Shown here piece by piece: positions 1 through 64,000 of a stretch of 64,000 nucleotides of DNA. The notes beneath the pieces were generated by a model. That model worked only from the letters and a program-made list of their open reading frames with translations. It made no database searches and was not told the DNA's origin. Source of the stretch: Nocardia ninae NBRC 108245 (GTDB lineage: Bacteria; Actinomycetota; Actinomycetes; Mycobacteriales; Mycobacteriaceae). The stretch covers positions 37,896 through 101,895 of the forward strand of contig NZ_BJXA01000027.1 of assembly GCF_007990755.1 (NCBI RefSeq), given 5' to 3'. Each line of letters opens with the position of its first letter. The first letter of the stretch is position 1. Both the position numbers and the translations under genes were made by a program.

Positions 1-642
1 CTCGCGCTCGAAGAAGCCGTTCTTGATGGCTTCCTCGGCCCGGTTCTGCGACCGGACGCCCCAGTGGTCCTGCTCCTCGCGGGTGATCCCGGTGAAGCCC
101 GCGACGTTCTCCGCGGTCTGGCCCATCGCGATGTAGGCATCGGGGATGAGGCCGTCTTCGCGCGGGTCGTGCCAGACGCCCGCGCCGCCCTCGGCGGTCT
201 TCGCGGTGCGCGCCTGCGCGTCGGCGAAGAGCGGGTTCTGGGTGTTCGGCCAGCTGTCGGCGGAGCCGTTCTTGTACCGGGACACCGTCTCGACGCCCGC
301 GGAGATGAAGACGTCGCCCTCGCCCGCCTTGATCGCGTGGAAGGCCATCCGGGTGGACTGCAGCGACGACGCGCAGTAGCGGTGCACGGTGGTGCCGGGC
401 ACCAGGTCGTAGCCGAGCTGGACCGCGACGATCCGGGCCATGTTGAAGCCGGACTCGCCACCGGGGGAACCGCAGCCGAGGATCAGGTCATCGATCTGGT
501 TGGGGTCCAGGGCGGGTACCTTGTCGAGCGCCGCGCGGACGATCTGGGTGGTCAAATCGTCGGGCCGCATGTCGACCAGCGATCCCTTGGCCGCCCGGCC
601 GATGGGGGAGCGGGCGGTCGAGACGATGACAGCCTCAGGCAT
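1..642 (-). CDS. acetyl-CoA C-acetyltransferase (thiolase), N-terminal 214 residues; runs off the window
   Basis: Thiolase-fold enzyme that makes or cleaves acetoacyl-CoA in fatty-acid degradation. The start is the ATG at 642; the gene leaves the window at base 1, so only about half of a ~400-residue protein is seen. The nucleophilic cysteine is at about residue 90 in HRYCASSLQ, and the GCGSPGGESGFN and SAGVETVSR stretches are typical of the family. It lies head-on to nothing upstream and precedes the SGNH hydrolase on the same strand, which is the M. tuberculosis Rv1074c-Rv1075c order (fadA3). The exact substrate cannot be told from the half seen. Confidence 0.93.
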   Translation of the reverse strand, partial: MPEAVIVSTARSPIGRAAKGSLVDMRPDDLTTQIVRAALDKVPALDPNQIDDLILGCGSPGGESGFNMARIVAVQLGYDLVPGTTVHRYCASSLQSTRMAFHAIKAGEGDVFISAGVETVSRYKNGSADSWPNTQNPLFADAQARTAKTAEGGAGVWHDPREDGLIPDAYIAMGQTAENVAGFTGITREEQDHWGVRSQNRAEEAIKNGFFERE

Positions 643-682
643 GAGGACTCCTTTGTCTGAAGGAACGTGCGAACCGCGGTTG

Positions 683-1681
683 TTACTCGCGGGTTCCTAT
701 CGAATCTACGTCGCGCCCCAGGGGACTGGCAGCCGGGGTCGCCTCGCCCAACGCCTCGAGCAGCACCGGAAGTAGCTGGGCCGCGGCCAGCTCGTAACCG
801 GCGGCCGAGGGGTGGAATCCGTCGGCGGCGAAAAGGAGTTCGGGCTGGGCGCGGAATTCCGGAGCGAGCAGATAACCCATCGGCACCGGACGGCCGCCCG
901 CGACGGCGGTGGCCACCGTCTGCGCCTTGGCCAGCCGAACGCTCCAGTTGTGCACCACCGTGCGCAGCGGCTGCGGAATCGCGGTGACCGTGCCGAGATT
1001 CGGGCAGGTGCCGACCACCACCACGCTGTCGGCCCGGCGCAGTCGCGCGACCGCGGCGGCCAGCCTGCGCGCGGAGGCGCGCACCGAGTGCTTCTTGGTG
1101 ATGTCGTTGGCGCCGATGAGGATCACCGCGGCGTCCGGCGGCGGGCCGGCCACGAACATGGCGTCCACCTGACCGGACAGACCCTTGGAGGTGGCGCCGG
1201 AGATCGCCTTGGTGCTCAATCGAATTCGCTGCCCGGTAGCCATGGCCAGGCCACGGGCCAGGCGGACGCCGGGCACCTCGTCGGCGACCACGCAGCCGAC
1301 GCCGGCCGCGGTGGAGTCACCGAAGATCATCAGGTGCAGGTCCGCGTGCTTGCCGGTGCGCCAGCGTTCCGGCGTCAGGCAGCCCGCCGTGTAGATCCCG
1401 TCGGCTTCCGGCGGTTTCGAGGTGTCGCGGCCGATCACGCCACGCGCCGCGCCTGCCTGCGCCATCAATAGTCGAGAGGCCGCCCACCATGCGGTGCCCG
1501 CGCTGGAACCGGCCAAGACTGTTGCGGCACCGGTCACCGCGGCCGTCCGCCAGCCGATGCGTGGTGCACGCTCCCCCGCCTCTCCGCGCCTTTTGCCGAC
1601 GAGTAAGAGCCGGGTGAGTTGGATCGCGGGCCGCCGGTCGAGTACGTGGCCGATTTTGGGCGTACCCGGTGAGTTACCCAT
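683..1681 (-). CDS. SGNH/GDSL-family hydrolase (Rv1075c-like), membrane-anchored
   Basis: Putative secreted or membrane-anchored esterase/lipase of 332 residues. A hydrophobic stretch at about residues 48-72 probably anchors it. Block I with the nucleophilic serine is FGDSTAAGVG (about residue 120), the block III GAND motif follows at about 192, and DGFHPS near residue 288 supplies the catalytic Asp and His. The ATG at 1681 is the only sensible start before the hydrophobic segment, but it has no clear ribosome binding site and lies inside a short dispersed repeat that recurs at 3815. The start may therefore be a recent acquisition. Substrate unknown. Confidence 0.85.
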   Translation of the reverse strand: MGNSPGTPKIGHVLDRRPAIQLTRLLLVGKRRGEAGERAPRIGWRTAAVTGAATVLAGSSAGTAWWAASRLLMAQAGAARGVIGRDTSKPPEADGIYTAGCLTPERWRTGKHADLHLMIFGDSTAAGVGCVVADEVPGVRLARGLAMATGQRIRLSTKAISGATSKGLSGQVDAMFVAGPPPDAAVILIGANDITKKHSVRASARRLAAAVARLRRADSVVVVGTCPNLGTVTAIPQPLRTVVHNWSVRLAKAQTVATAVAGGRPVPMGYLLAPEFRAQPELLFAADGFHPSAAGYELAAAQLLPVLLEALGEATPAASPLGRDVDSIGTRE

Positions 1682-1703
1682 GTACTTACGAAATCAGTTG
1701 TAG
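1661..1703. repeat. dispersed repeat, copy 1 (overlaps start codon of the SGNH hydrolase)
   Basis: The first 23 bp (CGTACCCGGTGAGTTACCCA plus TGT) are identical to 3815-3837, and the next 20 bp match imperfectly (CGAAATC shared). Read on the minus strand, both copies carry an ATG followed by the same first seven codons (MGNSPGT). In copy 1 the frame runs on into the SGNH hydrolase; in copy 2 it stops after eight codons. Confidence 0.8.
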
Positions 1704-1727
1704 CGGTTGAGGGCAACCGGAACGGAG

Positions 1728-2189
1728 TCAAGCGGGCACGGCGAAGGCACCGCGGGCGGGAATGTTCGCGTGATCGGTGGTGACGGTGACCTCGACCAAA
1801 CCTGGGCCGGTGTCCTGGAGCAGTGAATACTGCATGCTGCCGTAGAGGCCGGACACGATCGTTTCTTCGTAGCTGCCCACTGCGCCGGTGTTGGTGTTGC
1901 GCCAGGCCACGGTGGTGCGGACCTCGCACAGCGGGGCCAGCGGATAGTCGCCCGGCCCGATGCCCGCGACGGGCAGCGCGCGCATATTGAGGATTGCCCG
2001 GCCCGGCCACGCCGGGCCGACATCGGCCCAGGTCCGGATGGTGGTGCCGCACCAGCCGCCGTAGGCGAGCGTGGGCACCTGCGGGAATTCGATGGTCACT
2101 GCGTTCGCCTGCGCGCCCGGTCCGGCCAGCGCGGCCAGTGCCGCTCCGGCCAGCACAACGCCGGCCTTGGCGATGTTCGGCTGCTTCAT
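1728..2189 (-). CDS. small secreted protein, function unknown
   Basis: 153-residue protein with a clear Sec signal peptide: basic MKQPNIAK, then an alanine-rich hydrophobic core, with a likely cut after AQANA at about residue 29. The mature part contains two cysteines (WCGTT and LCEVR) that could pair, and beta-rich sequence ending in VTTDHANIPARG. The start at ATG 2189 is chosen because the signal peptide begins there. I recognise no family. It is divergent from cbs and stands where M. tuberculosis has a different gene (lipU). Confidence 0.75.
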   Translation of the reverse strand: MKQPNIAKAGVVLAGAALAALAGPGAQANAVTIEFPQVPTLAYGGWCGTTIRTWADVGPAWPGRAILNMRALPVAGIGPGDYPLAPLCEVRTTVAWRNTNTGAVGSYEETIVSGLYGSMQYSLLQDTGPGLVEVTVTTDHANIPARGAFAVPA

Positions 2190-2298
2190 GGTTCGGATCC
2201 TAAATGGGCGTTTGCTGGAATCCCGGTTTGTCGCGGCGGAGGGGGTTGCGCGTGGCGTGCGCGAACTCACACCGGGACCATCTGGAACTATGGGTCGC

Positions 2299-3690
2299 AT
2301 GCGCATCGCCGACCATGTAGTGGACCTCATCGGCAATACGCCGCTGGTCCGGTTGAACTCTGTTGTAGGCCCGAACGCCGGACTGGTGGCGGCCAAGATC
2401 GAATACCTGAATCCGGGTGGTAGCTCCAAAGATCGGATCGCGGTCAAGATGATCGACGCGGCCGAGCAGTCCGGGGCGCTGAAGCCCGGTGGCACCATCG
2501 TCGAACCCACCTCCGGCAACACCGGTGTCGGCCTGGCGCTGGTCGCCCAGCAGCGCGGCTACCACTGTGTCTTCGTCTGCCCGGACAAGGTGAGCGAGGA
2601 CAAGCGCAACGTGCTGCGCGCCTACGGCGCCGACGTCGTGGTGTGCCCGACCGCCGTCGCGCCGGAGGATCCGGCCAGCTACTACAGCGTCTCCAACCGC
2701 CTGGTCGGCGAGATCGACGGAGCGTGGAAGCCGGACCAGTACTCCAACCCGGGCGGCCCGGACAGCCACTACGAGACCACCGGCCCGGAGATCTGGCGCG
2801 ACACCGAAGGCAAAGTCACCCATTTCGTCGCGGGCGTCGGCACCGGCGGCACCATCACCGGCGTCGGCCGCTACCTCAAGGAGGTGTCCGGCGGCCAGGT
2901 CAAGATCATCGGCGCCGACCCGGAGGGCTCGGTGTACTCCGGCGGCACCGGACGGCCGTACCTGGTCGAAGGCGTCGGTGAAGACTTCTGGCCCTCCGCC
3001 TACGACCCGGCGATCCCGGACGAGATCATCGCGGTCTCGGACGCGGACTCCTTCGACATGACCCGCCGCCTCGCCCGCGAGGAAGGCCTGCTGGTCGGCG
3101 GCTCGTGCGGCATGGCCGTGGTCGCGGCCATCGAGGTCGCCAAGCGCGACCCGGACGCGGTCGTGGTGGTGCTGCTGCCCGACGGCGGCCGCGGCTACCT
3201 GTCGAAGATCTTCAACGACCAGTGGATGAGCTCCTACGGCTTCCTGCGCGAGCGCCTCGACGGCAGCACGGTCGAACCGCTGGTCGGCGACGTGCTGCGC
3301 GGCAAGTCCGGCGAACTGCCCGACCTGGTGCACACCCACCCGTCGGAGACCCTGCGCGACGCCATCGAGATCCTGCGCGAGTACGGGGTGTCGCAGATGC
3401 CCGTGGTCGGTGCCGAGCCGCCGGTGATGGCGGGCGAGGTCGCGGGCAGCGTGTCCGAGCGCGACCTGCTCTCCGCGGTGTTCGAAGGCCGTGCGCACCT
3501 GACGGATTCGGTCGGCAAGCACATGAGCCCGTCGTTCCCGCTGATCGGTGCGGGCGAGCCGATCTCGGCGGCGACCAAGGCGTTGTCGGATACCGACGCG
3601 CTGATGGTCGTCGAAGAGGGCAAGCCCGTCGGTGTCATCACCCGGCACGACCTGTTGGGCTTCCTGAGCATCGGCACCCTCGGCCACTGA
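2299..3690 (+). CDS. cbs: cystathionine beta-synthase
   Basis: PLP enzyme that condenses serine with homocysteine to cystathionine, the first step of reverse transsulfuration. The 463-residue length agrees with Rv1077 (464). The PLP lysine is K44 in GGSSKDR, the phosphate-binding TSGNTG loop is at 71-76, and GTGGTITG binds the PLP phosphate near 180. The last ~125 residues form a CBS-domain pair (VSERDLL, VGVITRHDLL) as in regulated enzymes. The ATG at 2299 is preferred over 2290 because MRIAxH matches the family N-terminus. metB, which acts in the forward direction of the same pathway, lies 7.8 kb downstream. Confidence 0.96.
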   Translation: MRIADHVVDLIGNTPLVRLNSVVGPNAGLVAAKIEYLNPGGSSKDRIAVKMIDAAEQSGALKPGGTIVEPTSGNTGVGLALVAQQRGYHCVFVCPDKVSEDKRNVLRAYGADVVVCPTAVAPEDPASYYSVSNRLVGEIDGAWKPDQYSNPGGPDSHYETTGPEIWRDTEGKVTHFVAGVGTGGTITGVGRYLKEVSGGQVKIIGADPEGSVYSGGTGRPYLVEGVGEDFWPSAYDPAIPDEIIAVSDADSFDMTRRLAREEGLLVGGSCGMAVVAAIEVAKRDPDAVVVVLLPDGGRGYLSKIFNDQWMSSYGFLRERLDGSTVEPLVGDVLRGKSGELPDLVHTHPSETLRDAIEILREYGVSQMPVVGAEPPVMAGEVAGSVSERDLLSAVFEGRAHLTDSVGKHMSPSFPLIGAGEPISAATKALSDTDALMVVEEGKPVGVITRHDLLGFLSIGTLGH

Positions 3691-3738
3691 GCTGATCCGC
3701 TGATCCGCTGATCCGCCTCTCCGCTGATCCGCCTCTCC
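3691..3738. repeat. 8-bp tandem repeat immediately after the cbs stop codon
   Basis: Six head-to-tail 8-bp units: GCTGATCC three times, then GCCTCTCC, GCTGATCC, GCCTCTCC. The array starts on the base after the TGA of cbs. Two unit variants alternate at the end, suggesting slippage of a two-unit block. Confidence 0.9.
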
Positions 3739-3814
3739 GCGTATTCAGGCCAGATCTAGGCGCCGGAGCCGTGACGTCGCCGCGCCCGGCGGTGGTGCGG
3801 TTTGTCAGTCAGCC

Positions 3815-3857
3815 CGTACCCGGTGAGTTACCCATGTGCTCGCGAAATCTGCTGTCG
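3815..3857. repeat. dispersed repeat, copy 2
   Basis: Second copy of the element at 1661-1703, same orientation, 23 bp perfect then about 60 percent matching. It lies in the convergent gap between cbs and the DUF72 gene, where the encoded frame MGNSPGTG ends at once in a stop. Confidence 0.8.
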
Positions 3858-3863
3858 TGGAAA

Positions 3864-3888
3864 GCCGGGGCCTGTTGCAGGCCCCGGC
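3864..3888 (-). terminator. hairpin terminator of the DUF72 gene
   Basis: Perfect 11-bp stem (GCCGGGGCCTG / CAGGCCCCGGC) with a 3-base TTG loop, touching the stop codon of the DUF72 gene at 3888-3890. There is no long T-run, as is usual in high-GC actinobacteria. Confidence 0.75.
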
Positions 3889-4694
3889 TATTCGAGGCGG
3901 GCGCGCAGGGCTAGGGCGTCGCGGGGAGCCATGACTTTGGCGTCGTTGTCGAAGTAGCAGTAGACGTCGTGGTCGGCGGACCAGGTGCGGATCTTGGCGG
4001 CCCACATGTCCAGGCCTTCATCGGTGTATCCGCTGACGTAGAGCTCGTCGTGACCGTGTAGCCGGATGTAGACGAAGTCGGCGGTGACCTCCTCCATCAG
4101 CGGGTACTTGCCTGCGGCATCGGCGATTACGAGTGCGATCTGGTGCTTGGTCAGCAGCTCGGTGAACTCCGGGGTGACGAAGCTGGGGTGCCGGATCTCC
4201 AGCGCGTGCCGCAGCGGCCGGTCGGCGTCGGTGGTTGTGAACGCCGGATCCACCCGACGGTCGTGCCGTTTCGCGATCTCGACGGCGTGCGTGGTGCTGC
4301 GCGGGAGGTGGTTGAAGAAGGTGCCGAGCAGCTCCGGATCGAACTGGAAGTTCGGCGGCAGCTGCCAGAGGATGGGGCCGAGTTTCGGGCCGAGGGCCAG
4401 CAGCCCGGAGGCGAGGAAATTCGCCAGCAGTTCGTCACCGTCGCGCAGGCGCTTCATGTGCGTGATGAATCTGCTGCCCTTCACCGCGAACACGAAGTCG
4501 TCCGGCGTCTGACTCGACCAGTTCTGATAACTCGACGGACGCTGCAGCGCGTAGAAGGAGCCGTTGATCTCAACGCTGTTCAGCTGCTCGGACAGGTAGG
4601 CGAGCTCGCGCTTCTGCGTGACGCCCTTCGGATAGAAGACGCCACGCCACGGCGGATACACCCAGCCCGAAGTGCCGATCCGGATCTCACCCAT
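3888..4694 (-). CDS. DUF72 (YecE-family) protein
   Basis: 268-residue TIM-barrel-like DUF72 protein. Hallmarks are IGTSGWVYPPWRGVFYP at the N-terminus, VEINGSFY, FVFAVKGSRFITHMKRL, LGPILWQLPP and the C-terminal VYCYFDND. The family is widespread but its biochemical role is unsettled, so none is assigned. The ATG at 4694 puts the family's first motif at the very N-terminus. It is followed by a strong hairpin at 3864 and lies 29 bp downstream of the permease gene on the same strand, so the two may be co-transcribed. Confidence 0.9.
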   Translation of the reverse strand: MGEIRIGTSGWVYPPWRGVFYPKGVTQKRELAYLSEQLNSVEINGSFYALQRPSSYQNWSSQTPDDFVFAVKGSRFITHMKRLRDGDELLANFLASGLLALGPKLGPILWQLPPNFQFDPELLGTFFNHLPRSTTHAVEIAKRHDRRVDPAFTTTDADRPLRHALEIRHPSFVTPEFTELLTKHQIALVIADAAGKYPLMEEVTADFVYIRLHGHDELYVSGYTDEGLDMWAAKIRTWSADHDVYCYFDNDAKVMAPRDALALRARLE

Positions 4695-4723
4695 GACTCC
4701 ATCGTGGCAGCCGCGGCCACCGG

Positions 4724-6112
4724 CTAGCCGGATTTGCCGACCGCGGCCCGCTCTTTCCGCAGCGTCGCGACCCGGCCGACAACCCACGCGACCAGCATCG
4801 CGGCCAGGAACGACAGCAGCGACGCACTCATCCACGCCTGCTTGGTGAAGTGCAGCTTCTCCTGCACATCCACCCAGAACTCGGTCCACACCCCGGCATC
4901 GCCCGGGTTGATGAGCTGATAGACCGAGAGCCCGGCCAGCCAGGCGGTGATCATTCCCCAGCGCGGCGGGGCATCGGTGGCGGTGTTCCACTCGCCCTTC
5001 GCGCGCAGGAAGAAGTCGGCGACCAGTACCCCGAGCAGCGGCACGAACACCGAACCGATCAGGCCGAGGAAGGCGAAGTAGTTCGCCATGTTCAGCTGCA
5101 GCGCGAGCAGCGTGATCAAGGCGCCCAGACCGATCGACAGGATCCGCCGGTCGATGCGCGGCGCGAGATTCTGGATCGAGAGCGCCGTGGAGTACACGTT
5201 GGCGAAGGACTGATCGGCCTCGCGCAAGACGAACACGAAGAAGAACAGCCCGCCGAGACTCACCTGGAGGAACGGCGAGTACTGGCCGTCGCCGGTCGCC
5301 CGGGCCAGCGCGAACAACCCGAGGGTGTAAGCGACGATCTGGGTGATCGCATAGGCCCCGCTGGCCGCGCCGAACGCCGTGCCGGTGCTGCGCGAGTGCC
5401 GGGTGTAGTCGGCCGCGACCGGCATCCAGGAGATGGACACCGCGAGCGCGGCGTCGGTGGCGATCCAGAAGAGGTTCCAGTCGGCGCCGAACGGGCCGCT
5501 GCCGTGCGGGCCCGGATTGGCCGACAGGTCAGGCAATCCGGTGCGGAAGAACTGGATATAAAACCAGACCAGCGCGATCACTACGCCGATCGTGACGAAC
5601 CGGCGCAGCAGCCGCACCGAGCCGAGCGGCCAGATGGTCAGCGCCGTGGTCAGCACGCCCGCGGCCACGACATAGAGCCAGTGCGGGCCACCGCCGAACA
5701 GCTCGTCGGCCGCGTCGCCGATGACGATCAATTCGAAGGTGCCCCAGCCGATCAGCTGGGCGATGTTCAACACGGTGGGCAGATAACTGAGTTTCGCGCC
5801 GAACAGGCCGCGCAGCAGCACCATCGCGGGCTTGCCGGTCTTGGCGCCCGGCACGGCGGCCAGGCCGAGCATCAGCCCGCCGACAACGGTGCCGACGATC
5901 ATCGCGAGGATGCCCGCGGAGATGGAGATCTGCGGTACGCCATCGGAATTCGGTGCCAGCACGGTGTACGCGCCGGAGAAGGCGATGAGGCTGACACCCA
6001 GATTTGCCCAGAATGCGCTCTGGTCCCAGAAGGACAGCACCTTCGGGGCGGGCTCATCGAGGGTGAAGGGGGCCTCGTGCCGTTCGGAGTTGTGCAGGGT
6101 CGATGCAGACAT
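4724..6112 (-). CDS. NCS1-family permease under TPP riboswitch (probable thiamine-precursor transporter, CytX-like)
   Basis: 462-residue integral membrane protein of the nucleobase-cation-symport-1 family (PF02133), with about 12 hydrophobic helices beginning at residue 30 (FWDQSAFWANLGVSLIAFSGA). The family imports cytosine, purines, allantoin, thiamine or hydroxymethylpyrimidine. The choice here comes from the 5' leader, which is a TPP riboswitch (6122-6220): permeases of this family behind such elements (CytX type) are known to be thiamine-pathway transporters, most likely for the pyrimidine moiety. Substrate is therefore inferred from regulation, not from residues. The next gene on this strand is the DUF72 gene, 29 bp away. 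Confidence 0.88.
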   Translation of the reverse strand: MSASTLHNSERHEAPFTLDEPAPKVLSFWDQSAFWANLGVSLIAFSGAYTVLAPNSDGVPQISISAGILAMIVGTVVGGLMLGLAAVPGAKTGKPAMVLLRGLFGAKLSYLPTVLNIAQLIGWGTFELIVIGDAADELFGGGPHWLYVVAAGVLTTALTIWPLGSVRLLRRFVTIGVVIALVWFYIQFFRTGLPDLSANPGPHGSGPFGADWNLFWIATDAALAVSISWMPVAADYTRHSRSTGTAFGAASGAYAITQIVAYTLGLFALARATGDGQYSPFLQVSLGGLFFFVFVLREADQSFANVYSTALSIQNLAPRIDRRILSIGLGALITLLALQLNMANYFAFLGLIGSVFVPLLGVLVADFFLRAKGEWNTATDAPPRWGMITAWLAGLSVYQLINPGDAGVWTEFWVDVQEKLHFTKQAWMSASLLSFLAAMLVAWVVGRVATLRKERAAVGKSG

Positions 6113-6121
6113 GCCCGAAAC

Positions 6122-6220
6122 GCTCTTCCTACGCCGGCATTACCCGGACAGGTTCATGCGGTCGGCGAAGCGCTGGGGTCCGCCCTCTCAGCCCGGCCGT
6201 GCCCGAGCTCCCGCGGTGGG
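6122..6220 (-). promoter_or_regulatory. TPP riboswitch (THI element)
   Basis: Read on the minus strand, the leader of the permease has the conserved parts of a thiamine pyrophosphate aptamer in order. These are a 5' GGGAGC-type P1/P2 strand (about 6216-6201), GGGCTGAGAGGG (pyrimidine-sensing, about 6196-6183), ACCC, the variable P3 arm, then GAACCTGTCCGGGTAATGCC and GGCGTAGGAAG (pyrophosphate-sensing, about 6155-6124). The aptamer ends only about 10 bases before the permease ATG, so control by occlusion of translation initiation is likely. When TPP is plentiful the permease should be shut off. Confidence 0.93.
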
Positions 6221-6470
6221 GGTGGTTCGGGCGAATAGTACACGCGGCAGCTCGGCGGCCACGGGGCCGCGCGCTCGGACGGCGGTGAGCTTCGAGTTCG
6301 CTCGAGTGTTTATCCGTAATCTCGTGGGTAGTACGAATAAGGAATGCGGACGCGCGAATGTCCGCTCTGAACAGGGAATTGGCATTGTGCGTTCAGGATC
6401 ACACCAGCTGTTAACCCTGATAACGGAGATGTAACGGTCTGTTCACTAGGCACCGCGAGGATTACTAGGT

Positions 6471-7604
6471 ATGACGCGCAGGCAAGTGATCGGATGGGTA
6501 GCTCTGCTGGCCTCGGTGCTTGCCGGGGCGACGTTACTCGATCGCGTGCATTTTCCGGCGCCGCAAATGATTCTAGCGATCGTCGTCGGTGGGGCGCTGG
6601 CGTTGGCCGGGAAGTTGCCGGCCCCGATGCCTCGGCAGCTCTCGTGCGGTGTGCAGTCCATGCTCGGGGTGTTGATGGGCAGCTACCTGGAGATCTCGCT
6701 GCTGTCGAGTATCGGGATGGCGCTGGTGCCCGTGCTGGCCGTCACGGTGGCGACGCTGCTGATCAGTCTGCTGGTCGCGGTGGTGTTCGCCCGTTTCGCC
6801 CACGTCGAGTTGCCGACCGCGACGCTCGGACTGCTGGCCGGTGGTTCCGCGGCCGTGGTCGCGGTGGCCGACGATATGGACGCCGATCCGCGGCAGGTGG
6901 CGTTCATGCAGTACCTGCGGGTCGCGCTGGTCGCGGTGAGCGCGCCCGCCCTCGGCGCATTGCTGAACAACAGTGGCGAGGGCCTGGTCACCGAGCATGC
7001 GACGCTCGGCGCCGCGGTCACCAATCCTGATCTGCCGTACTGGATGATCGTCGGGCGCGGCGATCAGGTCGCCGGGTTGTCCATCGCGGTGATGCTGTGC
7101 GTGCTCGGCACCAGAGTGGGCAAGCGGCTCAACCTGCCGAGCCCCGCGCTGATCGGGCCGATGCTGATGACCGCGGTGCTCACGGCGCTGGGCGTCAGCC
7201 ACGGGTACGCGCCGACGAATCTGTTCAAGGATCTGCTGTTCGTGCTCATCGGTTTCGAAGTGGGCACCCGCTTCACCAAGCCGGTCGTGCGCGAGATGGC
7301 CCGGATGATCCCCGGCATGACGGTCACCATTGTCGCGCTGTCCGCCATCGTCGCCGGCCTCGCCTTCACCGTCGCCACCTTCGTCGACCTCCAGCTGTCC
7401 GACATCTACCTGGCCACCACACCGGGCGGCATCAACGCCGTGCTGGCCACCGCCGAGTCGATGGATGCCAACCTGCCGTTGATCACCTGTGTGCAGAGCA
7501 TGCGATTGCTGCTCATGGTGTTGATGCTGCCGCTGCTGGCGAAGGCGATGCGGTGGTTTTCGGCGCGGCAGTTAGAGATGCCGGAACCCGAGTTAGCGGT
7601 CTGA
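6471..7604 (+). CDS. AbrB-family membrane transporter
   Basis: 377-residue membrane protein of the AbrB family (PF05145, two AbrB_dup repeats, often mislabelled ammonia monooxygenase). Each half has alternating hydrophobic helices and a conserved loop: LGLLAGGSAAVVAVADDM in the first half and YLATTPGGINAVLATA in the second. This internal repeat is diagnostic. The family is thought to export small organic molecules, but no substrate can be read from sequence. The ATG at 6471 has an upstream GAGGA. It is divergent from the riboswitch-controlled permease with a 358-bp gap that carries the riboswitch and, presumably, its own promoter in the AT-richer part at 6300-6460. Confidence 0.85.
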   Translation: MTRRQVIGWVALLASVLAGATLLDRVHFPAPQMILAIVVGGALALAGKLPAPMPRQLSCGVQSMLGVLMGSYLEISLLSSIGMALVPVLAVTVATLLISLLVAVVFARFAHVELPTATLGLLAGGSAAVVAVADDMDADPRQVAFMQYLRVALVAVSAPALGALLNNSGEGLVTEHATLGAAVTNPDLPYWMIVGRGDQVAGLSIAVMLCVLGTRVGKRLNLPSPALIGPMLMTAVLTALGVSHGYAPTNLFKDLLFVLIGFEVGTRFTKPVVREMARMIPGMTVTIVALSAIVAGLAFTVATFVDLQLSDIYLATTPGGINAVLATAESMDANLPLITCVQSMRLLLMVLMLPLLAKAMRWFSARQLEMPEPELAV

Positions 7605-7696
7605 CCCGGCCTGCGCGGACACTTTCACGCGCCGTATCGCGGTTTTCGGCGCGGTGCGGCGATAACTGTCCATTCAGGCCGGGTTCCCGTGCGCCA

Positions 7697-8152
7697 CTAC
7701 GCCTTCCGTACCGCGCCGACGATGAGATCGGTCCATTCATCGGCCAACGAGGCGAGGCGATACCACGCCGCGTGGACTCGATCGTCGGACACCTTCTCGG
7801 CGGTGTGCAGCAGATGGCTGGCGTGCGCGTGTGCCGCGGCCATGCGATCGACGGTGGCACCGAGGGATCCGGTGCGCAGGTGCTCGGTGCACCCGCGGCG
7901 GGGCACCTGCGTGGCTACCCACTTGTCGATGGCGGCGACCAATTCGGCTCGACGGCAGTCGATTCCCGCGGCCGCGAGCGGATTGCCGTGGCGCTGCCGG
8001 TGCAGGGTGGCCAACTTGCGGGCCCAGTCGATCAAGGGGTGGTCGGTGTTCGGATCGCCCTGGCTACTGGCGAAGGCGGCGACCAGCTCGCGCTGATCCG
8101 GCAGGGATCGAGCGGTGCCGCGGCCGGGGAGGGCGTGATCACGCACGAACAT
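7697..8152 (-). CDS. DUF4254-like protein
   Basis: 151-residue, mostly helical protein. The pattern LP...LVAAF...HPLIDWARKLATLHRQRH and the Arg/His-rich middle resemble the DUF4254 family common in Nocardia, whose function is unknown. The ATG at 8152 has no good ribosome binding site. A 31-codon frame with a very strong one (GGAGGA, start 8234) overlaps it by 14 bases, so translation may be coupled or the gene may be frameshifted. It is convergent with the AbrB transporter. Confidence 0.6.
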   Translation of the reverse strand: MFVRDHALPGRGTARSLPDQRELVAAFASSQGDPNTDHPLIDWARKLATLHRQRHGNPLAAAGIDCRRAELVAAIDKWVATQVPRRGCTEHLRTGSLGATVDRMAAAHAHASHLLHTAEKVSDDRVHAAWYRLASLADEWTDLIVGAVRKA

Positions 8153-8234
8153 CGCGGGCTCCCAGCGGGCGGTGGCGCGTCGCGGCGCGATCGACCGGCC
8201 ATCGGCCGATGGGGTCGGCGGTCTGTGTGTTCAT
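8139..8234 (-). CDS. 31-codon upstream frame overlapping the DUF4254-like start
   Basis: Short open frame with an ATG at 8234, 6 bases behind a consensus GGAGGA. It ends at 8139, inside the DUF4254-like gene. It codes for an Arg-rich peptide (MNTQTADPIGRW...) without recognisable features. Either it is a leader whose translation feeds ribosomes into the next start, or the two frames are one gene split by a frameshift. Evidence is the ribosome binding site and the overlap only. Confidence 0.35.
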   Translation of the reverse strand: MNTQTADPIGRWPVDRAATRHRPLGARDVRA

Positions 8235-8583
8235 CGTGCTCCTCCGGGTGACGTCAGGCGGGAGGCATTGCCCTGATGCCGGATCCGGGGATAAGCGTGC
8301 GCCACCCACCTCGGCGTGTCGGTGACATCGAGATGGCACAGCGATGACAGGTCGTAACAATCTTCTCCGCATCGCGTCGGGCCGCATTGTGAGGAAGACC
8401 GACCGGTTCGCGGCGGTCGACTATGGACCGTACGGATCCGCGTGCCGCAGCGACGAGTAGTCGCGCCGAATGACTCAATGTGGCAAATTATCTGCAAACG
8501 AATGGTTCGAGTTATGTGGCAGGGGTATAACCGGCATTGAAGCAGCCTCGGCAAACGCCATGGCGTAATCGGATAGCGAAGGG
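8235..8583. other. intergenic gap between DUF4254-like and channel genes
   Basis: 349 bp of divergent spacer. Only the promoter side of the channel gene stands out, an AT-richer stretch at about 8465-8515. I see no structured RNA or repeat in it. Confidence 0.5.
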
Positions 8584-8589
8584 ATGGGC

Positions 8590-9465
8590 ATGTACACCTC
8601 CAGTTTGGCTATCGATTTCCAGAAGGGGTTCTCGGACGCGTGGAGTTCGGTGGCCACGTTCGTCCCCAAGCTGGCCGGATTCATCGTCATCTTGCTCATC
8701 GGCTGGATCGTCGCGAAGGTCGTGTCGACGATCGTGGACAAGGTGCTCGACCGGCTCGGCTTCGATCGCCTGGTCGAGCGTGGCGGGCTCAAGCAGATGA
8801 TGTCGCGCAGCCGCTACGACGCCTCCGATCTGCTGGCGAAGCTGGCCTACTACGCGATCCTGCTGATCGCGCTGCAGCTCGGCTTCGGCGTCTTCGGTCC
8901 GAATCCGGTGAGCGATCTGCTCGACGGCATCGTCTCCTGGCTGCCGAAGGCTGCGGTCGCGATCATCATCGTGGTTATCGCGGGTGCCATCGCCTCCGCG
9001 GTGCGTGACCTGGTCGGCAACATGCTCGGCGGGTTGTCCTACGGCGCGATGATCGGCCGGATCGCCGCGGTGTTCATCTGGGGTGTCGGCATCGTCGCCG
9101 CGCTGAACCAGATCGGGGTGGCCATGTCGGTCACCATGCCGATCCTGATCACCGTGCTGGCCACCATCGGCGGCATCCTGGTGGTCGGCGTCGGCGGCGG
9201 CATGGTTCGCCCGATGCAGCAGCGCTGGGAGAACTGGCTGAGCGGGCTGGAAGAGGAGATGCCCGCGGTCAAGGGGCACGCCGAGGCCTACTCGCGCGGT
9301 CGCGAGGATGCCTCGCGGGAGCAGCTCTGGATGGATCAGCAGGCGGCCCGTGGTCAGCACGCGCAGCAACAGCAGTGGGACCAGGGTGCGATGCAGGGTG
9401 GTGGCGGCTCGTACGAGCAGTCCGGTGAGTACATGGGGTACCGCGATCCGGGCGACCGGCGCTAG
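8590..9465 (+). CDS. small mechanosensitive-channel-family protein (conserved TM helix repeats)
   Basis: 291-residue membrane protein with five hydrophobic segments, at about residues 20-42, 73-95, 112-134, 150-172 and 176-198. The repeated Gly-rich helices (VNDLLGGIVxxLPKA-like and RDLVGNMLGGLSYGA) are those of the conserved-TM-helix family related to MscS channels. The C-terminal ~70 residues are polar and Gln-rich and probably cytosolic. The full MscS beta domain is missing, so channel activity is an inference. The ATG at 8590 is chosen over 8584 because GAAGGG then lies at a usable distance. A strong terminator follows. Confidence 0.78.
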   Translation: MYTSSLAIDFQKGFSDAWSSVATFVPKLAGFIVILLIGWIVAKVVSTIVDKVLDRLGFDRLVERGGLKQMMSRSRYDASDLLAKLAYYAILLIALQLGFGVFGPNPVSDLLDGIVSWLPKAAVAIIIVVIAGAIASAVRDLVGNMLGGLSYGAMIGRIAAVFIWGVGIVAALNQIGVAMSVTMPILITVLATIGGILVVGVGGGMVRPMQQRWENWLSGLEEEMPAVKGHAEAYSRGREDASREQLWMDQQAARGQHAQQQQWDQGAMQGGGGSYEQSGEYMGYRDPGDRR

Positions 9466-9490
9466 GCACCCTGCTCGGTTCGAATGACGA

Positions 9491-9536
9491 ACGCGTCCGC
9501 CGTGGGCTCTCGGCCTACGGCGGACGCGTTTGTTCT
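9491..9536. terminator. bidirectional terminator hairpin
   Basis: Perfect 13-bp stem (ACGCGTCCGCCGT, 9491-9503, with 9517-9529) and a 13-base loop, followed by TTTGTTCT. It lies between the convergent channel gene and the 124-residue gene and can serve both. Confidence 0.85.
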
Positions 9537-9543
9537 ATGGCCG

Positions 9544-9918
9544 TCAGACGGGCTGCAGGGACGGGTGCAGGCAAACGCTCGCCAGGCGCAACTGCACCCA
9601 GTCAGCGTTCGCCCAGCTGCCGAGGTCGCCCGGTGCCGTGCTGGTCATCGACGCACCGCGATCGGCCGCGGCCTCGCGCACGTGATCGAGCAGTCCGCGT
9701 GCGTAGCCGGCGAGCAGCACGCTCACCGGAACGCGCGCGGATTCCTCGACGCCGAGGGTGAGGATGTCGCGCACCGCGGCGGCGTGCTGATCCAGCGCCG
9801 CCGACAGCGCGGGCAGCTCCGCGGCCGCGGCAAGCGCCGGTACCCCGTGCGTCTTGTGCAGGCGGTTCAAAATCTTGCGCGCCGACACTTCGAGCAACGC
9901 GGGGCCCAGCAGAAACAT
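9544..9918 (-). CDS. conserved hypothetical protein, 124 residues
   Basis: Soluble, Ala/Leu-rich helical protein with no signal peptide. I do not recognise the family with confidence. The start at ATG 9918 (MFLLGPALLEVSA) is the first in frame. It stands alone: convergent with the channel gene through the terminator at 9491, and 212 bp from the acyl-CoA dehydrogenase stop. Codon use is normal for the window, which favours a real gene. Confidence 0.6.
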   Translation of the reverse strand: MFLLGPALLEVSARKILNRLHKTHGVPALAAAAELPALSAALDQHAAAVRDILTLGVEESARVPVSVLLAGYARGLLDHVREAAADRGASMTSTAPGDLGSWANADWVQLRLASVCLHPSLQPV

Positions 9919-10130
9919 GTTCCTATGCTAGCAACCGGCGAGTCTTTATAGAACTGTGACGCTTCACCCAGTCGCTTTTGCTGGAAAAGTGCGCTCCAGC
10001 AAATTGTCCGCACGAAAATCATTGGGGCAGAACCGGTTCGCGAAGCCACTCATAAAGGCGACTGACCGGTACGAATTCGGTGCGGCCGAACGTACGGTGG
10101 CCGGGCGTCGAGTTCAGTCCACGGACGCCG

Positions 10131-11306
10131 TCACCGGAAGGCGTTGGCGTCGGTGAGCGCGCGCCCGAGCACCAGCTGATGCACCTCCGCCGTGCCCTCG
10201 TAGGTGAGCACCGACTCCAGGTTGTTCGCGTGGCGCAGCACCGGATAGTCCAGCGTGATGCCGTTCGCGCCGAGAATGGTGCGACATTCGCGGGCGATCG
10301 CGATGGCCTCCCTGGTGCTGTTCAGTTTCCCGGCGCTGACTTGCTCGGGTGTCACCACGCCGCGATCCTTCAACCGGCCGAGGTGCACGGCGAGCAGCTG
10401 ACCCTTGCCGAATTCCAGAGCCATGTTCGCCAGCTTCGCCTGCGTCAGCTGATACGCGGCCAGCGGCTTGTCGAACACCTCGCGGGTGCGCGCGTAATCG
10501 ATGGTCGCGGCCAGACAGTCGCGGGCCGCGCCGAGCGCGCCGAAGATGATTCCGAACCGTGCCTCGCTCAGGCAGGCCAACGGCGACGCGAGCCCGCGCG
10601 ACTCCGGCAGCACCGCATCGGCGGGCAACCGGACATCGTCGAAGTCCAGTTCGGCGGTCACCGAGGCGCGCAGCGACAGCTTGCGGTGCATCTCGCGCGC
10701 ACTGAATCCCGGCGTCCCGGCGGGCACCAGGAAGCCGCGGATCACCTGCTTGCCCTCGTCCTCGGTCTGCGCCCACACCACCGCGATGTCAGCCACCGAG
10801 CCGTTGGTGATCCACATCTTCGAGCCGTTGAGCACCCAGTCGGTGCCGTCGCGCTTGGCCCTGGTCCGCATGCCGCCCGGGTTGGACCCGAAATCAGGTT
10901 CGGTGAGCCCGAAGCAGCCGAGCGCACGGCCCGCCGCCATCTCCGGCAGCCACTGCTGCTTCTGCTCCTCCGAGCCGTACTTGTGGATCGCGGTCATCGC
11001 CAGTGAGCCCTGCACCGACACCATGCTGCGCACGCCGGAATCGACCGCCTCCAGCTCCTGGCAGGCCAGCCCGTACATGGTGGCCGACATGCCGGCACAG
11101 CCGTACCCCTCCAAATGCATACCGAGCAGCCCGACCTCGCCCAGCTGCGGCGCGATCTCGCGGGCCGGGAAGGTGCCTTCCTCGAACCAATCCGCGATAT
11201 GCGGTCGCAGGCGTTGATTCGCGAAGGTCGCGACGGCATCGCGGATCTCGCGCTCCTCGTCGGACAGCAGGGAGTCGATCGCGAACAGTTCTTCCACAGT
11301 CACCAT
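10131..11306 (-). CDS. acyl-CoA dehydrogenase, glutaryl-CoA-dehydrogenase-like
   Basis: 391-residue flavoenzyme with the three acyl-CoA dehydrogenase domains. The FAD/substrate loop is CFGLTEPDFGSNPGGM (about residue 131), followed by KMWITNG in the beta domain. The C-terminal domain has REVFDKPLAAYQLTQAKLANM, and the catalytic glutamate is in LTYEGTAEVHQLVLGRALT near residue 368. The YEGT context, VQGSLAM and the C-terminal LGRALTxxNAF resemble glutaryl-CoA dehydrogenases more than medium- or short-chain enzymes, so lysine/tryptophan degradation is a reasonable guess. No ETF or other pathway gene is adjacent. Confidence 0.85.
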   Translation of the reverse strand: MVTVEELFAIDSLLSDEEREIRDAVATFANQRLRPHIADWFEEGTFPAREIAPQLGEVGLLGMHLEGYGCAGMSATMYGLACQELEAVDSGVRSMVSVQGSLAMTAIHKYGSEEQKQQWLPEMAAGRALGCFGLTEPDFGSNPGGMRTRAKRDGTDWVLNGSKMWITNGSVADIAVVWAQTEDEGKQVIRGFLVPAGTPGFSAREMHRKLSLRASVTAELDFDDVRLPADAVLPESRGLASPLACLSEARFGIIFGALGAARDCLAATIDYARTREVFDKPLAAYQLTQAKLANMALEFGKGQLLAVHLGRLKDRGVVTPEQVSAGKLNSTREAIAIARECRTILGANGITLDYPVLRHANNLESVLTYEGTAEVHQLVLGRALTDANAFR

Positions 11307-11492
11307 GCGCTAAGCCTAAATGGGGAGGGCGCCGGTGAGATCAGGGTCACCGCAGGCGCTTCTCGGAAAATTTTCGGTGCAACGGGCTCAGCTGCGGAAC
11401 TAGATCGGAATCGTCGGACGAATACCGGACACGCGCCAACTGTGGAGCACCAGGGGGTTGCCCAGAAATCGCCCCTGATTAGGCTGGCCATC

Positions 11493-12638
11493 ATGAGTGA
11501 GCTGGGGTTCTCCACACGGGCCGTGCACGCAGGATTCGATCCCGACCCGCAGACCGGCGCGGTGAACGTGCCCATCTACGCGAGTTCGACGTTCGCCCAG
11601 GACGGCGTCGGCGGCCTGCGTGGCGGTTTCGAGTACGCCCGCACCGGCAACCCGACCAGGTCCGCGCTGGAAGCCAACCTCGCCGCGCTCGAATCCGGTA
11701 CCTACGGCAGGGCATTCGCGTCTGGCATGGCCGCCACGGACTGTGCCATCCGCGCCACGCTGCGCCCCGGTGACCACATCGTCATCCCGGACGACGCCTA
11801 CGGCGGCACCTTCCGGCTGATCGACAAGGTGTTCAGCCAGTGGGGCATTGAGCACTCGCCCGCGCACGTCTTCGACGTGGACGAGATGCGCGCGGCGATC
11901 CGGCCGAACACCAAGCTGGTGTGGGTCGAGACCCCGACCAACCCGCTGCTGAGCATCGGTGACATCCCGGCGCTTGCCGATATCGCGCACGGCGCGGGCG
12001 CGAAGCTGGTGGTGGACAACACCTTCGCCACCCCGTACCTGCAGCAGCCGCTGCTGCTCGGCGCCGACATCGTCACCCACTCGACCACCAAGTACCTCGG
12101 TGGTCACTCCGATGTGGTCGGCGGCGCGTTGATCACCAACGACCCCGAACTCGACGCGGCGTTCGCGTTCCTGCAGAACGGCGCGGGCGCGGTGCCCGGC
12201 CCGTTCGATGCCTTCCTCACCCTGCGCGGCACCAAGACCCTGGCCGTGCGGATGGACCGGCACTGCGACAACGCGGAGACCCTCGCCGAGTTCCTGTCCC
12301 GGCACCCGGCGATCTCCCAGGTGATCTACCCCGGCCTGCCGGAGCACCCGGGCCACGCGGTCGCCGCCAAGCAGATGCGCCGGTTCGGCGGCATGATCTC
12401 GGTGCGGTTGCACGGCGGCCCGGACGCGGCCCGCGACTTCTGCTCGCGCACCAAGGTATTCACGTTGGCCGAGTCGCTCGGCGGGGTGGAGTCGCTGATC
12501 GAGCACCCGGCCGCGATGACGCACGCGTCCACCGAAGGCTCCGTGCTGGAGGTGCCTGCGGATCTGGTGCGGCTGTCGGTCGGCATCGAGGACGCCGCCG
12601 ACCTGCTGGCCGATATCGAGCAGGCGCTCGGCGGCTAG
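11493..12638 (+). CDS. metB: cystathionine gamma-synthase
   Basis: PLP enzyme (Cys/Met metabolism family, 381 residues) that joins an O-acylhomoserine with cysteine to give cystathionine on the way to methionine. The PLP lysine is K200 in HSTTKYLGGHSDVVGG. FEYARTGNPTR and VVDNTFATPYLQQPL are family signatures, and SLGGVESLIEHPAAMTH is at the C-terminus. The ATG at 11493 gives the standard N-terminus (STRAVHAGFDPDP). It corresponds to Rv1079, which in M. tuberculosis sits near cbs; here a seven-gene block separates them. Confidence 0.95.
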   Translation: MSELGFSTRAVHAGFDPDPQTGAVNVPIYASSTFAQDGVGGLRGGFEYARTGNPTRSALEANLAALESGTYGRAFASGMAATDCAIRATLRPGDHIVIPDDAYGGTFRLIDKVFSQWGIEHSPAHVFDVDEMRAAIRPNTKLVWVETPTNPLLSIGDIPALADIAHGAGAKLVVDNTFATPYLQQPLLLGADIVTHSTTKYLGGHSDVVGGALITNDPELDAAFAFLQNGAGAVPGPFDAFLTLRGTKTLAVRMDRHCDNAETLAEFLSRHPAISQVIYPGLPEHPGHAVAAKQMRRFGGMISVRLHGGPDAARDFCSRTKVFTLAESLGGVESLIEHPAAMTHASTEGSVLEVPADLVRLSVGIEDAADLLADIEQALGG

Positions 12639-12657
12639 GAGCCCACGGACATGACGA

Positions 12658-12690
12658 AACGGCCGCACCTGGAATCCGGGTGCGGCCGTT
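12658..12690. terminator. bidirectional terminator between metB and greA
   Basis: Perfect 12-bp stem (AACGGCCGCACC with GGTGCGGCCGTT) and 9-base loop in the convergent metB-greA gap. It starts 20 bp after the metB stop. Confidence 0.85.
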
Positions 12691-12782
12691 CGTGTCTCAG
12701 GGGAAGAACTCGGCCGTGGCGCGCGCTGCCGAGCTGCGCGCCGCTGCGTCCGGGGAGGGGCGCAGCGCGACGGCCGAACGCG

Positions 12783-13286
12783 TCAGCTGTGGTACGGCTC
12801 CGCGCTGACCAGGGTGACCTTCATGGTCTTGCCGTTGGGCAGGGTGTACTCGCGCGTGTCGCCGACCTTCGCGTCGATCAGCGCACCGCCGAGCGGGGAC
12901 GCCGGCGAGTAGGTCTCCAGCTTGGAGTCGTTCAGGCCCTCTTCGCGGGTGGCGATGAGGAAGGTCTCGGTGTCGGACTCGTCGCCGTCGTAGTAGACCT
13001 TGACGACCGAGCCGGGGAGTGCGACGCCGGACTTGGTGGGCGCGACGCCGACCTTGGCGTTGTTCAGCAGCTCCTGCAGCTGGCGAATACGCGCCTCCTG
13101 CTGACCCTGCTCCTCGCGCGCGGCGTGGTATCCGCCGTTCTCCTTGAGGTCGCCCTCTTCACGGCGTTCGTTGATCTCGGCAGCGATAACGGGACGATTG
13201 GCAATGAGCGCATCGAGTTCGCCCTTGAGCCTGTCGTGCGACTCCGGGGTCAGCCAAGTCACTTGCGTCTCAGTCATCTCGATCAC
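12783..13286 (-). CDS. greA: transcript cleavage factor GreA
   Basis: 167-residue GreA: an N-terminal antiparallel coiled coil (residues ~5-80, with [17 protein letters not shown] near its tip carrying the acidic residues that reach the RNA polymerase active site) and a C-terminal FKBP-like domain with [16 protein letters not shown]. It rescues backtracked RNA polymerase by stimulating transcript cleavage. The start at ATG 13286 agrees with Rv1080c-type proteins. The 290-bp leader upstream ends in an AT-rich TAAAAT-like segment near 13505 that may be the -10 element. Confidence 0.95.
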
Positions 13287-13576
13287 TCCCTAGTAGTTGT
13301 TCCCGGCGGGCCGGGATTCCCTGATAACTGCCGCAGTACCCACCCGTGGGGCGGGCACGCACCAGTCGACGGCTAGAGCGATCCTGGGAAGTTCATCGAA
13401 CCCCGACAGACCCGGTTCCGGACAAAGCTCGTAACCCGGAACAGATAGCGCTGGCCGCCAATGCAGCAAACACGGCTCCGAACCCCGGAACCGTGTATCA
13501 GGCCATTTTAGCATGAATCACAAACGTGCAGGTCGGAGTTAATTTCGAGGACAACCGCTGCGGCAAAAGCGGCAAA

Positions 13577-14074
13577 TCACCCTGCTCGGAGATAGCTGGG
13601 GACCTCGGCACTGCAGCCGTAGATACTGCTCGACGCCGGTCGTGAGGACGCCTTGACCATGGTGGTCTGCTCGATCGTGCCGCTGGTAGACGGGGCGATC
13701 AGGACCTCTCGACGGCCGACCTCGACACTGTCGCGCGCCATGGCCCGAACGAAGCATACGACGGGCTGTGCGGGATCTTTGCGGGTGACCTTGATCCGGA
13801 TCGTCATCGTCGAGTCGTCGACCACCACGTAGCCCAGTTGTTCGGACTCGATGTCCTTGGGGCCGTACTTCTGGTAGCCGATGTAGGCGATGCCGCAGCC
13901 GAGCAACACCACGACGAGGCTGAGCGTCACCGGCAGCCAGCGGCGGTCGACGGGAGGTTTGGTGCCGTACCGGTCGGTCGGCCTGTTGTGTGTCGCCGGG
14001 ACCGTGACGTCAGCAGCGGTCGCGGATTCATCGGGCGCGTCCGCACCGGGCGAGGTTCCATCGCGCTGGCTCAA
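13577..14074 (-). CDS. DUF4307 membrane protein (Rv1081c-like)
   Basis: 165-residue protein with a polar, Thr/Asp-rich N-terminal tail, one transmembrane helix at about residues 46-64 ([24 protein letters not shown]) and a beta-rich outer domain with conserved cysteines ([11 protein letters not shown] and IYGCSAE). The start is the TTG at 14074: GGGAG lies 6 bases upstream and no ATG or GTG gives this N-terminus. It is divergent from mca, an order conserved in mycobacteria. Function unknown. Confidence 0.85.
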
Positions 14075-14173
14075 GGTCGCTCCCGGGGGGTACGTCGGAA
14101 CAAAAGTCGGTCGAATGGAACTATAGGGAACGAAGACCAGACACCCGCGAGCGAGAGCGATGGTGAACGAGAC

Positions 14174-15058
14174 GTGAGTGGCCTTCGCCTCATGGCGGTG
14201 CATGCCCACCCCGACGACGAATCCAGTAAGGGTGCCGCGACGACCGCCCGGTATGCCGACGAAGGACACGACGTCCTCATCGTGACGCTGACCGGTGGCG
14301 AACGTGGCAGCATCCTGAACCCCGCGATGGACACCCCCGGTGTTCTCGACCGGATCGACGAGATCCGCCGCGAGGAGATGGCCGCCGCGGCGCGCGCGCT
14401 CGGCGTGCGCCAGCACTGGCTCGGATTCGTCGATTCCGGTCTGCCGGAGGGTGATCCGCTGCCGCCGCTGCCGGAGGGCAGTTTCGCGACGGTGCCGCTG
14501 GAGGAGTCCACCGAGGCGCTCGTCCGGGTGGTGCGCGAGTTCAAGCCGCACGTGATGACGACCTACGACGAGCTGGGCGGCTACCCGCACCCGGACCACA
14601 TCCGCTGCCACGAGGTGTCGGTCGCCGCGTTCGACGCGGCGGGCGACCCGGAGCGGTTCCCCGACGCGGGCGAGCCGTGGACGCCGCTGAAGCTGTACTA
14701 CGACCACGGGTTCACCGCCCGGCGGATGGAAGTCTTCGCCGAGGAGTACGAGCGGATGGGTGAGCCGTTCCCGCTGCAGGAGTGGCTGGACCGGATGCGC
14801 AAGTACGTCCCGGAGCGCGGCGACGTGTTCTCCAGGGTCACCACCCAGATCGACTGCGCCAAGTACTTTCCGCAGCGCGACGACGCCCTGCGCGCGCACG
14901 CCACCCAGATCGACCCGAACGGCGCGTTCTTCGCCATCCCGCTGGAGCTGCAGCAGCGGCTCTGGCCGACCGAGGAGTTCGAGCTGGCCAAGACCAGGGT
15001 CAAGACGGCGCTGCCGGAGACCGATCTGTTCGCCGGCATCGAAGACGAGCAGCGGTGA
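14174..15058 (+). CDS. mca: mycothiol S-conjugate amidase
   Basis: Zinc amidase (294 residues, LmbE/PIG-L fold) that cuts mycothiol S-conjugates of electrophiles into a mercapturic acid and GlcN-Ins, for export and recycling in thiol detoxification. Zinc ligands are visible: H12 and D15 in VHAHPDDE and H142 in [11 protein letters not shown]. The C-terminal [27 protein letters not shown] is specific for Mca rather than MshB. The GTG at 14174 is preferred, giving the [16 protein letters not shown] N-terminus. It overlaps the next small gene by one base. Confidence 0.96.
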
Positions 15059-15324
15059 TGCTGGTTCTGCTCGCCCAGAGCCCCGGCACCCCGACCGGGC
15101 CGGAGTTCGGCAAGGCCTCCCCGCTGGGGTTCTTCATCATTCTGATCCTGCTCGCGGGCACGGTGCTGCTGGTTCGGTCGATGAACAAGCACCTGAAGAA
15201 GCTGCCCGCGACCTTCGAGCCGGACCACCCGGAGCCGGACCAGGAGGCCGACGAGGGGACCGAGCGCGGCATCACCACCCGGCCCGACGAGGCCGAGCCG
15301 GACGGGCGGACCGACAAGACCTGA
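15058..15324 (+). CDS. small membrane protein (Rv1083-like)
   Basis: 88-residue protein that starts at the ATG overlapping the mca stop (TGATG), so it is translationally coupled to mca. There is one transmembrane helix at about residues 22-40 (GFFIILILLAGTVLLVRSM), then a charged, Glu/Asp-rich tail. The same length and position next to mca occur in M. tuberculosis (Rv1083). Role unknown, but the coupling suggests a link to mycothiol metabolism or the membrane export of its products. Confidence 0.85.
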   Translation: MLVLLAQSPGTPTGPEFGKASPLGFFIILILLAGTVLLVRSMNKHLKKLPATFEPDHPEPDQEADEGTERGITTRPDEAEPDGRTDKT

Positions 15325-15352
15325 TTCGCGCGAGCGCGACGCGCGGGTCTTA

Positions 15353-16087
15353 CTACTCGTCGCTGTCCGGCGCCAGCGCGGCGTAGGCGGCAGCGGCGGC
15401 GTTCTGCTCCGCTTCCTTCTTCGAGCGCCCCACCCCTTTGCCGTAGGCCACGCCGCCGACCACCGCCGTCGCGGTGAATTCCTTGTCGTGGTCGGGGCCG
15501 GTGGAGGTGATCTCGTAGCTGGGGACGCCGAGGCTGTGCTCGGCGGTGTGTTCCTGCAGGCTGGTTTTCCAGTCGAGACCCGCGCCCATCTTGGCGGCGC
15601 GCTGGAGCAGATCGTCGAACAGCCGCAGCACCACGGTGCGCGCGACGCCGATGCCGTGCTGCAGGTGCACCGCGCCGAGCAGCGATTCCATGCCGTCGGC
15701 CAGGATGCTGGTCTTGTCGCGACCGCCGGTGAGTTCCTCACCGCGGCCGAGGAGCAGGTGCGGGCCGAGGCCGCCGGGGCCGAGGCTGCGGGCGACCTCG
15801 GCACACGCGTGCATGTTGACCACCCGGGACCGGATCTTGGCCAGGTCGCCTTCGGTGCGTTGCGGATGCCGCAGATAGAGGTATTCGGTGACGCTGAGCC
15901 CCAGGACCGAATCGCCGAGGAACTCCAGTCGTTCGTTGGTCGGCATGCCGCCGTTCTCGTAGGCGTACGAACGGTGCGTCAACGCCAATGTCAGGAGTTC
16001 GTCGTCGAGTGGAACACCGAGCGCGGCAATCAGATCCGTGTGGTCGTCGGAGTTCGCGCTGCGGTACGCACCGGATTCGTCGGTCAT
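15353..16087 (-). CDS. rnc: ribonuclease III
   Basis: 244-residue RNase III that cuts double-stranded RNA. The catalytic signature [13 protein letters not shown] carries the acidic pair at about residues 54 and 58, the second pair is in [10 protein letters not shown], and the dsRNA-binding domain covers the last ~70 residues ([11 protein letters not shown]...[16 protein letters not shown]). All four catalytic acids are present. The start at ATG 16087 is chosen. The usual neighbours (rpmF, DUF177, mutM) are absent: it is convergent with the mca operon and may be a second copy. Confidence 0.9.
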
Positions 16088-16096
16088 AAGCCGCAC

Positions 16097-16467
16097 CGCG
16101 CGGTGCCGCGCGAAATCCGGGGCCGCCCATGGGCGATACGCGGGTCGCCTGCTGACCTGCGGGAGACAACGACACCGGCGCCGCGGTGGGCCCTCAACGA
16201 TCGCACGCTCGACCTTCCTGGTAGCACACCTGCATTGCGCTGCACGAACGTGAGTTTACCCACGTGCGGGCAGCGCGAATGCCTGGTCCGAACCCAGCAT
16301 GCTGCGGACGAAACGCCGATCCTGTGACCGCAATCACAGCCGTGGTGGAACCGTAGGATGGAGCGATCTGTCCGGTCGCGTGGCGCAGCGGGAGCTGTGC
16401 TCGAAACATCAAGTGGGGGAATATAAATGCCGACCACACCGGCTCGACCGCCGATCTCGTCGAAGCA
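16097..16467. other. intergenic gap between rnc and the 105-codon frame
   Basis: 371 bp divergent spacer. At 16411-16429 an AGTGGGGGAATATAA-type segment precedes an ATG (16427) that looks like a good translation start but runs only 14 codons before a stop. Otherwise nothing recognisable. Confidence 0.45.
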
Positions 16468-16785
16468 TTGATCGGTGCGATGGGTATGGCACCGATGACC
16501 ACGGCGCGGGCGTGCGCCGCCGGCCAGCCGGCCGGATCGCCGGTTGGGCTGTGTGTAGTCGGCGGCGCCGACGGCTACCAGGTTTCGGCGATCGGGCAGG
16601 GGTTCGTCGGATTTCTCAGCTTCGCGGGGCCGGGCATCGACCGCGATCTCGCGTCGTCGCCGACCGAGGCGGATCCGAGCTGGATCGTCAACGGCATCGG
16701 GCGCGGCAGGGTGTGCGTCGTCGCGTATCAGAAAGACGGCGGCGGATATCGTCAGATCGCCGTGGAGTGTCAGAACGTCGACTGA
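16468..16785 (+). CDS. hypothetical protein, 105 codons, possibly frameshifted at its 5' end
   Basis: Small protein with three cysteines (RACAAG, GLCVVGG, VECQNVD) and a Gly-rich body that looks extracellular. The only in-frame starts, TTG 16468 and ATG 16480, lack a ribosome binding site. The upstream bases in the same frame also read like coding sequence, while the good start (ATG 16427 behind GTGGGGG) is in another frame. A single-base indel between about 16430 and 16465 would join them. No family recognised. Confidence 0.4.
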   Translation: MIGAMGMAPMTTARACAAGQPAGSPVGLCVVGGADGYQVSAIGQGFVGFLSFAGPGIDRDLASSPTEADPSWIVNGIGRGRVCVVAYQKDGGGYRQIAVECQNVD

Positions 16786-16795
16786 CGGCCTCGGA

Positions 16796-17188
16796 TCAGT
16801 TGGGGCCCAGCAGGTCCCACCGGTTGCCCGAGATATCGCGGAATACCGCCACCTTGCCGTACGGCTCTTGCCGTGGCGCGGTGACGAATTCGACGCCGTG
16901 TGCGGTCATGCGGCTATAGGCCGCGTCGAAATCGTCTACCTGGAGAAAGAATCCGACTCGGCCCGCCGTCTGGTTGCCGACCACCTCGGCCTGCGCGGTG
17001 CCGTCCGCGCGGGCGAGCAGCAGCCCCGTGTGGGCGCCGGGCGGGCGGACGACGACCCAGCGCTTCGGTCGCCCGTCGTTGGTCCGGGACGGGGTGTCCT
17101 CGATCAGGTCGAAGCCGAGTGCCTCGGTGAAGAAGGTGATCGCCGGGTCGTAGTCCGCGACGACGAGGGTGCAGAGGTCGATGCGCAT
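16796..17188 (-). CDS. VOC-family (glyoxalase-fold) protein
   Basis: 130-residue vicinal-oxygen-chelate protein with two beta-alpha-beta-beta-beta modules: MRIDLCTLVVADYDPAITFFTEALGF first, then VGFFLQVDDFDAAYSRM and FRDISGNRWDLLG. The C-terminal FRDxxGNxWDL is typical of the glyoxalase/bleomycin-resistance-like group. Substrate unknown. Start at ATG 17188. The 105-codon frame on the other strand ends 11 bp away (convergent). Confidence 0.88.
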   Translation of the reverse strand: MRIDLCTLVVADYDPAITFFTEALGFDLIEDTPSRTNDGRPKRWVVVRPPGAHTGLLLARADGTAQAEVVGNQTAGRVGFFLQVDDFDAAYSRMTAHGVEFVTAPRQEPYGKVAVFRDISGNRWDLLGPN

Positions 17189-17620
17189 GGTCACGACATG
17201 GTAGGCCGCGCATGTCCGAAGACGGCTGGTCGCGCGGCGCGAACCGGCAATGCGTGACAAGTTGTTTCAACCGGGAGTAACAGGTTTGAACCGCGCCTGA
17301 ACTGGTTACCGAAATCTGTACGACCGGGGCGGAAATCGGAAGTGATTGTCATCTGGACGCCCACTACATAGCGCGCTCTACGGTCGCAAGGGTGTCTGCG
17401 CAACAGTTTTCAAACGTTGAGGGACGAGCGTTGCATGCGCTCTCGCCGCATTGCAGACTGTATCCGAGATGTATTCGGATCGCGCATCCGCTTAATCCCC
17501 TGGCCACCGAGAAGCACACTGCTGGCAACCTATTTCGCCGCGAGCAGCTTTCGCAACGGCCTCCGTATGTCGCCCGCCTGTGTTACCAATTCAGCCAGAC
17601 CGCTCGACCGAAGGAAGCTC
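17189..17620. other. intergenic gap upstream of the DinB-like gene
   Basis: 432 bp with no supported gene. Frames crossing it are open but unlike coding sequence. A region around 17265-17330 is AT-richer and may hold divergent promoters. No structured RNA seen. Confidence 0.45.
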
Positions 17621-18199
17621 ATGGACAACGTGATCGGACAGATCGACCGTGCTCTCGACGCGACGAGCGTGATCGTCGCCGCCTTGGACGACAGCACCTT
17701 GGCCGCGCCGACGCCCTGCCGGGAGTGGGATGTGCGCACCGTGCTGAACCACACGGTGGGCGGCATGCACGTCTTCGCGGCCGCGTTGAGCGGCACGGAT
17801 TCCGGGGCCGATCACGAATCCGATTGGCTCGGCGGCGATCCGCAGGGCGCCTACGCGGCGGCGGCGGAGGTGGACCGCGCGGCCTGGCATCGGCCCGACG
17901 CGCTGGACAACACGGTGCACAGTTCGCTGGGTGCGCTGCCCGCGTCGGCGGCGGCCCTGGTGCACCTCACCGAGCTGGTGGTGCACGGCGTCGATCTCGC
18001 GGTGGCAATCGGCAGGCCCGATCTGGCGGACGACGAGTTGTGCGGCGAACTTCTCGCCACCATGCGGAGCCGGGGTGGGATCGACCAGTTCCGCGGTCCC
18101 GGCGTCTTCGATGCCGAGATCCCCGTCGCGGACGGGGAGCCCGGGCATCGTCGACTGCTCGGCTATGTCGGCCGGGAAGTGCTGGCCCGGACGCCCTAG
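17621..18199 (+). CDS. TIGR03086-type DinB/maleylpyruvate-isomerase-fold protein
   Basis: 192-residue four-helix metal-binding protein. Family hallmarks are TPCREWDVRTVLNHTVGGMHVFAAAL (metal-binding His at about residue 43) and the third-helix histidines in LTELVVHGVDLAVAIGRP (about residues 117-130). These proteins are often mycothiol- or metal-dependent; the exact reaction is unknown. The ATG at 17621 follows AAGGAAG. No operon partners. Confidence 0.85.
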   Translation: MDNVIGQIDRALDATSVIVAALDDSTLAAPTPCREWDVRTVLNHTVGGMHVFAAALSGTDSGADHESDWLGGDPQGAYAAAAEVDRAAWHRPDALDNTVHSSLGALPASAAALVHLTELVVHGVDLAVAIGRPDLADDELCGELLATMRSRGGIDQFRGPGVFDAEIPVADGEPGHRRLLGYVGREVLARTP

Positions 18200-18203
18200 C
18201 GCG

Positions 18204-18389
18204 CTAGCGGATCCGCACCACGGTCGAGGCCGCCAGCAGCAACAGCTCGCGGGCTGCGACCTGCTGGTAGTCGAGCCTGCCTGCGTGGTTGCGGTGGAGT
18301 GCGTGTTGCTCGGCATGCACCGAGGACGTCGCCGCACCGATATTCCGCGCTGCGTCGTCGTTCGGACGTGCGAAGGTGAAAATGCGCAT
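18204..18389 (-). CDS. small hypothetical protein, 61 residues
   Basis: Short frame from an ATG at 18389 with GAAAGGA about 9 bases upstream. It codes for a His/Ala-rich peptide (MRIFTFARPNDDAARN...) ending in hydrophobic LLLLAAS. No family recognised. It is convergent with the DinB-like gene, whose stop is 4 bp away. Support is only the ribosome binding site and clean frame. Confidence 0.4.
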   Translation of the reverse strand: MRIFTFARPNDDAARNIGAATSSVHAEQHALHRNHAGRLDYQQVAARELLLLAASTVVRIR

Positions 18390-18727
18390 GGCAATTCCGT
18401 CCTTTCCTTCATGGCGGGTATTCGGTCCGATTTCCTGCGCGCTCACCGCATTTCGGCACACGTCGGAAACGTAGCCGGATAGGGTGCGTGCGCGTTCCTA
18501 CGCGCCGGTGGTTCGCGAAACGGACACCATCGGCTCCACGCGAATTCGAGCCGACGGCAGGTAGCGCTACCGGTCGAGCTACCGAATCCGTCGATTCGGT
18601 CGAATCGACCGTTGTCCGCGCACCGGGCGCGTTACGAACTGTATCGGGTCGAATTCGACCGGCGCATCCTATTTTTCGGCGACCTGGCGAGGTAGCGCCG
18701 CACCGGTTGCGTTCGGTCGCGCCCGAT
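18390..18727. other. intergenic gap with inverted repeats before the beta-lactamase-fold gene
   Basis: 338 bp. At 18582-18607 two overlapping inverted repeats share one arm: CCGAATC/GATTCGG with a 4-base gap, then CGATTCG/CGAATCG with a 2-base gap. This may be an operator or a hairpin in the leader of the gene at 18728. The frame of that gene is open back to 18488, so a longer start cannot be excluded. Confidence 0.5.
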
Positions 18728-19648
18728 ATGGCAGTTTGGGCTGTCGTGCAGGAGATCTTTCGCGACGTCGGCGTGCAGGGCTGGGTGCACGCCCGGTGTT
18801 TCGACTGCGGCGCGGAGGTGGGCTCGGGCGCCGACGAGCCGGTGGTGCTCGCGTCGGTGGTGAAGGTGCCGCTGGTGCTGGAGTTCGCCAGGCAGGTGGC
18901 GGCGGGACAGCTGGATCCGACCGATCGGGTGCGTGCGGGGGCATTGGACCGGCTCGGCGGGGTCGGCACGGCGGGTTGCCACGACGACGTCGACCTCAGC
19001 CTGCGTGATGCCGCCTTCTTCGCCATCACGCTGAGCGACAACACCGCCGCCGACCTGCTGTTCGAGCGGGTCGGTATCGACAATGTGCGCTCGCTGGTCC
19101 GCGAACTCGGGCTCGCCGGGACCCGGATCGTCGGTGCGCCGAGGCATATCGTGCAGAGCATGGTCGACGACATCGGCGCGCGGGACGCGGCCGAGTTCGC
19201 CGAGCGATTTCCGGCGCTCGCGGCGTCGGAGATCCTGAGCAGTCGTGCGCTGGATCCGCAGCGGACCACCGCGAGCACGCCGCGCGAGATGACCCGGCTG
19301 CTCACCCTGATCGGCGAGGATCGCGCGGGATCGGCCGAGGCCTGCCGCTGGGTGCGCGATCTCATGCGCCAGCAGCTGAATTGGCATCGCCTCGCGGCTG
19401 CGTTCCCGCCCGAGGTGGGGGTGTGGGCCAAGACCGGCACGCTACCCGGGGTACGCAACGAGATCGGTGTGCTCGAATATCCCGACGGAAGTCGTTATGC
19501 CGTCGCGGTTTTCACCAGGGCAGGCACGCTCGCCCAGCGGCTGCCCGAGGTGGATCGCGCGATCGGCGCCGCAGCCGCGCACGCGGTCGACCGCATTGTT
19601 CACGGCCTGCCGTACACCACGTTCCACGGCCGCTGCGCCACGTCCTGA
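18728..19648 (+). CDS. class A beta-lactamase-fold serine hydrolase, no signal peptide
   Basis: 306-residue protein with all three class A active-site motifs: SVVK at 43-46 (nucleophilic serine S43), SDN at 103-105 and KTG at 235-237. Such proteins hydrolyse beta-lactams or related amides. From the ATG at 18728 no signal peptide is visible, and a longer start at 18488 does not add one, so it may act in the cytoplasm or not be a resistance enzyme. Its 3' end overlaps the convergent LysR gene by 49 bp. Confidence 0.82.
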   Translation: MAVWAVVQEIFRDVGVQGWVHARCFDCGAEVGSGADEPVVLASVVKVPLVLEFARQVAAGQLDPTDRVRAGALDRLGGVGTAGCHDDVDLSLRDAAFFAITLSDNTAADLLFERVGIDNVRSLVRELGLAGTRIVGAPRHIVQSMVDDIGARDAAEFAERFPALAASEILSSRALDPQRTTASTPREMTRLLTLIGEDRAGSAEACRWVRDLMRQQLNWHRLAAAFPPEVGVWAKTGTLPGVRNEIGVLEYPDGSRYAVAVFTRAGTLAQRLPEVDRAIGAAAAHAVDRIVHGLPYTTFHGRCATS

Positions 19649-20550
19649 ACGGCGGCGGGCCGAGAGGCGCCGTCGCCCTGGACAACTCGCACGATCAGCT
19701 CCGCGAGCTCGGTTACCAAGGGGTGCGGCGCGTGCGCGGGCCAGGCGAGCGAGAGCCGCCACTGCATCGTGCCCGCCGGTAGCGGCCGCCAGACGACCCT
19801 CGGCTCCTTCTGTGCCACCAGGCCTTGGTCGAAGGCGACGCCGCGGCCGGAAAGCACCATGCCGAGCACGAATTCGGGGTTACGGGCGTGCTGCACCCGG
19901 GTGGGCCGGAAGCCGTGCTCCCAGCAGGTGCGCAGTGTCGCGTCGTAGAGACCGGGTGCGGCCGCGCGCGGGAAGATCACCAGTCCGAGTCCGGCCAGAT
20001 CGGCGAGGGTGAGCGAAGCACGCACAGCCAGCGGCGAATCGCGCGGCAGCACGACCCCGACGGGTGTGTCGACAGCGGGACCCAGTTCCAGGCCGACCAC
20101 ATCCACCGGGTGTTGCAGCAGACCCGCGTCGAGCTGGCGGTCGGCGAGCAGGCGGACCTGTTCGGCCGTGGTCAGCTCCTGCAGATCCACGCGCACCTCG
20201 CGACTTTCGAACGCGGTGAGGATCGCGGCGAGTACCCGTCCCGCCAGTTCCGGCGGCACGCCGACCCGTAGCGCGTCCATCTCGCCGCGATGCGCCTTGC
20301 CGACCAGCGAGGTCGTGCGCTCCCAGCGGGCGAGTAGGTCGCGGGACTCGGCGAGCAGGATCTGGCCCGCCTCGGTGAGCTCGACCCGGCGGCTGTCCCG
20401 GTCGAACAGCCGCGCGCCCAGATCGTTCTCCAGTTTGCGGATGCGTTGGCTCAGCGGCGGCTGAGCGATGCCGAGGCGTTCGGCGGCCCGGCCGAAATGT
20501 AATTCTTCGGCGACGGCAACGAAGTACCGCAGCTGACGCAGCATGTCCAC
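19600..20550 (-). CDS. LysR-family transcriptional regulator
   Basis: 316-residue regulator. The N-terminal winged HTH (residues 1-60) contains FGRAAERLGIAQPPLSQRIRKLENDLGARLFDR, and the remainder is a periplasmic-binding-protein-like effector domain. Start at ATG 20550 (or 20544). It is divergent from the MBL-fold lipoprotein gene, with only 83 bp between, which is the usual LysR arrangement with its target. A symmetric site at 20558-20577 lies just upstream of its start. Confidence 0.92.
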   Translation of the reverse strand: MDMLRQLRYFVAVAEELHFGRAAERLGIAQPPLSQRIRKLENDLGARLFDRDSRRVELTEAGQILLAESRDLLARWERTTSLVGKAHRGEMDALRVGVPPELAGRVLAAILTAFESREVRVDLQELTTAEQVRLLADRQLDAGLLQHPVDVVGLELGPAVDTPVGVVLPRDSPLAVRASLTLADLAGLGLVIFPRAAAPGLYDATLRTCWEHGFRPTRVQHARNPEFVLGMVLSGRGVAFDQGLVAQKEPRVVWRPLPAGTMQWRLSLAWPAHAPHPLVTELAELIVRVVQGDGASRPAAVQDVAQRPWNVVYGRP

Positions 20551-20557
20551 GCTGCGA

Positions 20558-20577
20558 CGATATCGTTTTCGATATCG
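20558..20577. promoter_or_regulatory. candidate LysR operator
   Basis: Two 8-bp CGATATCG blocks separated by TTTT. Each block is itself palindromic, so the whole is both an inverted and a direct repeat. It lies 8 bp upstream of the LysR start and 57 bp upstream of the divergent MBL-fold gene, where autoregulation plus control of the target would be expected. Confidence 0.65.
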
Positions 20578-20633
20578 CCGAGCAGACCCGTCGGTCTTGG
20601 ACAGCGGCGACGGTCCTGTGTTCTTGTGCCCGC

Positions 20634-21620
20634 ATGACAGGTTTCGGACGGCGAGAATTCTTCGGTATGACGGCGGGCGCCTCGGTGCTCGCGGGTGTAG
20701 TCGCCTGTGGCGGAACGGAATCCGCGAGCCCGGCGGCGGTCTCCGGCGCTCCGGCGCCGAGTGGAATGACCCTGCGCTGGTGGGGCAACAACGGCTGGGA
20801 AATTCGGTTGCCCGGTGGCAAGACGGTTTTGATCGACCCCTGGCTGACCAGGTTTCATACCGGAACCTATACCGCCGCGGGTGCCGATCCGAATACTCCG
20901 ATCACCGTCGATACGGCGCTGATCGACCGCTACGTGGACAGCGGTGAACTACGGGCCGACCACATTCTGGTGACGCACGGTCACTACGACCATCTCACCG
21001 ATGTGCCGTACCTGGCGAAGAAGACCGGTGCGACGGTGCTCGGCACCGAGACCCATCTGAATCTGATGGCCGCGCTCGGCGCACCCGAGGATCAGCTCGC
21101 CATCGCCACCGGCGGTGAGCACCTGCGCTTCGACGGGTACACCATTCGCGTGCTGCGCTCGCTGCACTCGGCCTCCGGTGCCAGGGCCGCGGTGGCGTTC
21201 GCCGGTACCCGGACGGGCCTCGGTGCGAAAAAGCTGCCGGAGCCCAAGGTGATTCGGGATCTGGTCGAGGGTGGCACGCTGGCTTACGAGGTGAGCGGTG
21301 GCGAGGTGAGCGTGCTGAACCTGGGTGGCTCCAACTACATCGAATCCGAGCTGGCGGGTCTGCGCCCGGACGTGCTGTTGTTGCCTGCGGGTGGCGGCAA
21401 GATCGTCGACTACGTCGCGCGGCTACTCCAGGTGACCGGCGGACCGCGCTACGTGTTGCCCACGCACTGGGATGATTTCGACTATCCGCTCGCCGAACCG
21501 GCGCGCGACTGGGGTGGGCTCGAGGCGCTGCGCAAAGCGGTCGCTGCGGCCGGCCCGGCAAGCAAGTTCGTCACAGTTGATCACCTGGAGACCTTCACGC
21601 CTGAGGTGCACGGCTGGTGA
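20634..21620 (+). CDS. MBL-fold metallo-hydrolase with Tat signal and lipobox
   Basis: 328-residue metallo-beta-lactamase-fold protein. The N-terminus has a twin-arginine motif (GRREFFGM), a hydrophobic core and VVACGG, so it is probably a Tat-exported lipoprotein with acylated Cys about residue 25. The metal site is THGHYDH (about residues 114-120), with a further His in LRSLHSA and PTHWDD near the C-terminus. The substrate is unknown. The divergent LysR gene and shared operator suggest induced expression. Confidence 0.87.
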   Translation: MTGFGRREFFGMTAGASVLAGVVACGGTESASPAAVSGAPAPSGMTLRWWGNNGWEIRLPGGKTVLIDPWLTRFHTGTYTAAGADPNTPITVDTALIDRYVDSGELRADHILVTHGHYDHLTDVPYLAKKTGATVLGTETHLNLMAALGAPEDQLAIATGGEHLRFDGYTIRVLRSLHSASGARAAVAFAGTRTGLGAKKLPEPKVIRDLVEGGTLAYEVSGGEVSVLNLGGSNYIESELAGLRPDVLLLPAGGGKIVDYVARLLQVTGGPRYVLPTHWDDFDYPLAEPARDWGGLEALRKAVAAAGPASKFVTVDHLETFTPEVHGW

Positions 21621-21719
21621 AGTGAGCAGTTTCTGGTCTGGCACATGGGCTCTGCCGGGGCGGAAGGTGGGTGCCGTACCGGCTCGGGTGGGCCGGACAA
21701 CCCACCACGAGGAGATCAC

Positions 21720-22820
21720 ATGCCGAATCCGCTGCACGTTCTTGTCGTCGGGGCCGGTGTCGCCGGGATGGCCGCCGCAGGCGCGCTGGATCGGCGCGGG
21801 CTGTCGGTGGACATCATCGAGCGGCGGACGCACAGCCCGGTCGGGGCGGGGCTCTTCTTGCCGGGCAATGCAGTTCGGGCGCTGGCCGAGCTCGGACTCG
21901 GGGATGCGCTGCGGGACGGTGTGCCGATCCGCACACAGCGCCTGCGGGACCACCGGGGTCGCACGCTCGCCGACATCGACATGGCCGCCCTGTGGCGAGG
22001 CGTCGGGCAGCCCGTGGGTATCACCTATGACCGGTTGCGGTCGGCGCTGGCGGACAAGCTGCGGCTGCCCATCCGGACCGGTGTCACCGTGCGCACGATC
22101 ACCGAATCCGATGACGGCGTGGAGGTGGCGTTCAGTGATGGGACAAGTGGCCGCTATGACGTCGTGGTCGGTGCCGACGGGGTGCACTCCGAGCTGCGGC
22201 GCACGGTGCGTCCGCATGCCGAAGCCCGCTACGCGGGGCAGGTCTGTTGGCGGTACGTCACCAGCAATGCCTCGGGTATCGATGACTGGACCGTTTGGCT
22301 CGGGCGGGGCGCGACCTTCCTCGCCGTTCCGGTCGGCAAGGATCGGCTGTACTGCTACGCCGATCTGTCCATGTCCGAACCGGCTGCCGTCGCACCGGCG
22401 GGAACGGCACTGGCCGAACACTTTTCCCATTTCGACAGGGAAGTTCGAGATTTGCTCACGATCCCGGACGCCCACTTCTCCGCCATCGAGGAGGTCATCG
22501 ACTCGACCTGGCGGACCCGGCGAATCATCCTCATCGGTGACGCCGCGCACGCGAGCTCGCCCAATATGGCTCAGGGCGTGGCGATGTCGGTGGAGGACGC
22601 GCTGGTCCTGGCCGAATCCCTCGGTGGCCCCGGCGAAGTCGAGCACATGCTGGCGCGCTATCGGCTGCGGCGTCTCCCGCGTACCCGGTGGGTACAGGCG
22701 CGGGCGCGGCGGCGCGACAGCACCAGGAGCATGGCCCCGGTGGTCCGTGACGCGGTGCTCCGGCTGGCAGCACCTCGAATCTACGAGCGCGACTACTGCC
22801 TGCTCCGCGATCTGCCCTGA
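21720..22820 (+). CDS. FAD-dependent monooxygenase (aromatic hydroxylase type)
   Basis: 366-residue class A flavoprotein monooxygenase. The ADP-binding VVGAGVAGMAAAGAL is at residues 8-22 with the acidic strand end in VDIIERR, the DG motif is VGADGVHSELR (about 158), and GDAAHASSPNMAQGVAMSVEDAL (about 275) contacts the FAD ribityl chain. Start at ATG 21720 with GAGGAG upstream. It follows the MBL-fold gene by 99 bp on the same strand and may share regulation. Substrate unknown. Confidence 0.9.
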   Translation: MPNPLHVLVVGAGVAGMAAAGALDRRGLSVDIIERRTHSPVGAGLFLPGNAVRALAELGLGDALRDGVPIRTQRLRDHRGRTLADIDMAALWRGVGQPVGITYDRLRSALADKLRLPIRTGVTVRTITESDDGVEVAFSDGTSGRYDVVVGADGVHSELRRTVRPHAEARYAGQVCWRYVTSNASGIDDWTVWLGRGATFLAVPVGKDRLYCYADLSMSEPAAVAPAGTALAEHFSHFDREVRDLLTIPDAHFSAIEEVIDSTWRTRRIILIGDAAHASSPNMAQGVAMSVEDALVLAESLGGPGEVEHMLARYRLRRLPRTRWVQARARRRDSTRSMAPVVRDAVLRLAAPRIYERDYCLLRDLP

Positions 22821-23027
22821 GCCTCTGAACCCTTGCTGCACAGGACTTTCGCGCCCGGCGGTGCGCGGTTCTGGCGCGCTTGCGGTGGCGACCGAACAGT
22901 GTGACTGCATTTCCTTAGATGGGTTAACAAACTGGTCGTTCTACCGATATCAGAAGCACGCGCTGCGGATGCAGTGGCGAGAACAGCCAATCGGTGGGGA
23001 AATCCCTTGGCAGTGAGGAACTTCGAG

Positions 23028-23726
23028 ATGTTCACAAGGAATACCGCCCGCAGTGTCGCGGCACTGGCCTGTGGGGCGGCCATGCTGCTCGCCGGCTGTG
23101 ATGCCAACTCCGCGGATACTGCGCCGAAGCCCGGCGCGACCGCCTCGGCGACAAGCGCCCCCGCGGTGCCCGCGCCGGTTCCGGGGGACGCCGGCGCACC
23201 TGCTCCTGCACCTGCGCCCGGCCAGGCACCCGCACCTGCACAAGCGCCTGCACCCGCACCTGCGGCGACCGCTGCACCCGAGAGCCCACCCAAGGTCGAA
23301 CAGCCTGTGGCAGGCGCACTCTGGGACCCCTGCTCACTCCCGGAATCCAAGATCTCCGCCGCCGCACTGGACACTTCCACTAAGAAGCGGCTGACCCACC
23401 CCAATCACCCAACGTGGCAAATGTGCCAGTGGCAAGCCATCGACCGATCCTTCGAATTGGTGATCGGCACCTCCGACCGCACCATCGACGACCTACTCGA
23501 ACCCGGAACATTCCAAGACCTCCGCCAAACCGAATACTACGGCCGCCAGGTAGTCCTCTACCGCTCAGTCCAAGACACCCACAAACGAACCTGCAACGTC
23601 GGCACCCCCGCCCCCTTCGGCAGCACCGAACTCGCAGTACGCACCACCAAGATCCAAACCGACGCCTTCGACTCCTGCGCCGACGTACAGCGCATGGGCG
23701 CCGCCCTACTCACCTCACTGCCCTGA
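23028..23726 (+). CDS. DUF3558-type lipoprotein
   Basis: 232-residue lipoprotein. The signal peptide ends in LLAGC (acylated Cys about residue 20), followed by a ~60-residue Pro/Ala-rich linker of PA repeats that probably spans the cell wall. A C-terminal DUF3558 domain has DPCSLP, CQWQ and two further cysteines (RTCNVG, FDSCADV). The family is frequent in Nocardia and mycobacteria; its role is unknown. The ATG at 23028 is chosen for its GAGGAAC site. The second half uses more A/C-ending codons than its neighbours. Confidence 0.82.
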   Translation: MFTRNTARSVAALACGAAMLLAGCDANSADTAPKPGATASATSAPAVPAPVPGDAGAPAPAPAPGQAPAPAQAPAPAPAATAAPESPPKVEQPVAGALWDPCSLPESKISAAALDTSTKKRLTHPNHPTWQMCQWQAIDRSFELVIGTSDRTIDDLLEPGTFQDLRQTEYYGRQVVLYRSVQDTHKRTCNVGTPAPFGSTELAVRTTKIQTDAFDSCADVQRMGAALLTSLP

Positions 23727-23951
23727 CCCCGGCACCGAACACGCGCGCCCGCTACTGAGCGCGGACAGGGGGCCCAGCGGAGGTAAACCGTTGGGCCATC
23801 GTCTGATCCGGGTTGCCGCCAGTAGCCGTTCGCTGTTGCTGCTCGGCAGTGGTGCCCCGGCGGGGGATGGGTGGATCGAATTCCCTACGGTCCTCGTGAT
23901 GCCGGCATTCCTGGCAGTCTCTACCGATCTGCTGCTCCGAGGAGTCGTGTC

Positions 23952-24503
23952 ATGAAGATTCCAACCCCGTTGTCGCCGGCGAGCGCTATTCCTGTCACGG
24001 ATTTCGCCGACCCGTGTACCCGTGCTCTGCTGGCGAACAACGGCACCACCACACTCCTGCTGGAGGCCGCCCTGCGCACCTCGGTCACCGTCGTGGTCCA
24101 CGACCAATACCTGCAGAGCGCAGGCGAATTGCCGCCGGAGGTCGGTCGGGCCCTGCAGCTGCAGGGGCAGCACAGAGTACTGGTGCGGCACTCGATCCTG
24201 ATGACGCCTGACCAGCGCCCGGTCTCCTGCAACCGGGCAATCATCGCTGCGGCACTCGATAGTCCGCTTTCCGCTCTCGGCGACGACCGGCACACGCCAC
24301 TCGGCCGGACCCTGCTGTCGGCCGGTGTCGAACAGTATCGACAAGTTCTGACCACCGGTCACCATCCGTGGCCCCTCGCCGCCGAGTTCCGGGCCGCCGC
24401 GGGCAAGACCTACCTCGTCGGTATCGACGGCCGACCTCGGCTGCACCTGACCGAGACCTACAATCCGGACCTGTTCTCGGCCGATCTGGACCCGGTCACC
24501 TGA
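23952..24503 (+). CDS. chorismate-pyruvate-lyase-like (DUF98) protein
   Basis: 183-residue protein whose pattern LLANNGTTTLLLEA ... RVLVRHSILMTP ... SPLSALGDD ... TPLGRTLLS resembles the chorismate lyase/UTRA fold, including M. tuberculosis Rv2949c, which makes 4-hydroxybenzoate from chorismate. The Arg/Gly/Glu residues that bind the product cannot all be placed by eye, so activity is uncertain. The ATG at 23952 is used. It is the last gene before the restriction island. Confidence 0.6.
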   Translation: MKIPTPLSPASAIPVTDFADPCTRALLANNGTTTLLLEAALRTSVTVVVHDQYLQSAGELPPEVGRALQLQGQHRVLVRHSILMTPDQRPVSCNRAIIAAALDSPLSALGDDRHTPLGRTLLSAGVEQYRQVLTTGHHPWPLAAEFRAAAGKTYLVGIDGRPRLHLTETYNPDLFSADLDPVT

Positions 24504-24577
24504 CGGGACGATCGGCCGCAGTGCCGCGCATCCCCGGCGGATCTACCACCTACCGACCTGTGCATCGTGATTGTGAG

Positions 24578-24725
24578 ACGGTGGAGTCATGAATCGGCTC
24601 GGGAACGCGACCTCTCCGTACCTGCGGCAGCATGCGGACAATCCGGTGCATTGGCAAGAGTGGGATGCGGCGGCGCTGGGGGAGGCGCGGGAGCGCGATG
24701 TGCCGATTTTGTTGTCGGTGGGGTA
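24578..24725. repeat. long direct repeat flanking the restriction island, left copy
   Basis: 148 bp identical, base for base, to 29298-29445. It covers 11 bp before the start codon and the first 45 codons of the DUF255 gene. Just beyond (24726-24753) the two copies still align at protein level but differ at about half the bases. Confidence 0.97.
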
Positions 24726-24765
24726 TGCGTCGTCTCACTGGTGCCAGATGATGTCTCGAGGCTAA
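24589..24765 (+). pseudogene. 5' stub of the DUF255/thioredoxin gene (58 codons)
   Basis: Reads exactly as the first 46 codons of the intact gene at 29309, then diverges. The catalytic YASCHWCHVM becomes YASSHWCQMM, and the frame ends four codons later at TAA 24763. The first cysteine of the CxxC motif is lost (TGT to TCT). Because the start codon and the 11 bases before it are intact the stub could be translated, but it cannot make a functional protein. It marks the left end of the inserted restriction island. Confidence 0.92.
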
Positions 24766-24786
24766 AACTCGTCCGCACAACATCTT

Positions 24787-25638
24787 TCAGTAGACCGAGT
24801 CGCCTTCTTGCCTTGTCTGGTTGCGGAGGGCGGGCACATTGGGCGTATGTGCCGCTTGCTGCCGCGTTTGCGCTGCGCGCCGCTCTTGAAGGAGTTGTTC
24901 AATGAGATTAGCTGCTTTCCCGACATCTTCGTGTTCCCAGACTCGTACGACTGCCCAGCCTGCCTCGATCAATCGACCGGTGGTTTCGTGGTCGCGTGCC
25001 TGATTGCCGACGATTTTTTCCCGCCAGAACTGCTCGTTTCTCGTAGCGGACCGGTAGTGGTCTGGGCATCCATGCCAGAAGCACCCGTCGACGAACACCG
25101 CGACTCGGTCACTGTGGAACACAAGATCTGCCCGCCGTCGGAATTCTGGTATCGGTCGAGAGTCAACCCTGTAGCGCAGGCCGCGCTGGTGTAGCAGGCG
25201 CCGAAGAGCCAGTTCAGGGGTTGTGTTCTTACTTCGGTTTCCCTGCATAGAGGCTCGGACTGCCTTAGATGAGGCGGTCGAATCCGGCGGAAGCGGTGCC
25301 TCGGTCAGAAGACCTCGTTCCCTCGCACGACGCCAGGCGGCCGCGAGGTTTTTGCCGCGAGTCTCATGCTCGACTTCACAGATGTATCGCTCGATAGTCC
25401 TCCCGCCCTGAGACCATCTGAGATATGCGCGGACGCGACGTGTCCTTCGGTAGAGTCGGAGACTAACTGAAGCGCGCGCTAAACGTCCGTTGCCGAGAAC
25501 TATCGTGCGACGTTGCCGCCCGCCAGCCGCCCGATCCTGCTCAATCGCCGGGACCGCCGCATCGATGCGCCTTTTGTAAGCTTGTTCCGGCGGTAGCCGG
25601 TCCTTCCAACGTCCCGTATCGCGCGGGCTGGTCCGCAT
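24787..25638 (-). CDS. vsr: very short patch repair (Vsr) endonuclease with N-terminal extension
   Basis: Nicks T:G mismatches left when 5-methylcytosine deaminates, protecting sites of the partner methylase. The Vsr core covers residues ~128-255: MQGNRSKNTTPELALRRLLH, RRADLVF with the catalytic Asp (D171), FVDGCFWHGC with zinc ligands, and AVVRVWEHED. Residues 1-125 are not part of a standard Vsr (~140 residues): a basic segment, then a beta-rich RAYLRWSQGG/ERYICEVE module that could bind DNA. The ATG at 25638 starts 4 bp after the methylase stop, so the two are co-translated. Confidence 0.92.
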   Translation of the reverse strand: MRTSPRDTGRWKDRLPPEQAYKRRIDAAVPAIEQDRAAGGRQRRTIVLGNGRLARASVSLRLYRRTRRVRAYLRWSQGGRTIERYICEVEHETRGKNLAAAWRRARERGLLTEAPLPPDSTASSKAVRASMQGNRSKNTTPELALRRLLHQRGLRYRVDSRPIPEFRRRADLVFHSDRVAVFVDGCFWHGCPDHYRSATRNEQFWREKIVGNQARDHETTGRLIEAGWAVVRVWEHEDVGKAANLIEQLLQERRAAQTRQQAAHTPNVPALRNQTRQEGDSVY

Positions 25639-25642
25639 GTGC

Positions 25643-27013
25643 TTAATGTCCCACAGATGCGAGTGCGTCCGCCACGGCTCGAGCGAAAAACTCCCCCAGG
25701 GCGACTGGCACGGCATTGCCGAGTTGTCGCATCTGTTCACCCCGAGGTCCAGATCCACGCCAGTCGTCAGGAAACGTCATCACTCGCGCTGTCTCACGAA
25801 CTGTCATGTACCGATGCTTGTAGCTCTGGCCGTCCTTCTCTCGTTCGTCCAGAAGCATTACCGACTCACCTCCAGGCACGCCGTGCACGCCTGCTTTCAC
25901 GGTCTTAGCGGGACGATCCAATTCATTCGGGGTGTGCCCTTTATAGATTCGCGCACCTGGCCATCCGATATGATCAGATATCCCCTTCGACTCTCCAAAA
26001 TTGAACTTCTCATGGAGTCGGCTCAAGTCGACTGGTGGCAGGGCGGGAAGGGGTATCTTTGAATCTGTGCCAAAACCTTGAATCGCATCTCGCAACGTGC
26101 GGAACGGCTTGAGGTCATCATCCTTGATGATTTTTGGTATACGGTCCTGTACTTTTCGGCGCACATGTAGGGGAACCTCGTGGCGCTGCCAGTAGGGTCC
26201 GTCATCTTTACGCATCGAACGGAACAACGCCGCCTCTGAGTACTGAGGGGTGCCTACATATTTCTCAAAAGCGTGAACGTCGACGCGGAGATCCGCTCGG
26301 AAGGCCACCAGAACGACGCGGTTACGGACTTGAGGGACGCCGTATTCGGCAGCATTTACCGCAACCTTCACGACCTTGTAGTGTTCCGAGTCTTCGTCGT
26401 CGGCAATATTGGGCTGTCGAAGGATTTTGGTCAGCCTACTATTGTGGTCCTGCCACCGGTCCTCGGGATCCCTCTGCTCAAAGGGAAGCCTGAGCTCATT
26501 CTGTATGTACTCGAAATATTCGGCGAACGACGGCCGAAGTAGTCCCCGGACGTTCTCGCAGATCACCGCCTTCGGTCTAATTTGACGGACTGCCTCGAAC
26601 ATCGCGGGAAACATATTTCGTTTGTCCTCGTCACCCTTGGCGACCCCCCCGGCGCTGAACGGCTGGCAGGGCGGGCCACCGGCAAGCACCGCGACTTTGC
26701 CGCACAGGGCGGACATGTCGAGATCCTGGACATCTCCGGGATATAGTGGCGCCGGCTGGCCTGGTTCCGGGGGGACAGGGCGGACGCGTTCGACCGAGCC
26801 CATGGGGCGGGCATCGTGAATGCGCTCGATGCCATCCATACCCAAGGTCTTCGGATCGCTGCGTTCCAGAGTCTCGCACGCCCGACTGTTGAACTCGTTG
26901 AACAGCAGTGGGCGGAAACCGGCTCGATGGACCCCCATCGCCAGCCCGCCCCCACCAGCAAAAAGCTCCACACTCGTACGTAGGGGGGTGGCTTCACTTT
27001 GCTGCTCAGGCAT
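25643..27013 (-). CDS. DNA (cytosine-5-)-methyltransferase
   Basis: 456-residue C5 methylase. Motif I is VELFAGGGGLAMG (about residue 15), the catalytic cysteine is C116 in GGPPCQPFSAGG (motif IV), motif VI is ENV at 153-155, QVRNRVVLVAF is motif VIII, and RQLGNAVPVALG near the end is motif X. The target-recognition region lies between VIII and IX. With the Eco29kI-like nuclease next door the site may resemble CCGCGG, but this is a guess. Start ATG 27013; the frame is open upstream to 27190. It is divergent from the nuclease gene with about 200 bp between. Confidence 0.96.
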   Translation of the reverse strand: MPEQQSEATPLRTSVELFAGGGGLAMGVHRAGFRPLLFNEFNSRACETLERSDPKTLGMDGIERIHDARPMGSVERVRPVPPEPGQPAPLYPGDVQDLDMSALCGKVAVLAGGPPCQPFSAGGVAKGDEDKRNMFPAMFEAVRQIRPKAVICENVRGLLRPSFAEYFEYIQNELRLPFEQRDPEDRWQDHNSRLTKILRQPNIADDEDSEHYKVVKVAVNAAEYGVPQVRNRVVLVAFRADLRVDVHAFEKYVGTPQYSEAALFRSMRKDDGPYWQRHEVPLHVRRKVQDRIPKIIKDDDLKPFRTLRDAIQGFGTDSKIPLPALPPVDLSRLHEKFNFGESKGISDHIGWPGARIYKGHTPNELDRPAKTVKAGVHGVPGGESVMLLDEREKDGQSYKHRYMTVRETARVMTFPDDWRGSGPRGEQMRQLGNAVPVALGEFFARAVADALASVGH

Positions 27014-27211
27014 GCGGGAACCATACCGCGGGGCATGCTCGAACGCACGTGCGACACGGCGAGTCGATCGCGTTCTGCGGATCTGTGGTCCGGATAGGCG
27101 GCGCCGCCCGTTTCCCGATGCGTTAGCGTCTCGGATGAGTCCTCCATCCTTGAGCCGCCGGGTACGCTCATCGGTCGAGAAGGCAATCACGTATGGGAGG
27201 GCGCAAGTCGG

Positions 27212-27991
27212 GTGTCGGAGAGTGGTGAATTCAGGCTCAGCATCATGAGGGCGCTGGGGGACCAGCTGGCGGACGGGCTACGAAGATTGACGCCAGCACC
27301 CCTCGATATGACTAGAATCGGGAAATTAGAGGCCCGTCCGGGTGTCTACCAGCTTTACGAAGGTGGCTGTCTCGTATACGTAGGTAAAGCTGATAAATCT
27401 CTACCCCAGCGGCTGACTAAACACTATGTAAAGCTGACGGCACGGCTGGCCCTGGGGCCTATGACCTTTACATGTCTCTATGTCGATGAGGATTTGCACG
27501 CGGTCGCGCCTGAGCGTCTGTTGATTCAACGCCAGAAGGATCAAGGGCTTGCTCAATGGAACTTTAATGGATTCGGAAGTAATGATCCAGGGAGGAATAG
27601 AGATGAAACGCTCTTCGAGTCGAACCATTTCGACTCCCTTCATCCTGCGGATTTGGCTCACGTATGCAAGGGCCTCAGGGCTAACGTATACAGAGCTGAT
27701 CTGCTGCTAAAGCAGATCAAAGCCGTTCTGCCCTATCTGTTCCGCTATGAGTCAGCGAGTTTCCACAGACAGGTTGAGGTCCGAGTTGACCACGACGATC
27801 CGACGGCAGATGAGCTCTTCGCCGCCGTGGGTATCGCCATCAACAAAGCGGATCCCAAGTGGCGGATCACGGCACTGCCGGGGTATGTGATCATGTACCC
27901 GAAGCCAGGACCGTATCCCAGCGCGCGTAGGCAGTATCCAGCTCCCGTGAAGCCGAATACCGCTGGGCGGGTAGACATTTCGTGGGCATGA
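27212..27991 (+). CDS. GIY-YIG type II restriction endonuclease, Eco29kI-like
   Basis: 259-residue protein. GVYQLY (44-49) and LVYVGKA (54-60) are the GIY and YIG strands. R67 and H71 stand four apart as the catalytic Arg/His of Eco29kI do, and E101 and N117 (in WNFNGFG) fit the metal-binding Glu and the Asn. GFGSNDPG...LHP also matches the Eco29kI/NgoMIII group. It should cut unmethylated sites of the divergent methylase. Start is GTG 27212. Base composition is lower in GC than the chromosome. Confidence 0.8.
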   Translation: MSESGEFRLSIMRALGDQLADGLRRLTPAPLDMTRIGKLEARPGVYQLYEGGCLVYVGKADKSLPQRLTKHYVKLTARLALGPMTFTCLYVDEDLHAVAPERLLIQRQKDQGLAQWNFNGFGSNDPGRNRDETLFESNHFDSLHPADLAHVCKGLRANVYRADLLLKQIKAVLPYLFRYESASFHRQVEVRVDHDDPTADELFAAVGIAINKADPKWRITALPGYVIMYPKPGPYPSARRQYPAPVKPNTAGRVDISWA

Positions 27992-28221
27992 TACGAGCGG
28001 AAGGTGGCGTCGGGCGTCGATCGCTAGTAGATTCTGCCAAAATGGTGCGTCATTGGTGATCGACCAGTATCCGCCGGAGGGCGGGATCAAACGTATCCGG
28101 AGAGGGCAGGGCAGCTGACCGTGTTAGCGGCTGTTTCACATGGACGAGCACGTGCCGCGAGCGGCGGGAGCTCGTATATTTACTTTAGCAACTCGTATAC
28201 TCTTAGACAACAAGGAGCCTA

Positions 28222-28992
28222 GTGACTACGGCGGTGCTCGCGCCTTGCTTGCAGGACAGTGTGAATCGATACGCGCGTGCGCTAATCGTACCGTCGCGGC
28301 TACTCGCCCTACATCCCAGGAAGGCTGGTGGGGCGGGTAATGCCGCTGCCCTGGCACCGGCGATCGTGCTCGGCGTGATCTCGGCATTCGAAGGGTTTGT
28401 GGAGGACTTTTCCGCGACAGCTTTCCACCTGCAAGGGCGAAGCTTCGGGCAAATAGTCAAGAAGGTGAACTTTAGTAACCCCGACGTTGAGCAATTTGAA
28501 GCTCTAGTCAAGAAAGAGTTTCCAATCCTAGCACCAATGATCGGAGACGACTTCTCGGTTGACGTCTGGGATCCACCCGAAGTCGGCACCCGGCTGTGGG
28601 AGCCCGCGCGGGTCGGCTGGCCTCAAGCCCGACACACTGCTGGAGGCTGGATGCAGGTGCGGCACTGCTTGGCTCACGGGCTCGCCAGTGGCTGGCAGAG
28701 TGAGGTGTGGCCCGGCCCGGTGAAAGCGAACGCGACACCCGCTTCAGCGGTCCTGAAGCCTATGAAAGATGGCAAACACTCACTCGTCCTTCATGGGGCG
28801 ATTACTTGCGCGCGGGTCTACAGGGCGGCCGCTGAGCATCTCGGAAGACTCATAGCGGCCCAGGTGGGTGAGACGACTTCGTGGTCTAAACTGCCAGATT
28901 TTCCGATGTATAAGACCTCATTGGAAGAGTATTTGGCCGCCAACCCGCCAAGGGGGAATGAAGACAATCCAGGAGTCCTCACCTCCGAGTAA
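28222..28992 (+). CDS. HEPN-motif protein, putative RNase of the restriction island
   Basis: 256-residue helical protein. R147-x4-H152 in QVRHCLAHG is the catalytic signature of HEPN RNases, and the preceding helices (EGFVEDFSATAFHLQG) carry the conserved acidic positions. It resembles the MAE_28990-type HEPN proteins found beside defence genes. GTG 28222 has an excellent AAGGAG 5 bases upstream. It lies downstream of the endonuclease on the same strand, 230 bp away, and belongs to the island. A role as a backup abortive-infection effector is inferred. Confidence 0.72.
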   Translation: MTTAVLAPCLQDSVNRYARALIVPSRLLALHPRKAGGAGNAAALAPAIVLGVISAFEGFVEDFSATAFHLQGRSFGQIVKKVNFSNPDVEQFEALVKKEFPILAPMIGDDFSVDVWDPPEVGTRLWEPARVGWPQARHTAGGWMQVRHCLAHGLASGWQSEVWPGPVKANATPASAVLKPMKDGKHSLVLHGAITCARVYRAAAEHLGRLIAAQVGETTSWSKLPDFPMYKTSLEEYLAANPPRGNEDNPGVLTSE

Positions 28993-29297
28993 ATTTCCGC
29001 GTCGATACACTCATCTGAGTTTGTACCAGTGCATTAAAGCTCGTCGGTAAAATTGAGAAACCCCTGTTCCGAAAGGCGCATCAGACTGGAGAGTGTTCCC
29101 CACCGCAGGAGGTACCGGCTGCATTCTATGCAGCGTTCGAATGCGCCGTGCCACATGGCATCCGGATGTGAACGACAGTGACGGTGGAGTTCCTTCGGCT
29201 GCTGACGATCCCGACGCCCGAGCGAGACGCTCGCCTGTAACGGGTGCAAAATGGCAGTATGGAGAGTCTTGCCGCGCCGACGCCGGGGCGCTGTGGC
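28993..29297. other. island right end, gene-free
   Basis: About 305 bp between the HEPN gene and the right direct repeat. An open frame continues in from 29093 to the DUF255 start but has no coding character. This segment must now supply the promoter for the intact DUF255 gene, because the original upstream region lies left of the stub. Confidence 0.5.
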
Positions 29298-29445
29298 ACG
29301 GTGGAGTCATGAATCGGCTCGGGAACGCGACCTCTCCGTACCTGCGGCAGCATGCGGACAATCCGGTGCATTGGCAAGAGTGGGATGCGGCGGCGCTGGG
29401 GGAGGCGCGGGAGCGCGATGTGCCGATTTTGTTGTCGGTGGGGTA
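29298..29445. repeat. long direct repeat flanking the restriction island, right copy
   Basis: Identical to 24578-24725 over 148 bp and part of the intact DUF255 gene (first 45 codons plus 11 leader bases). The distance between copies is exactly 4720 bp. Confidence 0.97.
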
Positions 29446-31357
29446 CGCGAGCTGTCACTGGTGTCATGTGATGGCGCACGAGTCGTTCGAGGATGTCGCT
29501 ACTGCGGAGTTGATGAATGCGAACTTCGTGTGTGTGAAGGTGGATCGGGAGGAACGGCCTGATCTGGACGCGGTGTACATGAATGCGACCGTGGCGATGA
29601 CGGGGCAGGGGGGCTGGCCGATGACGTGCTTCCTCACGCCGAAGGGGGAGCCGTTCTACTGCGGTACGTATTACCCGAAGTTGCCGCGGGGTGGGATGCC
29701 GTCGTTCACGCAGTTGCTCACCGCGATCACCGAGACTTGGCAGCAGCGGCGCGATGAGGTGCACAAGGCGTCGGCGCAGGTGACCGAGGCGCTGCGGGCG
29801 CAGGCCGGGGGGTTGCCGGACTCGGATCTCACGCTCAGTGCGGAGCTGCTCGATCATGCGGTGGCGGCGGTGCTGCGGGATGAGGATCCCGAGCATGCGG
29901 GATTCGGTGGGGCGCCGAAGTTTCCGCCGTCGGCGTTGCTGGAGGGTTTGCTGCGCAGTTGGGAACGGACCCGTGATCCGGCTGTTCTCGCGGCGGTGAC
30001 TCGGACGGCCGATGCTATGGCGCGGGGTGGGATCTACGACCAGTTGCGCGGGGGTTTCGCGCGTTACTCTGTCGATCCGGCCTGGGTGATACCGCATTTC
30101 GAGAAGATGTTGTACGACAATGCCCAATTGCTGCGTGCCTATGGGCATTTGGCTCGGCGCGCGCCGGTTGACGAGCCGGGGTCGTTGGCGCGCCGGGTCA
30201 CTCGGGAAACCGTGCAGTTCCTGCTCGATGACCTGGGGACCGAGCACGGCGGCTTTGCCTCTGCCCTCGACGCGGACACCCACCTCGAACCCGGCCAGCC
30301 CGGTGTGGAGGGGGCGACCTACGTCTGGACACCAGCCGAGCTGGTCGGCGAACTCGGGCCGATCGACGGTGCCTGGGCCGCAGAGTTTTTCGGCGTGAGC
30401 ACCGCGGGAAACTTCGAGCAGGGCACCTCGGTGCTCACCCGATACACCGATCCCGCGCCTGCCGATACCGATCGGCTCGAGCAAGTCCGCGCCGCGCTGT
30501 GCAAGGCGCGTGACAGCCGTCCGCAACCGGACCGCGACGACAAGGTGGTCACCGCCTGGAACGGAATGGCCATAACGGCATTGGCGGAAGCGGGAGCCGC
30601 ACTCGGCGCGGCTGACTGGGTGTCCGCCGCAGTCCGCTGCGCCCGATTCCTGTTGTCCGAGCACGTGGTCGACGGCCGGGTGCGCCGCGCCTCGCTCAAC
30701 GGTGTCGCGGGTGCGTCGCCCGGCGTGCTGGAGGACTACGCATGGCTCGTCACCGGTCTGCTGGCCCTGCATCAGGCCACCGGCGAACTCGATTGGCTCG
30801 ATGAGGCACAACGGTTGCTGGACACGGCAATCCAGCACTTCGCCGACCCGAACATCCCGGGCAGCTGGTTCGATACCGCCGACGATGCCGAAATCCTGGT
30901 CACCCGTCCCCGTGATCCCATCGACGGTGCCACCCCCGCCGGTGCGTCCTCGCTCGCCGAGGCGCTGCTCACCGCGGCCGCGGTCAGCGAGGCGGACCGA
31001 GCCGTCCCGTACTTCGCGCTGGCCGAACAAACCCTGCAGCGCGGCGCCGTCGTCCTGGCACGCGCGCCGCGGTCGGCGGGCCAGTGGCTCACGGTCGCCG
31101 AGGCCGCGCTCCGCGGTCCCCTTCAGGTCGCCATCGCCGCCGAAGCTCCGGGCGAGTCCAGTGCACTGCTCGCCGCCGCTCGTGCCGCGGCACCTGGCGG
31201 CACGATAGTCATTGCCGCCCCGCCGAACTCGGTTCCCCTGCTGGCCGACCGACCGCTGGTGCACGGCGAGCCTGCCGCCTACGTCTGCCGCGGCTCGGTC
31301 TGTGACTTGCCGGTATCCACCGTCGCCGAGCTGCAGGAAGCCTTGGCACGGCCGTAG
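29309..31357 (+). CDS. DUF255 thioredoxin-domain protein (YyaL/Rv1084-like)
   Basis: 682-residue cytosolic protein. The N-terminal DUF255 thioredoxin-like domain (1-165) has the CxxC site in YASCHWCHVM (about residue 49), then an alpha/alpha toroid related to glycosyl hydrolases and epimerases (GGIYDQLRGGFARYSVD, FEKMLYDNAQLLRAYG). Length fits Rv1084 (673). The precise reaction of this conserved family is unknown. The ATG at 29309 lies within the duplicated segment; everything upstream of 29298 is island sequence. Confidence 0.95.
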   Translation: MNRLGNATSPYLRQHADNPVHWQEWDAAALGEARERDVPILLSVGYASCHWCHVMAHESFEDVATAELMNANFVCVKVDREERPDLDAVYMNATVAMTGQGGWPMTCFLTPKGEPFYCGTYYPKLPRGGMPSFTQLLTAITETWQQRRDEVHKASAQVTEALRAQAGGLPDSDLTLSAELLDHAVAAVLRDEDPEHAGFGGAPKFPPSALLEGLLRSWERTRDPAVLAAVTRTADAMARGGIYDQLRGGFARYSVDPAWVIPHFEKMLYDNAQLLRAYGHLARRAPVDEPGSLARRVTRETVQFLLDDLGTEHGGFASALDADTHLEPGQPGVEGATYVWTPAELVGELGPIDGAWAAEFFGVSTAGNFEQGTSVLTRYTDPAPADTDRLEQVRAALCKARDSRPQPDRDDKVVTAWNGMAITALAEAGAALGAADWVSAAVRCARFLLSEHVVDGRVRRASLNGVAGASPGVLEDYAWLVTGLLALHQATGELDWLDEAQRLLDTAIQHFADPNIPGSWFDTADDAEILVTRPRDPIDGATPAGASSLAEALLTAAAVSEADRAVPYFALAEQTLQRGAVVLARAPRSAGQWLTVAEAALRGPLQVAIAAEAPGESSALLAAARAAAPGGTIVIAAPPNSVPLLADRPLVHGEPAAYVCRGSVCDLPVSTVAELQEALARP

Positions 31358-31367
31358 CGGCGCGGCG

Positions 31368-32954
31368 TCAGTCGGTTTCCGTTGCGGCGGTACGAACCTC
31401 GACGACCGCGCTGCGCTCGATCGTCGGGTCGGCGGTCCCGGACGGTGCCATGTCGGCCCCCGGTACGGCGGCGGCCGGGTGGTCCAGATCGGTCCAGCAT
31501 GCGGTCGGCTTCTTCATGCCGCGCAGCAGGATCGTCTCGTAGAGCGTCCATTTCGTGCGCTCGTGCTCCGCAGCGGCCTCGATGACCGCGCCGCTCACCA
31601 GAATTCGGTGTGGCACCTCTTTGGCCTCGGTGGTGAGCCTGGCCGCCTCGTTGACCGCATCACCGATAACGGTGTACTCCAACCGAGTGTCGGTGCCGAC
31701 ATCGCCCGCGAACACCCGACCGTGCGCGACACCGATGCCGATATCGAGTTCACCGGCCGCGACCACCTCGTCCCGGATCCGTCGAGCCGCGCGCAAAGCA
31801 GGAGTCGCGTTGTCCCGCAGGGCGATCGGTGCGCCGAAGATACACAGCGCGGCATCACCCTCGAACTTGTTGACCAGCCCGTTGTTCTCCTCTGTCGCCG
31901 TCACAACGGTCGCGAGCAACCGATTGAGCTTGGCGACGAACTCCTCGGGCGGCAACCCGGTGGACAGTTCGACCGAGCCGGTCACGTCGACGAACAGCGC
32001 GGTCACCACCCGCACGTCACCGGTCAGATCCACCCCGCCGGCCAGCGCGCGCTCGGCCACCTCGGTGCCGACGTGCCTGCCGAAAAGGTCCCGCATCCGT
32101 TGGCGCTCACGCAGATTGGCGACCAGCTCGTTGACCGAGTTCTCCAGCCGCCCGATCTCGCTGGTGCTGCCCACCGGGACGCGCACATCGAGGTCGCCCC
32201 GGGTGATGCGGTCCAGCGCCCGGCGCAAGGTGCGCATCGGCGTGGCCACCGCACGGGCCAGGAAGGCGGTGGCCAGCGCGCCGACCCCGAGGCCGACCAC
32301 CGAGAGGTAGATGGCGGTGCGCACCCGGTCGGACGGGTCGGCCACCGGATTGGCCAGCACCACGATCAGCATCAGCAGCGGCAATGCCGCCGCGACCGCC
32401 CAGCTCACCACCACCCGGACCAGCACCGACGAACTCCAGTGCATGGTGGGTCCGAGCACCGCAGCCACGATCGGAATGGTCGGCCGGATCAGCCGATCGA
32501 CGATGAGGAACGTGATCCCTACCGATTCGAACCCGCCGAAGGTGAACAGGGCCGCCATCACCGCGGGATCGTTGTCCGGCGTCAGCCGCATCAGCATCAC
32601 CGTGGCGACGATGACACCGGTGATCCATACCACGAACGCGCGTGCGGTGATGGTGATCGGCAGCCGGAGCAGCTGCCGCGCCTCCTCCTCGGTCGGTTTC
32701 CGCCCTTGATCGAGCCAGCCGAAATGCGAGGAGCGGTCCCGGATGGCGAGCGCGACCCCGGCCACGAAGCCGATCGAGGGATAGATACCCACCAGCGCGG
32801 TGGAGCGGATCCAGTCGGGGCCGAGCCTGCTGAGCGAGCCGCTGAGCCACAGCTCGGTGATGATGACGGCCAGACCGCTGAGATTGGCGGTGATCACCAC
32901 CGCCGCCAGCCCCGCGCGGGCTTTGAGGGCCCAGATGACCAGCCGGGCGATCAT
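31368..32954 (-). CDS. class III adenylate cyclase, six-TM plus HAMP
   Basis: 528-residue membrane cyclase making cAMP from ATP. Residues 1-245 hold about six transmembrane helices, then a HAMP linker (ATPMRTLRRALDRITRGDLDVRVPVG) and the catalytic domain from about 315. Metal-binding Asp residues are in LFVDVTGSVELS and the substrate-binding Lys/Asp in VNKFEGDAALCIFG and YTVIGDAVNEAARL, the last also holding the transition-state Asn and Arg. The layout is that of M. tuberculosis Rv1318c-1320c/Rv3645. Convergent with DUF255. Confidence 0.93.
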   Translation of the reverse strand: MIARLVIWALKARAGLAAVVITANLSGLAVIITELWLSGSLSRLGPDWIRSTALVGIYPSIGFVAGVALAIRDRSSHFGWLDQGRKPTEEEARQLLRLPITITARAFVVWITGVIVATVMLMRLTPDNDPAVMAALFTFGGFESVGITFLIVDRLIRPTIPIVAAVLGPTMHWSSSVLVRVVVSWAVAAALPLLMLIVVLANPVADPSDRVRTAIYLSVVGLGVGALATAFLARAVATPMRTLRRALDRITRGDLDVRVPVGSTSEIGRLENSVNELVANLRERQRMRDLFGRHVGTEVAERALAGGVDLTGDVRVVTALFVDVTGSVELSTGLPPEEFVAKLNRLLATVVTATEENNGLVNKFEGDAALCIFGAPIALRDNATPALRAARRIRDEVVAAGELDIGIGVAHGRVFAGDVGTDTRLEYTVIGDAVNEAARLTTEAKEVPHRILVSGAVIEAAAEHERTKWTLYETILLRGMKKPTACWTDLDHPAAAVPGADMAPSGTADPTIERSAVVEVRTAATETD

Positions 32955-33050
32955 GGCGTTCGCACGCGCACGACGGCCCGTCCGGGCAGCGCGACGCTGC
33001 GAACGGCAGTGACTAGGAACACGATCGAGCAGCTTAGCCGTTGGTGCTGG

Positions 33051-33767
33051 TCACCGGAGGACGACGAGCCAGACCGCCACATAGTGGGTGAGCGCAGCGA
33101 GCACGGTCGCGGCATGGAAGAACTCGTGATGACCGAAAACGGTCGGCCACGGGTTGGGCCACTTCGTGGCGTAGAGGATCGCGCCACCGCTGTAGAGCAG
33201 CCCGCCGACCAGCAGCAGGATCAGCGGCGCGATGCCGATCTGGGTGTTCAGCTGCCCGGCGACCGGCACGATCGCCCAGCCGAGCAGCAGGTAGAGCGGC
33301 ACGCCGACCCAGACGGGGGCGGTGGGCCACAACAGTTTCAAGGCGACACCCGCCAGCGCGCCTGCCCATACCACTAGGAGCAGCGTCTGTCCGGTGCGGC
33401 CGGGCAGACCGAGCAGTGCGAACGGTGTGTAGCTGCCCGCGATGAACAGGAAGATCATCGAGTGATCCGCGCGCTTCATCCGGATCCGGGCCTGCGGTGT
33501 CGGCCAGGTCACCCGGTGATAGATGGCACTGATGCCGAACAGCCCGCATACCGTCAGCCCGTAGATGGCGGTGGACCAGCCTGCCGTCGCGGAGAGGGTG
33601 GCGGCCCTGGCGACCAGCACGATCGCGGCGATCGCCGCGATGCCGACCGCCCAGGTGTGGATCCAGCCACGCATCCTGGGTTTGAGCAGCGCGTCGGGCG
33701 CCGACTCGGCGGCTGACCCCGATCCTTCGGTCACTCCGGTGTCTGCCGCACCGACCGATTCGGACAC
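33051..33767 (-). CDS. hemolysin III / PAQR-family membrane protein (Rv1085c-like)
   Basis: 238-residue protein with seven hydrophobic segments and the HlyIII/YqfA signatures: SAIYHRVTWP (metal-site His near residue 83), MIFLFIAGSYTPFALL and FGHHEFFHAATVLAALTHY with the paired His residues. These belong to the PAQR superfamily, probably zinc-dependent membrane hydrolases; haemolysis is a historical name. The start is GTG 33767 behind AGGAGGTAACTC, one of the best ribosome binding sites in the window. Confidence 0.92.
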   Translation of the reverse strand: MSESVGAADTGVTEGSGSAAESAPDALLKPRMRGWIHTWAVGIAAIAAIVLVARAATLSATAGWSTAIYGLTVCGLFGISAIYHRVTWPTPQARIRMKRADHSMIFLFIAGSYTPFALLGLPGRTGQTLLLVVWAGALAGVALKLLWPTAPVWVGVPLYLLLGWAIVPVAGQLNTQIGIAPLILLLVGGLLYSGGAILYATKWPNPWPTVFGHHEFFHAATVLAALTHYVAVWLVVLR

Positions 33768-33888
33768 GAGTTACCTCCTGGTTGAACTCACCGGTAACCT
33801 ACGGAACCGTAGGTTTCGGCTCTTCGTCACTGTACCGGGAGCATCCGGTCGCTGCCGGGATCGTGCCGGTGGGGCGTAGGGTGGCCGC

Positions 33889-34668
33889 GTGGAGCTTCCG
33901 GTTCAGGTGCGGGGTTTGCCGTATCGCATCTACGAAGCCCGGCTCATGAAGCAGCTGGCCGGCAAACAACATCCCCGACACGTCGCGGTGATGTGTGATG
34001 GTAATCGGCGGTGGGCCCGGGAAAACGGATTCACCGATGTGAGCCACGGACATCGGGTCGGCGCCGTGAAGATCGCCGAGCTGGTCGGCTGGTGTCAGGC
34101 CGAGGGCATCGAGATGGTCACCGTCTACCTGCTCTCCACCGAGAACCTGCAGCGCGACCCCGACGAGCTGGAGACGCTGTTCGAGGTGATCACCGACGTG
34201 GTCGAGGAACTCTCGGCGCCGGAAGAGAATTGGAGCGTGCGGATCGTCGGCTCGCTCGACGGGTTCCCGGAGCTGATCGCGAAGCGCATGCGCACCGCCG
34301 CCGAACGCACCGAGGGCCGCGACGGGGTGCACGTGAACGTGGCCATCGGCTACGGCGGCAGGCAGGAGATCACCGACGCGGTGCGCTCGCTCGTCCGCCA
34401 GGAGATCGCCGCGGGGGAGACCGGCGAGGATCTCGTGCAGTCGATCACCGTGAACGCCATCGGCCAGCACCTCTACACCTCCGGTCAACCGGACCCGGAC
34501 CTGGTCATCCGCACCTCCGGAGAACAGCGACTCTCCGGATTCCTGCTGTGGCAGAGCGCATACTCGGAGATATGGTTCACCGAGGCATACTGGCCGGAAT
34601 TCCGGCGTGTGGACTTCCTGCGGGCACTGCGCGACTTCGCGGCACGGCACCGCCGCTTCGGGATCTGA
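33889..34668 (+). CDS. short-chain (2Z,6E)-farnesyl diphosphate synthase, cis-prenyltransferase (Rv1086-like)
   Basis: 259-residue cis-prenyltransferase that adds one isoprenyl unit to geranyl diphosphate, feeding decaprenyl phosphate for cell-wall arabinogalactan. Signature regions: VAVMCDGNRRWARENG with the catalytic Asp, STENLQRDP, VNVAIGYGGRQEI, and DLVIRTSGEQRLSGFLLWQSAYSE. The very high likeness to Rv1086, including the YTSGQPDPDLVIRTSGE block, supports the short-chain Z-FPP assignment rather than undecaprenyl synthesis. GTG start at 33889. Confidence 0.94.
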   Translation: MELPVQVRGLPYRIYEARLMKQLAGKQHPRHVAVMCDGNRRWARENGFTDVSHGHRVGAVKIAELVGWCQAEGIEMVTVYLLSTENLQRDPDELETLFEVITDVVEELSAPEENWSVRIVGSLDGFPELIAKRMRTAAERTEGRDGVHVNVAIGYGGRQEITDAVRSLVRQEIAAGETGEDLVQSITVNAIGQHLYTSGQPDPDLVIRTSGEQRLSGFLLWQSAYSEIWFTEAYWPEFRRVDFLRALRDFAARHRRFGI

Positions 34669-34698
34669 CGCCCGCCTCGAAACATCACGGGGCGCGTC

Positions 34699-35310
34699 AT
34701 GAGTGAGCTCGACAGCCGCTCCGGCGGACAACAGGCACCCGCCAAGTCGAACGAGCCGGTGCCCTACATCAGCTACGAGGAGTTCGGCAGGCGGTTCCTC
34801 GAATACGCCGCCACCGAACAGCGCATCCTCGGGGCCTTCGACCAGTTGACCGGCGCCGCCTTCGATTTCGGCCCGATCGGGGTCGGCCCAGGCCGGCTGG
34901 CCAAGGCGAGCGCGCAGGTGCAGCTCGGTCAGGCCCAGGTGCGCCGCGATCTCGACGAGGTGATCTCCTTCGCGCTGAAGATCCCGTTGAGCGTCGACAT
35001 GCTCATCGACCTCGCGCTGGACAAGCACCGCTTCGAGGTGGACGGCCACATCCATTTGCAGCTGATCGTGCGCGCCGCCGAACCGCTGCGCGTGGTCATC
35101 GACATCGCTACTCCGCGCTCCAGCGACGTGCGGATCAATGTCGCCACCGACACCATTCGCGGGCAACTGCTGCGCATCCTCGCCAGCGTCGACCAGGAGA
35201 TCCGGCGATTCATTGCCCGCTATATCGCCAAGGAGATCGACAAACCGCACATTGCCGCGGCCCGCGATATCAATGTGGCGAAACGCCTCGACGAAGCCTG
35301 GAAATTGTAA
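34699..35310 (+). CDS. conserved hypothetical protein, 203 residues
   Basis: Soluble protein without signal or membrane helix. It has a helical N-terminal half (YEEFGRRFLEYAATEQRILGAFDQLTG) and a C-terminal region of beta strands with IHLQLIVRAAEPLRVVIDIA followed by helices rich in Arg. I do not recognise the family. The ATG at 34699 lies 30 bp after the Z-FPP synthase stop on the same strand, so the two are probably one operon, and the stop nearly meets the convergent coaA stop (6 bp). Confidence 0.7.
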   Translation: MSELDSRSGGQQAPAKSNEPVPYISYEEFGRRFLEYAATEQRILGAFDQLTGAAFDFGPIGVGPGRLAKASAQVQLGQAQVRRDLDEVISFALKIPLSVDMLIDLALDKHRFEVDGHIHLQLIVRAAEPLRVVIDIATPRSSDVRINVATDTIRGQLLRILASVDQEIRRFIARYIAKEIDKPHIAAARDINVAKRLDEAWKL

Positions 35311-35316
35311 GCGGGA

Positions 35317-36240
35317 TCACAATTTACGCAGGCGCAGTCTATTGATGCTGTGGTCGGCGTCCTTGCGTAAGACCAGGGTGGCGCGCGGCCGGGTCGGCAG
35401 AATGTTCTCCACCAGATTCGGGCGGTTGGTGTTGTTCCAGATCTCCTGGGCCGCGCCGGTCGCCTGGTCGTCGGTGAAGGCGGCGTAGTGGTGGAAATGC
35501 GCGTTCGGGTCAGCGAACGCGGTCTTGCGCAGCGCGAGAAACCGTTGCACGTACCAGTTCTCGATGTCCTCGATGCGGGCGTCGACGTAGATGGAGAAGT
35601 CGAACAGATCCGAGACCATCAGCCGCGGCCCGGTCTGCAGCACGTTCAAGCCCTCGACGATGAGAATGTCGGGTTGGTGCACGCAGTGGAACTTGCCGGG
35701 CACGATGTCGTAGGAGATGTGCGAATACACCGGCGCGCACACCTCGGCCGCGCCGGATTTCACCTCGGTGACGAATCGCAGCAGCTTGCGGCGGTCGTAG
35801 CTCTCCGGGAACCCCTTGCGGTGCATGATGCCGCGACGGGTGAGTTCGGCGGTGGGATAGAGGAATCCGTCGGTGGTGACCAGATCGACGCGCGGATGGT
35901 GGTCCCAGCGGGCCAGCAGCGCCTGCAGCACGCGGGCGGTGGTGGACTTGCCGACCGCGACGCTGCCCGCGACACCGATCACGAACGGCACCTGCTGATC
36001 GGGGTGGGTCTCGCCGAGGAAGGTCGCGGTCGCGGCGAAGAGCCGCTGGCGCGCGGCGACCTGGAGATGGATGAGTCGAGCGAGCGGCAGATAGACCTCC
36101 GCTACTTCTTCGAGGTCGATCTGTTCGCCGAGACCGCGCAGGCCCCGCAGTTCTTCCTCGGTGAGCACCAGGGGAGTCGACTTTCGCAGTGTGCGCCACT
36201 GTTTCCGGTCGAATTCCACATACGGACTGGGCTCGCTCAT
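35317..36240 (-). CDS. coaA: type I pantothenate kinase
   Basis: 307-residue bacterial PanK that phosphorylates pantothenate, the committed step of coenzyme A synthesis. The P-loop [12 protein letters not shown] is at 89-100, then [32 protein letters not shown] and the C-terminal [20 protein letters not shown]. The ATG at 36240 ([10 protein letters not shown]) is chosen over 36249 as the family N-terminus. It corresponds to Rv1092c. Confidence 0.96.
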
Positions 36241-36484
36241 TCGTCCCACTTACCCGACGCTCCAGTTCGGCAAACGCGTACACATACCGTGCCGGCTCCG
36301 TGTGATTCGGTCTAACTCTCGCCGCATAACCGAATTCTGCTCTGCCTCAACAGCGTGCGAAAAGCGGGGTACCGATAAGGGCCTATCCGGGACGATGCCG
36401 ACGGCTTTCACCCGGGCGAGGACGGGGCGGCCGCACGCGATTATGCCGCGCGCGGGCGCCCGCTGAGCGACTAATGTCGGGCGG

Positions 36485-37681
36485 ATGGCAGCGCATCCAC
36501 TGGTGACCGAGTACCTGCGGCTCGGCTTGGCCTTCGACCGGCTCGAGGACGGATTCGTCGACGCGTACACCGGCGATCCGGCGCTGCGTCGTGACGTGCA
36601 GAACGCCCCCGCGCCGGAGCCGAGGCAGCTGGCCCGCCGGGCCGCCGAGCTACGCGCCGAGTTGCCCGAGGCCGGGCTGAGCGCGGAGCGCACCGAATTC
36701 CTCGACGTGCACCTGCGCGCGCTGGAATGCTCCGGCCGCAAGTTCGCGGGGGACGACATCGGTTTCGTGGACGAGGTCCGCGCCTACTTCGACGTGGACA
36801 TCGCGCCGGGCGACGTCGAGGACTACCGGGACGCGCACCGGCAGATGGACGAGGTGCTGGCCGGGGACGGCTCGCTGGCCGAACGGATGGCAGCGCACCG
36901 CAAAGCCGACGAGATCCCGCCGGAGCGGCTGCCCGCCTGCGTCGAAGCCTTCTCCAGCGCGCTGCGTGAACTGGTCCGCGAGCGCTATCCACTGCCCGAC
37001 CACGAACACGTCACCTACGAGGTGGTCGGCGACAAGCCCTGGTCCGGTTTCAACTACTACCTCGGCAACTTCCACTCCCGCGTCGCGATCAACTCCGACC
37101 TCAAGCAGCACATGACCCATCTACCGACCCTGATCGCGCACGAGTCGTATCCGGGGCACCACACCGAGCACTGCCGCAAGGAGGCCGGGCTCGTCGCCGC
37201 AGGCCAGGCCGAGCAGACCCTGTTCCTGGTGAACACGCCCCAGTGCCTGATGGCCGAGGGCCTGGCCGACCTGGCCCTGCATTCCATCGTCGGTCCCGGC
37301 TGGGGCAAGTGGGCCCAGGAGATCTACGCAGACCTCGGCCTGCGCTTCGATGGTGAACGCGCGGAGCGACTTTCGACCGCGGCGGCCGGGTTGATCAGCG
37401 TCCGGCAGGATGCGGCCCTGCTGCTGCACGATCGACACCGCAGCGAGGACGAGGTCGCCGAGTTCCTGCAGACCTGGAGCCTGGTCACCCCGATCCGCGC
37501 CCGCCAGTCGTTGCGTTTCCTGTCCTCGCCGCTCTGGCGCGCCTACATCTCCACCTATGTGGAGGGCTACCGACTGCTCGGCGACTGGCTCGACCGCGCC
37601 ATCGACGCGGACGAGCGCGCCGATCGCTTCCGTCGCCTGCTCGACGAACCACTGACACCGGGCGCGGTGCGCCGCGGCTGA
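36485..37681 (+). CDS. DUF885-family putative metallopeptidase
   Basis: 398-residue protein of the DUF885 family. The zinc site is HESYPGHHTEH (about residue 219), an HExxxGHH arrangement, with a probable third ligand Glu in LMAEGLADLA. No signal peptide, so cytosolic. The family contains carboxypeptidase-like enzymes; the substrate is unknown. It is shorter than many DUF885 proteins (~550), lacking a long N-terminal part. A strong bidirectional terminator follows its stop by 9 bp. Confidence 0.83.
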   Translation: MAAHPLVTEYLRLGLAFDRLEDGFVDAYTGDPALRRDVQNAPAPEPRQLARRAAELRAELPEAGLSAERTEFLDVHLRALECSGRKFAGDDIGFVDEVRAYFDVDIAPGDVEDYRDAHRQMDEVLAGDGSLAERMAAHRKADEIPPERLPACVEAFSSALRELVRERYPLPDHEHVTYEVVGDKPWSGFNYYLGNFHSRVAINSDLKQHMTHLPTLIAHESYPGHHTEHCRKEAGLVAAGQAEQTLFLVNTPQCLMAEGLADLALHSIVGPGWGKWAQEIYADLGLRFDGERAERLSTAAAGLISVRQDAALLLHDRHRSEDEVAEFLQTWSLVTPIRARQSLRFLSSPLWRAYISTYVEGYRLLGDWLDRAIDADERADRFRRLLDEPLTPGAVRRG

Positions 37682-37690
37682 TCCGGAACG

Positions 37691-37731
37691 GATTCGCCCC
37701 CGCTGCCGGGCAGTGGCAACGGGGGCGAATC
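37691..37731. terminator. bidirectional terminator
   Basis: Perfect 12-bp stem (GATTCGCCCCCG with CGGGGGCGAATC), 17-base loop, between the DUF885 gene and the convergent 36-residue peptide gene. Confidence 0.85.
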
Positions 37732-37753
37732 TTCGGCGCGTACCGCGACGGTC

Positions 37754-37864
37754 TTACTGGATGACCGCGCAGTTGGTGCCGGAGGAGATGGAACACATGA
37801 TGAAGGCGAGCTGACGGAGCAGGCCTTCGAGCGGGTTGGTGGGAACCGCGATCAGACTGAGCAT
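37754..37864 (-). CDS. 36-residue peptide gene with hairpin leader
   Basis: Short frame MLSLIAVPTNPL...TNCAVIQ, hydrophobic in the middle (LAFIMCSISSG) with two cysteines nine apart. It is flanked by a terminator on its 3' side (37691-37731) and preceded by a strong hairpin (37872-37906) whose 3' arm holds the only possible ribosome binding site (ACGAGG, 8 bases before ATG). That setting argues for a real, regulated small gene. No family recognised. Confidence 0.6.
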   Translation of the reverse strand: MLSLIAVPTNPLEGLLRQLAFIMCSISSGTNCAVIQ

Positions 37865-37871
37865 ATAAACA

Positions 37872-37906
37872 ACCTCGTGATGTTGAGATGGACAACCTCA
37901 CGAGGT
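37872..37906 (-). promoter_or_regulatory. hairpin that sequesters the ribosome binding site of the 36-residue peptide
   Basis: In the minus-strand RNA, ACCTCGTGA pairs with TCACGAGGT (9 bp), a G/A mismatch follows, then GTTG pairs with CAAC, closing a 7-base loop. The 3' arm contains ACGAGG, the Shine-Dalgarno sequence of the gene at 37864, so the folded RNA should block translation. The same palindrome could instead be a repressor site on DNA. Confidence 0.6.
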
Positions 37907-37997
37907 AAACCGGTCGGGTTCGGGCGCCTGTTACGGCTCCGTGTGCCCCGGAATCCGGTGTCGGGAGAAGCATTGCCGACGGAGTGGCAGCGTTGCT

Positions 37998-38447
37998 TCA
38001 GGCGTCGGCAAAGGTGATGCGCACCGAGATCGGGTCGCTTTCCAGCGCTTTCATGGTCCATTCCGCGGCGGACTCGGGCACGCGGCCCTTGGCGAAACTA
38101 CGGGCGCGGGCGACCACGTCGTCGTCGGGGACGAAGGCGGCGGTGCCGGTGTACCAGCGTTTGCCTTGGCGCAGTCGAACTTTCGGATCCGCGACGATAT
38201 TGCGGGCCCAGCCGGAGCGGCGGCCGTGCTGCGAGATGAGCCAGGCGCCCTGCTCGTCTATCGAGACGGTGACCGGAACGCGGCGCGGCTGACCGGTTTT
38301 CGCACCGGTGGTCTCCAACTCCGCGAGCAGCGCGGAGCGGATGCCGAGGCGGTCGAGCAGGCCCACCGCGGGGTTCGCCAGATAGCGGCCGACGAGGCGT
38401 TCGCGCCGGAACTTGCGAACGGCGGCGCTGGTGCTGCGTTCACGCAT
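37998..38447 (-). CDS. deazaflavin (F420)-dependent nitroreductase-family protein
   Basis: 149-residue split-barrel protein of the Ddn family. Typical elements are ELETTGAKTGQPRRVPVT (F420-binding RKTG-like loop), GAWLISQHGRRSGWARNIVADPKVRLR, and YTGTAAFVPDDD. Such proteins reduce quinones or other substrates with F420H2. ATG 38447 has AAGGAG upstream. It lies 18 bp after the thioesterase stop and is likely in the same TetR-controlled operon. Confidence 0.88.
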   Translation of the reverse strand: MRERSTSAAVRKFRRERLVGRYLANPAVGLLDRLGIRSALLAELETTGAKTGQPRRVPVTVSIDEQGAWLISQHGRRSGWARNIVADPKVRLRQGKRWYTGTAAFVPDDDVVARARSFAKGRVPESAAEWTMKALESDPISVRITFADA

Positions 38448-38465
38448 GGCGGTACTCCTTGTGTC

Positions 38466-38924
38466 TCAACGGTTTCCACGGAAGATGACGCAGGTGGTGG
38501 TGGCGTGCGCGACCAGGCGGCCCTGCTCGTCGACGACCCGGCCCTCCGCCGTCGCGGTGGTGCGGCCGACGTGGATGGTGGTGCCGGTGGCGGTGAGCCG
38601 CTGGCCGTCGGTGGGCACGGCGCGGATGTAGTTGATCTTCAGCTCCAGCGTGGAGTAACCGACGCCCGCCTCGAGCGTCGAGTGCACCGCGCAGCCCATC
38701 ACCGAGTCCAGCAGGGTGGCACAGATGCCGCCGTGCGTGGTGCCGAGCGGGTTGGCGAAGTCGGGACGGGTGCGCAGCGCGAACACCACCTTGCCCTGCT
38801 CGAGCAGGTCCACCTCCATGCCGAGCAGGTCGCCGATGAACGGCGGCCGCCCCTCCATCGTCATCGCGGTCCGGAGCAGCTCCAGACCGGACAGTTGCGC
38901 CAGATCAAGCGTGGTTTCCGACAT
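38466..38924 (-). CDS. PaaI-type hotdog thioesterase
   Basis: 152-residue hotdog-fold acyl-CoA thioesterase. The family core is NPLGTTHGGICATLLDSVMGCAVHSTL (active region about residues 60-85), followed by LKINYIRAVPTDGQRLTATG and GRTTATAEGRVVDEQGRLVAHATTTC. It probably hydrolyses phenylacetyl- or other acyl-CoA. ATG 38924 (MSETTLDL). It is first in a two-gene operon divergent from the TetR gene, with both operators between them. Confidence 0.9.
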   Translation of the reverse strand: MSETTLDLAQLSGLELLRTAMTMEGRPPFIGDLLGMEVDLLEQGKVVFALRTRPDFANPLGTTHGGICATLLDSVMGCAVHSTLEAGVGYSTLELKINYIRAVPTDGQRLTATGTTIHVGRTTATAEGRVVDEQGRLVAHATTTCVIFRGNR

Positions 38925-38940
38925 TGATTCGTCCTTTCGG

Positions 38941-38992
38941 TGAACCGATCGGTCCACATCTGTCATGATTGGAGCATGAACCGATCGGTTCA
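38941..38992. promoter_or_regulatory. paired TetR operators
   Basis: Two 16-bp sites, TGAACCGATCGGTCCA (38941-38956, one mismatch) and TGAACCGATCGGTTCA (38977-38992, perfect palindrome), 36 bp centre to centre in the 95-bp divergent gap. The perfect site overlaps the leader of the TetR gene (ATG 39020); the other lies 17 bp upstream of the thioesterase start. One regulator can therefore repress both directions. Confidence 0.85.
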
Positions 38993-39019
38993 CGCAAGCA
39001 GGTACCGGAGGGAGCTGGC

Positions 39020-39652
39020 ATGACCGGCCCACGCGCGCGGCTGATCGAGAGCGCCATCGAACTGGTGCGTGTACAGGGCGTGCACGCGGCGGGCCTGACC
39101 GCGCTGCTCGACCGGAGCAAGGCCTCACGCAACTCGCTCTACCAGCACTTTCCGTCCGGAAAGAGCGAGCTGGTCGCCACCGCGACCACCATCGCCGGTG
39201 CTCGCCTCACGACCGTGATCGAGAAGATCACCGCGTCCCGGTCGCCCGATCGGTGGCTGGAGTCGCTGATCGGCTGGTGGGTCACCACGTTGCAGGCCAG
39301 CGCGTACCGCGCCGGCTGCCCGATCGTCGGCGCGGCGCTCGCCGAATCCGAGCCCGACATCCAAGCCGCGGCAGGCGCGGCCTTCGCCGACTGGCACGAC
39401 AAACTCGGGGCAGGCTTCGCCGCCGCGGGCATACCTGACGCGGAAGCGAAGTCCTTCGCCAGTTTCGTGATCAGCGCGATGGAGGGCGCCATCGTGCAGT
39501 CGCGCGCGGTGAAGTCGACCCAGCCGCTGACCGACGCGCAAAAGCACCTCTCGGTTCTGCTCGACCACTACCTCCCGGCCCCGGCCGAAGGCGATGGCGC
39601 GGTCGCGACATCGGGCGAACCCCGTGCCGAACAGCACAGCGGCGGCCAATAG
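39020..39652 (+). CDS. TetR-family repressor
   Basis: 210-residue regulator. The N-terminal HTH (about residues 8-50) has IELVRVQGVHAAGLTALLDRSKASRNSLYQHFPSGKSELV, and the C-terminal ligand domain is of the LmrA/YxaF type (WWVTTLQASAYRAGCPIVGAAL). ATG 39020 follows GGAGGGAG. It presumably binds the two palindromes upstream and controls itself plus the divergent thioesterase/Ddn-like pair. It is close to glyA (9 bp), perhaps reading through into it. Confidence 0.93.
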   Translation: MTGPRARLIESAIELVRVQGVHAAGLTALLDRSKASRNSLYQHFPSGKSELVATATTIAGARLTTVIEKITASRSPDRWLESLIGWWVTTLQASAYRAGCPIVGAALAESEPDIQAAAGAAFADWHDKLGAGFAAAGIPDAEAKSFASFVISAMEGAIVQSRAVKSTQPLTDAQKHLSVLLDHYLPAPAEGDGAVATSGEPRAEQHSGGQ

Positions 39653-39661
39653 ACTGAGGCC

Positions 39662-40957
39662 GTGACGCAGACGACGGCCTCGGTCAATACTCAGTCTCTC
39701 GGTGAGCTCGATCCGGAGCTCGCCGCCGCGATGGCGGGTGAACTCGCCCGCGAACGAGACACGCTCGAGATGATCGCCTCGGAGAATTTCGTGCCGCGCG
39801 CGGTGCTGCAGGCGCAGGGCAGCGTGCTCACCAACAAGTACGCCGAGGGTTACCCCGGTCGGCGCTACTACGGCGGTTGCGAGCACGTCGACGTCGTCGA
39901 GACCCTCGCCCGCGACCGCGTCAAGGAACTCTTCGGCGCCGAATTCGCCAATGTGCAGCCGCATTCCGGCGCGCAGGCGAACGCCGCCGTGCTGATGGCG
40001 CTGATGAACCCCGGCGACCGGCTGCTCGGCCTCGACCTCGCGCACGGCGGGCACCTGACCCACGGCATGCGGCTGAACTTCTCCGGCAAGCTGTACGAGA
40101 CGCACTTCTACGGCGTCAGCAAAGAAGACCACCGCATCGACATGGACGAGGTGCGCAAGACCGCGCTCGACGCCCGGCCGAAGGTGATCGTGGCAGGCTG
40201 GTCGGCCTACCCGCGCCAGCAGGACTTCGCCGCGTTCCGCTCGATCGCCGACGAGGTGGGTGCCTACCTGTGGGTGGACATGGCGCACTTCGCCGGTCTG
40301 GTCGCGGCCGGCCTGCATCCCTCGCCGGTGCCGCACGCCGACGTGGTGTCCTCCACCGTGCACAAGACCCTCGGCGGTCCGCGCTCCGGCGTGATCCTGG
40401 CCAAGCAGGAGTTCGCCAAGAAGCTGAACAGCGCGGTCTTCCCCGGCCAGCAGGGCGGGCCGCTCATGCACGCCATCGCCGCCAAGGCCGTTGCCTTCAA
40501 GATCGCCGCGGGCAGTGAGTTCAAGGAGCGCCAGGAGCGCACCCTGTCCGGCGCCAAGATCCTGGCGGAGCGGCTCACCGCCGACGACGTCAAGAACAAG
40601 GGCGTCAGCGTGCTCACCGGCGGCACCGACGTGCATCTGGTGCTCGTCGACCTGCGCAACTCCGAGCTCGACGGCCAGCAGGGCGAGGATCTGCTGCACG
40701 AAATCGGCATCACGGTGAACCGCAACGCCGTTCCGTTCGACCCGCGCCCGCCGATGGTCACCTCCGGCCTGCGCATCGGCACCGCCGCGCTGGCCACCCG
40801 TGGCTTCGGCGACACCGAGTTCACCGAGGTCGCCGACATCATCGGCACCGCGCTCGCCGGTACCTCCGATGTCGAGACCTTGCGCGGCCGGGTGACCAAG
40901 CTCGCCCAGAGCGTTCCGCTGTACGACGGGCTGGAGGACTGGCGCCTGCTCGGCTGA
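39662..40957 (+). CDS. glyA: serine hydroxymethyltransferase
   Basis: 431-residue PLP enzyme that interconverts serine and glycine while loading tetrahydrofolate with a one-carbon unit. The PLP lysine is about residue 235 in [39 protein letters not shown] and [16 protein letters not shown] are conserved, and [12 protein letters not shown] is near the C-terminus. GTG start at 39662, only 9 bp after the TetR stop. It corresponds to Rv1093 (glyA1). A terminator hairpin follows at 40982. Confidence 0.96.
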
Positions 40958-40981
40958 GTCCCCGCGAATCAATGCACAGCA

Positions 40982-41024
40982 CAGGCTCGTACTTCCGGTC
41001 ATATCCGCCGGAGGTGCGAGCCTG
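40982..41024 (+). terminator. terminator of glyA
   Basis: 17-bp stem with two mismatches (CAGGCTCGTACTTCCGG against 41008-41024) and a 9-base loop, 25 bp after the glyA stop. Confidence 0.75.
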
Positions 41025-41224
41025 AGCCATCTGCACGCTCGAATACCTGGAGCCGTCTTTGCACGTGCCGCGTCGAAATCGTTCGTCTGCGTGTCGTCGC
41101 GGAGCAGCGGCGAGCGGTCCCGCTAGGGTTTGCGCAGATCACCCCTCGTCGCAGGGTTGGCGGCGCAGTCTGAAGTTGTGCGGTTGCTCAGGTAGGTGAC
41201 TCGACTCGACGCGGAGGCAACCTG

Positions 41225-41995
41225 GTGGTCGGCAGGCTGGTGTACCGGGTGGTCTGCGTGCTGACGGTGCTGGCGGTGGGTGCTTCACCTACCGCGGCCG
41301 GGGAATCGTCCGGCGTTTATGTGTCCGTCGGGGAGTCCAGCGCGGCGGGGCCTTTCATCGCCGTTCAGCTCGACCCGCTCGGCTGCTTTCGTTCCGACCA
41401 CAACTATGCGCACCTGGCCGCCGAAGCGCTCGGGCTGACGTTGCGTGACCCGGCGTGTTCTGGCGCGAAAATCGCGAACATGTATGTGGCACAGCCTGTT
41501 CCGTTCGGTGGCTCGAACAGTCCGCAGATCGACGCGGTGACCGAGGACGTGACGATCGTGTCGGTCGATTTCGGCGTCAACGACTACGCCGACGACGGCT
41601 GGACCGCCACCGCCCTCGCGCCGAAAATATCCGCACTGCTGGACGATATCCGCGGTCGCGCACCGCGGGCCGAGATCTTCGTGATGGGCAAGATTCAGCG
41701 GATCCGCGCGGGCGGCTGCTTCCCCGCGGTGCCCTTGCTCCCCGCGCAAGCCGACCAAATCTTCGTCGGCATCGAGGCTGTCAACGCGGTACTGGCCGCA
41801 CGGGCCGCCGCCCATGACGCAATCTTCGTCGACGTCTACCCGGCGAGCGTCGGCCATGACGCCTGTGCCCCGGAAGAAATCCGTTGGGTCGAAGGCATAT
41901 TCCCGAGCTCGCCCGCACAACCGTTGCACGCCAACGCCGTCGGTCACCAGCACGAAGCACAGCTGCTCACCGCCGCGATTCGCGACAACAGCTGA
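41225..41995 (+). CDS. secreted SGNH-hydrolase-fold protein with GESS nucleophile motif
   Basis: 256-residue protein with a signal peptide (cut about residue 26, TAAGESS). Block I reads YVSVGESSAAGP, with Glu where GDSL enzymes have Asp; the serine remains. VDFGVNDYADD is the block III Asn region and PLHANAVGH carries the C-terminal His. Four cysteines (GCF, ACSGA, GGCFP, DACAP) could form two disulfides, as in actinobacterial secreted esterases. GTG start 41225 behind GGAGG. Stands alone. Confidence 0.8.
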   Translation: MVGRLVYRVVCVLTVLAVGASPTAAGESSGVYVSVGESSAAGPFIAVQLDPLGCFRSDHNYAHLAAEALGLTLRDPACSGAKIANMYVAQPVPFGGSNSPQIDAVTEDVTIVSVDFGVNDYADDGWTATALAPKISALLDDIRGRAPRAEIFVMGKIQRIRAGGCFPAVPLLPAQADQIFVGIEAVNAVLAARAAAHDAIFVDVYPASVGHDACAPEEIRWVEGIFPSSPAQPLHANAVGHQHEAQLLTAAIRDNS

Positions 41996-42050
41996 CCGGG
42001 CGAGCGGCGTCGGCCCGCCGGCATTCCGATGCGCTCGTCGGCGGCCGCAT

Positions 42051-42794
42051 TCAGGCCGATTCCATTCTGGTCCTGGCGCGGACGATCGCCTCGTCCAGAT
42101 ATCGGATGATGTCGGCGCTGGTGCCGGGGCGGAGCATCAAGGCGCGGTTGGCCGGGACCTCGTAGTATCGGCCGTCGGCGGCATCTATCCAGCGGAGGCG
42201 GCCGGTGCGCAGCGGTTCGGCGTTGCGTGGGCCGAGCAGGACCGTCGCTGCGCCTCGGGTGGTACAGGGCTGGCGCCAGAAGCGGCGGTAGCGTTCCTTC
42301 ACCTCGCTGGCCTCGGCGTTGCCGAAGAGGTCGGGGCGTTCATCGGTGAGATCGTCCAGCAGAAACGACTTTTCGCCGGTGGTGCCCGCGCCGGTGTTCG
42401 GTAGCAGGCGCACCAGCTCGGACGCGAGTTGCTCGATTCGGCAGCGGCGCAACTGAACCCGGCCGCCGGTGGGGGCGGGTGTCTGCTGCGCGATCACGCC
42501 GGCTCCGCCACGGGTGGCGCAGCCGATCGCGCGCAGCTCGACGCCGTCGCGGGAGTTGTCGTAGCCGAAAAGCTCGATGCGCCAATCGGGTCGGGCGAGC
42601 ACGGTGAGGGCACGCGCGAGCGGGAGGCGTTCCGGGCGGGCCAGCTCGTCCCGGAATTCCTGCTGGTAGGTCTGGTATTCGCGTAGGCCGGGGAAGCGGC
42701 TGGTGAAGCGGAACGGAAAAGGTAAGCGGTCGAGGCCGGTGCCGAACCAGGCCGCCGCGAACTGCTCAGCGGACAGCGACCACTGTGCCGTCAT
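42051..42794 (-). CDS. EspG-family type VII secretion chaperone
   Basis: 247-residue cytosolic protein. WSLSAEQFAAAWFGTGLDRLPFPF at the N-terminus is the EspG-family opening; later GTTGEKSFLLDDLTDE and GRYYEVPANRALMLRPGTSADIIRYLDEAI agree with its second half. EspG proteins bind newly made PE-PPE pairs and keep them soluble for an ESX secretion system. It is the last gene of the cassette, overlapping the PPE-like gene by ATGA. No ESX membrane genes lie in the window. Confidence 0.85.
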   Translation of the reverse strand: MTAQWSLSAEQFAAAWFGTGLDRLPFPFRFTSRFPGLREYQTYQQEFRDELARPERLPLARALTVLARPDWRIELFGYDNSRDGVELRAIGCATRGGAGVIAQQTPAPTGGRVQLRRCRIEQLASELVRLLPNTGAGTTGEKSFLLDDLTDERPDLFGNAEASEVKERYRRFWRQPCTTRGAATVLLGPRNAEPLRTGRLRWIDAADGRYYEVPANRALMLRPGTSADIIRYLDEAIVRARTRMESA

Positions 42795-44011
42795 TTCTCG
42801 CCGATCACCGGCGGCACAGTCTTCTCCCTTTCTCCCAGTAGTTCTTTGGCGTGCTCGGCGGTGCGCAGGTAGCCGGGGGACTTGTGTTCGTCGTCGTCCT
42901 CGCCTCGGCTGCGCGCTCCGGGCGGAAACATGCCGGGATAGCCCGCTACACCCGGGGTGCCCGGTCGGCTGGGGGTGGCGGCGGGTTGTGGGCCGGCGGC
43001 ACCGGTGGTGGTGGCCGGTGGTGCGGGGCGTGAGGTGCCGGGCTGGGCTTCGCTGCGCGGACTCGCCGAAGTGCTGGGGCTCGCGGAGGTGCTGGGGTTG
43101 GCGGAGGTGCTCGGCGTGCCCGTCCTGCTCGGAGTTCCGTTGGCCGCGGCAGCCGCGACCGTCGTCGGGGTGGACGGGAGCGTGCTGGTGGGGAACGCCG
43201 AGGTGATCGGACTCGCCGTGCTGGCCGGGGTGGCGATCGGGGAGTTCGGGGTGGACGCGGCCGTCGTTGTCGAAGCCGGGGTGGTCGGCGCACCGTTGTT
43301 GCCCTGCTCCGGCGAAACCGCCTGCGGAGTGGTCTCTTCCGATGTGGGCTCGGTTTCGGGCGTACCGGCTTCGGTGGGGTCGGCGGCCTCGGCTGTCGCG
43401 GCCTGCTTGCCGGAATCCCCGGTGCCCGAGCCGTTCTCGGCGGGACTCGTGCTCGTGCCGGGGGTGGTACCGGGGTCGATACTGCTGTCACCGCCGGGCG
43501 TCGGTATGGAGATCGGGCTGATCGGCGGCGGCAGTGTCGGAATGGCGGGGGCGGTGGTCCCGTACGGCTGGATGTACTGGGTGGTCATCTCGTCGCGGGC
43601 CTGCTCTTCGCTCGAGTTTCGCAACTCGGCTCCGCGGGGATTGGTCGAAGTGTCCACCACGTCGGGCACCGACATCTTGAACTTCGCGGCCGCACTCGCC
43701 GCCTGCGACAGGGGCGTGCTCTGCGCGTTGAGCGTCTCGCCGAACTCGCCGACCCTGGTCGCGTAGTCCCGGATGCCGCGCACCGCATTGTCGGCCGCCG
43801 CACCCTCCCAATGCTGTTCGACCGCCTGCTTGATGGCCGTCTCGAATTGGTGACCGGCATTCGTCACCGCCGCCGCGATCTTCGACCAGGCGTCGAACGC
43901 GCTGCCGAGCCCGGCCGGGTTCATCTCGTCGGCCGCCTGCTTGATCTCGGCGTGCGTGAAGCTCTGCGCGTTCTCGGGATTGGTGATCGCGCGGCCGTCG
44001 GTCTGTCTCAT
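42791..44011 (-). CDS. PPE-like/WxG substrate protein with long Ser/Thr/Pro tail
   Basis: 406-residue protein. Residues 1-150 form a helical PPE/WXG100-like hairpin with WEG at 68-70 at the turn. Residues 150-360 are low-complexity Thr/Ser/Pro/Ala, probably an extended, exposed stalk. The last ~30 residues (HKSPGYLRTAEHAKEL...PPVIGE) are a conserved C-terminal motif of this Nocardia protein class. ATG 44011 has GGGGAG upstream. Partner for EspG (overlapping gene) and the PE-like protein. Confidence 0.82.
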   Translation of the reverse strand: MRQTDGRAITNPENAQSFTHAEIKQAADEMNPAGLGSAFDAWSKIAAAVTNAGHQFETAIKQAVEQHWEGAAADNAVRGIRDYATRVGEFGETLNAQSTPLSQAASAAAKFKMSVPDVVDTSTNPRGAELRNSSEEQARDEMTTQYIQPYGTTAPAIPTLPPPISPISIPTPGGDSSIDPGTTPGTSTSPAENGSGTGDSGKQAATAEAADPTEAGTPETEPTSEETTPQAVSPEQGNNGAPTTPASTTTAASTPNSPIATPASTASPITSAFPTSTLPSTPTTVAAAAANGTPSRTGTPSTSANPSTSASPSTSASPRSEAQPGTSRPAPPATTTGAAGPQPAATPSRPGTPGVAGYPGMFPPGARSRGEDDDEHKSPGYLRTAEHAKELLGEREKTVPPVIGEK

Positions 44012-44033
44012 GATCGCTCCCCCGTGGGGTTGT

Positions 44034-44621
44034 TCAGCTGCCCGCGGACAGCAGTGGTGCGACTGCTTGGGCGATTTCGGTGGCGGTGTCGCAGGGCGAC
44101 AGTTTGCGTGGATGCTTGCCGGTCGGGTCGTCGACGAGCAGATACAGCGAGCCGCTCTTCATCTCGACGTTGATCGAGCATCCACCGGGAACGTCCGGTC
44201 TGGCTGCATAGCGCAGCGCCTTGCGGCCGTTGATCGAGATGTCTACGGCGGCAGGGAACTTGTCGCGTACTTGATCGAGGGTTCCATTGGTGGTCTCGAC
44301 GGTGAAGCCGTAGCCGGCCTTGGCGACGTAGCGGCAGCCCTTCCAGCTGATGCCGCCCGCGGTGTTCTGCTTCGGCGAGGGCGGCAACGCGTCCCACTGG
44401 TGCGTGCCGAGGAATTGCGGTGTGAGCGCGGCGCACGGATCGAAGGCGGCTTGTGGATCGGATCCCGTTGTCTCGGTGGTAGATGGCGCGGTCGCCGTCG
44501 GCGTTGTCGGTGTGCCGGACGTCTTCGCCTCGGTGCCGCATCCCGCCAGCAGCGCCGCCAGGAGTGCCGCAGCCGCGAAACCAATTCCTGGCGAACGGCT
44601 CCCATGCTGGACAACGCTCAT
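44034..44621 (-). CDS. DUF3558 lipoprotein of the type VII cassette
   Basis: 195-residue lipoprotein with lipobox LLAGC (Cys about residue 28), a Thr/Ser/Pro-rich spacer and a DUF3558 domain (DPCAAL, WKGCRY, GGCSIN, LSPCDTA, four cysteines). Its start overlaps the stop of the PE-like gene (ATGA), and 22 bp separate it from the PPE-like gene. Its place inside the secretion cassette suggests a cell-surface partner of the secreted pair; this is inferred. Confidence 0.86.
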   Translation of the reverse strand: MSVVQHGSRSPGIGFAAAALLAALLAGCGTEAKTSGTPTTPTATAPSTTETTGSDPQAAFDPCAALTPQFLGTHQWDALPPSPKQNTAGGISWKGCRYVAKAGYGFTVETTNGTLDQVRDKFPAAVDISINGRKALRYAARPDVPGGCSINVEMKSGSLYLLVDDPTGKHPRKLSPCDTATEIAQAVAPLLSAGS

Positions 44622-45007
44622 GCGCTGATCTCCCGCAACTTTGCCGCGAATTCGGCATCGGTGCGCTGGTAGGTCTCGCAGATGGTCTTGAACATCGCCC
44701 GGATCTCCTCGGCGACCGTGACGTAGTCGCTGAGGGTGTCGTAGGCGTTGTTCGGTCCACCGAATGCCTTCTCGCGGAACAGTTGTACGAGCTCGACGGC
44801 CGACGACAGGCGCGGATTGCTCTCGCCGAGTCCCCAGGAGGTTTTCTCGCCGAGGTCACGCGCGTCGGCCCGGATGCCGGTGAGCTGATTGATCAACTCC
44901 TGACACGCCTTGTCGATATCGATGAACCCCTGCGGATCCATCCGCACCGTCAACGCCCCGGCCTTCGCATCCTCGATGTACCCGGGAAACGGGCTGTCCA
45001 CCGCCAT
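44618..45007 (-). CDS. PE-like small helical protein with C-terminal YxxxD signal
   Basis: 129-residue helical protein. The last 17 residues begin with YQRTD (Y113 to D117), the YxxxD/E general secretion signal of ESX substrates, on a predicted C-terminal helix. Helices at about 25-50 and 62-125 suit a helical hairpin. ATG 45007 is chosen because AAAGGGG lies 6 bases away; GTG 45010 is also possible. First gene of the cassette, overlapping the lipoprotein gene by 4 bases. Confidence 0.75.
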   Translation of the reverse strand: MAVDSPFPGYIEDAKAGALTVRMDPQGFIDIDKACQELINQLTGIRADARDLGEKTSWGLGESNPRLSSAVELVQLFREKAFGGPNNAYDTLSDYVTVAEEIRAMFKTICETYQRTDAEFAAKLREISA

Positions 45008-45177
45008 CACCGTCCCCTTTCATGAGTGCCTCTGACCCTATAGACGCGCCCCGCCCGACTTCGGTTCCATCGAAACACAGCGGATTCTCCGGTGCGACCG
45101 GATCGGCGCATCGACTGCGCATACCGGTCGGCCTCGAATCCGTGTGAAAGATCGAAAACTCCCTGCGGCCAACGCTT

Positions 45178-46374
45178 TCAGTTGATCTCGCGTTGCCGCA
45201 CCATGGCCGGGTAGTCCTGCAGGTCGATGTCGTTGGCAGCCTTGTCGGCGTACTTCGCCATGAGGGTGAACAGCCACGATCCGAGAAACCAGTTGCGCAC
45301 CCGGATACCGAGGGCCGTCTTCGGCGCGAGGAACTTGCCCGTGTTGTTGTTGTCGGCGATTTTGGCGTAGCTCCGCATGATCTCGTCGTAGCGGGCGAAG
45401 GCCACCGCGTGATCGCCGTCGGCGACGGCGAGTTCGCCGGCGATGACGTACGCGCCGATGAGTGCGAGCCCGGAGCCGAAGCCCGCCAACGTGTTTCCGT
45501 AGGCCGAGTCGCCGACCAGCGCGACCCGCCCCTTGGTGTAGCCGCCCGTCAACCGCATCCGGCTGAGCGAATCGAGGTAGATGTCGTCGAAGTCGGCCAA
45601 TTCGCTGAGCATCTGCGGTACGTCCCAGCGCACGTCGGCGAAGACCTGCTCGATGATGCGCCGCTGGGCGGCGGTGTCGTCGCGGGAGTAGTCGAGTTCG
45701 GGGGACGCGAACATGTAGAACTGCTGCGCTTTCGGACCGCCGCTGATGGCGAGCTTGCCCGGCGCGTTGTGGCCGTAGGAGGTGGCGCGTGCCTTCGGTC
45801 CGGTCGTGTCGGCGTTGGCCGGGGCCGCGCCCGCGATGCAGTAGTAGTGGCCGAGGTATTCGACGAAGTCTTTTTCCGGTCCGAAGACGAGTCCGCGCAC
45901 CCGGGAATGGATGCCGTCGGCGCCGAAGACCAGGTCGAAGGTGCGCGCGGGCCCGTGCTCGAACTCGACGTGCACGCCGTCGGCGAACTCGGTGAGCGCG
46001 CTGATCGAATCGCCGAACAGATATTCGCAGTGTTCCGCAGTGTGCTTGTACATGATTTCGGCGAGATCGCCGCGCAGGATCTCCAGGTCTCCGCCGGTGA
46101 AGTCGCCGGACATGGTGGCGAGCCGGTTGCCGTTCGCGTCGACGAAGACGGTGTCGGTGGTGCCGGTCCTGCGCTGCTCGAGGTCGTCGCGCAGGCCCAT
46201 GCGGTCCAGCACGGTCACCTGGGTGCGGCCTTTGAAGTCGATGGCTTGACCGCCCGACCGCAGGCCTCGGGCCCGCTCGACCACGGTGACGGCGAAGCCG
46301 TAGCGGTGCAGCCAGTAGGCGAGGGCAGGGCCCGCGACGCTGGCGCCGGAGATGAGAACGGTCTGGTTACGCAT
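45178..46374 (-). CDS. FAD-dependent monooxygenase, TetX-like
   Basis: 398-residue flavoprotein. VLISGASVAGPALAYWLHRYGF is the FAD-binding GxGxxG-like loop (with S for one G), VVERA ends strand 2, FGADGIHSRVR is the DG motif, and VALVGDSAYGNTLAGFGSGLALIGAY is the GD motif. This combination is typical of TetX/aromatic polyketide hydroxylases that inactivate or modify drugs. ATG 46374. It is divergent from a TetR-type regulator, a common drug-inducible pair. Confidence 0.88.
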   Translation of the reverse strand: MRNQTVLISGASVAGPALAYWLHRYGFAVTVVERARGLRSGGQAIDFKGRTQVTVLDRMGLRDDLEQRRTGTTDTVFVDANGNRLATMSGDFTGGDLEILRGDLAEIMYKHTAEHCEYLFGDSISALTEFADGVHVEFEHGPARTFDLVFGADGIHSRVRGLVFGPEKDFVEYLGHYYCIAGAAPANADTTGPKARATSYGHNAPGKLAISGGPKAQQFYMFASPELDYSRDDTAAQRRIIEQVFADVRWDVPQMLSELADFDDIYLDSLSRMRLTGGYTKGRVALVGDSAYGNTLAGFGSGLALIGAYVIAGELAVADGDHAVAFARYDEIMRSYAKIADNNNTGKFLAPKTALGIRVRNWFLGSWLFTLMAKYADKAANDIDLQDYPAMVRQREIN

Positions 46375-46396
46375 GAGTGCTCCATCCACAAGTATC

Positions 46397-46450
46397 TGTG
46401 TCTATAGGATTCTGTTTCCGTCGGACGCAGATCAGCGTATGGTAGACACA
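46397..46450. promoter_or_regulatory. candidate operator half-sites between monooxygenase and TetR genes
   Basis: TGTGTCTA (46397-46404) and its inverted copy TAGACACA (46443-46450) flank the AT-richer centre of the 111-bp divergent gap. The 38-base spacing is too long for one TetR dimer, so each may be half of a weaker site. Confidence 0.4.
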
Positions 46451-46485
46451 GTTTCCGAGTCAAGCTGCCTCGAAAGGATCCGGTC

Positions 46486-47217
46486 ATGCCGACCCCGACC
46501 ACCGTGCAGCTGCTGTGGGGCACCCAGCAGCGGCCCAAGCGCGGCCCGAAGCCCTCGCTTTCACTAGACGGGATCGTGGCCGAGGCGATCGCCCTCGTGG
46601 ATGCCGAAGGCCTGGCGAACCTGTCCATGCAGCGGCTGGCCGAGCGGCTCGGTTTCACCAAGATGTCGCTGTACCGATACGTGCCGGGCAAGGAGCAGCT
46701 GACCGCGCTGATGCTCGACGCCGCGATGGGCACACCGCCGGATGTCACTGCGGTGCAAGATGATCCGTCCGCCGAACGTTGGCGAGCCGGGCTGCGCCGG
46801 TGGGCCGAGAAGATCTATCAGCGCTACAGCGCGCATCCCTGGGTGATCGAACTGACCGTCGGTGCGCGTCCGTTCGGCCCCAATGAAATGGGCTGGCTGG
46901 AAAGCGCCCTCGTCGCGCTCGCGGACACCGGACTCACCGGTCCAGAGCAGCTCGACAGCATCGTGCTGGTCAACGGCCACGTCCGCAGCCTGGTCCAGCA
47001 GACCCAACCCCTGGGCGACGACCCGACCCGGCAGATCGCCGAGATGATGAGCGTGGCGGGCGATCGCTACCCGGCCGTCACCGCCGCTTTCGCGGCGGAG
47101 GCGGCGGCAATGGGCGCACCGCCGAACTCCGGCGGTCCGAACGACGCCCTGCACTTCGGTATCGAACGCGTGCTGGACGGTTTGGGCGTCCTGATCGCCC
47201 GTCGAACCGGCCGCTGA
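46486..47217 (+). CDS. TetR-family regulator (tetracycline-repressor-type C-terminal domain)
   Basis: 243-residue regulator. After a basic N-tail (RPKRGPKPSLS), the HTH lies at about residues 27-70 (DAEGLANLSMQRLAERLGFTKMSLYRYVPGKEQL). The C-terminal domain has WRAGLRRWAEKIYQRYSAHPWVIELT, the TetR_C_1 type. ATG 46486. Divergent from the TetX-like monooxygenase, which it most likely controls. Confidence 0.92.
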   Translation: MPTPTTVQLLWGTQQRPKRGPKPSLSLDGIVAEAIALVDAEGLANLSMQRLAERLGFTKMSLYRYVPGKEQLTALMLDAAMGTPPDVTAVQDDPSAERWRAGLRRWAEKIYQRYSAHPWVIELTVGARPFGPNEMGWLESALVALADTGLTGPEQLDSIVLVNGHVRSLVQQTQPLGDDPTRQIAEMMSVAGDRYPAVTAAFAAEAAAMGAPPNSGGPNDALHFGIERVLDGLGVLIARRTGR

Positions 47218-47269
47218 ATCGACCAACGGGGACTCCCCATCGCCCCCGGCCAGGGCCTATCGTCGGACC

Positions 47270-47689
47270 ATGACCCAGGACCTGGAACTTCAGCAAGACG
47301 CGATCACCACGGTGCGGGAGTTCCTTTCCGCGCTCGAACTCGGCGCCGTCGACGAGGCGTTGGAACTGCTGCACCCGGACGTCGTATGGAAGAACACCTC
47401 GCTGCCCGACGTCGGCGGCGGGCTGGCGCGCAAGATCCTGCGGAACCTGAATCGGGACCCGTTCGGTTTCGAGGTCGACGTGCACCACATCGCCGCCGAC
47501 GGCAGCATCGTGCTCACCGACCGCACCGACTTCCTGCAGTTCGGTCCGCTGAAGATCGGGTTCTGGGTGACCGGGACCTTCGAGCTGCGCGACGGCCGAA
47601 TCATCCTGTGGCACGATCACTTCAGCTGGGAGAACTTCCTGCGCGGCACCGCCGTCGGGGTATGGCGCGCCGTGTTCTCCCGCGACTGA
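47270..47689 (+). CDS. limonene-1,2-epoxide-hydrolase-family (SnoaL-fold) protein
   Basis: 139-residue cone-shaped alpha+beta protein. VREFLSALELGAVDEALELLHPDVVWKN opens the fold, and the catalytic-type Asp-Arg-Asp trio of limonene epoxide hydrolases can be matched to TDRTDFL and the C-terminal RDGRIILWHDHFSW. It probably opens small epoxides, but steroid-related functions are possible. ATG 47270, 52 bp after TetR on the same strand. Confidence 0.78.
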   Translation: MTQDLELQQDAITTVREFLSALELGAVDEALELLHPDVVWKNTSLPDVGGGLARKILRNLNRDPFGFEVDVHHIAADGSIVLTDRTDFLQFGPLKIGFWVTGTFELRDGRIILWHDHFSWENFLRGTAVGVWRAVFSRD

Positions 47690-47699
47690 ACCGGCAGGC

Positions 47700-48410
47700 C
47701 TAGTCCTGAGTCCGCTGCTGCTGGAGCAGTTTCCGCCAGCGTTCGGCGGATTCGACCATGTCGTGTCCGACGAAGTCGAGGAATCGGCTGGTGTTGTACG
47801 CGCGCACGCCAGCCGGTGTGTCGCTGCCGAGCAACTCGGCGCCGCGCCGGGTCACCGCGGCCAGCTCGCATACCTGTCGTGCGCTGACCATTGTCGCGTG
47901 GACCCAGATGTTGTCGTCGACGAAGTAGCGATCCCGGCGGCTGCGAGCATCGCGTTCCCGTTGCACGAGCCCCTGGGTTTCGAGCATGTTGATGGCCGCG
48001 GAGATGGTGGCCGGGCTGACCCGAAGTCGTTGCGCCAGTTCGGCGGCGGTGAGGCTGCCGCTGTCGGTGGTGTAGAGGCAGGCCAGCGCGGCCGCCGCGG
48101 TGCGCGGAACTCCGGTCCTGGTGATCTGCGCGACGAACTGCGTCACGAATTCGTCGAGCACCACATCGCCTGCCGCCGGGGCGCTTTCGGCCGACGCGCC
48201 GCGCGATCGGTGGCGACGCGCGCGCAACTCGGTCGCTCTGTGCGCTCGCCCAGGGTGGTAGCGACCGGGTCCGCCGTTGCGGATGACTTCCCGGCTGACG
48301 GTGGAGGTCGGCCGGTTCAGCTGCCTGGCGATCTCGGCGTACCCGAGACCTTCCGCGATGCCCTCGGCGATCTGCCTGCGATCGTCCTGGGTCAACCTGC
48401 CACCCGGCAT
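47700..48410 (-). CDS. regulator with IS30-type HTH fused to a MarR/GbsR-type domain
   Basis: 236-residue protein. Residues 1-55 read RLTQDDRRQIAEGIAEGLGYAEIARQLNRPTSTVSREVIRNGG, the helix-turn-helix of IS30-family transposases, without any transposase catalytic domain. Residues ~85-236 are a MarR/GbsR-like winged helix (SLTAAELAQRLRVSPATISAAINMLETQGLVQRERDARSRRDRYFV, split here for brevity). Two DNA-binding modules in one chain are unusual. GTG/ATG start at 48410. Divergent from the P450 gene; a palindrome lies between. Confidence 0.85.
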   Translation of the reverse strand: MPGGRLTQDDRRQIAEGIAEGLGYAEIARQLNRPTSTVSREVIRNGGPGRYHPGRAHRATELRARRHRSRGASAESAPAAGDVVLDEFVTQFVAQITRTGVPRTAAAALACLYTTDSGSLTAAELAQRLRVSPATISAAINMLETQGLVQRERDARSRRDRYFVDDNIWVHATMVSARQVCELAAVTRRGAELLGSDTPAGVRAYNTSRFLDFVGHDMVESAERWRKLLQQQRTQD

Positions 48411-48494
48411 GAGCCGCCGCCTCCCTCGCGATCGAATGGTTCGTCGTGCCGAACCATTCCGCGAGTATTGCGCTCAGTGGCAGGCCATTGCAAT

Positions 48495-48511
48495 ACCTCG
48501 CTCAGCGAGGT
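48495..48511. promoter_or_regulatory. candidate operator between regulator and P450 genes
   Basis: Perfect palindrome ACCTCGCT-C-AGCGAGGT, flanked by repeated TTGCAAT/ATTGCAA motifs at 48487-48493 and 48530-48536, in the AT-rich divergent gap of 241 bp. Confidence 0.65.
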
Positions 48512-48651
48512 GCATTCAGTGGCATATTCATTGCAATTCAATTCTGGAATCTACCTGCTGATATGGCTTGATAGCCTGCTCTCATCGTTGGAGAACAATT
48601 GAATGCAACGTAGCGTTCGGGCATATCCAAAACTCGAACGAAGTAGGAATC

Positions 48652-49836
48652 ATGGTGCATCGACCACTCTCCGAATCCGTCGAACTCCCCACCACGCGCC
48701 CAGCCGGTTGCCCCTTCGACCCGCCCGCGGAACTGGCCGCGCTGCGCCCGCTGGTGCGTATGACTTTCCCCGACGGCCATCAAGGCTGGCTCGCCACCGG
48801 GCACGCGACCGTCCGCGCGGTCTTCGCCGACCCGCGCTTCAGCGTGCGCTACGAACTGGGGCACAACCCGCTGGCCGATGGCGGCCCGATGCCGCCCGCC
48901 ACGCCGGGTGACCTGCTCGGTGTCGACCCGCCGGAACACACGCGCTATCGAAAACTGTTGTCCGGCAAGTTCACCGTGCGCCGCATGGCCATGCTCACCG
49001 AGCGCGTCCAGGAGATCACGACCGACCATCTGGACGCCATGGCCCGCGACGGCGGACCGGTCGACTTGATCGAAGCGTTCGCCTTCCCCGTACCCGCGCT
49101 GACCATCTGCGAGTTGCTCGGCGTTCCGTCCGCCGAGCGCGACACCTTCCGCGAGTTCGTCGCCGTGGCCAACGACATGGCCGCGTCCGTCGACGAGCGG
49201 GTGGCGGCCTTCGCCGACGGCGAGAAGTACCTGCGCACACTGGTATTGGCCAAGCGCGCCGCACCCGCCGACGACCTGCTGAGCGACCTCACCGACACCG
49301 ATCTGACCGATGACGAGCTCGCCGTCATCGGCACCCTGCTGCTCGGCGCAGGCCTGGACACCACGGCGAACATGCTGGCGCTCGGCACCTTCGCCCTGCT
49401 GTCGCATCCCGACCAGCTCGCCGAGCTCCGCGCCCGGCCCGAACTCGCCGACCAGACCGTCGAGGAACTCATGCGCTACCTGAGCATCGTGCACACCTCG
49501 TCGCGGGTGGCGCTCGCGGATGTCGAGCTGGACGGTCAGCTGATCAAGGCGGGGGAGACGGTCGCGCTGTCGACCCAGGCGGCCAACCGCGACCCGGCCA
49601 AGTTCGACGATCCCGACGCCTTCGACATCCGGCGCAACGCCGTCGGACACGTCGGCTTCGGGCACGGCGTCCATCAGTGCCTCGGTCAGCAACTCGCCCG
49701 CGTCGAGATGCGAGTCGCGTTGCCCGCCTTGGTGCGTCGCTTCCCGACGTTGCGGCTGGCCGTCCCGGCCGACGAGGTCCCGTTGCGGCACGACATGGAC
49801 ATCTACGGCGTGCACCGGCTCCCGGTCACCTGGTAA
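48652..49836 (+). CDS. cytochrome P450
   Basis: 394-residue soluble P450. The I-helix oxygen-binding motif is [11 protein letters not shown] (about 235), the ExxR is in VEELMRYL (about 280), and the haem cysteine is C343 in [18 protein letters not shown] and [10 protein letters not shown] (C-helix) are typical of actinobacterial CYP105/107-like enzymes. ATG 48652 with AGGAAT upstream. The ferredoxin that feeds it electrons starts 13 bp downstream. Substrate unknown. Confidence 0.95.
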
Positions 49837-49849
49837 GGGGCGGGCACCG

Positions 49850-50056
49850 ATGAAGATCACGATCGACCGGCACCGCTGCATCGGTGCGGGCATGTGCGCA
49901 CTGCTCGCACCCGAGGTTTTCGATCAGGACACCGACGACGGAAAGGTACGGCTGCTCGACCCCGCGCCGCAGCCCGCTCGGCATGCGGTGGCACGAGAGG
50001 CGGAGCACGCTTGCCCGTCCGGCGCCATCGACATCGTTCCGGACGGAGCATCGTAA
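49850..50056 (+). CDS. [3Fe-4S] ferredoxin
   Basis: 68-residue ferredoxin. Cluster ligands are C10, C16 and C55: the CIGAGMC spacing lacks the fourth cysteine, and CPSGAI supplies the third, as in P450 redox partners. ATG 49850, directly downstream of the P450 gene and surely co-transcribed with it. Confidence 0.93.
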   Translation: MKITIDRHRCIGAGMCALLAPEVFDQDTDDGKVRLLDPAPQPARHAVAREAEHACPSGAIDIVPDGAS

Positions 50057-50095
50057 TCGCAGGTCGGGTGGGATAAATCACACCTGACCGGTGAC

Positions 50096-50368
50096 TCAGC
50101 TGTGCTCGTTCAGATACTCCAGATAGAACGGCCGCAGCACCTCGGCGACCTCACCGTCGCCAGCGTGGATGTAGTCGTCGATCATCGGCAGCACGTACTT
50201 GATGTCGGCTTCGCTCTCGCCGAGGTTGCCCGCGGCGGCCTCGGCGGCCGGGATCGAGGTGAGCAACCGCCACAGGAACTTGACGTCCCCGTGCCGCACG
50301 GCGAGCTTCACCGCGCGATCGTGCAGTTCCTTCGACGACAGCTTCTCCAGGTCCTCGTTACCGGCCAT
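50096..50368 (-). CDS. conserved small actinobacterial protein, 90 residues
   Basis: Acidic helical protein (LSSKELHDRAVKLAVRHGDVKFLWRLLTSIPAAEAAAG...EVLRPFYLEYLNEH) found, as I recall it, widely in actinobacteria without assigned function. ATG 50368. Convergent with the ferredoxin and divergent from phoH2. Confidence 0.75.
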   Translation of the reverse strand: MAGNEDLEKLSSKELHDRAVKLAVRHGDVKFLWRLLTSIPAAEAAAGNLGESEADIKYVLPMIDDYIHAGDGEVAEVLRPFYLEYLNEHS

Positions 50369-50684
50369 GCCAGCGACTCTAACCGGCGCCCCGGCGCGGC
50401 GGCCACGGCCCGGTCGTTCGCGTCGGCGAGTGAGGTTAACGACAAATTCACGGACACGCCTACCTGTGCGGGAGCGGGGAAGCGTAGTTCGGCGGTAGCG
50501 TCGATGGTGCGGGCCGCGGCGGTGTGGCTCGTACGGGAGGTCCTGACCGTGACTGAGCTATTCAGTACGAGGGGGCCGGCACCCGGCCCTCGTGGCATCT
50601 GACGGCAACGTCAGGTCCCATCAGGACGGACCGGTCCAGCGAGATCGTTCGTGCGGGTGCCGTGCGGACAAAGAGGAGCCCACC
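50369..50684. other. leader region of phoH2
   Basis: 316 bp. A hairpin with GAGGGGGCCGG/CCGGCCCTC (2-base bulge) lies at about 50569-50591. A 32-codon frame from ATG 50504 ends at 50602, overlapping the earliest possible phoH2 start (GTG 50592), where mycobacteria have the phoAT antitoxin-like gene; its peptide shows no recognisable antitoxin features. Confidence 0.4.
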
Positions 50685-52070
50685 GTGACTGCTTCACGCT
50701 CCGTTCCCGCTCCCTCGGCGCAATCCCGTTCCGCGAAAGGCGGAACCGCCGCGAAGGGTGCACACCCCTCGCATTCCCTCGCCAACACCTTCGTCATCGA
50801 CACGTCGGTCCTGTTGTCCGATCCCTGGGCGTTCACCCGGTTCGGCGAACACGATGTGGTGCTTCCGCTGGTGGTCATCAGCGAACTCGAAGGCAAACGG
50901 CATCACCACGAATTGGGCTGGTTCGCGCGGGAAGCCCTGCGCAACCTGGACGATCTGCGCTTGCTGCACGGCAGGCTGGATCAGCAGGTGCCGATCGGCA
51001 CCGAGGGTGGAACGCTGCAGGTGGAACTGAACCACACCGATCCCGCGGTCCTTCCGGTCGGATTCCGCACCGACACCAATGATTCCCGAATCCTGGCCTG
51101 TGCACTCAATCTGGCGGCCGAGGGCCGTCAGGTGGTGCTGGTGTCCAAGGACATTCCGCTACGGGTCAAAGCGAGTGCGGTGGGCTTGCAAGCCGACGAA
51201 TATCACGCGCAGGACGTCGTCACCTCCGGCTGGTCCGGCATGGTGGAGCTCGACGTCAGCTCGGGGCAGATCGACCAGCTCTACTCGGAGTCGGTGCTGG
51301 ACATCGACGACGCCCGGGAACTGCCCTGCCACACCGGAATCCGGTTGCTGGGTAGCAGCTCCAGCGCGCTCGGCCGGGTCACCCCGGACAAGCGGGTTCA
51401 GCTGGTGCGCGAACGCGAAGCGTTCGGCCTGCACGGCCGCTCCGCGGAGCAGCGCATCGCGCTCGATCTGCTGCTGGACGAGAGCATCGGCATCGTCTCG
51501 CTCGGCGGCCGGGCCGGTACCGGCAAATCCGCGCTCGCGTTGACCGCGGGCCTGGAGGCGGTGCTGGAGCGGCGAACTCAGCGAAAGGTGGTTGTCTTCC
51601 GTCCGCTCTACGCGGTCGGTGGTCAGGAGCTCGGTTACCTGCCGGGCAGCGAGAGCGAGAAGATGGGGCCGTGGGCCCAGGCGGTCTTCGACACCCTCGA
51701 CGGGCTGGCCAGCCGTGAGGTGATGGAGGAGGTGCTCGCCCGCGACATGCTGGAGGTGTTGCCGCTCACCCACATTCGCGGCCGGTCGCTGCACGACTCG
51801 TTCGTGATCGTGGACGAGGCCCAGTCGCTGGAGCGCAATGTGCTGCTCACGGTGCTCAGCCGGCTCGGCACCGGGTCGCGGGTGGTGCTCACCCACGATG
51901 TCGCCCAGCGGGACAACCTGCGGGTCGGCAGGCACGACGGTGTCGCCGCGGTGATCGAAAAGCTCAAGGGTCACCCGTTGTTCGCCCACATCACGCTGAC
52001 CCGCAGTGAGCGCTCGCCGATCGCGGCGCTCGTGACCGAGATGCTGGAGGAGTACGGCCCCAACGCCTGA
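50685..52070 (+). CDS. phoH2: PhoH2-type PIN-domain/PhoH ATPase fusion
   Basis: 461-residue protein. The N-terminal PIN nuclease domain (about 33-190) has [25 protein letters not shown] and [14 protein letters not shown] with the clustered Asp/Glu residues. The C-terminal PhoH ATPase has Walker A GRAGTGKS (275-282) and Walker B VIVDEAQ (374-380). The family unwinds and cuts RNA in an ATP-dependent way. GTG 50685 has GAGGAG at a good distance. In M. tuberculosis desA2 precedes phoH2; here phoH2 comes first. Confidence 0.94.
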
Positions 52071-52245
52071 GTCGGTTGGTGTGTTTCCCCGCACAGTTGC
52101 CGGGTAATATCCCGGCGATAGCTGTTCGGTATGACCCGGCGTGTCCCTGGTGGATTCGCCGGGTCATTGCTGAACATCGGCCTAGGCTGCCAGCGGCGTC
52201 ACCGAGTCGGCGACGTTTTCGGTAGCCACTTTCGAGAGGATGGAA

Positions 52246-52806
52246 ATGCACCACTTCGCTCGACGAACGGCTGGATACACTGCCTTGCTCGCCGCCACCG
52301 GCCTGATCATCGCCGGCTGCAGCAGCAATGACGACGACGACAAGAACGACAGCGCGGCCTCGGCGGGAGCGTCGGCGGCCTCGGCGCTGATGACCACCAC
52401 GGTCCCGATGGGCACCACCGAGGAGCACACCTCCGGTGCCGCGGAGGAGACCAAGATCGCGACGCAGCGTGGTGACATCGCCGTCTCCGGGCACATTTTC
52501 GACAAGTACGTGCAGACCGGCGGCCCGACCGGCCCGCTCGGCGCTCCGCTGGAAGCGCAGGAAGACGGACCCGACGACGGCAAGTACCAGGACTTCGTCG
52601 GCGGCACGATCTACAAGGCCAAGGACGGCCAGCCGCACATCATCTGGGGCGAGATCCGCAAGGCGTGGGAAGACAACGGCGGCGCCAAGGGCAAGCTCGG
52701 CTACCCCACCAGCGACGAGAAGGACATCGCGGGCGGCAAGGAGAGCGACTTCTCCGGTGGCACCATCACCTGGGTCGACGGCAAGACGACCGTCACGCCG
52801 AAGTAG
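52246..52806 (+). CDS. LGFP-repeat lipoprotein
   Basis: 186-residue lipoprotein with lipobox IIAGC (Cys about residue 24) and an Asp/Ser-rich spacer. Two LGFP-type repeats follow: TGPLGAPLEAQEDG...YQDFVGGTIY and KGKLGYPTSDEKDI...SDFSGGTITW. LGFP repeats are thought to help proteins bind the mycolyl-arabinogalactan wall. ATG 52246 is used because GAGAGGA then has room. Alone between phoH2 and desA2. Confidence 0.85.
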   Translation: MHHFARRTAGYTALLAATGLIIAGCSSNDDDDKNDSAASAGASAASALMTTTVPMGTTEEHTSGAAEETKIATQRGDIAVSGHIFDKYVQTGGPTGPLGAPLEAQEDGPDDGKYQDFVGGTIYKAKDGQPHIIWGEIRKAWEDNGGAKGKLGYPTSDEKDIAGGKESDFSGGTITWVDGKTTVTPK

Positions 52807-52908
52807 GTAGTCGGTTCGGCGCCCGGGGCGGCTGAGCCGGTCCCGGGCGCCCGTCCAGTCTTATCCAATGAATGCCCGTATTTCGGGCTCAACCGCTAGG
52901 TTGGCTAG

Positions 52909-53766
52909 GTGCAAACTCTCTTGACCGATCGCGAGTTGCTCGAATCCCTCGCGCTGGACGTGGAATCCATTCTGCGTCGCCACATCGACGCCGCCGACGG
53001 ATGGCAGCCGCACGACTTCGTGCCGTGGGACGACGGCCGTAACTTCGCGTTCCTCCACGGGACCGACTGGGCGCCGGAGCAGTCCGAGCTCAGCGAGGTC
53101 GCCAAGCTGGCGTTGACCGTCAGCGTGCTGATCGCGGACAACCTGCCCTCGTACCACCGGGAGCTGGGCAAGTACCTGCGCACCGGCGCGTGGTGGCGCT
53201 GGGTCGGCCGGTGGACCGCCGAGGAGAACCGCCACGAGATCATGATCCGCAACTTCCTCATGGTGACTCGGGCGGTGGACCCGGTCGAGCTGGAGCGGAT
53301 GCGGATGAAGCACATGACCGACGGCTTCCGCCGCCCGGGCATGCACCTGCTCGACGTGCTGGCCGCCTGCGCCTTCGAAGAGGTCGCCGCCGCCATCCGG
53401 CATCGCAACACCGCGGCGCTCGGCGAGAGCCCGATGGTCACAGCGATCGCCGAGCGCATCGCGCTCGATGACGAGATGCAGGCGGTCGTGTTCGCCGAGC
53501 TGGTCGAGGCAGGCCTGAACGTGGCGCCCGATCAGGCGATGCGCGCCATCGCCGACCAGGTCGCCGACTTCAAGGTGCCCTCGGTGACGCTGGCCGACGG
53601 CCGCACCAGCGACGAGGTGCTCGCCGTAGCCGGGATCTACGACCCGGCCAAGGAGAACGAGTTGGTCTTCAAGCCGCTGCTGAAGCGGTGGAACGTCTTC
53701 ACTCGGACCGACCTCGGTGAAGCGGGCGAAGCGGCTCGCGCCGAACTCGCGCATCTGCGCGACTGA
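52909..53766 (+). CDS. desA2: acyl-ACP desaturase DesA2-like (di-iron)
   Basis: 285-residue fatty-acid desaturase-2 family protein. Di-iron ligands can be placed in WTAEENRHEIMIRNF (about residue 105) and FEEVAAAIRHRN (about 157); the partner Glu/His on the first helix pair are less clear. It should introduce or support double bonds in mycolate precursors, although DesA2-type proteins may be catalytically weak. GTG start 52909. A strong T-rich terminator follows. Confidence 0.9.
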   Translation: MQTLLTDRELLESLALDVESILRRHIDAADGWQPHDFVPWDDGRNFAFLHGTDWAPEQSELSEVAKLALTVSVLIADNLPSYHRELGKYLRTGAWWRWVGRWTAEENRHEIMIRNFLMVTRAVDPVELERMRMKHMTDGFRRPGMHLLDVLAACAFEEVAAAIRHRNTAALGESPMVTAIAERIALDDEMQAVVFAELVEAGLNVAPDQAMRAIADQVADFKVPSVTLADGRTSDEVLAVAGIYDPAKENELVFKPLLKRWNVFTRTDLGEAGEAARAELAHLRD

Positions 53767-53773
53767 ATTACCC

Positions 53774-53818
53774 CCGGTCGGCGCGTGGATTTACCGCGCC
53801 GACCGGATTTTTTCCTTT
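53774..53818 (+). terminator. intrinsic terminator of desA2 with T-run
   Basis: Perfect 12-bp stem (CCGGTCGGCGCG with CGCGCCGACCGG), 9-base loop, then TTTTTTCCTTTTT. A full T-run is rare in this genome and makes this the clearest intrinsic terminator here. Confidence 0.92.
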
Positions 53819-53906
53819 TTCGCGTAGTTGTGATGAAACACACGCGATGTCGCCAGCGATTAGCTGTGTACATCCGCATTATGCGGAAGCGAGAAAGGAA
53901 AGAATC

Positions 53907-53993
53907 ATGGTTGAAGCAATTGTCGAGGGCATGGTCGCCCTCTTCGGTGTCGGCGCTAAGGCGTTCCTCGCAGCACTCGGCATCGTCTTCTGA
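53907..53993 (+). CDS. 28-residue hydrophobic peptide
   Basis: Frame MVEAIVEGMVALFGVGAKAF... of 28 residues forms one hydrophobic, partly amphipathic helix with a single Lys. It has AGGAAAG 8 bases before ATG, a terminator of the upstream gene 90 bp before it, and its own hairpin terminator 9 bp after the stop, so it is an isolated transcription unit. A palindrome (CCGCATTATGCGG, 53874-53886) precedes it. Membrane peptide or type I toxin-like are possible; no family recognised. Confidence 0.6.
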   Translation: MVEAIVEGMVALFGVGAKAFLAALGIVF

Positions 53994-54001
53994 TGTCCCC
54001 C

Positions 54002-54035
54002 GCGTGGGTATTCGGCCACGCCGAGCTACCCACGC
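54002..54035 (+). terminator. terminator of the 28-residue peptide gene
   Basis: Perfect 9-bp stem (GCGTGGGTA with TACCCACGC), 16-base loop, 9 bp after the stop codon. Confidence 0.75.
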
Positions 54036-54047
54036 CCACGCTCCGCC

Positions 54048-54091
54048 GAGCGTCACGTCGGACCAGTATGAGGGTGTCCGACGTGGCGCTC
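54048..54091 (-). terminator. terminator of fum
   Basis: 16-bp stem with one mismatch (GAGCGTCACGTCGGAC with 54076-54091), 12-base loop, 22 bp beyond the fum stop on the minus strand. Confidence 0.8.
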
Positions 54092-54112
54092 GCGCGGCGT
54101 CGAAAGTAATTG

Positions 54113-55516
<1,404 letters not shown>

Positions 55517-55671
55517 GTTTCCGACCATATGCCCGAGACGACCGTCATGGGGCTGCCACGCCTGTAGTGATTCGCACATCCGCGGCTGCGTCGCACCCGG
55601 AATATCCGCGGGGTGGTCGACAGGTCGCGGCGCGGGACCGTTCGGCTTGCCTCGATGTGCCCGCAAAAGCA

Positions 55672-55700
55672 GAGACGCGCAGGGGATACCTGCGCGTCTC
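55672..55700 (-). terminator. terminator of glpX
   Basis: Perfect 12-bp stem (GAGACGCGCAGG with CCTGCGCGTCTC) and 5-base loop, followed on the minus strand by TGCTTTTG. It separates glpX from fum, so the two are not simply one transcript. Confidence 0.85.
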
Positions 55701-55721
55701 GGTGTTCTCGATGGTGCCGGA

Positions 55722-56765
55722 TCAGGGCAGCGGCGGCACCGCGTGCTCGTCACCGATGAAGTCGACCGAGGAGTACTCGCGCAGCTTGGTCAGCCGGTGG
55801 TAGGCGTCGATCATCCGGACCGTGCCGGACTTGGAGCGCATCACGATCGACTGGGTGGACGCGCCGCCACCGTAGTAGCGCACGCCGCGCAGCAGGTCAC
55901 CGTCGGTGACGCCGGTGGCGCAGAAGAAGACGTTGTCGCCCGCCACCAGATCCTCGGTGGTGAGTACCCGATCCAGATCGTGGCCCGCGTCGATCGCCTT
56001 CTGCCGCTCGTCGTCGTCGGTGGGGGCCAGCATGCCCTGCAGCTCGCCGCCCATACAGCGCATCGCGGCGGCCGCGATGATGCCCTCGGGGGTGCCGCCG
56101 ACGCCGACCAGGATGTCGGTGCCCGAGTCGGGCCTGGCCGCGGCGATGGCGCCCGCGACGTCGCCGTCGGAGATCAGCCGGATGCGCGCGCCCGCGTCCC
56201 GGACCTGCTGGATCAGCTCGGCGTGCCGGGGCCGGTCCAGGATGCAGACGGTCAGGTCCGACTTCGACAGGCCCTTGGCCTTGGCGACCCGGCGGATGTT
56301 CTCGCCGATGGGGACCGAGATGTCGATCACGTCGGCGGCGTCCGGGCCGACCGCGATCTTGCTCATGTAGAACACCGCGGACGGGTCGAACATCGCGCCG
56401 CGCTGGGCGACCGCGAGCACCGCGATGGCACCGGGGGAGCCCTTCGACATCAGCGTGGTGCCGTCGACCGGGTCGACCGCGAAATCGACCTCGGGTCCGG
56501 TGCCGTCACCGACGAGCTCGCCGTTGAACAGCATGGGCGCCTCGTCCTTCTCGCCCTCGCCGATGACGACCACGCCGCGCATGGAGACCGAGTTGACCAA
56601 CTGGCGCATCGCGTCGACCGCGGCGCCGTCGCCCCCCTCCTTGTCTCCGCGCCCGACCCAGCGCCCTGCGGCCATCGCACCGGCCTCGGTGACGCGGACC
56701 AGCTCGAGCGCGAGGTTGCGGTCCGGCGCCTCGCGGCGGCTCGGTGTCGGGGAAGATGCCGTCAT
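55722..56765 (-). CDS. glpX: class II fructose-1,6-bisphosphatase
   Basis: 347-residue gluconeogenic phosphatase. Metal-binding and catalytic residues are in [14 protein letters not shown] and [50 protein letters not shown] and [15 protein letters not shown] are class II (GlpX) hallmarks. Start ATG 56765 ([23 protein letters not shown]) matches the family N-terminus. Corresponds to Rv1099c. Confidence 0.96.
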
Positions 56766-56956
56766 TGCGGGGTGCCTCCTGTGCGTCGGTACAAAAGCTG
56801 TGCGCCGCGCGCGGGGTCCTGGGTGGTTACGCAAGCTGCATGACCGCGCGCGTCGGTCCGGACGATTGTCTCACTCGAACTGAGACGGGCGTACACCCTG
56901 CTCGGTCGATCGGGGTGCGTGCGGACGGACCGGACGCGCGAGTGGATACTGAGTGC

Positions 56957-57523
56957 GTGTCCCCGCAAAAGCCACGCATCATGAACGACTACCGGGATCT
57001 GTTCTGGTCGCTGATCCCCCTCGTGTTGATCGCCGTGGTTTTCGCCGGCCTGGCGAGCCAATGCAGTTTCGCCGCAAAGGGTCCGACGCAGGGGCAGATC
57101 CCGCACTTCGATGCGAAGGCAGCGCTCACCTCCGACGCGCGCAGCCTGCCGTTCCCCATCCGGAACCCGGCCGTGCCCACCGACTGGACCCCCAACTCCG
57201 GCAGCCGCGAGAACATCAGCGGCAACGGCGGCGGACCGATCAGCACTGTCGGCTATATCACTAACCACGGCGCCTACATGCGTTTCAGCCAGAGCAGCGC
57301 GACCGAGGAAGCCCTGTCCCGATTCGTGTTGGGCTCCCGCTATGCCACCGGTACCGAGCAGATCGGCGACCAGAAATGGATCGTCTACGCCGAGCCCGGC
57401 TCGGAATCGGCCTGGATCACCGACCTCGGCCAGGCGCGGGTGCTCATCACCGGCGCCGGTCAGCGTGAGTCTTTCGTCACGCTCGCACAGGCCATCACCG
57501 CGGCACCGCCGATCAAGCCCTGA
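56957..57523 (+). CDS. DUF4245 membrane-anchored protein (Rv1100-like)
   Basis: 188-residue protein with one N-terminal transmembrane helix (about residues 16-36, LIPLVLIAVVFAGLASQCSF) and an extracellular DUF4245 domain (PVTDWTPNSGSRENI-like, YITNHGAYMRFSQSSATEEAL, TGAGQRESFVTLAQAI). Function unknown. GTG 56957 is the usual start type for it. Divergent from glpX, as in mycobacteria. Confidence 0.86.
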   Translation: MSPQKPRIMNDYRDLFWSLIPLVLIAVVFAGLASQCSFAAKGPTQGQIPHFDAKAALTSDARSLPFPIRNPAVPTDWTPNSGSRENISGNGGGPISTVGYITNHGAYMRFSQSSATEEALSRFVLGSRYATGTEQIGDQKWIVYAEPGSESAWITDLGQARVLITGAGQRESFVTLAQAITAAPPIKP

Positions 57524-57626
57524 CCCCGCGTGCGCATCGAGCCCTGATGAATGGGGTCGTGCGCAGCGGACGAAGTCGTCGAATACTGCTTGCTGGGCGG
57601 GGATTCGGACGAACTCGGACAGAGCT

Positions 57627-57848
57627 ATGAAAAAAACCATTGCAGGCCTTGCGGTCGCCACCATGCTGCTGGCACCGGCGACGGCGACCGCCGCCACTCC
57701 GCTCGATCACCCTCCCGCGACGCTCGTCGCCGACAGCGGTTCCGCCGCGACCGGTTCGGCCGGCGAATACCTGTGCAGACTGCTGAAGATGTTGCGCGCC
57801 GGGTGGGTCGACAGCTCCGGCGGCGGCCCCGCCTGCACGTTTCCCTAG
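57627..57848 (+). CDS. small secreted protein, 73 residues
   Basis: Good signal peptide: MKKT, hydrophobic IAGLAVATMLLAPATATA, cut about residue 22-23. The ~50-residue mature peptide has a helix (EYLCRLLKMLRAGW) and a C-terminal [11 protein letters not shown], with two cysteines likely disulfide-bonded. No family recognised. It starts about 100 bp after the DUF4245 stop, and its stop overlaps that of the convergent VOC gene by 4 bases. Confidence 0.65.
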   Translation: MKKTIAGLAVATMLLAPATATAATPLDHPPATLVADSGSAATGSAGEYLCRLLKMLRAGWVDSSGGGPACTFP

Positions 57849-58189
57849 CGGTGGTTGACCACGTTGACGATGGTGCCGCTGGGGTCGCGGACGAAGAAGC
57901 GGCGCACGCCCCACTGTTCGTCGGTCAGCGGATAGACGATGTCGGCGCCCGCGGCGGTCATCGCCGCGTGCACCGCATCCACGTCTTCGACCTCGACGCT
58001 CATATTCGGCTGCAACTTCTCCGCGCCGGGGCCGATGAGCAGCACCTGGGCGGTGGGGTTGGCGGGGGAGGCCATCGTGACGACCCAGCCGAGGTCCATC
58101 GCCTCCTCGAAGCCGAGCAGGCGATAGAAGTCGCGGCTGCGCTCGATGTCGGTGGTGTGGATGTCCGGCGTCGCCCGGCGGATCGTCAT
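57845..58189 (-). CDS. VOC-family protein downstream of xseB
   Basis: 114-residue glyoxalase/bleomycin-resistance-fold protein ([25 protein letters not shown] at the start, [15 protein letters not shown], and [19 protein letters not shown] at the end). Start ATG 58189 overlaps the xseB stop by 4 bases, so it is the third gene of the xseA-xseB operon. Substrate unknown. Confidence 0.88.
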
Positions 58190-58434
58190 TTCTCGGCCTC
58201 CAGGTCGGTGCGTGACAGCGCGTCCTCCACGCGTCTCCTGGCACCGGCCAGGTGCTCCTCGCAGCGGTTGGCCAGCGCTTCGCCGCGCTCCCACAGGGCG
58301 AGCGACTCATCGAGGTCGAGGCCGCCCTGTTCGAGCATCTTCACGACATTGACCAGTTCGTCGCGGGCACGCTCGTAACCGAAGGTGGCGATCTCAGCCA
58401 ATTCGGTCTCGGCATCCTTGCCGGGCTCGGCCAA
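58186..58434 (-). CDS. xseB: exodeoxyribonuclease VII small subunit
   Basis: 82-residue helical subunit ([44 protein letters not shown], cut here in two by eye) that assembles with XseA to degrade single-stranded DNA in repair. The start is TTG 58434, preceded by a strong AAGGAGGAG and lying 2 bp after the xseA stop. Corresponds to Rv1107c. Confidence 0.94.
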
Positions 58435-58436
58435 GG

Positions 58437-59813
58437 TCAGCTCCTCCTTGTTGCGGTGTCGTCGGTCTTGTCCTGGCGGGGGCCTAGTGCCTGGGTGCCC
58501 AGCGCGGCCGCGGTGACCGCGCCGTCGGCGACCCTGATGCGTAGCTGGCTGCCCGCGGGTGAGTCTTCGATCGTGCGCACCACGTGCCGTTCCGGGCCGG
58601 CGACGCGCTGCACGACAGCGTAGCCACGGGCCAGGGTGGCGGCCGGGCCCACCGCGGTCAGCTTCTCGCGCAGGTGGCGGGTCGCGGTGGCCTCGGTGCG
58701 AATGAACTGCTCGGCACAGCGGCGGGTCGACGCGCGCAGGCGCTCGATTTCCTCACGGCGCCGGTCGATTTCGCGCAGCGGATCGGCGAGCACGGGGCGC
58801 GAACGCAGTTGGGTCAGCGCGCGGGTCTCGCGGTCGACCCAGCCGCGCAACGCGGCGGCGGAGCGGGCGCGCATATCGCGCACACCGGCCAACTCCGCGG
58901 CGGCGTCGGGCACCACGCGCTTGGCGGCGTCGGTGGGCGTGGCGGCGCGCAGGTCGGCGACGAGATCGCTGAGCGGGTTGTCCGGCTCGTGGCCGATCGC
59001 GCTCACGATGGGGGTGGTCGCGGCGACGATGGCGCGGCACAGTGCCTCGTCGGAGAAGGCAAGCAGGTCCTCCACGCTGCCGCCGCCGCGGGCGAGCACG
59101 ATCACCTCGACGGACGGGTTGCGGTCGAGCTGGGCGAGGGCCTCGAGCATCTGCGGCACCGCGGTCGGACCCTGCACAGCGGTATTGCGGATCTCGAAAC
59201 GCACTGCGGGCCAGCGGTTTCTGGCCACCGTCAGAACGTCGCGTTCGGCGGCGCTGGCCCGGCCGGTGATCAGGCCGACGGTCTTGGGCAGGAACGGCAG
59301 CGGCCGCTTGAGTCGCACGTCGAAGAGGCCTTCGGCGGCGAGCAGGGCCTTCAGCCGCTCGATGCGGGCGAGCAGTTCGCCGATGCCGACCGGGCGAATC
59401 TCGATGACACGCAACGACAGTGTGCCCCGGCCGGTGAAGAACGAGAGCTTGCCGTAGACCACGACCCGGCTGCCTTCCTGCAGCGGGATCGGGGACTTGC
59501 GGATGAGGTCCGGGTCGCAGGTCACCGACAACGACATGTCCGCGGACGGATCACGCAGCACCAGGAACGCCGTGCGGGTGCCCGGTCGCAGATTGATCTG
59601 GGTGATCTGGCCCTCGACCCAGATGCTGCCGAGCCGGTCGATCCACTGCGCGACCTTGATCGCGACGGAGCGCACCGGATACGGCTGCTCGGCGGAGTTG
59701 GCGGGCGCGGCGGAACTCGCGGGCGCGGCGGGGGCCTGCGCGGGCGGTTGGCCGGTGCGCTCCGGTTGACCGGGGGTCACCCGGCCAACCGTCGACGAAG
59801 GTGTGCGTGGCAC
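58437..59813 (-). CDS. xseA: exodeoxyribonuclease VII large subunit
   Basis: 458-residue catalytic subunit. A Pro/Ala-rich N-terminal tail (1-45) precedes the OB fold ([24 protein letters not shown]). The catalytic domain has [36 protein letters not shown] and [27 protein letters not shown], followed by a long coiled coil. GTG start 59813. Followed at once by xseB. Confidence 0.95.
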
Positions 59814-59856
59814 CCGAGGTTGGGCACCCCGAGGAGGCGCACGCGCATGGTTTCGG

Positions 59857-60534
59857 TCACTGCGCCTGCACGGTGGCGATCCGATTCGTCAGCATGGTCA
59901 CGAACGGCGCCCGGTTGCGGGTCTGCTGCTCGTAGTCCAGCAGCGCGGTGAGGTCTTCGACGGTCAGCATGCGCAGGCGGGCGCGCAGCTGAGCCAGGGT
60001 CATGCCGCCGTAGTCGTAGCGGGTGGCGACTTCGGGCACGCTGATCTCCGGCGCGGGGTCGGCCGCGGGGACGATCTCCAGCTTTGTCTCCGACACCGGT
60101 TCAGTGGTTTCCGGCTCGTCGGTGCTCGATACCGAGGTGCTGTGGCCGTTGCCCTCGGCAGCACGGGCGGCGGCTTCGGCGGGCAGTGTCTCGCGAGCCG
60201 TATAGGTGGCAGGCTCGGGCTCGTCGGTGGCGTACAGGTCGAAGCGGCTGGTGCGCGTCGTGCTGCCGCTCTGGGTCGGCTCCGCGTCGAGGTCCTCGTC
60301 GAAGGTGGCCCACTCCGGCTGTTCCTCCGGAGAATTGGCCAATCGATCGAAGACCGCGTCGCCCTTGAGCGCGAGGCTCGTCACGAACTGCTGGACGTGC
60401 ATCGTCGTCTGCAGCAGCTGGCTGATGGCGGTGATCGGTAAATTCATTGCGGCCGTGGGTAGCCGACGAGTTTCCTCAACGGCGTAAACGGCGGCCCCGG
60501 CGGCTACCCGGGCCAGGAACGGTGGTCGAAACAT
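59857..60534 (-). CDS. lipid-droplet-associated-type protein (Rv1109c-like)
   Basis: 225-residue protein of a family named lipid droplet-associated in rhodococci and mycobacteria. The N-terminal part is a hydrophobic/amphipathic helix ([28 protein letters not shown]) likely to lie on lipid. The middle is acidic and Thr-rich, and the C-terminus has [33 protein letters not shown] 60534. Between xseA and the divergent ispH, as in M. tuberculosis. Confidence 0.82.
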
Positions 60535-60697
60535 GGTCCTAGCCTGCCCGAAATGGTGTGCTATGCAAAGGTCGGGGCTCACGAGAGTGATTCTGGCGTA
60601 TGTCACGGCGCGCGCGGACCTCGCCTCGCCGCACGGTAGCGACTTCGGCGTACTGCCCGGGCGGCGGATAGTCGGTCGGCGCACGTAAGCTGTCGGC

Positions 60698-61708
60698 ATG
60701 TCCTCGGCCATACCCTTGAACGTCGGAATCACCCGCTCAGCGGGTGCCGGAACCGTCGATCCCGTCGGCGGCAAGCGGGTGCTGCTCGCCGAGCCGCGGG
60801 GGTACTGCGCCGGCGTGGACCGAGCGGTGGAAACCGTCGAGAAGACGCTGGAGAAGCACGGTGCGCCGATCTACGTGCGCAAGGAGATCGTGCACAACCG
60901 CCACGTCGTGGAAACGCTGCGTGAGCAGGGCGTCATCTTCGTAGACGAGACCGACGAGGTGCCCGAGGGCTCGGTGGTCGTGTTCTCCGCACACGGTGTC
61001 TCACCTGCGGTGCACACCTCGGCCGCCGCCCGCAACCTGCACACCATCGACGCGACCTGCCCGCTGGTGACGAAGGTGCACCAGGAGGCCAAGCGGTTCG
61101 CCCGCGACGACTACGACATCCTGCTGATCGGCCACGAAGGCCACGAGGAAGTCGAGGGCACGGCGGGCGAGGCGCCCGAGCACGTGCAGCTGGTGGACGG
61201 CCCCGCCTCGGTGGACAAGGTCACCGTCCGCGACGAGTCGAAGGTGATTTGGCTCTCACAAACGACACTGAGCGTCGACGAGACGATGGAGACGGTGCAG
61301 CGGCTGCGCGAGCGCTTTCCGGCGCTGCAGGATCCGCCCAGCGACGACATCTGCTACGCCACCCAGAACCGTCAGGTCGCGGTGAAGGCGATGGCGCCCG
61401 AATGCGATCTGGTGATCGTCGTCGGCTCGCGCAACTCCTCGAACTCGGTGCGCCTGGTCGAGGTCGCGCTCAATGCCGGTGCCAAAGCCTCGTACCTGGT
61501 CGACTACGCCCGCGAGGTGGACCCCGCGTGGCTCACCGACGTCCGCACCGTCGGCATCACCTCGGGTGCCTCGGTGCCGGAGATCCTGGTCCGCGGTGTG
61601 CTGGACATGCTGGAGGAGCACGGTTATGCCGATGTTCAGCCGGTGACCACAGCGAACGAGACCTTGGTCTTCTCGCTGCCGCGCGAACTGCGCACCACCC
61701 GGCGCTGA
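60698..61708 (+). CDS. ispH: 4-hydroxy-3-methylbut-2-enyl diphosphate reductase
   Basis: 336-residue [4Fe-4S] enzyme of the last MEP-pathway step, giving IPP and DMAPP. Cluster cysteines are C37 (GYCAGV), C121 ([10 protein letters not shown]) and C219 (ICYATQNRQ). The proton-relay Glu is in [11 protein letters not shown] and the substrate-binding Ser/Asn in [14 protein letters not shown] 60698. Corresponds to lytB2 (Rv1110). Its 3' end resembles the 25-bp repeat units that follow. Confidence 0.96.
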
Positions 61709-61835
61709 CCCTCCGCCCGACCATCCGGGGCGGGTCCCTCGCTGGACCACCCGCCGCTGAGCTGCGGCGAACCATGCGGTGTTGAGCTGCCGCGAACCAT
61801 TCGGCGGCGAACTGCGCCGAACCATTCGGCGTCGA
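61704..61835. repeat. 25-bp tandem repeat array, left block
   Basis: Degenerate 25-bp units. The first (61704) begins inside the ispH stop codon context, and clear units start at 61756, 61781 and 61806. The core is GCTGAGCTGCGGCGAACCAT followed by NCGGN. A partial unit follows at 61831. Confidence 0.8.
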
Positions 61836-61840
61836 GCTGG

Positions 61841-62640
61841 GTGTGGATGGCGTGTGCGGATGGGACGTGGTGGCGGGCCGACCCATTCGATGCCGCCATG
61901 GTGTCCGCTTGATCGCCGTAAGGGCCTGACGCCCGCCGTCATGTCCCCGCCGCCACCGGCGCTACGCGTGAACGGGACATGGCGGCGGCGTCACTCGGTG
62001 ATCGCCGCCGTGGTGTCCCTTTGGCCGTTGGTGGCGTTCGTGAGGGGGGGCATGGGGGCGGGTCGAGTCGGTGATTGCCGCTGTGGTGTCCCGTTGGTGT
62101 GGATGGCGTTTGCGGGTGGGACGTGGTGGCGGCCCGACCCACTCGGTCCCCGTCGCGGTGTCCGCTGTGATCGCCGTAAGGGCCTGACAGCGGCCGCCAT
62201 GTCCCCGCCGCCATCGACGCTGCGTGCGAACGGGACGTGGTGGCGGCATCTCTCGGTGATCGCCGCCGTGGTGTCCCTTTGGCCGTTGGTGGCGTTCGTG
62301 AGGGGGACGTGGTGGCGGGTCGACTCGGTGGTTGCCGCTGTGGTGTCCCGTGGGGTGGACGGTGTTCGCGGGTGGGAAGTGGTCGCGGCCGACCCGCTCG
62401 ATGCCGACCGTTGTGTCCGCTTTGATCGCTGTAAGCGCCTGACGCGCGCCGCCATGTCTCCGTCGCCACCGGCGCTGCGCACGAATGGGACAAGGTGGCG
62501 GCGTCACTCGGTGGTTGCCGCCGTGGTGTCCCGTTGGCCGCTGGTGGCATGCGCGAGGGGGACGTGGCGGAGGCATGGCCCGGCTCGGTGCCGCTGTTGG
62601 TCGCGTAAGCGCCTGACGCCTGCCGCTACGCGCGAACGGC
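61841..62640. repeat. about 3.1 copies of a ~256-bp unit with an inner sub-repeat
   Basis: Anchors GGTGATCGCCGCCGTGGTGT (or variant) start at 61997, 62255 and 62510, giving periods of 258 and 255 bp. A related shorter version of the same motif starts at 62070 and 62327, 72-73 bp after the main anchor, so each unit contains an internal duplication. A partial copy fills 61841-61996. Each unit also holds a conserved GATCGCCGTAAGGGCCTGAC-type segment. Open frames run through on both strands because the periods are multiples of three, but they show no protein-like features. Confidence 0.85.
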
Positions 62641-62645
62641 CCGGC

Positions 62646-62820
62646 GCTGAGCTGCGGTAGACCGCCCGGCGCTGAGCTGCGGCGGACCATCCGGCGCTGA
62701 GCTGCGGCGGACCATCCGGCGCTGAGCTGCGGCGGACCATCCGGCGCTGAGCCGCGGCGGGCCGCCCGGTGGTGAGCTGCGCTGAACCGTCCGGAGTTGA
62801 GCTGCGCCTAGCCATTCGGC
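62646..62820. repeat. 25-bp tandem repeat array, right block (7 units)
   Basis: Seven head-to-tail 25-bp units at 62646, 62671, 62696, 62721, 62746, 62771 and 62796. Units 2-4 are identical (GCTGAGCTGCGGCGGACCAT plus CCGGC); the outer ones are degenerate. Same family as the left block, so the 256-bp repeats are bracketed by this array. No spacers, so not CRISPR. Confidence 0.95.
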
Positions 62821-62928
62821 CGACTAAGCGCGGCTGCGTTGTGTCGGATCAGCGTCGGAAGCCGCTTCCGGGCGCGCGGCACGATAAATATGTCGCGCCG
62901 TGGCTGCCCGGCCTGACACCATCGCCGC

Positions 62929-63876
62929 ATGCCAGCAGCCATGACATCCGACCAGCTCGCCGCCCGCACCACCCGAGCGGTTGCTGCGGCGGTCGACGCG
63001 GGCCGTGACCTCGGACTGACGGTGGCCGACCCGAAGGTCCTGCACGACGCGTTCTCTGTCGTTGTGCACCTCGCTCCGACACCGGTGGTGGTTCGGGTGC
63101 CCACGGTCCTGCTCTCGCCCGACCTCGATCCGCAAACGACACGCCAGCGTTCGGAGCTCGAGGTGGTGGCGTGGCTCGCGGAACAGGGCGTCCCGGTGAT
63201 TCCACCGAGCCCTCTCGTGCCGCGGGAACCCGTGCGACGCAACGGTTTCTCGATGACGTTCTGGCAGTTCGTCGAGGTGGACGCGAGTGTCGAGCCCGAC
63301 TATGTGCACAACTCCGGCCTGATCGCCGACCTGCACGCCGCGCTGCGCGGCTACCCGGGTGAGCTGCCGTTCCTGTCCTCGGCCGAACCGGCGGTGGTCA
63401 CGGAGAGCCTGGCCGCCCTCGCGCAGAGTCCCGACCTAATCGACGCCGCAGATCTGGACCGTGCGCAGCGGGAATGGGAGATCCTGGAGCCGGTCATCCG
63501 CTCGCGCGCGGCGTTCGAGGCGGAGTTCCCCGGTATCGACCTCCAGCCGATCCACGGGGACGCTCCGGCGGTCAACGTCGTGCCCACCCCGGGTGGACCG
63601 TTGTATGCCGACTTCGAGCTGACCACGCTCGGGCCGGTCGAATGGGATCTGGCGTTTCTCGGCCCCGAATGCGAGGCCGCGTACAACGCCGCGGCGCAGC
63701 AGCGCGGCTTGCGCCCGCTGGACGAACGCCTGATGCGTTTCATCAACGCCGTAGGTATGGCCAGAACGCTGGCCTGTCTCGCGGTGGTGCCGCAGCTGCC
63801 GATGCTCGCCGAGGCTTTGACACCGTCCATCGAGTACTGGCGGTCGATGCCGTTCGCAGGCGGACTGAGTAACTGA
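62929..63876 (+). CDS. aminoglycoside-phosphotransferase-fold (APH/choline kinase) protein
   Basis: 315-residue kinase-like protein. The Brenner-type catalytic loop is IHGDAPAVNV (about residue 205) and the metal-binding DFE replaces DFG in YADFELTTLGPVEWDLAFL. N-lobe strands include VVRVPTVLL and FSMTFWQFVE. Substrate unknown; sugars, antibiotics or small alcohols are possible. ATG 62929 (MPAAMTS) or 62941. Follows the repeat locus. Confidence 0.85.
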   Translation: MPAAMTSDQLAARTTRAVAAAVDAGRDLGLTVADPKVLHDAFSVVVHLAPTPVVVRVPTVLLSPDLDPQTTRQRSELEVVAWLAEQGVPVIPPSPLVPREPVRRNGFSMTFWQFVEVDASVEPDYVHNSGLIADLHAALRGYPGELPFLSSAEPAVVTESLAALAQSPDLIDAADLDRAQREWEILEPVIRSRAAFEAEFPGIDLQPIHGDAPAVNVVPTPGGPLYADFELTTLGPVEWDLAFLGPECEAAYNAAAQQRGLRPLDERLMRFINAVGMARTLACLAVVPQLPMLAEALTPSIEYWRSMPFAGGLSN

Positions 63877-63886
63877 GTGGCCGCGG

Positions 63887-64000
63887 CTAGAGGTTCTCGG
63901 GCCTGCGTCGGTCGGTGCGGCTCGAATCCCGTTCGCGGTAGCGGACGTTGGGCTGGGGGTGCGGCGGCGGCAGGTCGCCCCGGCGGCGCGGCGGATTGCC
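63887..64000 (-). CDS. C-terminal end of an Rv1111c-like protein; runs off the window
   Basis: Only 37 residues and the stop are present: an Arg/Pro-rich tail (NPPRRRGDLPPPHPQPNVRY...RRPENL). The frame is open to the window edge. The position after ispH and the basic, proline-rich tail suit the Rv1111c-type membrane proteins, but the conserved part lies outside the window. Confidence 0.5.
   Translation of the reverse strand, partial: GNPPRRRGDLPPPHPQPNVRYRERDSSRTDRRRPENL

Follow-up and report, generated by a model that had tools for sequence, protein, structure and literature searches.

The locus raises the question of how a set of restriction-modification (RM) genes came to lie between two copies of the start of one conserved gene, and how that gene survived. 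The window, as the whole analysed stretch of 64,000 nucleotides from Nocardia ninae NBRC 108245 is called here, holds the following features around the island.

23871..24503, + strand: native left-flank gene, common to the window and to G079
24572..24753, + strand: left repeat copy, a displaced DUF255/thioredoxin-like gene start with its native upstream flank; perfect over 24578-24725, diverged over 24726-24753
24589..24765, + strand: stub ORF of 58 codons (ATG at 24589, stop at 24763-24765)
24787..25638, - strand: Vsr mismatch endonuclease from its likely start, in a frame that stays open to 25758 (NCBIfam vsr 8e-35, Pfam Vsr 3.4e-18)
25643..27013, - strand: C5 cytosine methylase from its likely start, in a frame that stays open to 27190 (Pfam DNA_methylase 6e-47, NCBIfam dcm 8e-38)
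27212..27991, + strand: Eco29kI-like (GIY-YIG) restriction endonuclease, divergent from the methylase (Pfam RE_Eco29kI 1.5e-6)
28222..28992, + strand: HEPN-like protein with an invariant R-x4-H, conserved alongside the RM genes in two further Nocardia genomes
28993..29297, + strand: right-hand end of the island, ending where the repeat begins
29292..29473, + strand: right repeat copy, the start of the intact gene
29309..31357, + strand: intact host gene, DUF255, thioredoxin-like, 682 codons (Pfam Thioredox_DsbH/DUF255, E 3e-74, scored on a longer ORF)

Cargo, repeats and insertion point

The sequence-only reading had described a methylase, a Vsr protein, a GIY-YIG nuclease and a HEPN protein in AT-richer DNA. 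This was confirmed, with the nuclease match (28.5 bits) slightly below the Pfam cut-off of 30.8 and the HEPN protein a candidate by motif. The nuclease matched no solved structure by sequence. The HEPN-like protein has no family match in Pfam, PADLOC or NCBIfam; it is a candidate HEPN protein by its R-x4-H motif, which fits that label (R147 and H152, invariant in 3/3 homologues compared). The GC content is 0.53-0.64 in the island against 0.63-0.74 in the surroundings (500-base windows). Relatives of the nuclease adjoin methylase (M) and Vsr genes at six loci elsewhere, and the HEPN-like gene accompanies Vsr, methylase and nuclease in three Nocardia genomes, including that of the window. A search of 147 other genomes of the genus gave no match above 40 bp for the right end of the island.

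Self-comparison of the window showed that 24578-24725 equals 29298-29445 base for base over 148 bp, and the left copy is indeed a 58-codon stub while the right copy belongs to the intact gene. A search of the whole 9.7-Mb genome with the 148-bp query returned only these two sites, which indicates that the identity is not due to chance. The description of a perfect 148-bp duplication is correct for that tract, but the real repeat is about 182 bp long and has diverged ends: 24572-24753 and 29292-29473 (182 nt) are 95% identical, with mismatches at the edges, in two of the first six positions and eight of the last 28. A perfect tract of 148 bp in a repeat that continues beyond it and diverges at its ends is better explained by gene conversion than by the clean duplication of a target. 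The bases immediately 5' of the right copy, TGTGGCAC, agree with the allele of another species (G065) and not with the native leader. The perfect 148 bp masks whether the start of the intact gene in the window is island-borne.

The closest relative is G079, with 94% identity in the host gene. Here the left flank (24390-24725) runs straight into 29446 onward and the gene start is uninterrupted at the island point, which supports the insertion of the window island. The alignment with an island-free relative that had been proposed as a check thus found a single target copy, though another insertion adjoins it. The G079 site is not virgin: it has its own 3.4-kb insertion with ABC-3C-type genes just upstream, flanked by a 218-bp, 93% direct repeat of another stretch (-199 to +18). 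The earlier idea that the island had moved as a unit, duplicating its target and saving the gene, is supported for the insertion and for gene survival; its 148-bp target duplication by an RM unit is not supported. The second proposed check, for flanking repeats around the RM module at other loci, turned out negative, as six such loci lacked a long repeat (longest flanking match 44 bp at 75%, contig-end overlap aside).

A recurrent edge in the Nocardia host gene

Partial copies of the gene start were surveyed with 850 bp of the gene in 122 Nocardia genomes, and conserved ends were searched in 150 genomes; the 20 least similar genomes on the list of relatives were outside the set used. Upstream of the host gene, 18 partial copies were found in 16 of the 122 genomes, all co-oriented with the intact gene. 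The edge of the window stub, where gene homology stops at about +165 as in other Nocardia stubs, is among the 16 of 18 that end at +163 to +170; two outliers end at 112 and 115, and none comes from beyond +170. Direct repeats were detected with 16 of 114 gene-start probes, compared with 4 of 342 control probes. The cargo behind the +163 to +170 edge elsewhere includes type I RM with AbiE, a DUF4365 protein and a PIN-domain protein, and stubs stand in tandem in G072 and G024. An att-like core lies at about +157 to +165 of the gene, with the consensus CAYGTGATGG.

Several islands at the host gene have no recognisable defence cargo, and several others are loaded with phage-defence genes.

Directly after the core, a conserved left end of about 35 bp, shared beside unrelated cargo, was found at 11 sites in 10 of the 150 genomes (reversed-pattern control, 0). 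Ten of these sites precede the gene on its own contig and strand, and the eleventh is at a contig end. The conserved right end consists of a double repeat of the core region, whose two units lie some 155 and 134 bp ahead of the start codon. It was also found in 10 of 150 genomes (control, 0), eight times at the host gene and once elsewhere, in G111; in the tenth genome, G229, its position relative to the gene is not placed. It is present on a Nocardia plasmid as well, and it is missing from several islands that have the left end, such as those of G063, G088 and G130.

The window island has neither end. Its left-end profile score is at chance level, being equalled or exceeded at 16265 of 63964 window positions, its left-end local alignments are non-significant bar one of 14 at p 0.034, and the double repeat is absent. 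It was therefore rejected as a full family member by its ends. It has only position, orientation and edge in common with the family, so that membership is probable, not proven; by these sequence features it is probably a diverged member.

The islands of G063, G088 and G130 have blocks that are 92.6-95.0% identical; on the left their homology sets in at the core, and on the right it stops within the gene start. Their host genes agree at 0.90-0.93 over the first 135 bp and at 0.77-0.89 in their bodies. Judged by these identities, a new gene start travels with the cargo in this one set of three species, which is the best case. G130 agrees with four relatives at 0.94-0.95 in the body but only at 0.76-0.79 in the first 135 bp, and its stub at 0.81-0.89. 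Across 43 gene pairs, the best breakpoints in the intact gene fall between +20 and +156, many of them at +99 to +126, and that of G088 is 156, 111 or 99, varying with the relative compared.

Against the favoured reading set out below count the missing ends of the window island, the lack of a recombinase in any surveyed region, the G079 duplication, the two of 18 stubs off the common edge, intact-gene breakpoints that are not always at the core, and the islands that show no recognisable defence cargo.

Mobility and competing explanations

The absence of a recombinase from the island, also part of the sequence-only reading, was borne out: the complete lists contain no Phage_integrase match (18 genome-wide) and no Resolvase match on the window contig. 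No recombinase was detected in any surveyed island region, and none of the PF00589 matches listed for 12 genomes (down to about E 1e-4) lies inside an island. No autonomous relative with an integrase was found among 22,054 ORFs of the surveyed loci, in a search whose queries recover each other in 16/18 and 13/15 cases. On a 329-kb Nocardia plasmid, the leader, gene start, core and left end are joined, resembling the att junction that would be expected of a free island, and on the plasmid of Nocardia sp. NBC_00511 the joined junction has a 'site-specific integrase' gene at a distance of about 6 kb. The suggestion that an integrase site might explain the junction is thus half right: the site recurs and resembles an att site, but it yielded no integrase. 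A left-end scan of named genomes gave matches on 10 contigs, five of them Nocardia; the other five are taken as chance by organism only. Viral contigs gave one chance-like match to the left end and none to two other patterns, and the single match of a phage search covers the final 116 bases of a 4.5-kb faecal contig that has no annotation. Keyword literature searches, on DUF255 integration sites and on Nocardia defence hotspots, found no earlier report of this arrangement.

Starting from the observed insertion at the window point, the recurrent edge and the conserved ends of other members, we favour, with moderate confidence, the explanation that the DUF255 gene start is the integration site of a recombinase-less Nocardia island family, that the window's RM and HEPN-like island occupies this site, and that 148 bp were converted later. 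Each island would bring along a copy of the gene's first ~165 bp, often with its own leader. Upon insertion at the att-like core (about +157 to +165), the former gene start of the host would remain to the left as a stub, while to the right the gene would be completed by the island-borne copy and so survive. Gene conversion, or the repair of a recombination intermediate, may later have made 148 bp of the two window copies identical, the diverged ends remaining. The moving machinery would act in trans, either as a site-specific recombinase encoded elsewhere or as RecA on the carried gene start, and islands may be lost via RecA between the repeats. We lean to a site-specific origin at the core, followed by RecA-driven conversion and loss.

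Homologous recombination alone, with no site-specific enzyme at work, is an unlikely alternative. Islands carrying a ~165-185-bp gene-start piece would move by RecA crossovers (Campbell-type entry or minimal-mobile-element-like exchange), and the common edge and left end would be inherited from a founder. The lack of a recombinase in any surveyed region agrees with this, as do the mosaic breakpoints at +99 to +132 in several gene pairs and the perfect tracts of 148 bp (window) and 50 bp (G130) within diverged repeats. It accounts poorly for an identical base-level edge and left end beside unrelated cargo, for the tandem stubs, and for the breakpoints at +150 to +156 that G130 and G072 show, as does G088 when compared with one relative. 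It is rather improbable that the window island is unrelated to the family and agrees in its edge by chance or through a breakpoint hotspot in a conserved stretch. Its missing ends and the differently edged duplication in its closest relative are in keeping with such a view; however, gene, orientation and edge are the same as in 15 other copies, an edge placed at random in 850 bp would be unlikely to fall within a few bases of +165, and the nearest stub-bearing relatives include G121, which carries the conserved left end. A one-off event of the Nobusato and Kobayashi type, in which an RM unit inserts and duplicates a long target, would explain the long perfect repeat around RM genes and the empty site in G079, but it is very doubtful and was set aside, since the edge recurs with other cargo, the RM module lacks such repeats at six loci elsewhere, and perfect and diverged parts occur inside one repeat.

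The preferred reading can be extended, tentatively and below even confidence, to genus-restricted, cargo-only mobile islands with defined ends. The first 165 bp of the host gene would serve them as attachment and rescue module, the recombinase would be supplied in trans, perhaps by plasmids such as that of NBC_00511, and the site would be a defence-exchange hotspot that repeatedly replaces the promoter and first 55 codons. If the preferred reading is true, what looks like a clean 'target duplication' around RM genes is the trace left by a recurrent, site-bound exchange system that has no recombinase of its own. One gene start, occupied in 16 of 122 genomes, would be a defined place to follow the turnover of defence cargo between species, and the system would allow one to ask whether such islands need a trans recombinase or only RecA.

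Comparison with known systems

The window island shares a C5 methylase and the GIY-YIG nuclease family with Eco29kI-type RM systems; unlike these, it adds Vsr and a HEPN-like gene, and its nuclease match is just under the Pfam cut-off. Among site-specific elements, the dusA islands target a gene end and restore it, and SXT, in prfC, likewise lies at a gene end with the gene restored. The ssrA islands of Dehalococcoides are also site-specific, and target and restore a gene end (as outlined in PMC3146451). The Nocardia islands resemble all of these in the single gene end that is targeted, the gene restored from the element, the tandem remnants and the varied cargo. However, no integration module was found in or near them, and the part replaced is the first ~165 bp of a gene for a DUF255 protein.

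RM insertion with long target duplication was described by Nobusato et al. 2000 (as summarised in PMC3031569). The window island likewise has RM genes between long direct repeats, an empty site in a relative and no recombinase. It differs in that the Nocardia edge is constant across many genomes with other cargo, the perfect tract makes up only part of the repeat, and the RM module has no repeats of this kind at its other loci. The minimal mobile elements of Neisseria are presented in PMC3082526 as cassettes without mobility genes that are swapped beside conserved genes by homologous recombination. The Nocardia islands, too, lack mobility genes and lie beside a conserved gene, but they are set apart by conserved ends, fixed-edge stubs and a plasmid-borne joined junction.

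The window repeat and its empty site

The window comes from contig C27 in a draft genome of 9.7 Mb. Its genus is Nocardia, and the host gene has a match in N. farcinica. The sequence-only reading had described flanking copies identical base for base over 148 bp; the identity is exact, and it is unique in the genome. It forms the centre of a 182-nt repeat with differing ends, where two of the first six and eight of the last 28 positions disagree. The genes assigned to the island and its lower GC content were both borne out. The nuclease matches RE_Eco29kI slightly below the curated cut-off, and the HEPN label would follow from a motif kept in three homologues.

An empty site had been expected in a close relative and was located in G079, the closest, in which the left flank is continuous with the DUF255/thioredoxin-like host gene (hereafter the gene) and window positions 24390-24753 plus 29292-36663 form an unbroken sequence. 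G079 has its own, separate insertion of 3.4 kb upstream of the gene, bounded by a 218-bp direct repeat (93% identity) that spans gene positions -199 to +18, with edges unlike the common ones described below. Its ABC-3C-type genes include CTD10, DUF2326 and PADLOC PDC-M68.

L041 (G079:C1:8282000-8300000) 6799-10645, reverse strand: G079 insertion, ABC-3C-type genes between 218-bp repeats, just upstream of the DUF255 gene

Two sister species therefore carry different long-repeat insertions at nearly the same place.

A recurrent edge and a travelling gene start

The survey covered the DNA upstream of the gene, to a maximum of about 19 kb, in 121 further genomes, some contigs being shorter. When 122 copies of the gene were searched against 125 upstream sequences totalling 2.14 Mb, 18 partial copies were found in 16 genomes, that of the window included, and all were co-oriented with the gene. 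Sixteen end between +163 and +170, next to an att-like stretch at about +157 to +165 (the core), and the other two end at 112 and 115; no partial copy from deeper in the gene occurs in these 2.14 Mb. Gene-start probes detected a direct repeat at 16 of 114 loci, against 4 of 342 for control probes.

An AbiE and type I restriction-modification (RM) island is common to G063, G088 and G130, in blocks of 92.6-95.0% identity. On the left the homology sets in at the core; on the right it fades out within the gene start. Between these genomes the first 135 bp of the gene score 0.90-0.93 while the bodies score 0.77-0.89. In G130 against four relatives, the body scores 0.94-0.95 and the first 135 bp 0.76-0.79. 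These alignments indicate that in the three genomes cargo and gene start move together. Among 43 gene pairs, breakpoints range from +20 to +156, and the stretch from +165 to +600 has none, although the pairs were picked for a first part less similar than the body, a selection that favours early breakpoints. Not all of them lie at the core.

RM, Abi or toxin-type genes were assigned by family in the window, G063 and G046 (a PIN domain), and G063-type RM/Abi cargo was assigned to G088 and G130 by DNA similarity. Elsewhere the cargo is a DUF4365 protein (G004), a match to DoxX (G049), metabolic-looking genes as judged by eye (G042), or, in G027 and G072, four proteins with no family match. Defence cargo is thus frequent but not universal. 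In three species (L152, L154, L118), the same type I RM island carries different specificity subunits (HsdS) between near-identical neighbours.

Conserved ends and the search for an enzyme

The stubs of several genomes run on directly after the core into the same ~35 bases. A genus-wide search with this left-end pattern gave 11 sites in 10 of 150 genomes (control 0); ten of these sites precede the gene on its own contig and strand, and G072 has a tandem pair. An order-wide draw gave only 2 of 397 genomes, both Nocardia. The right end contains the core region in two repeat copies, which lie ~155 and ~134 bp ahead of the start codon. It was found by an 18-mer at 10 of 124 chromosomal loci examined and by a longer pattern in 10 of 150 genomes (control 0), and in a family-wide draw in 1 of 301, a Nocardia. 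Of the 10 right ends, eight are at the DUF255 gene, that of G229 was not placed, and one in G111 (L246:6476-6648) is ectopic, lying at a distance from the gene together with a gene start that has decayed. Some left-end islands (G063, G088, G130) have no right end. About 100 bp ahead of the gene, island-borne leaders (L151, L177, L131 and others) contain a TTGCC-N-GGCAA-type inverted repeat, perhaps an operator.

On the plasmid NZ_CP107850.1 of Nocardia sp. NBC_00511, leader, gene start, core and left end are joined (310889-311246; L233:14841-15198). The junction is 86% identical to the G072 leader and gene start; its gene start is decayed and has lost its frame. The molecule encodes a MobF relaxase, and a gene annotated as a site-specific integrase lies ~6 kb away. 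The junction has the form expected of a free island, though it may instead be a relic. A faecal 'phage' contig, MT839133.1 (L234), ends within a DUF255-like gene start (4425-4540).

Complete lists of matches showed no recombinase on the window contig, and no Phage_integrase was among the matches listed (to about E 1e-4) within the islands of 12 genomes. Nor did any of the 22,054 ORFs from the surveyed loci match 18 tyrosine or 15 serine recombinases of these genomes, the two types covered by this search; as a control, the query proteins recovered one another in 16 of 18 and 13 of 15 cases.

The proposal that the RM unit itself duplicated its target was not supported. Relatives of the nuclease occur in 8 of 198 genomes (its own included), methylase and Vsr genes adjoin it in six loci, and in two of these a HEPN-like gene as well. 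None of the six loci was flanked by long repeats (longest match 44 bp, 75%), except for a 63-bp overlap of one contig's ends. That contig, G174:C25 (L048, 12,095 bases), carries the same kind of RM module and is perhaps a circular plasmid.

Origin of the window island

The window island has the edge, the gene and the orientation in common with the others; both conserved ends were looked for in it and not found. Its stub tail scores 0.87 to the G121 allele against 0.73 to native-type G079, and the bases preceding the right copy are similar to those of G065. We read it as an old, diverged occupation of the shared site, whose two gene starts would later have been made identical over 148 bp; G130 likewise has a 50-bp perfect tract. 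The main rival explanation for the islands is RecA alone. The mechanism we favour is instead a site-specific one, in which an enzyme acting in trans would exchange DNA at the core and RecA would then drive conversion and loss. Among known systems, minimal mobile elements, islands that target gene ends and target duplication by RM units all match this picture in part, but none matches it in full.
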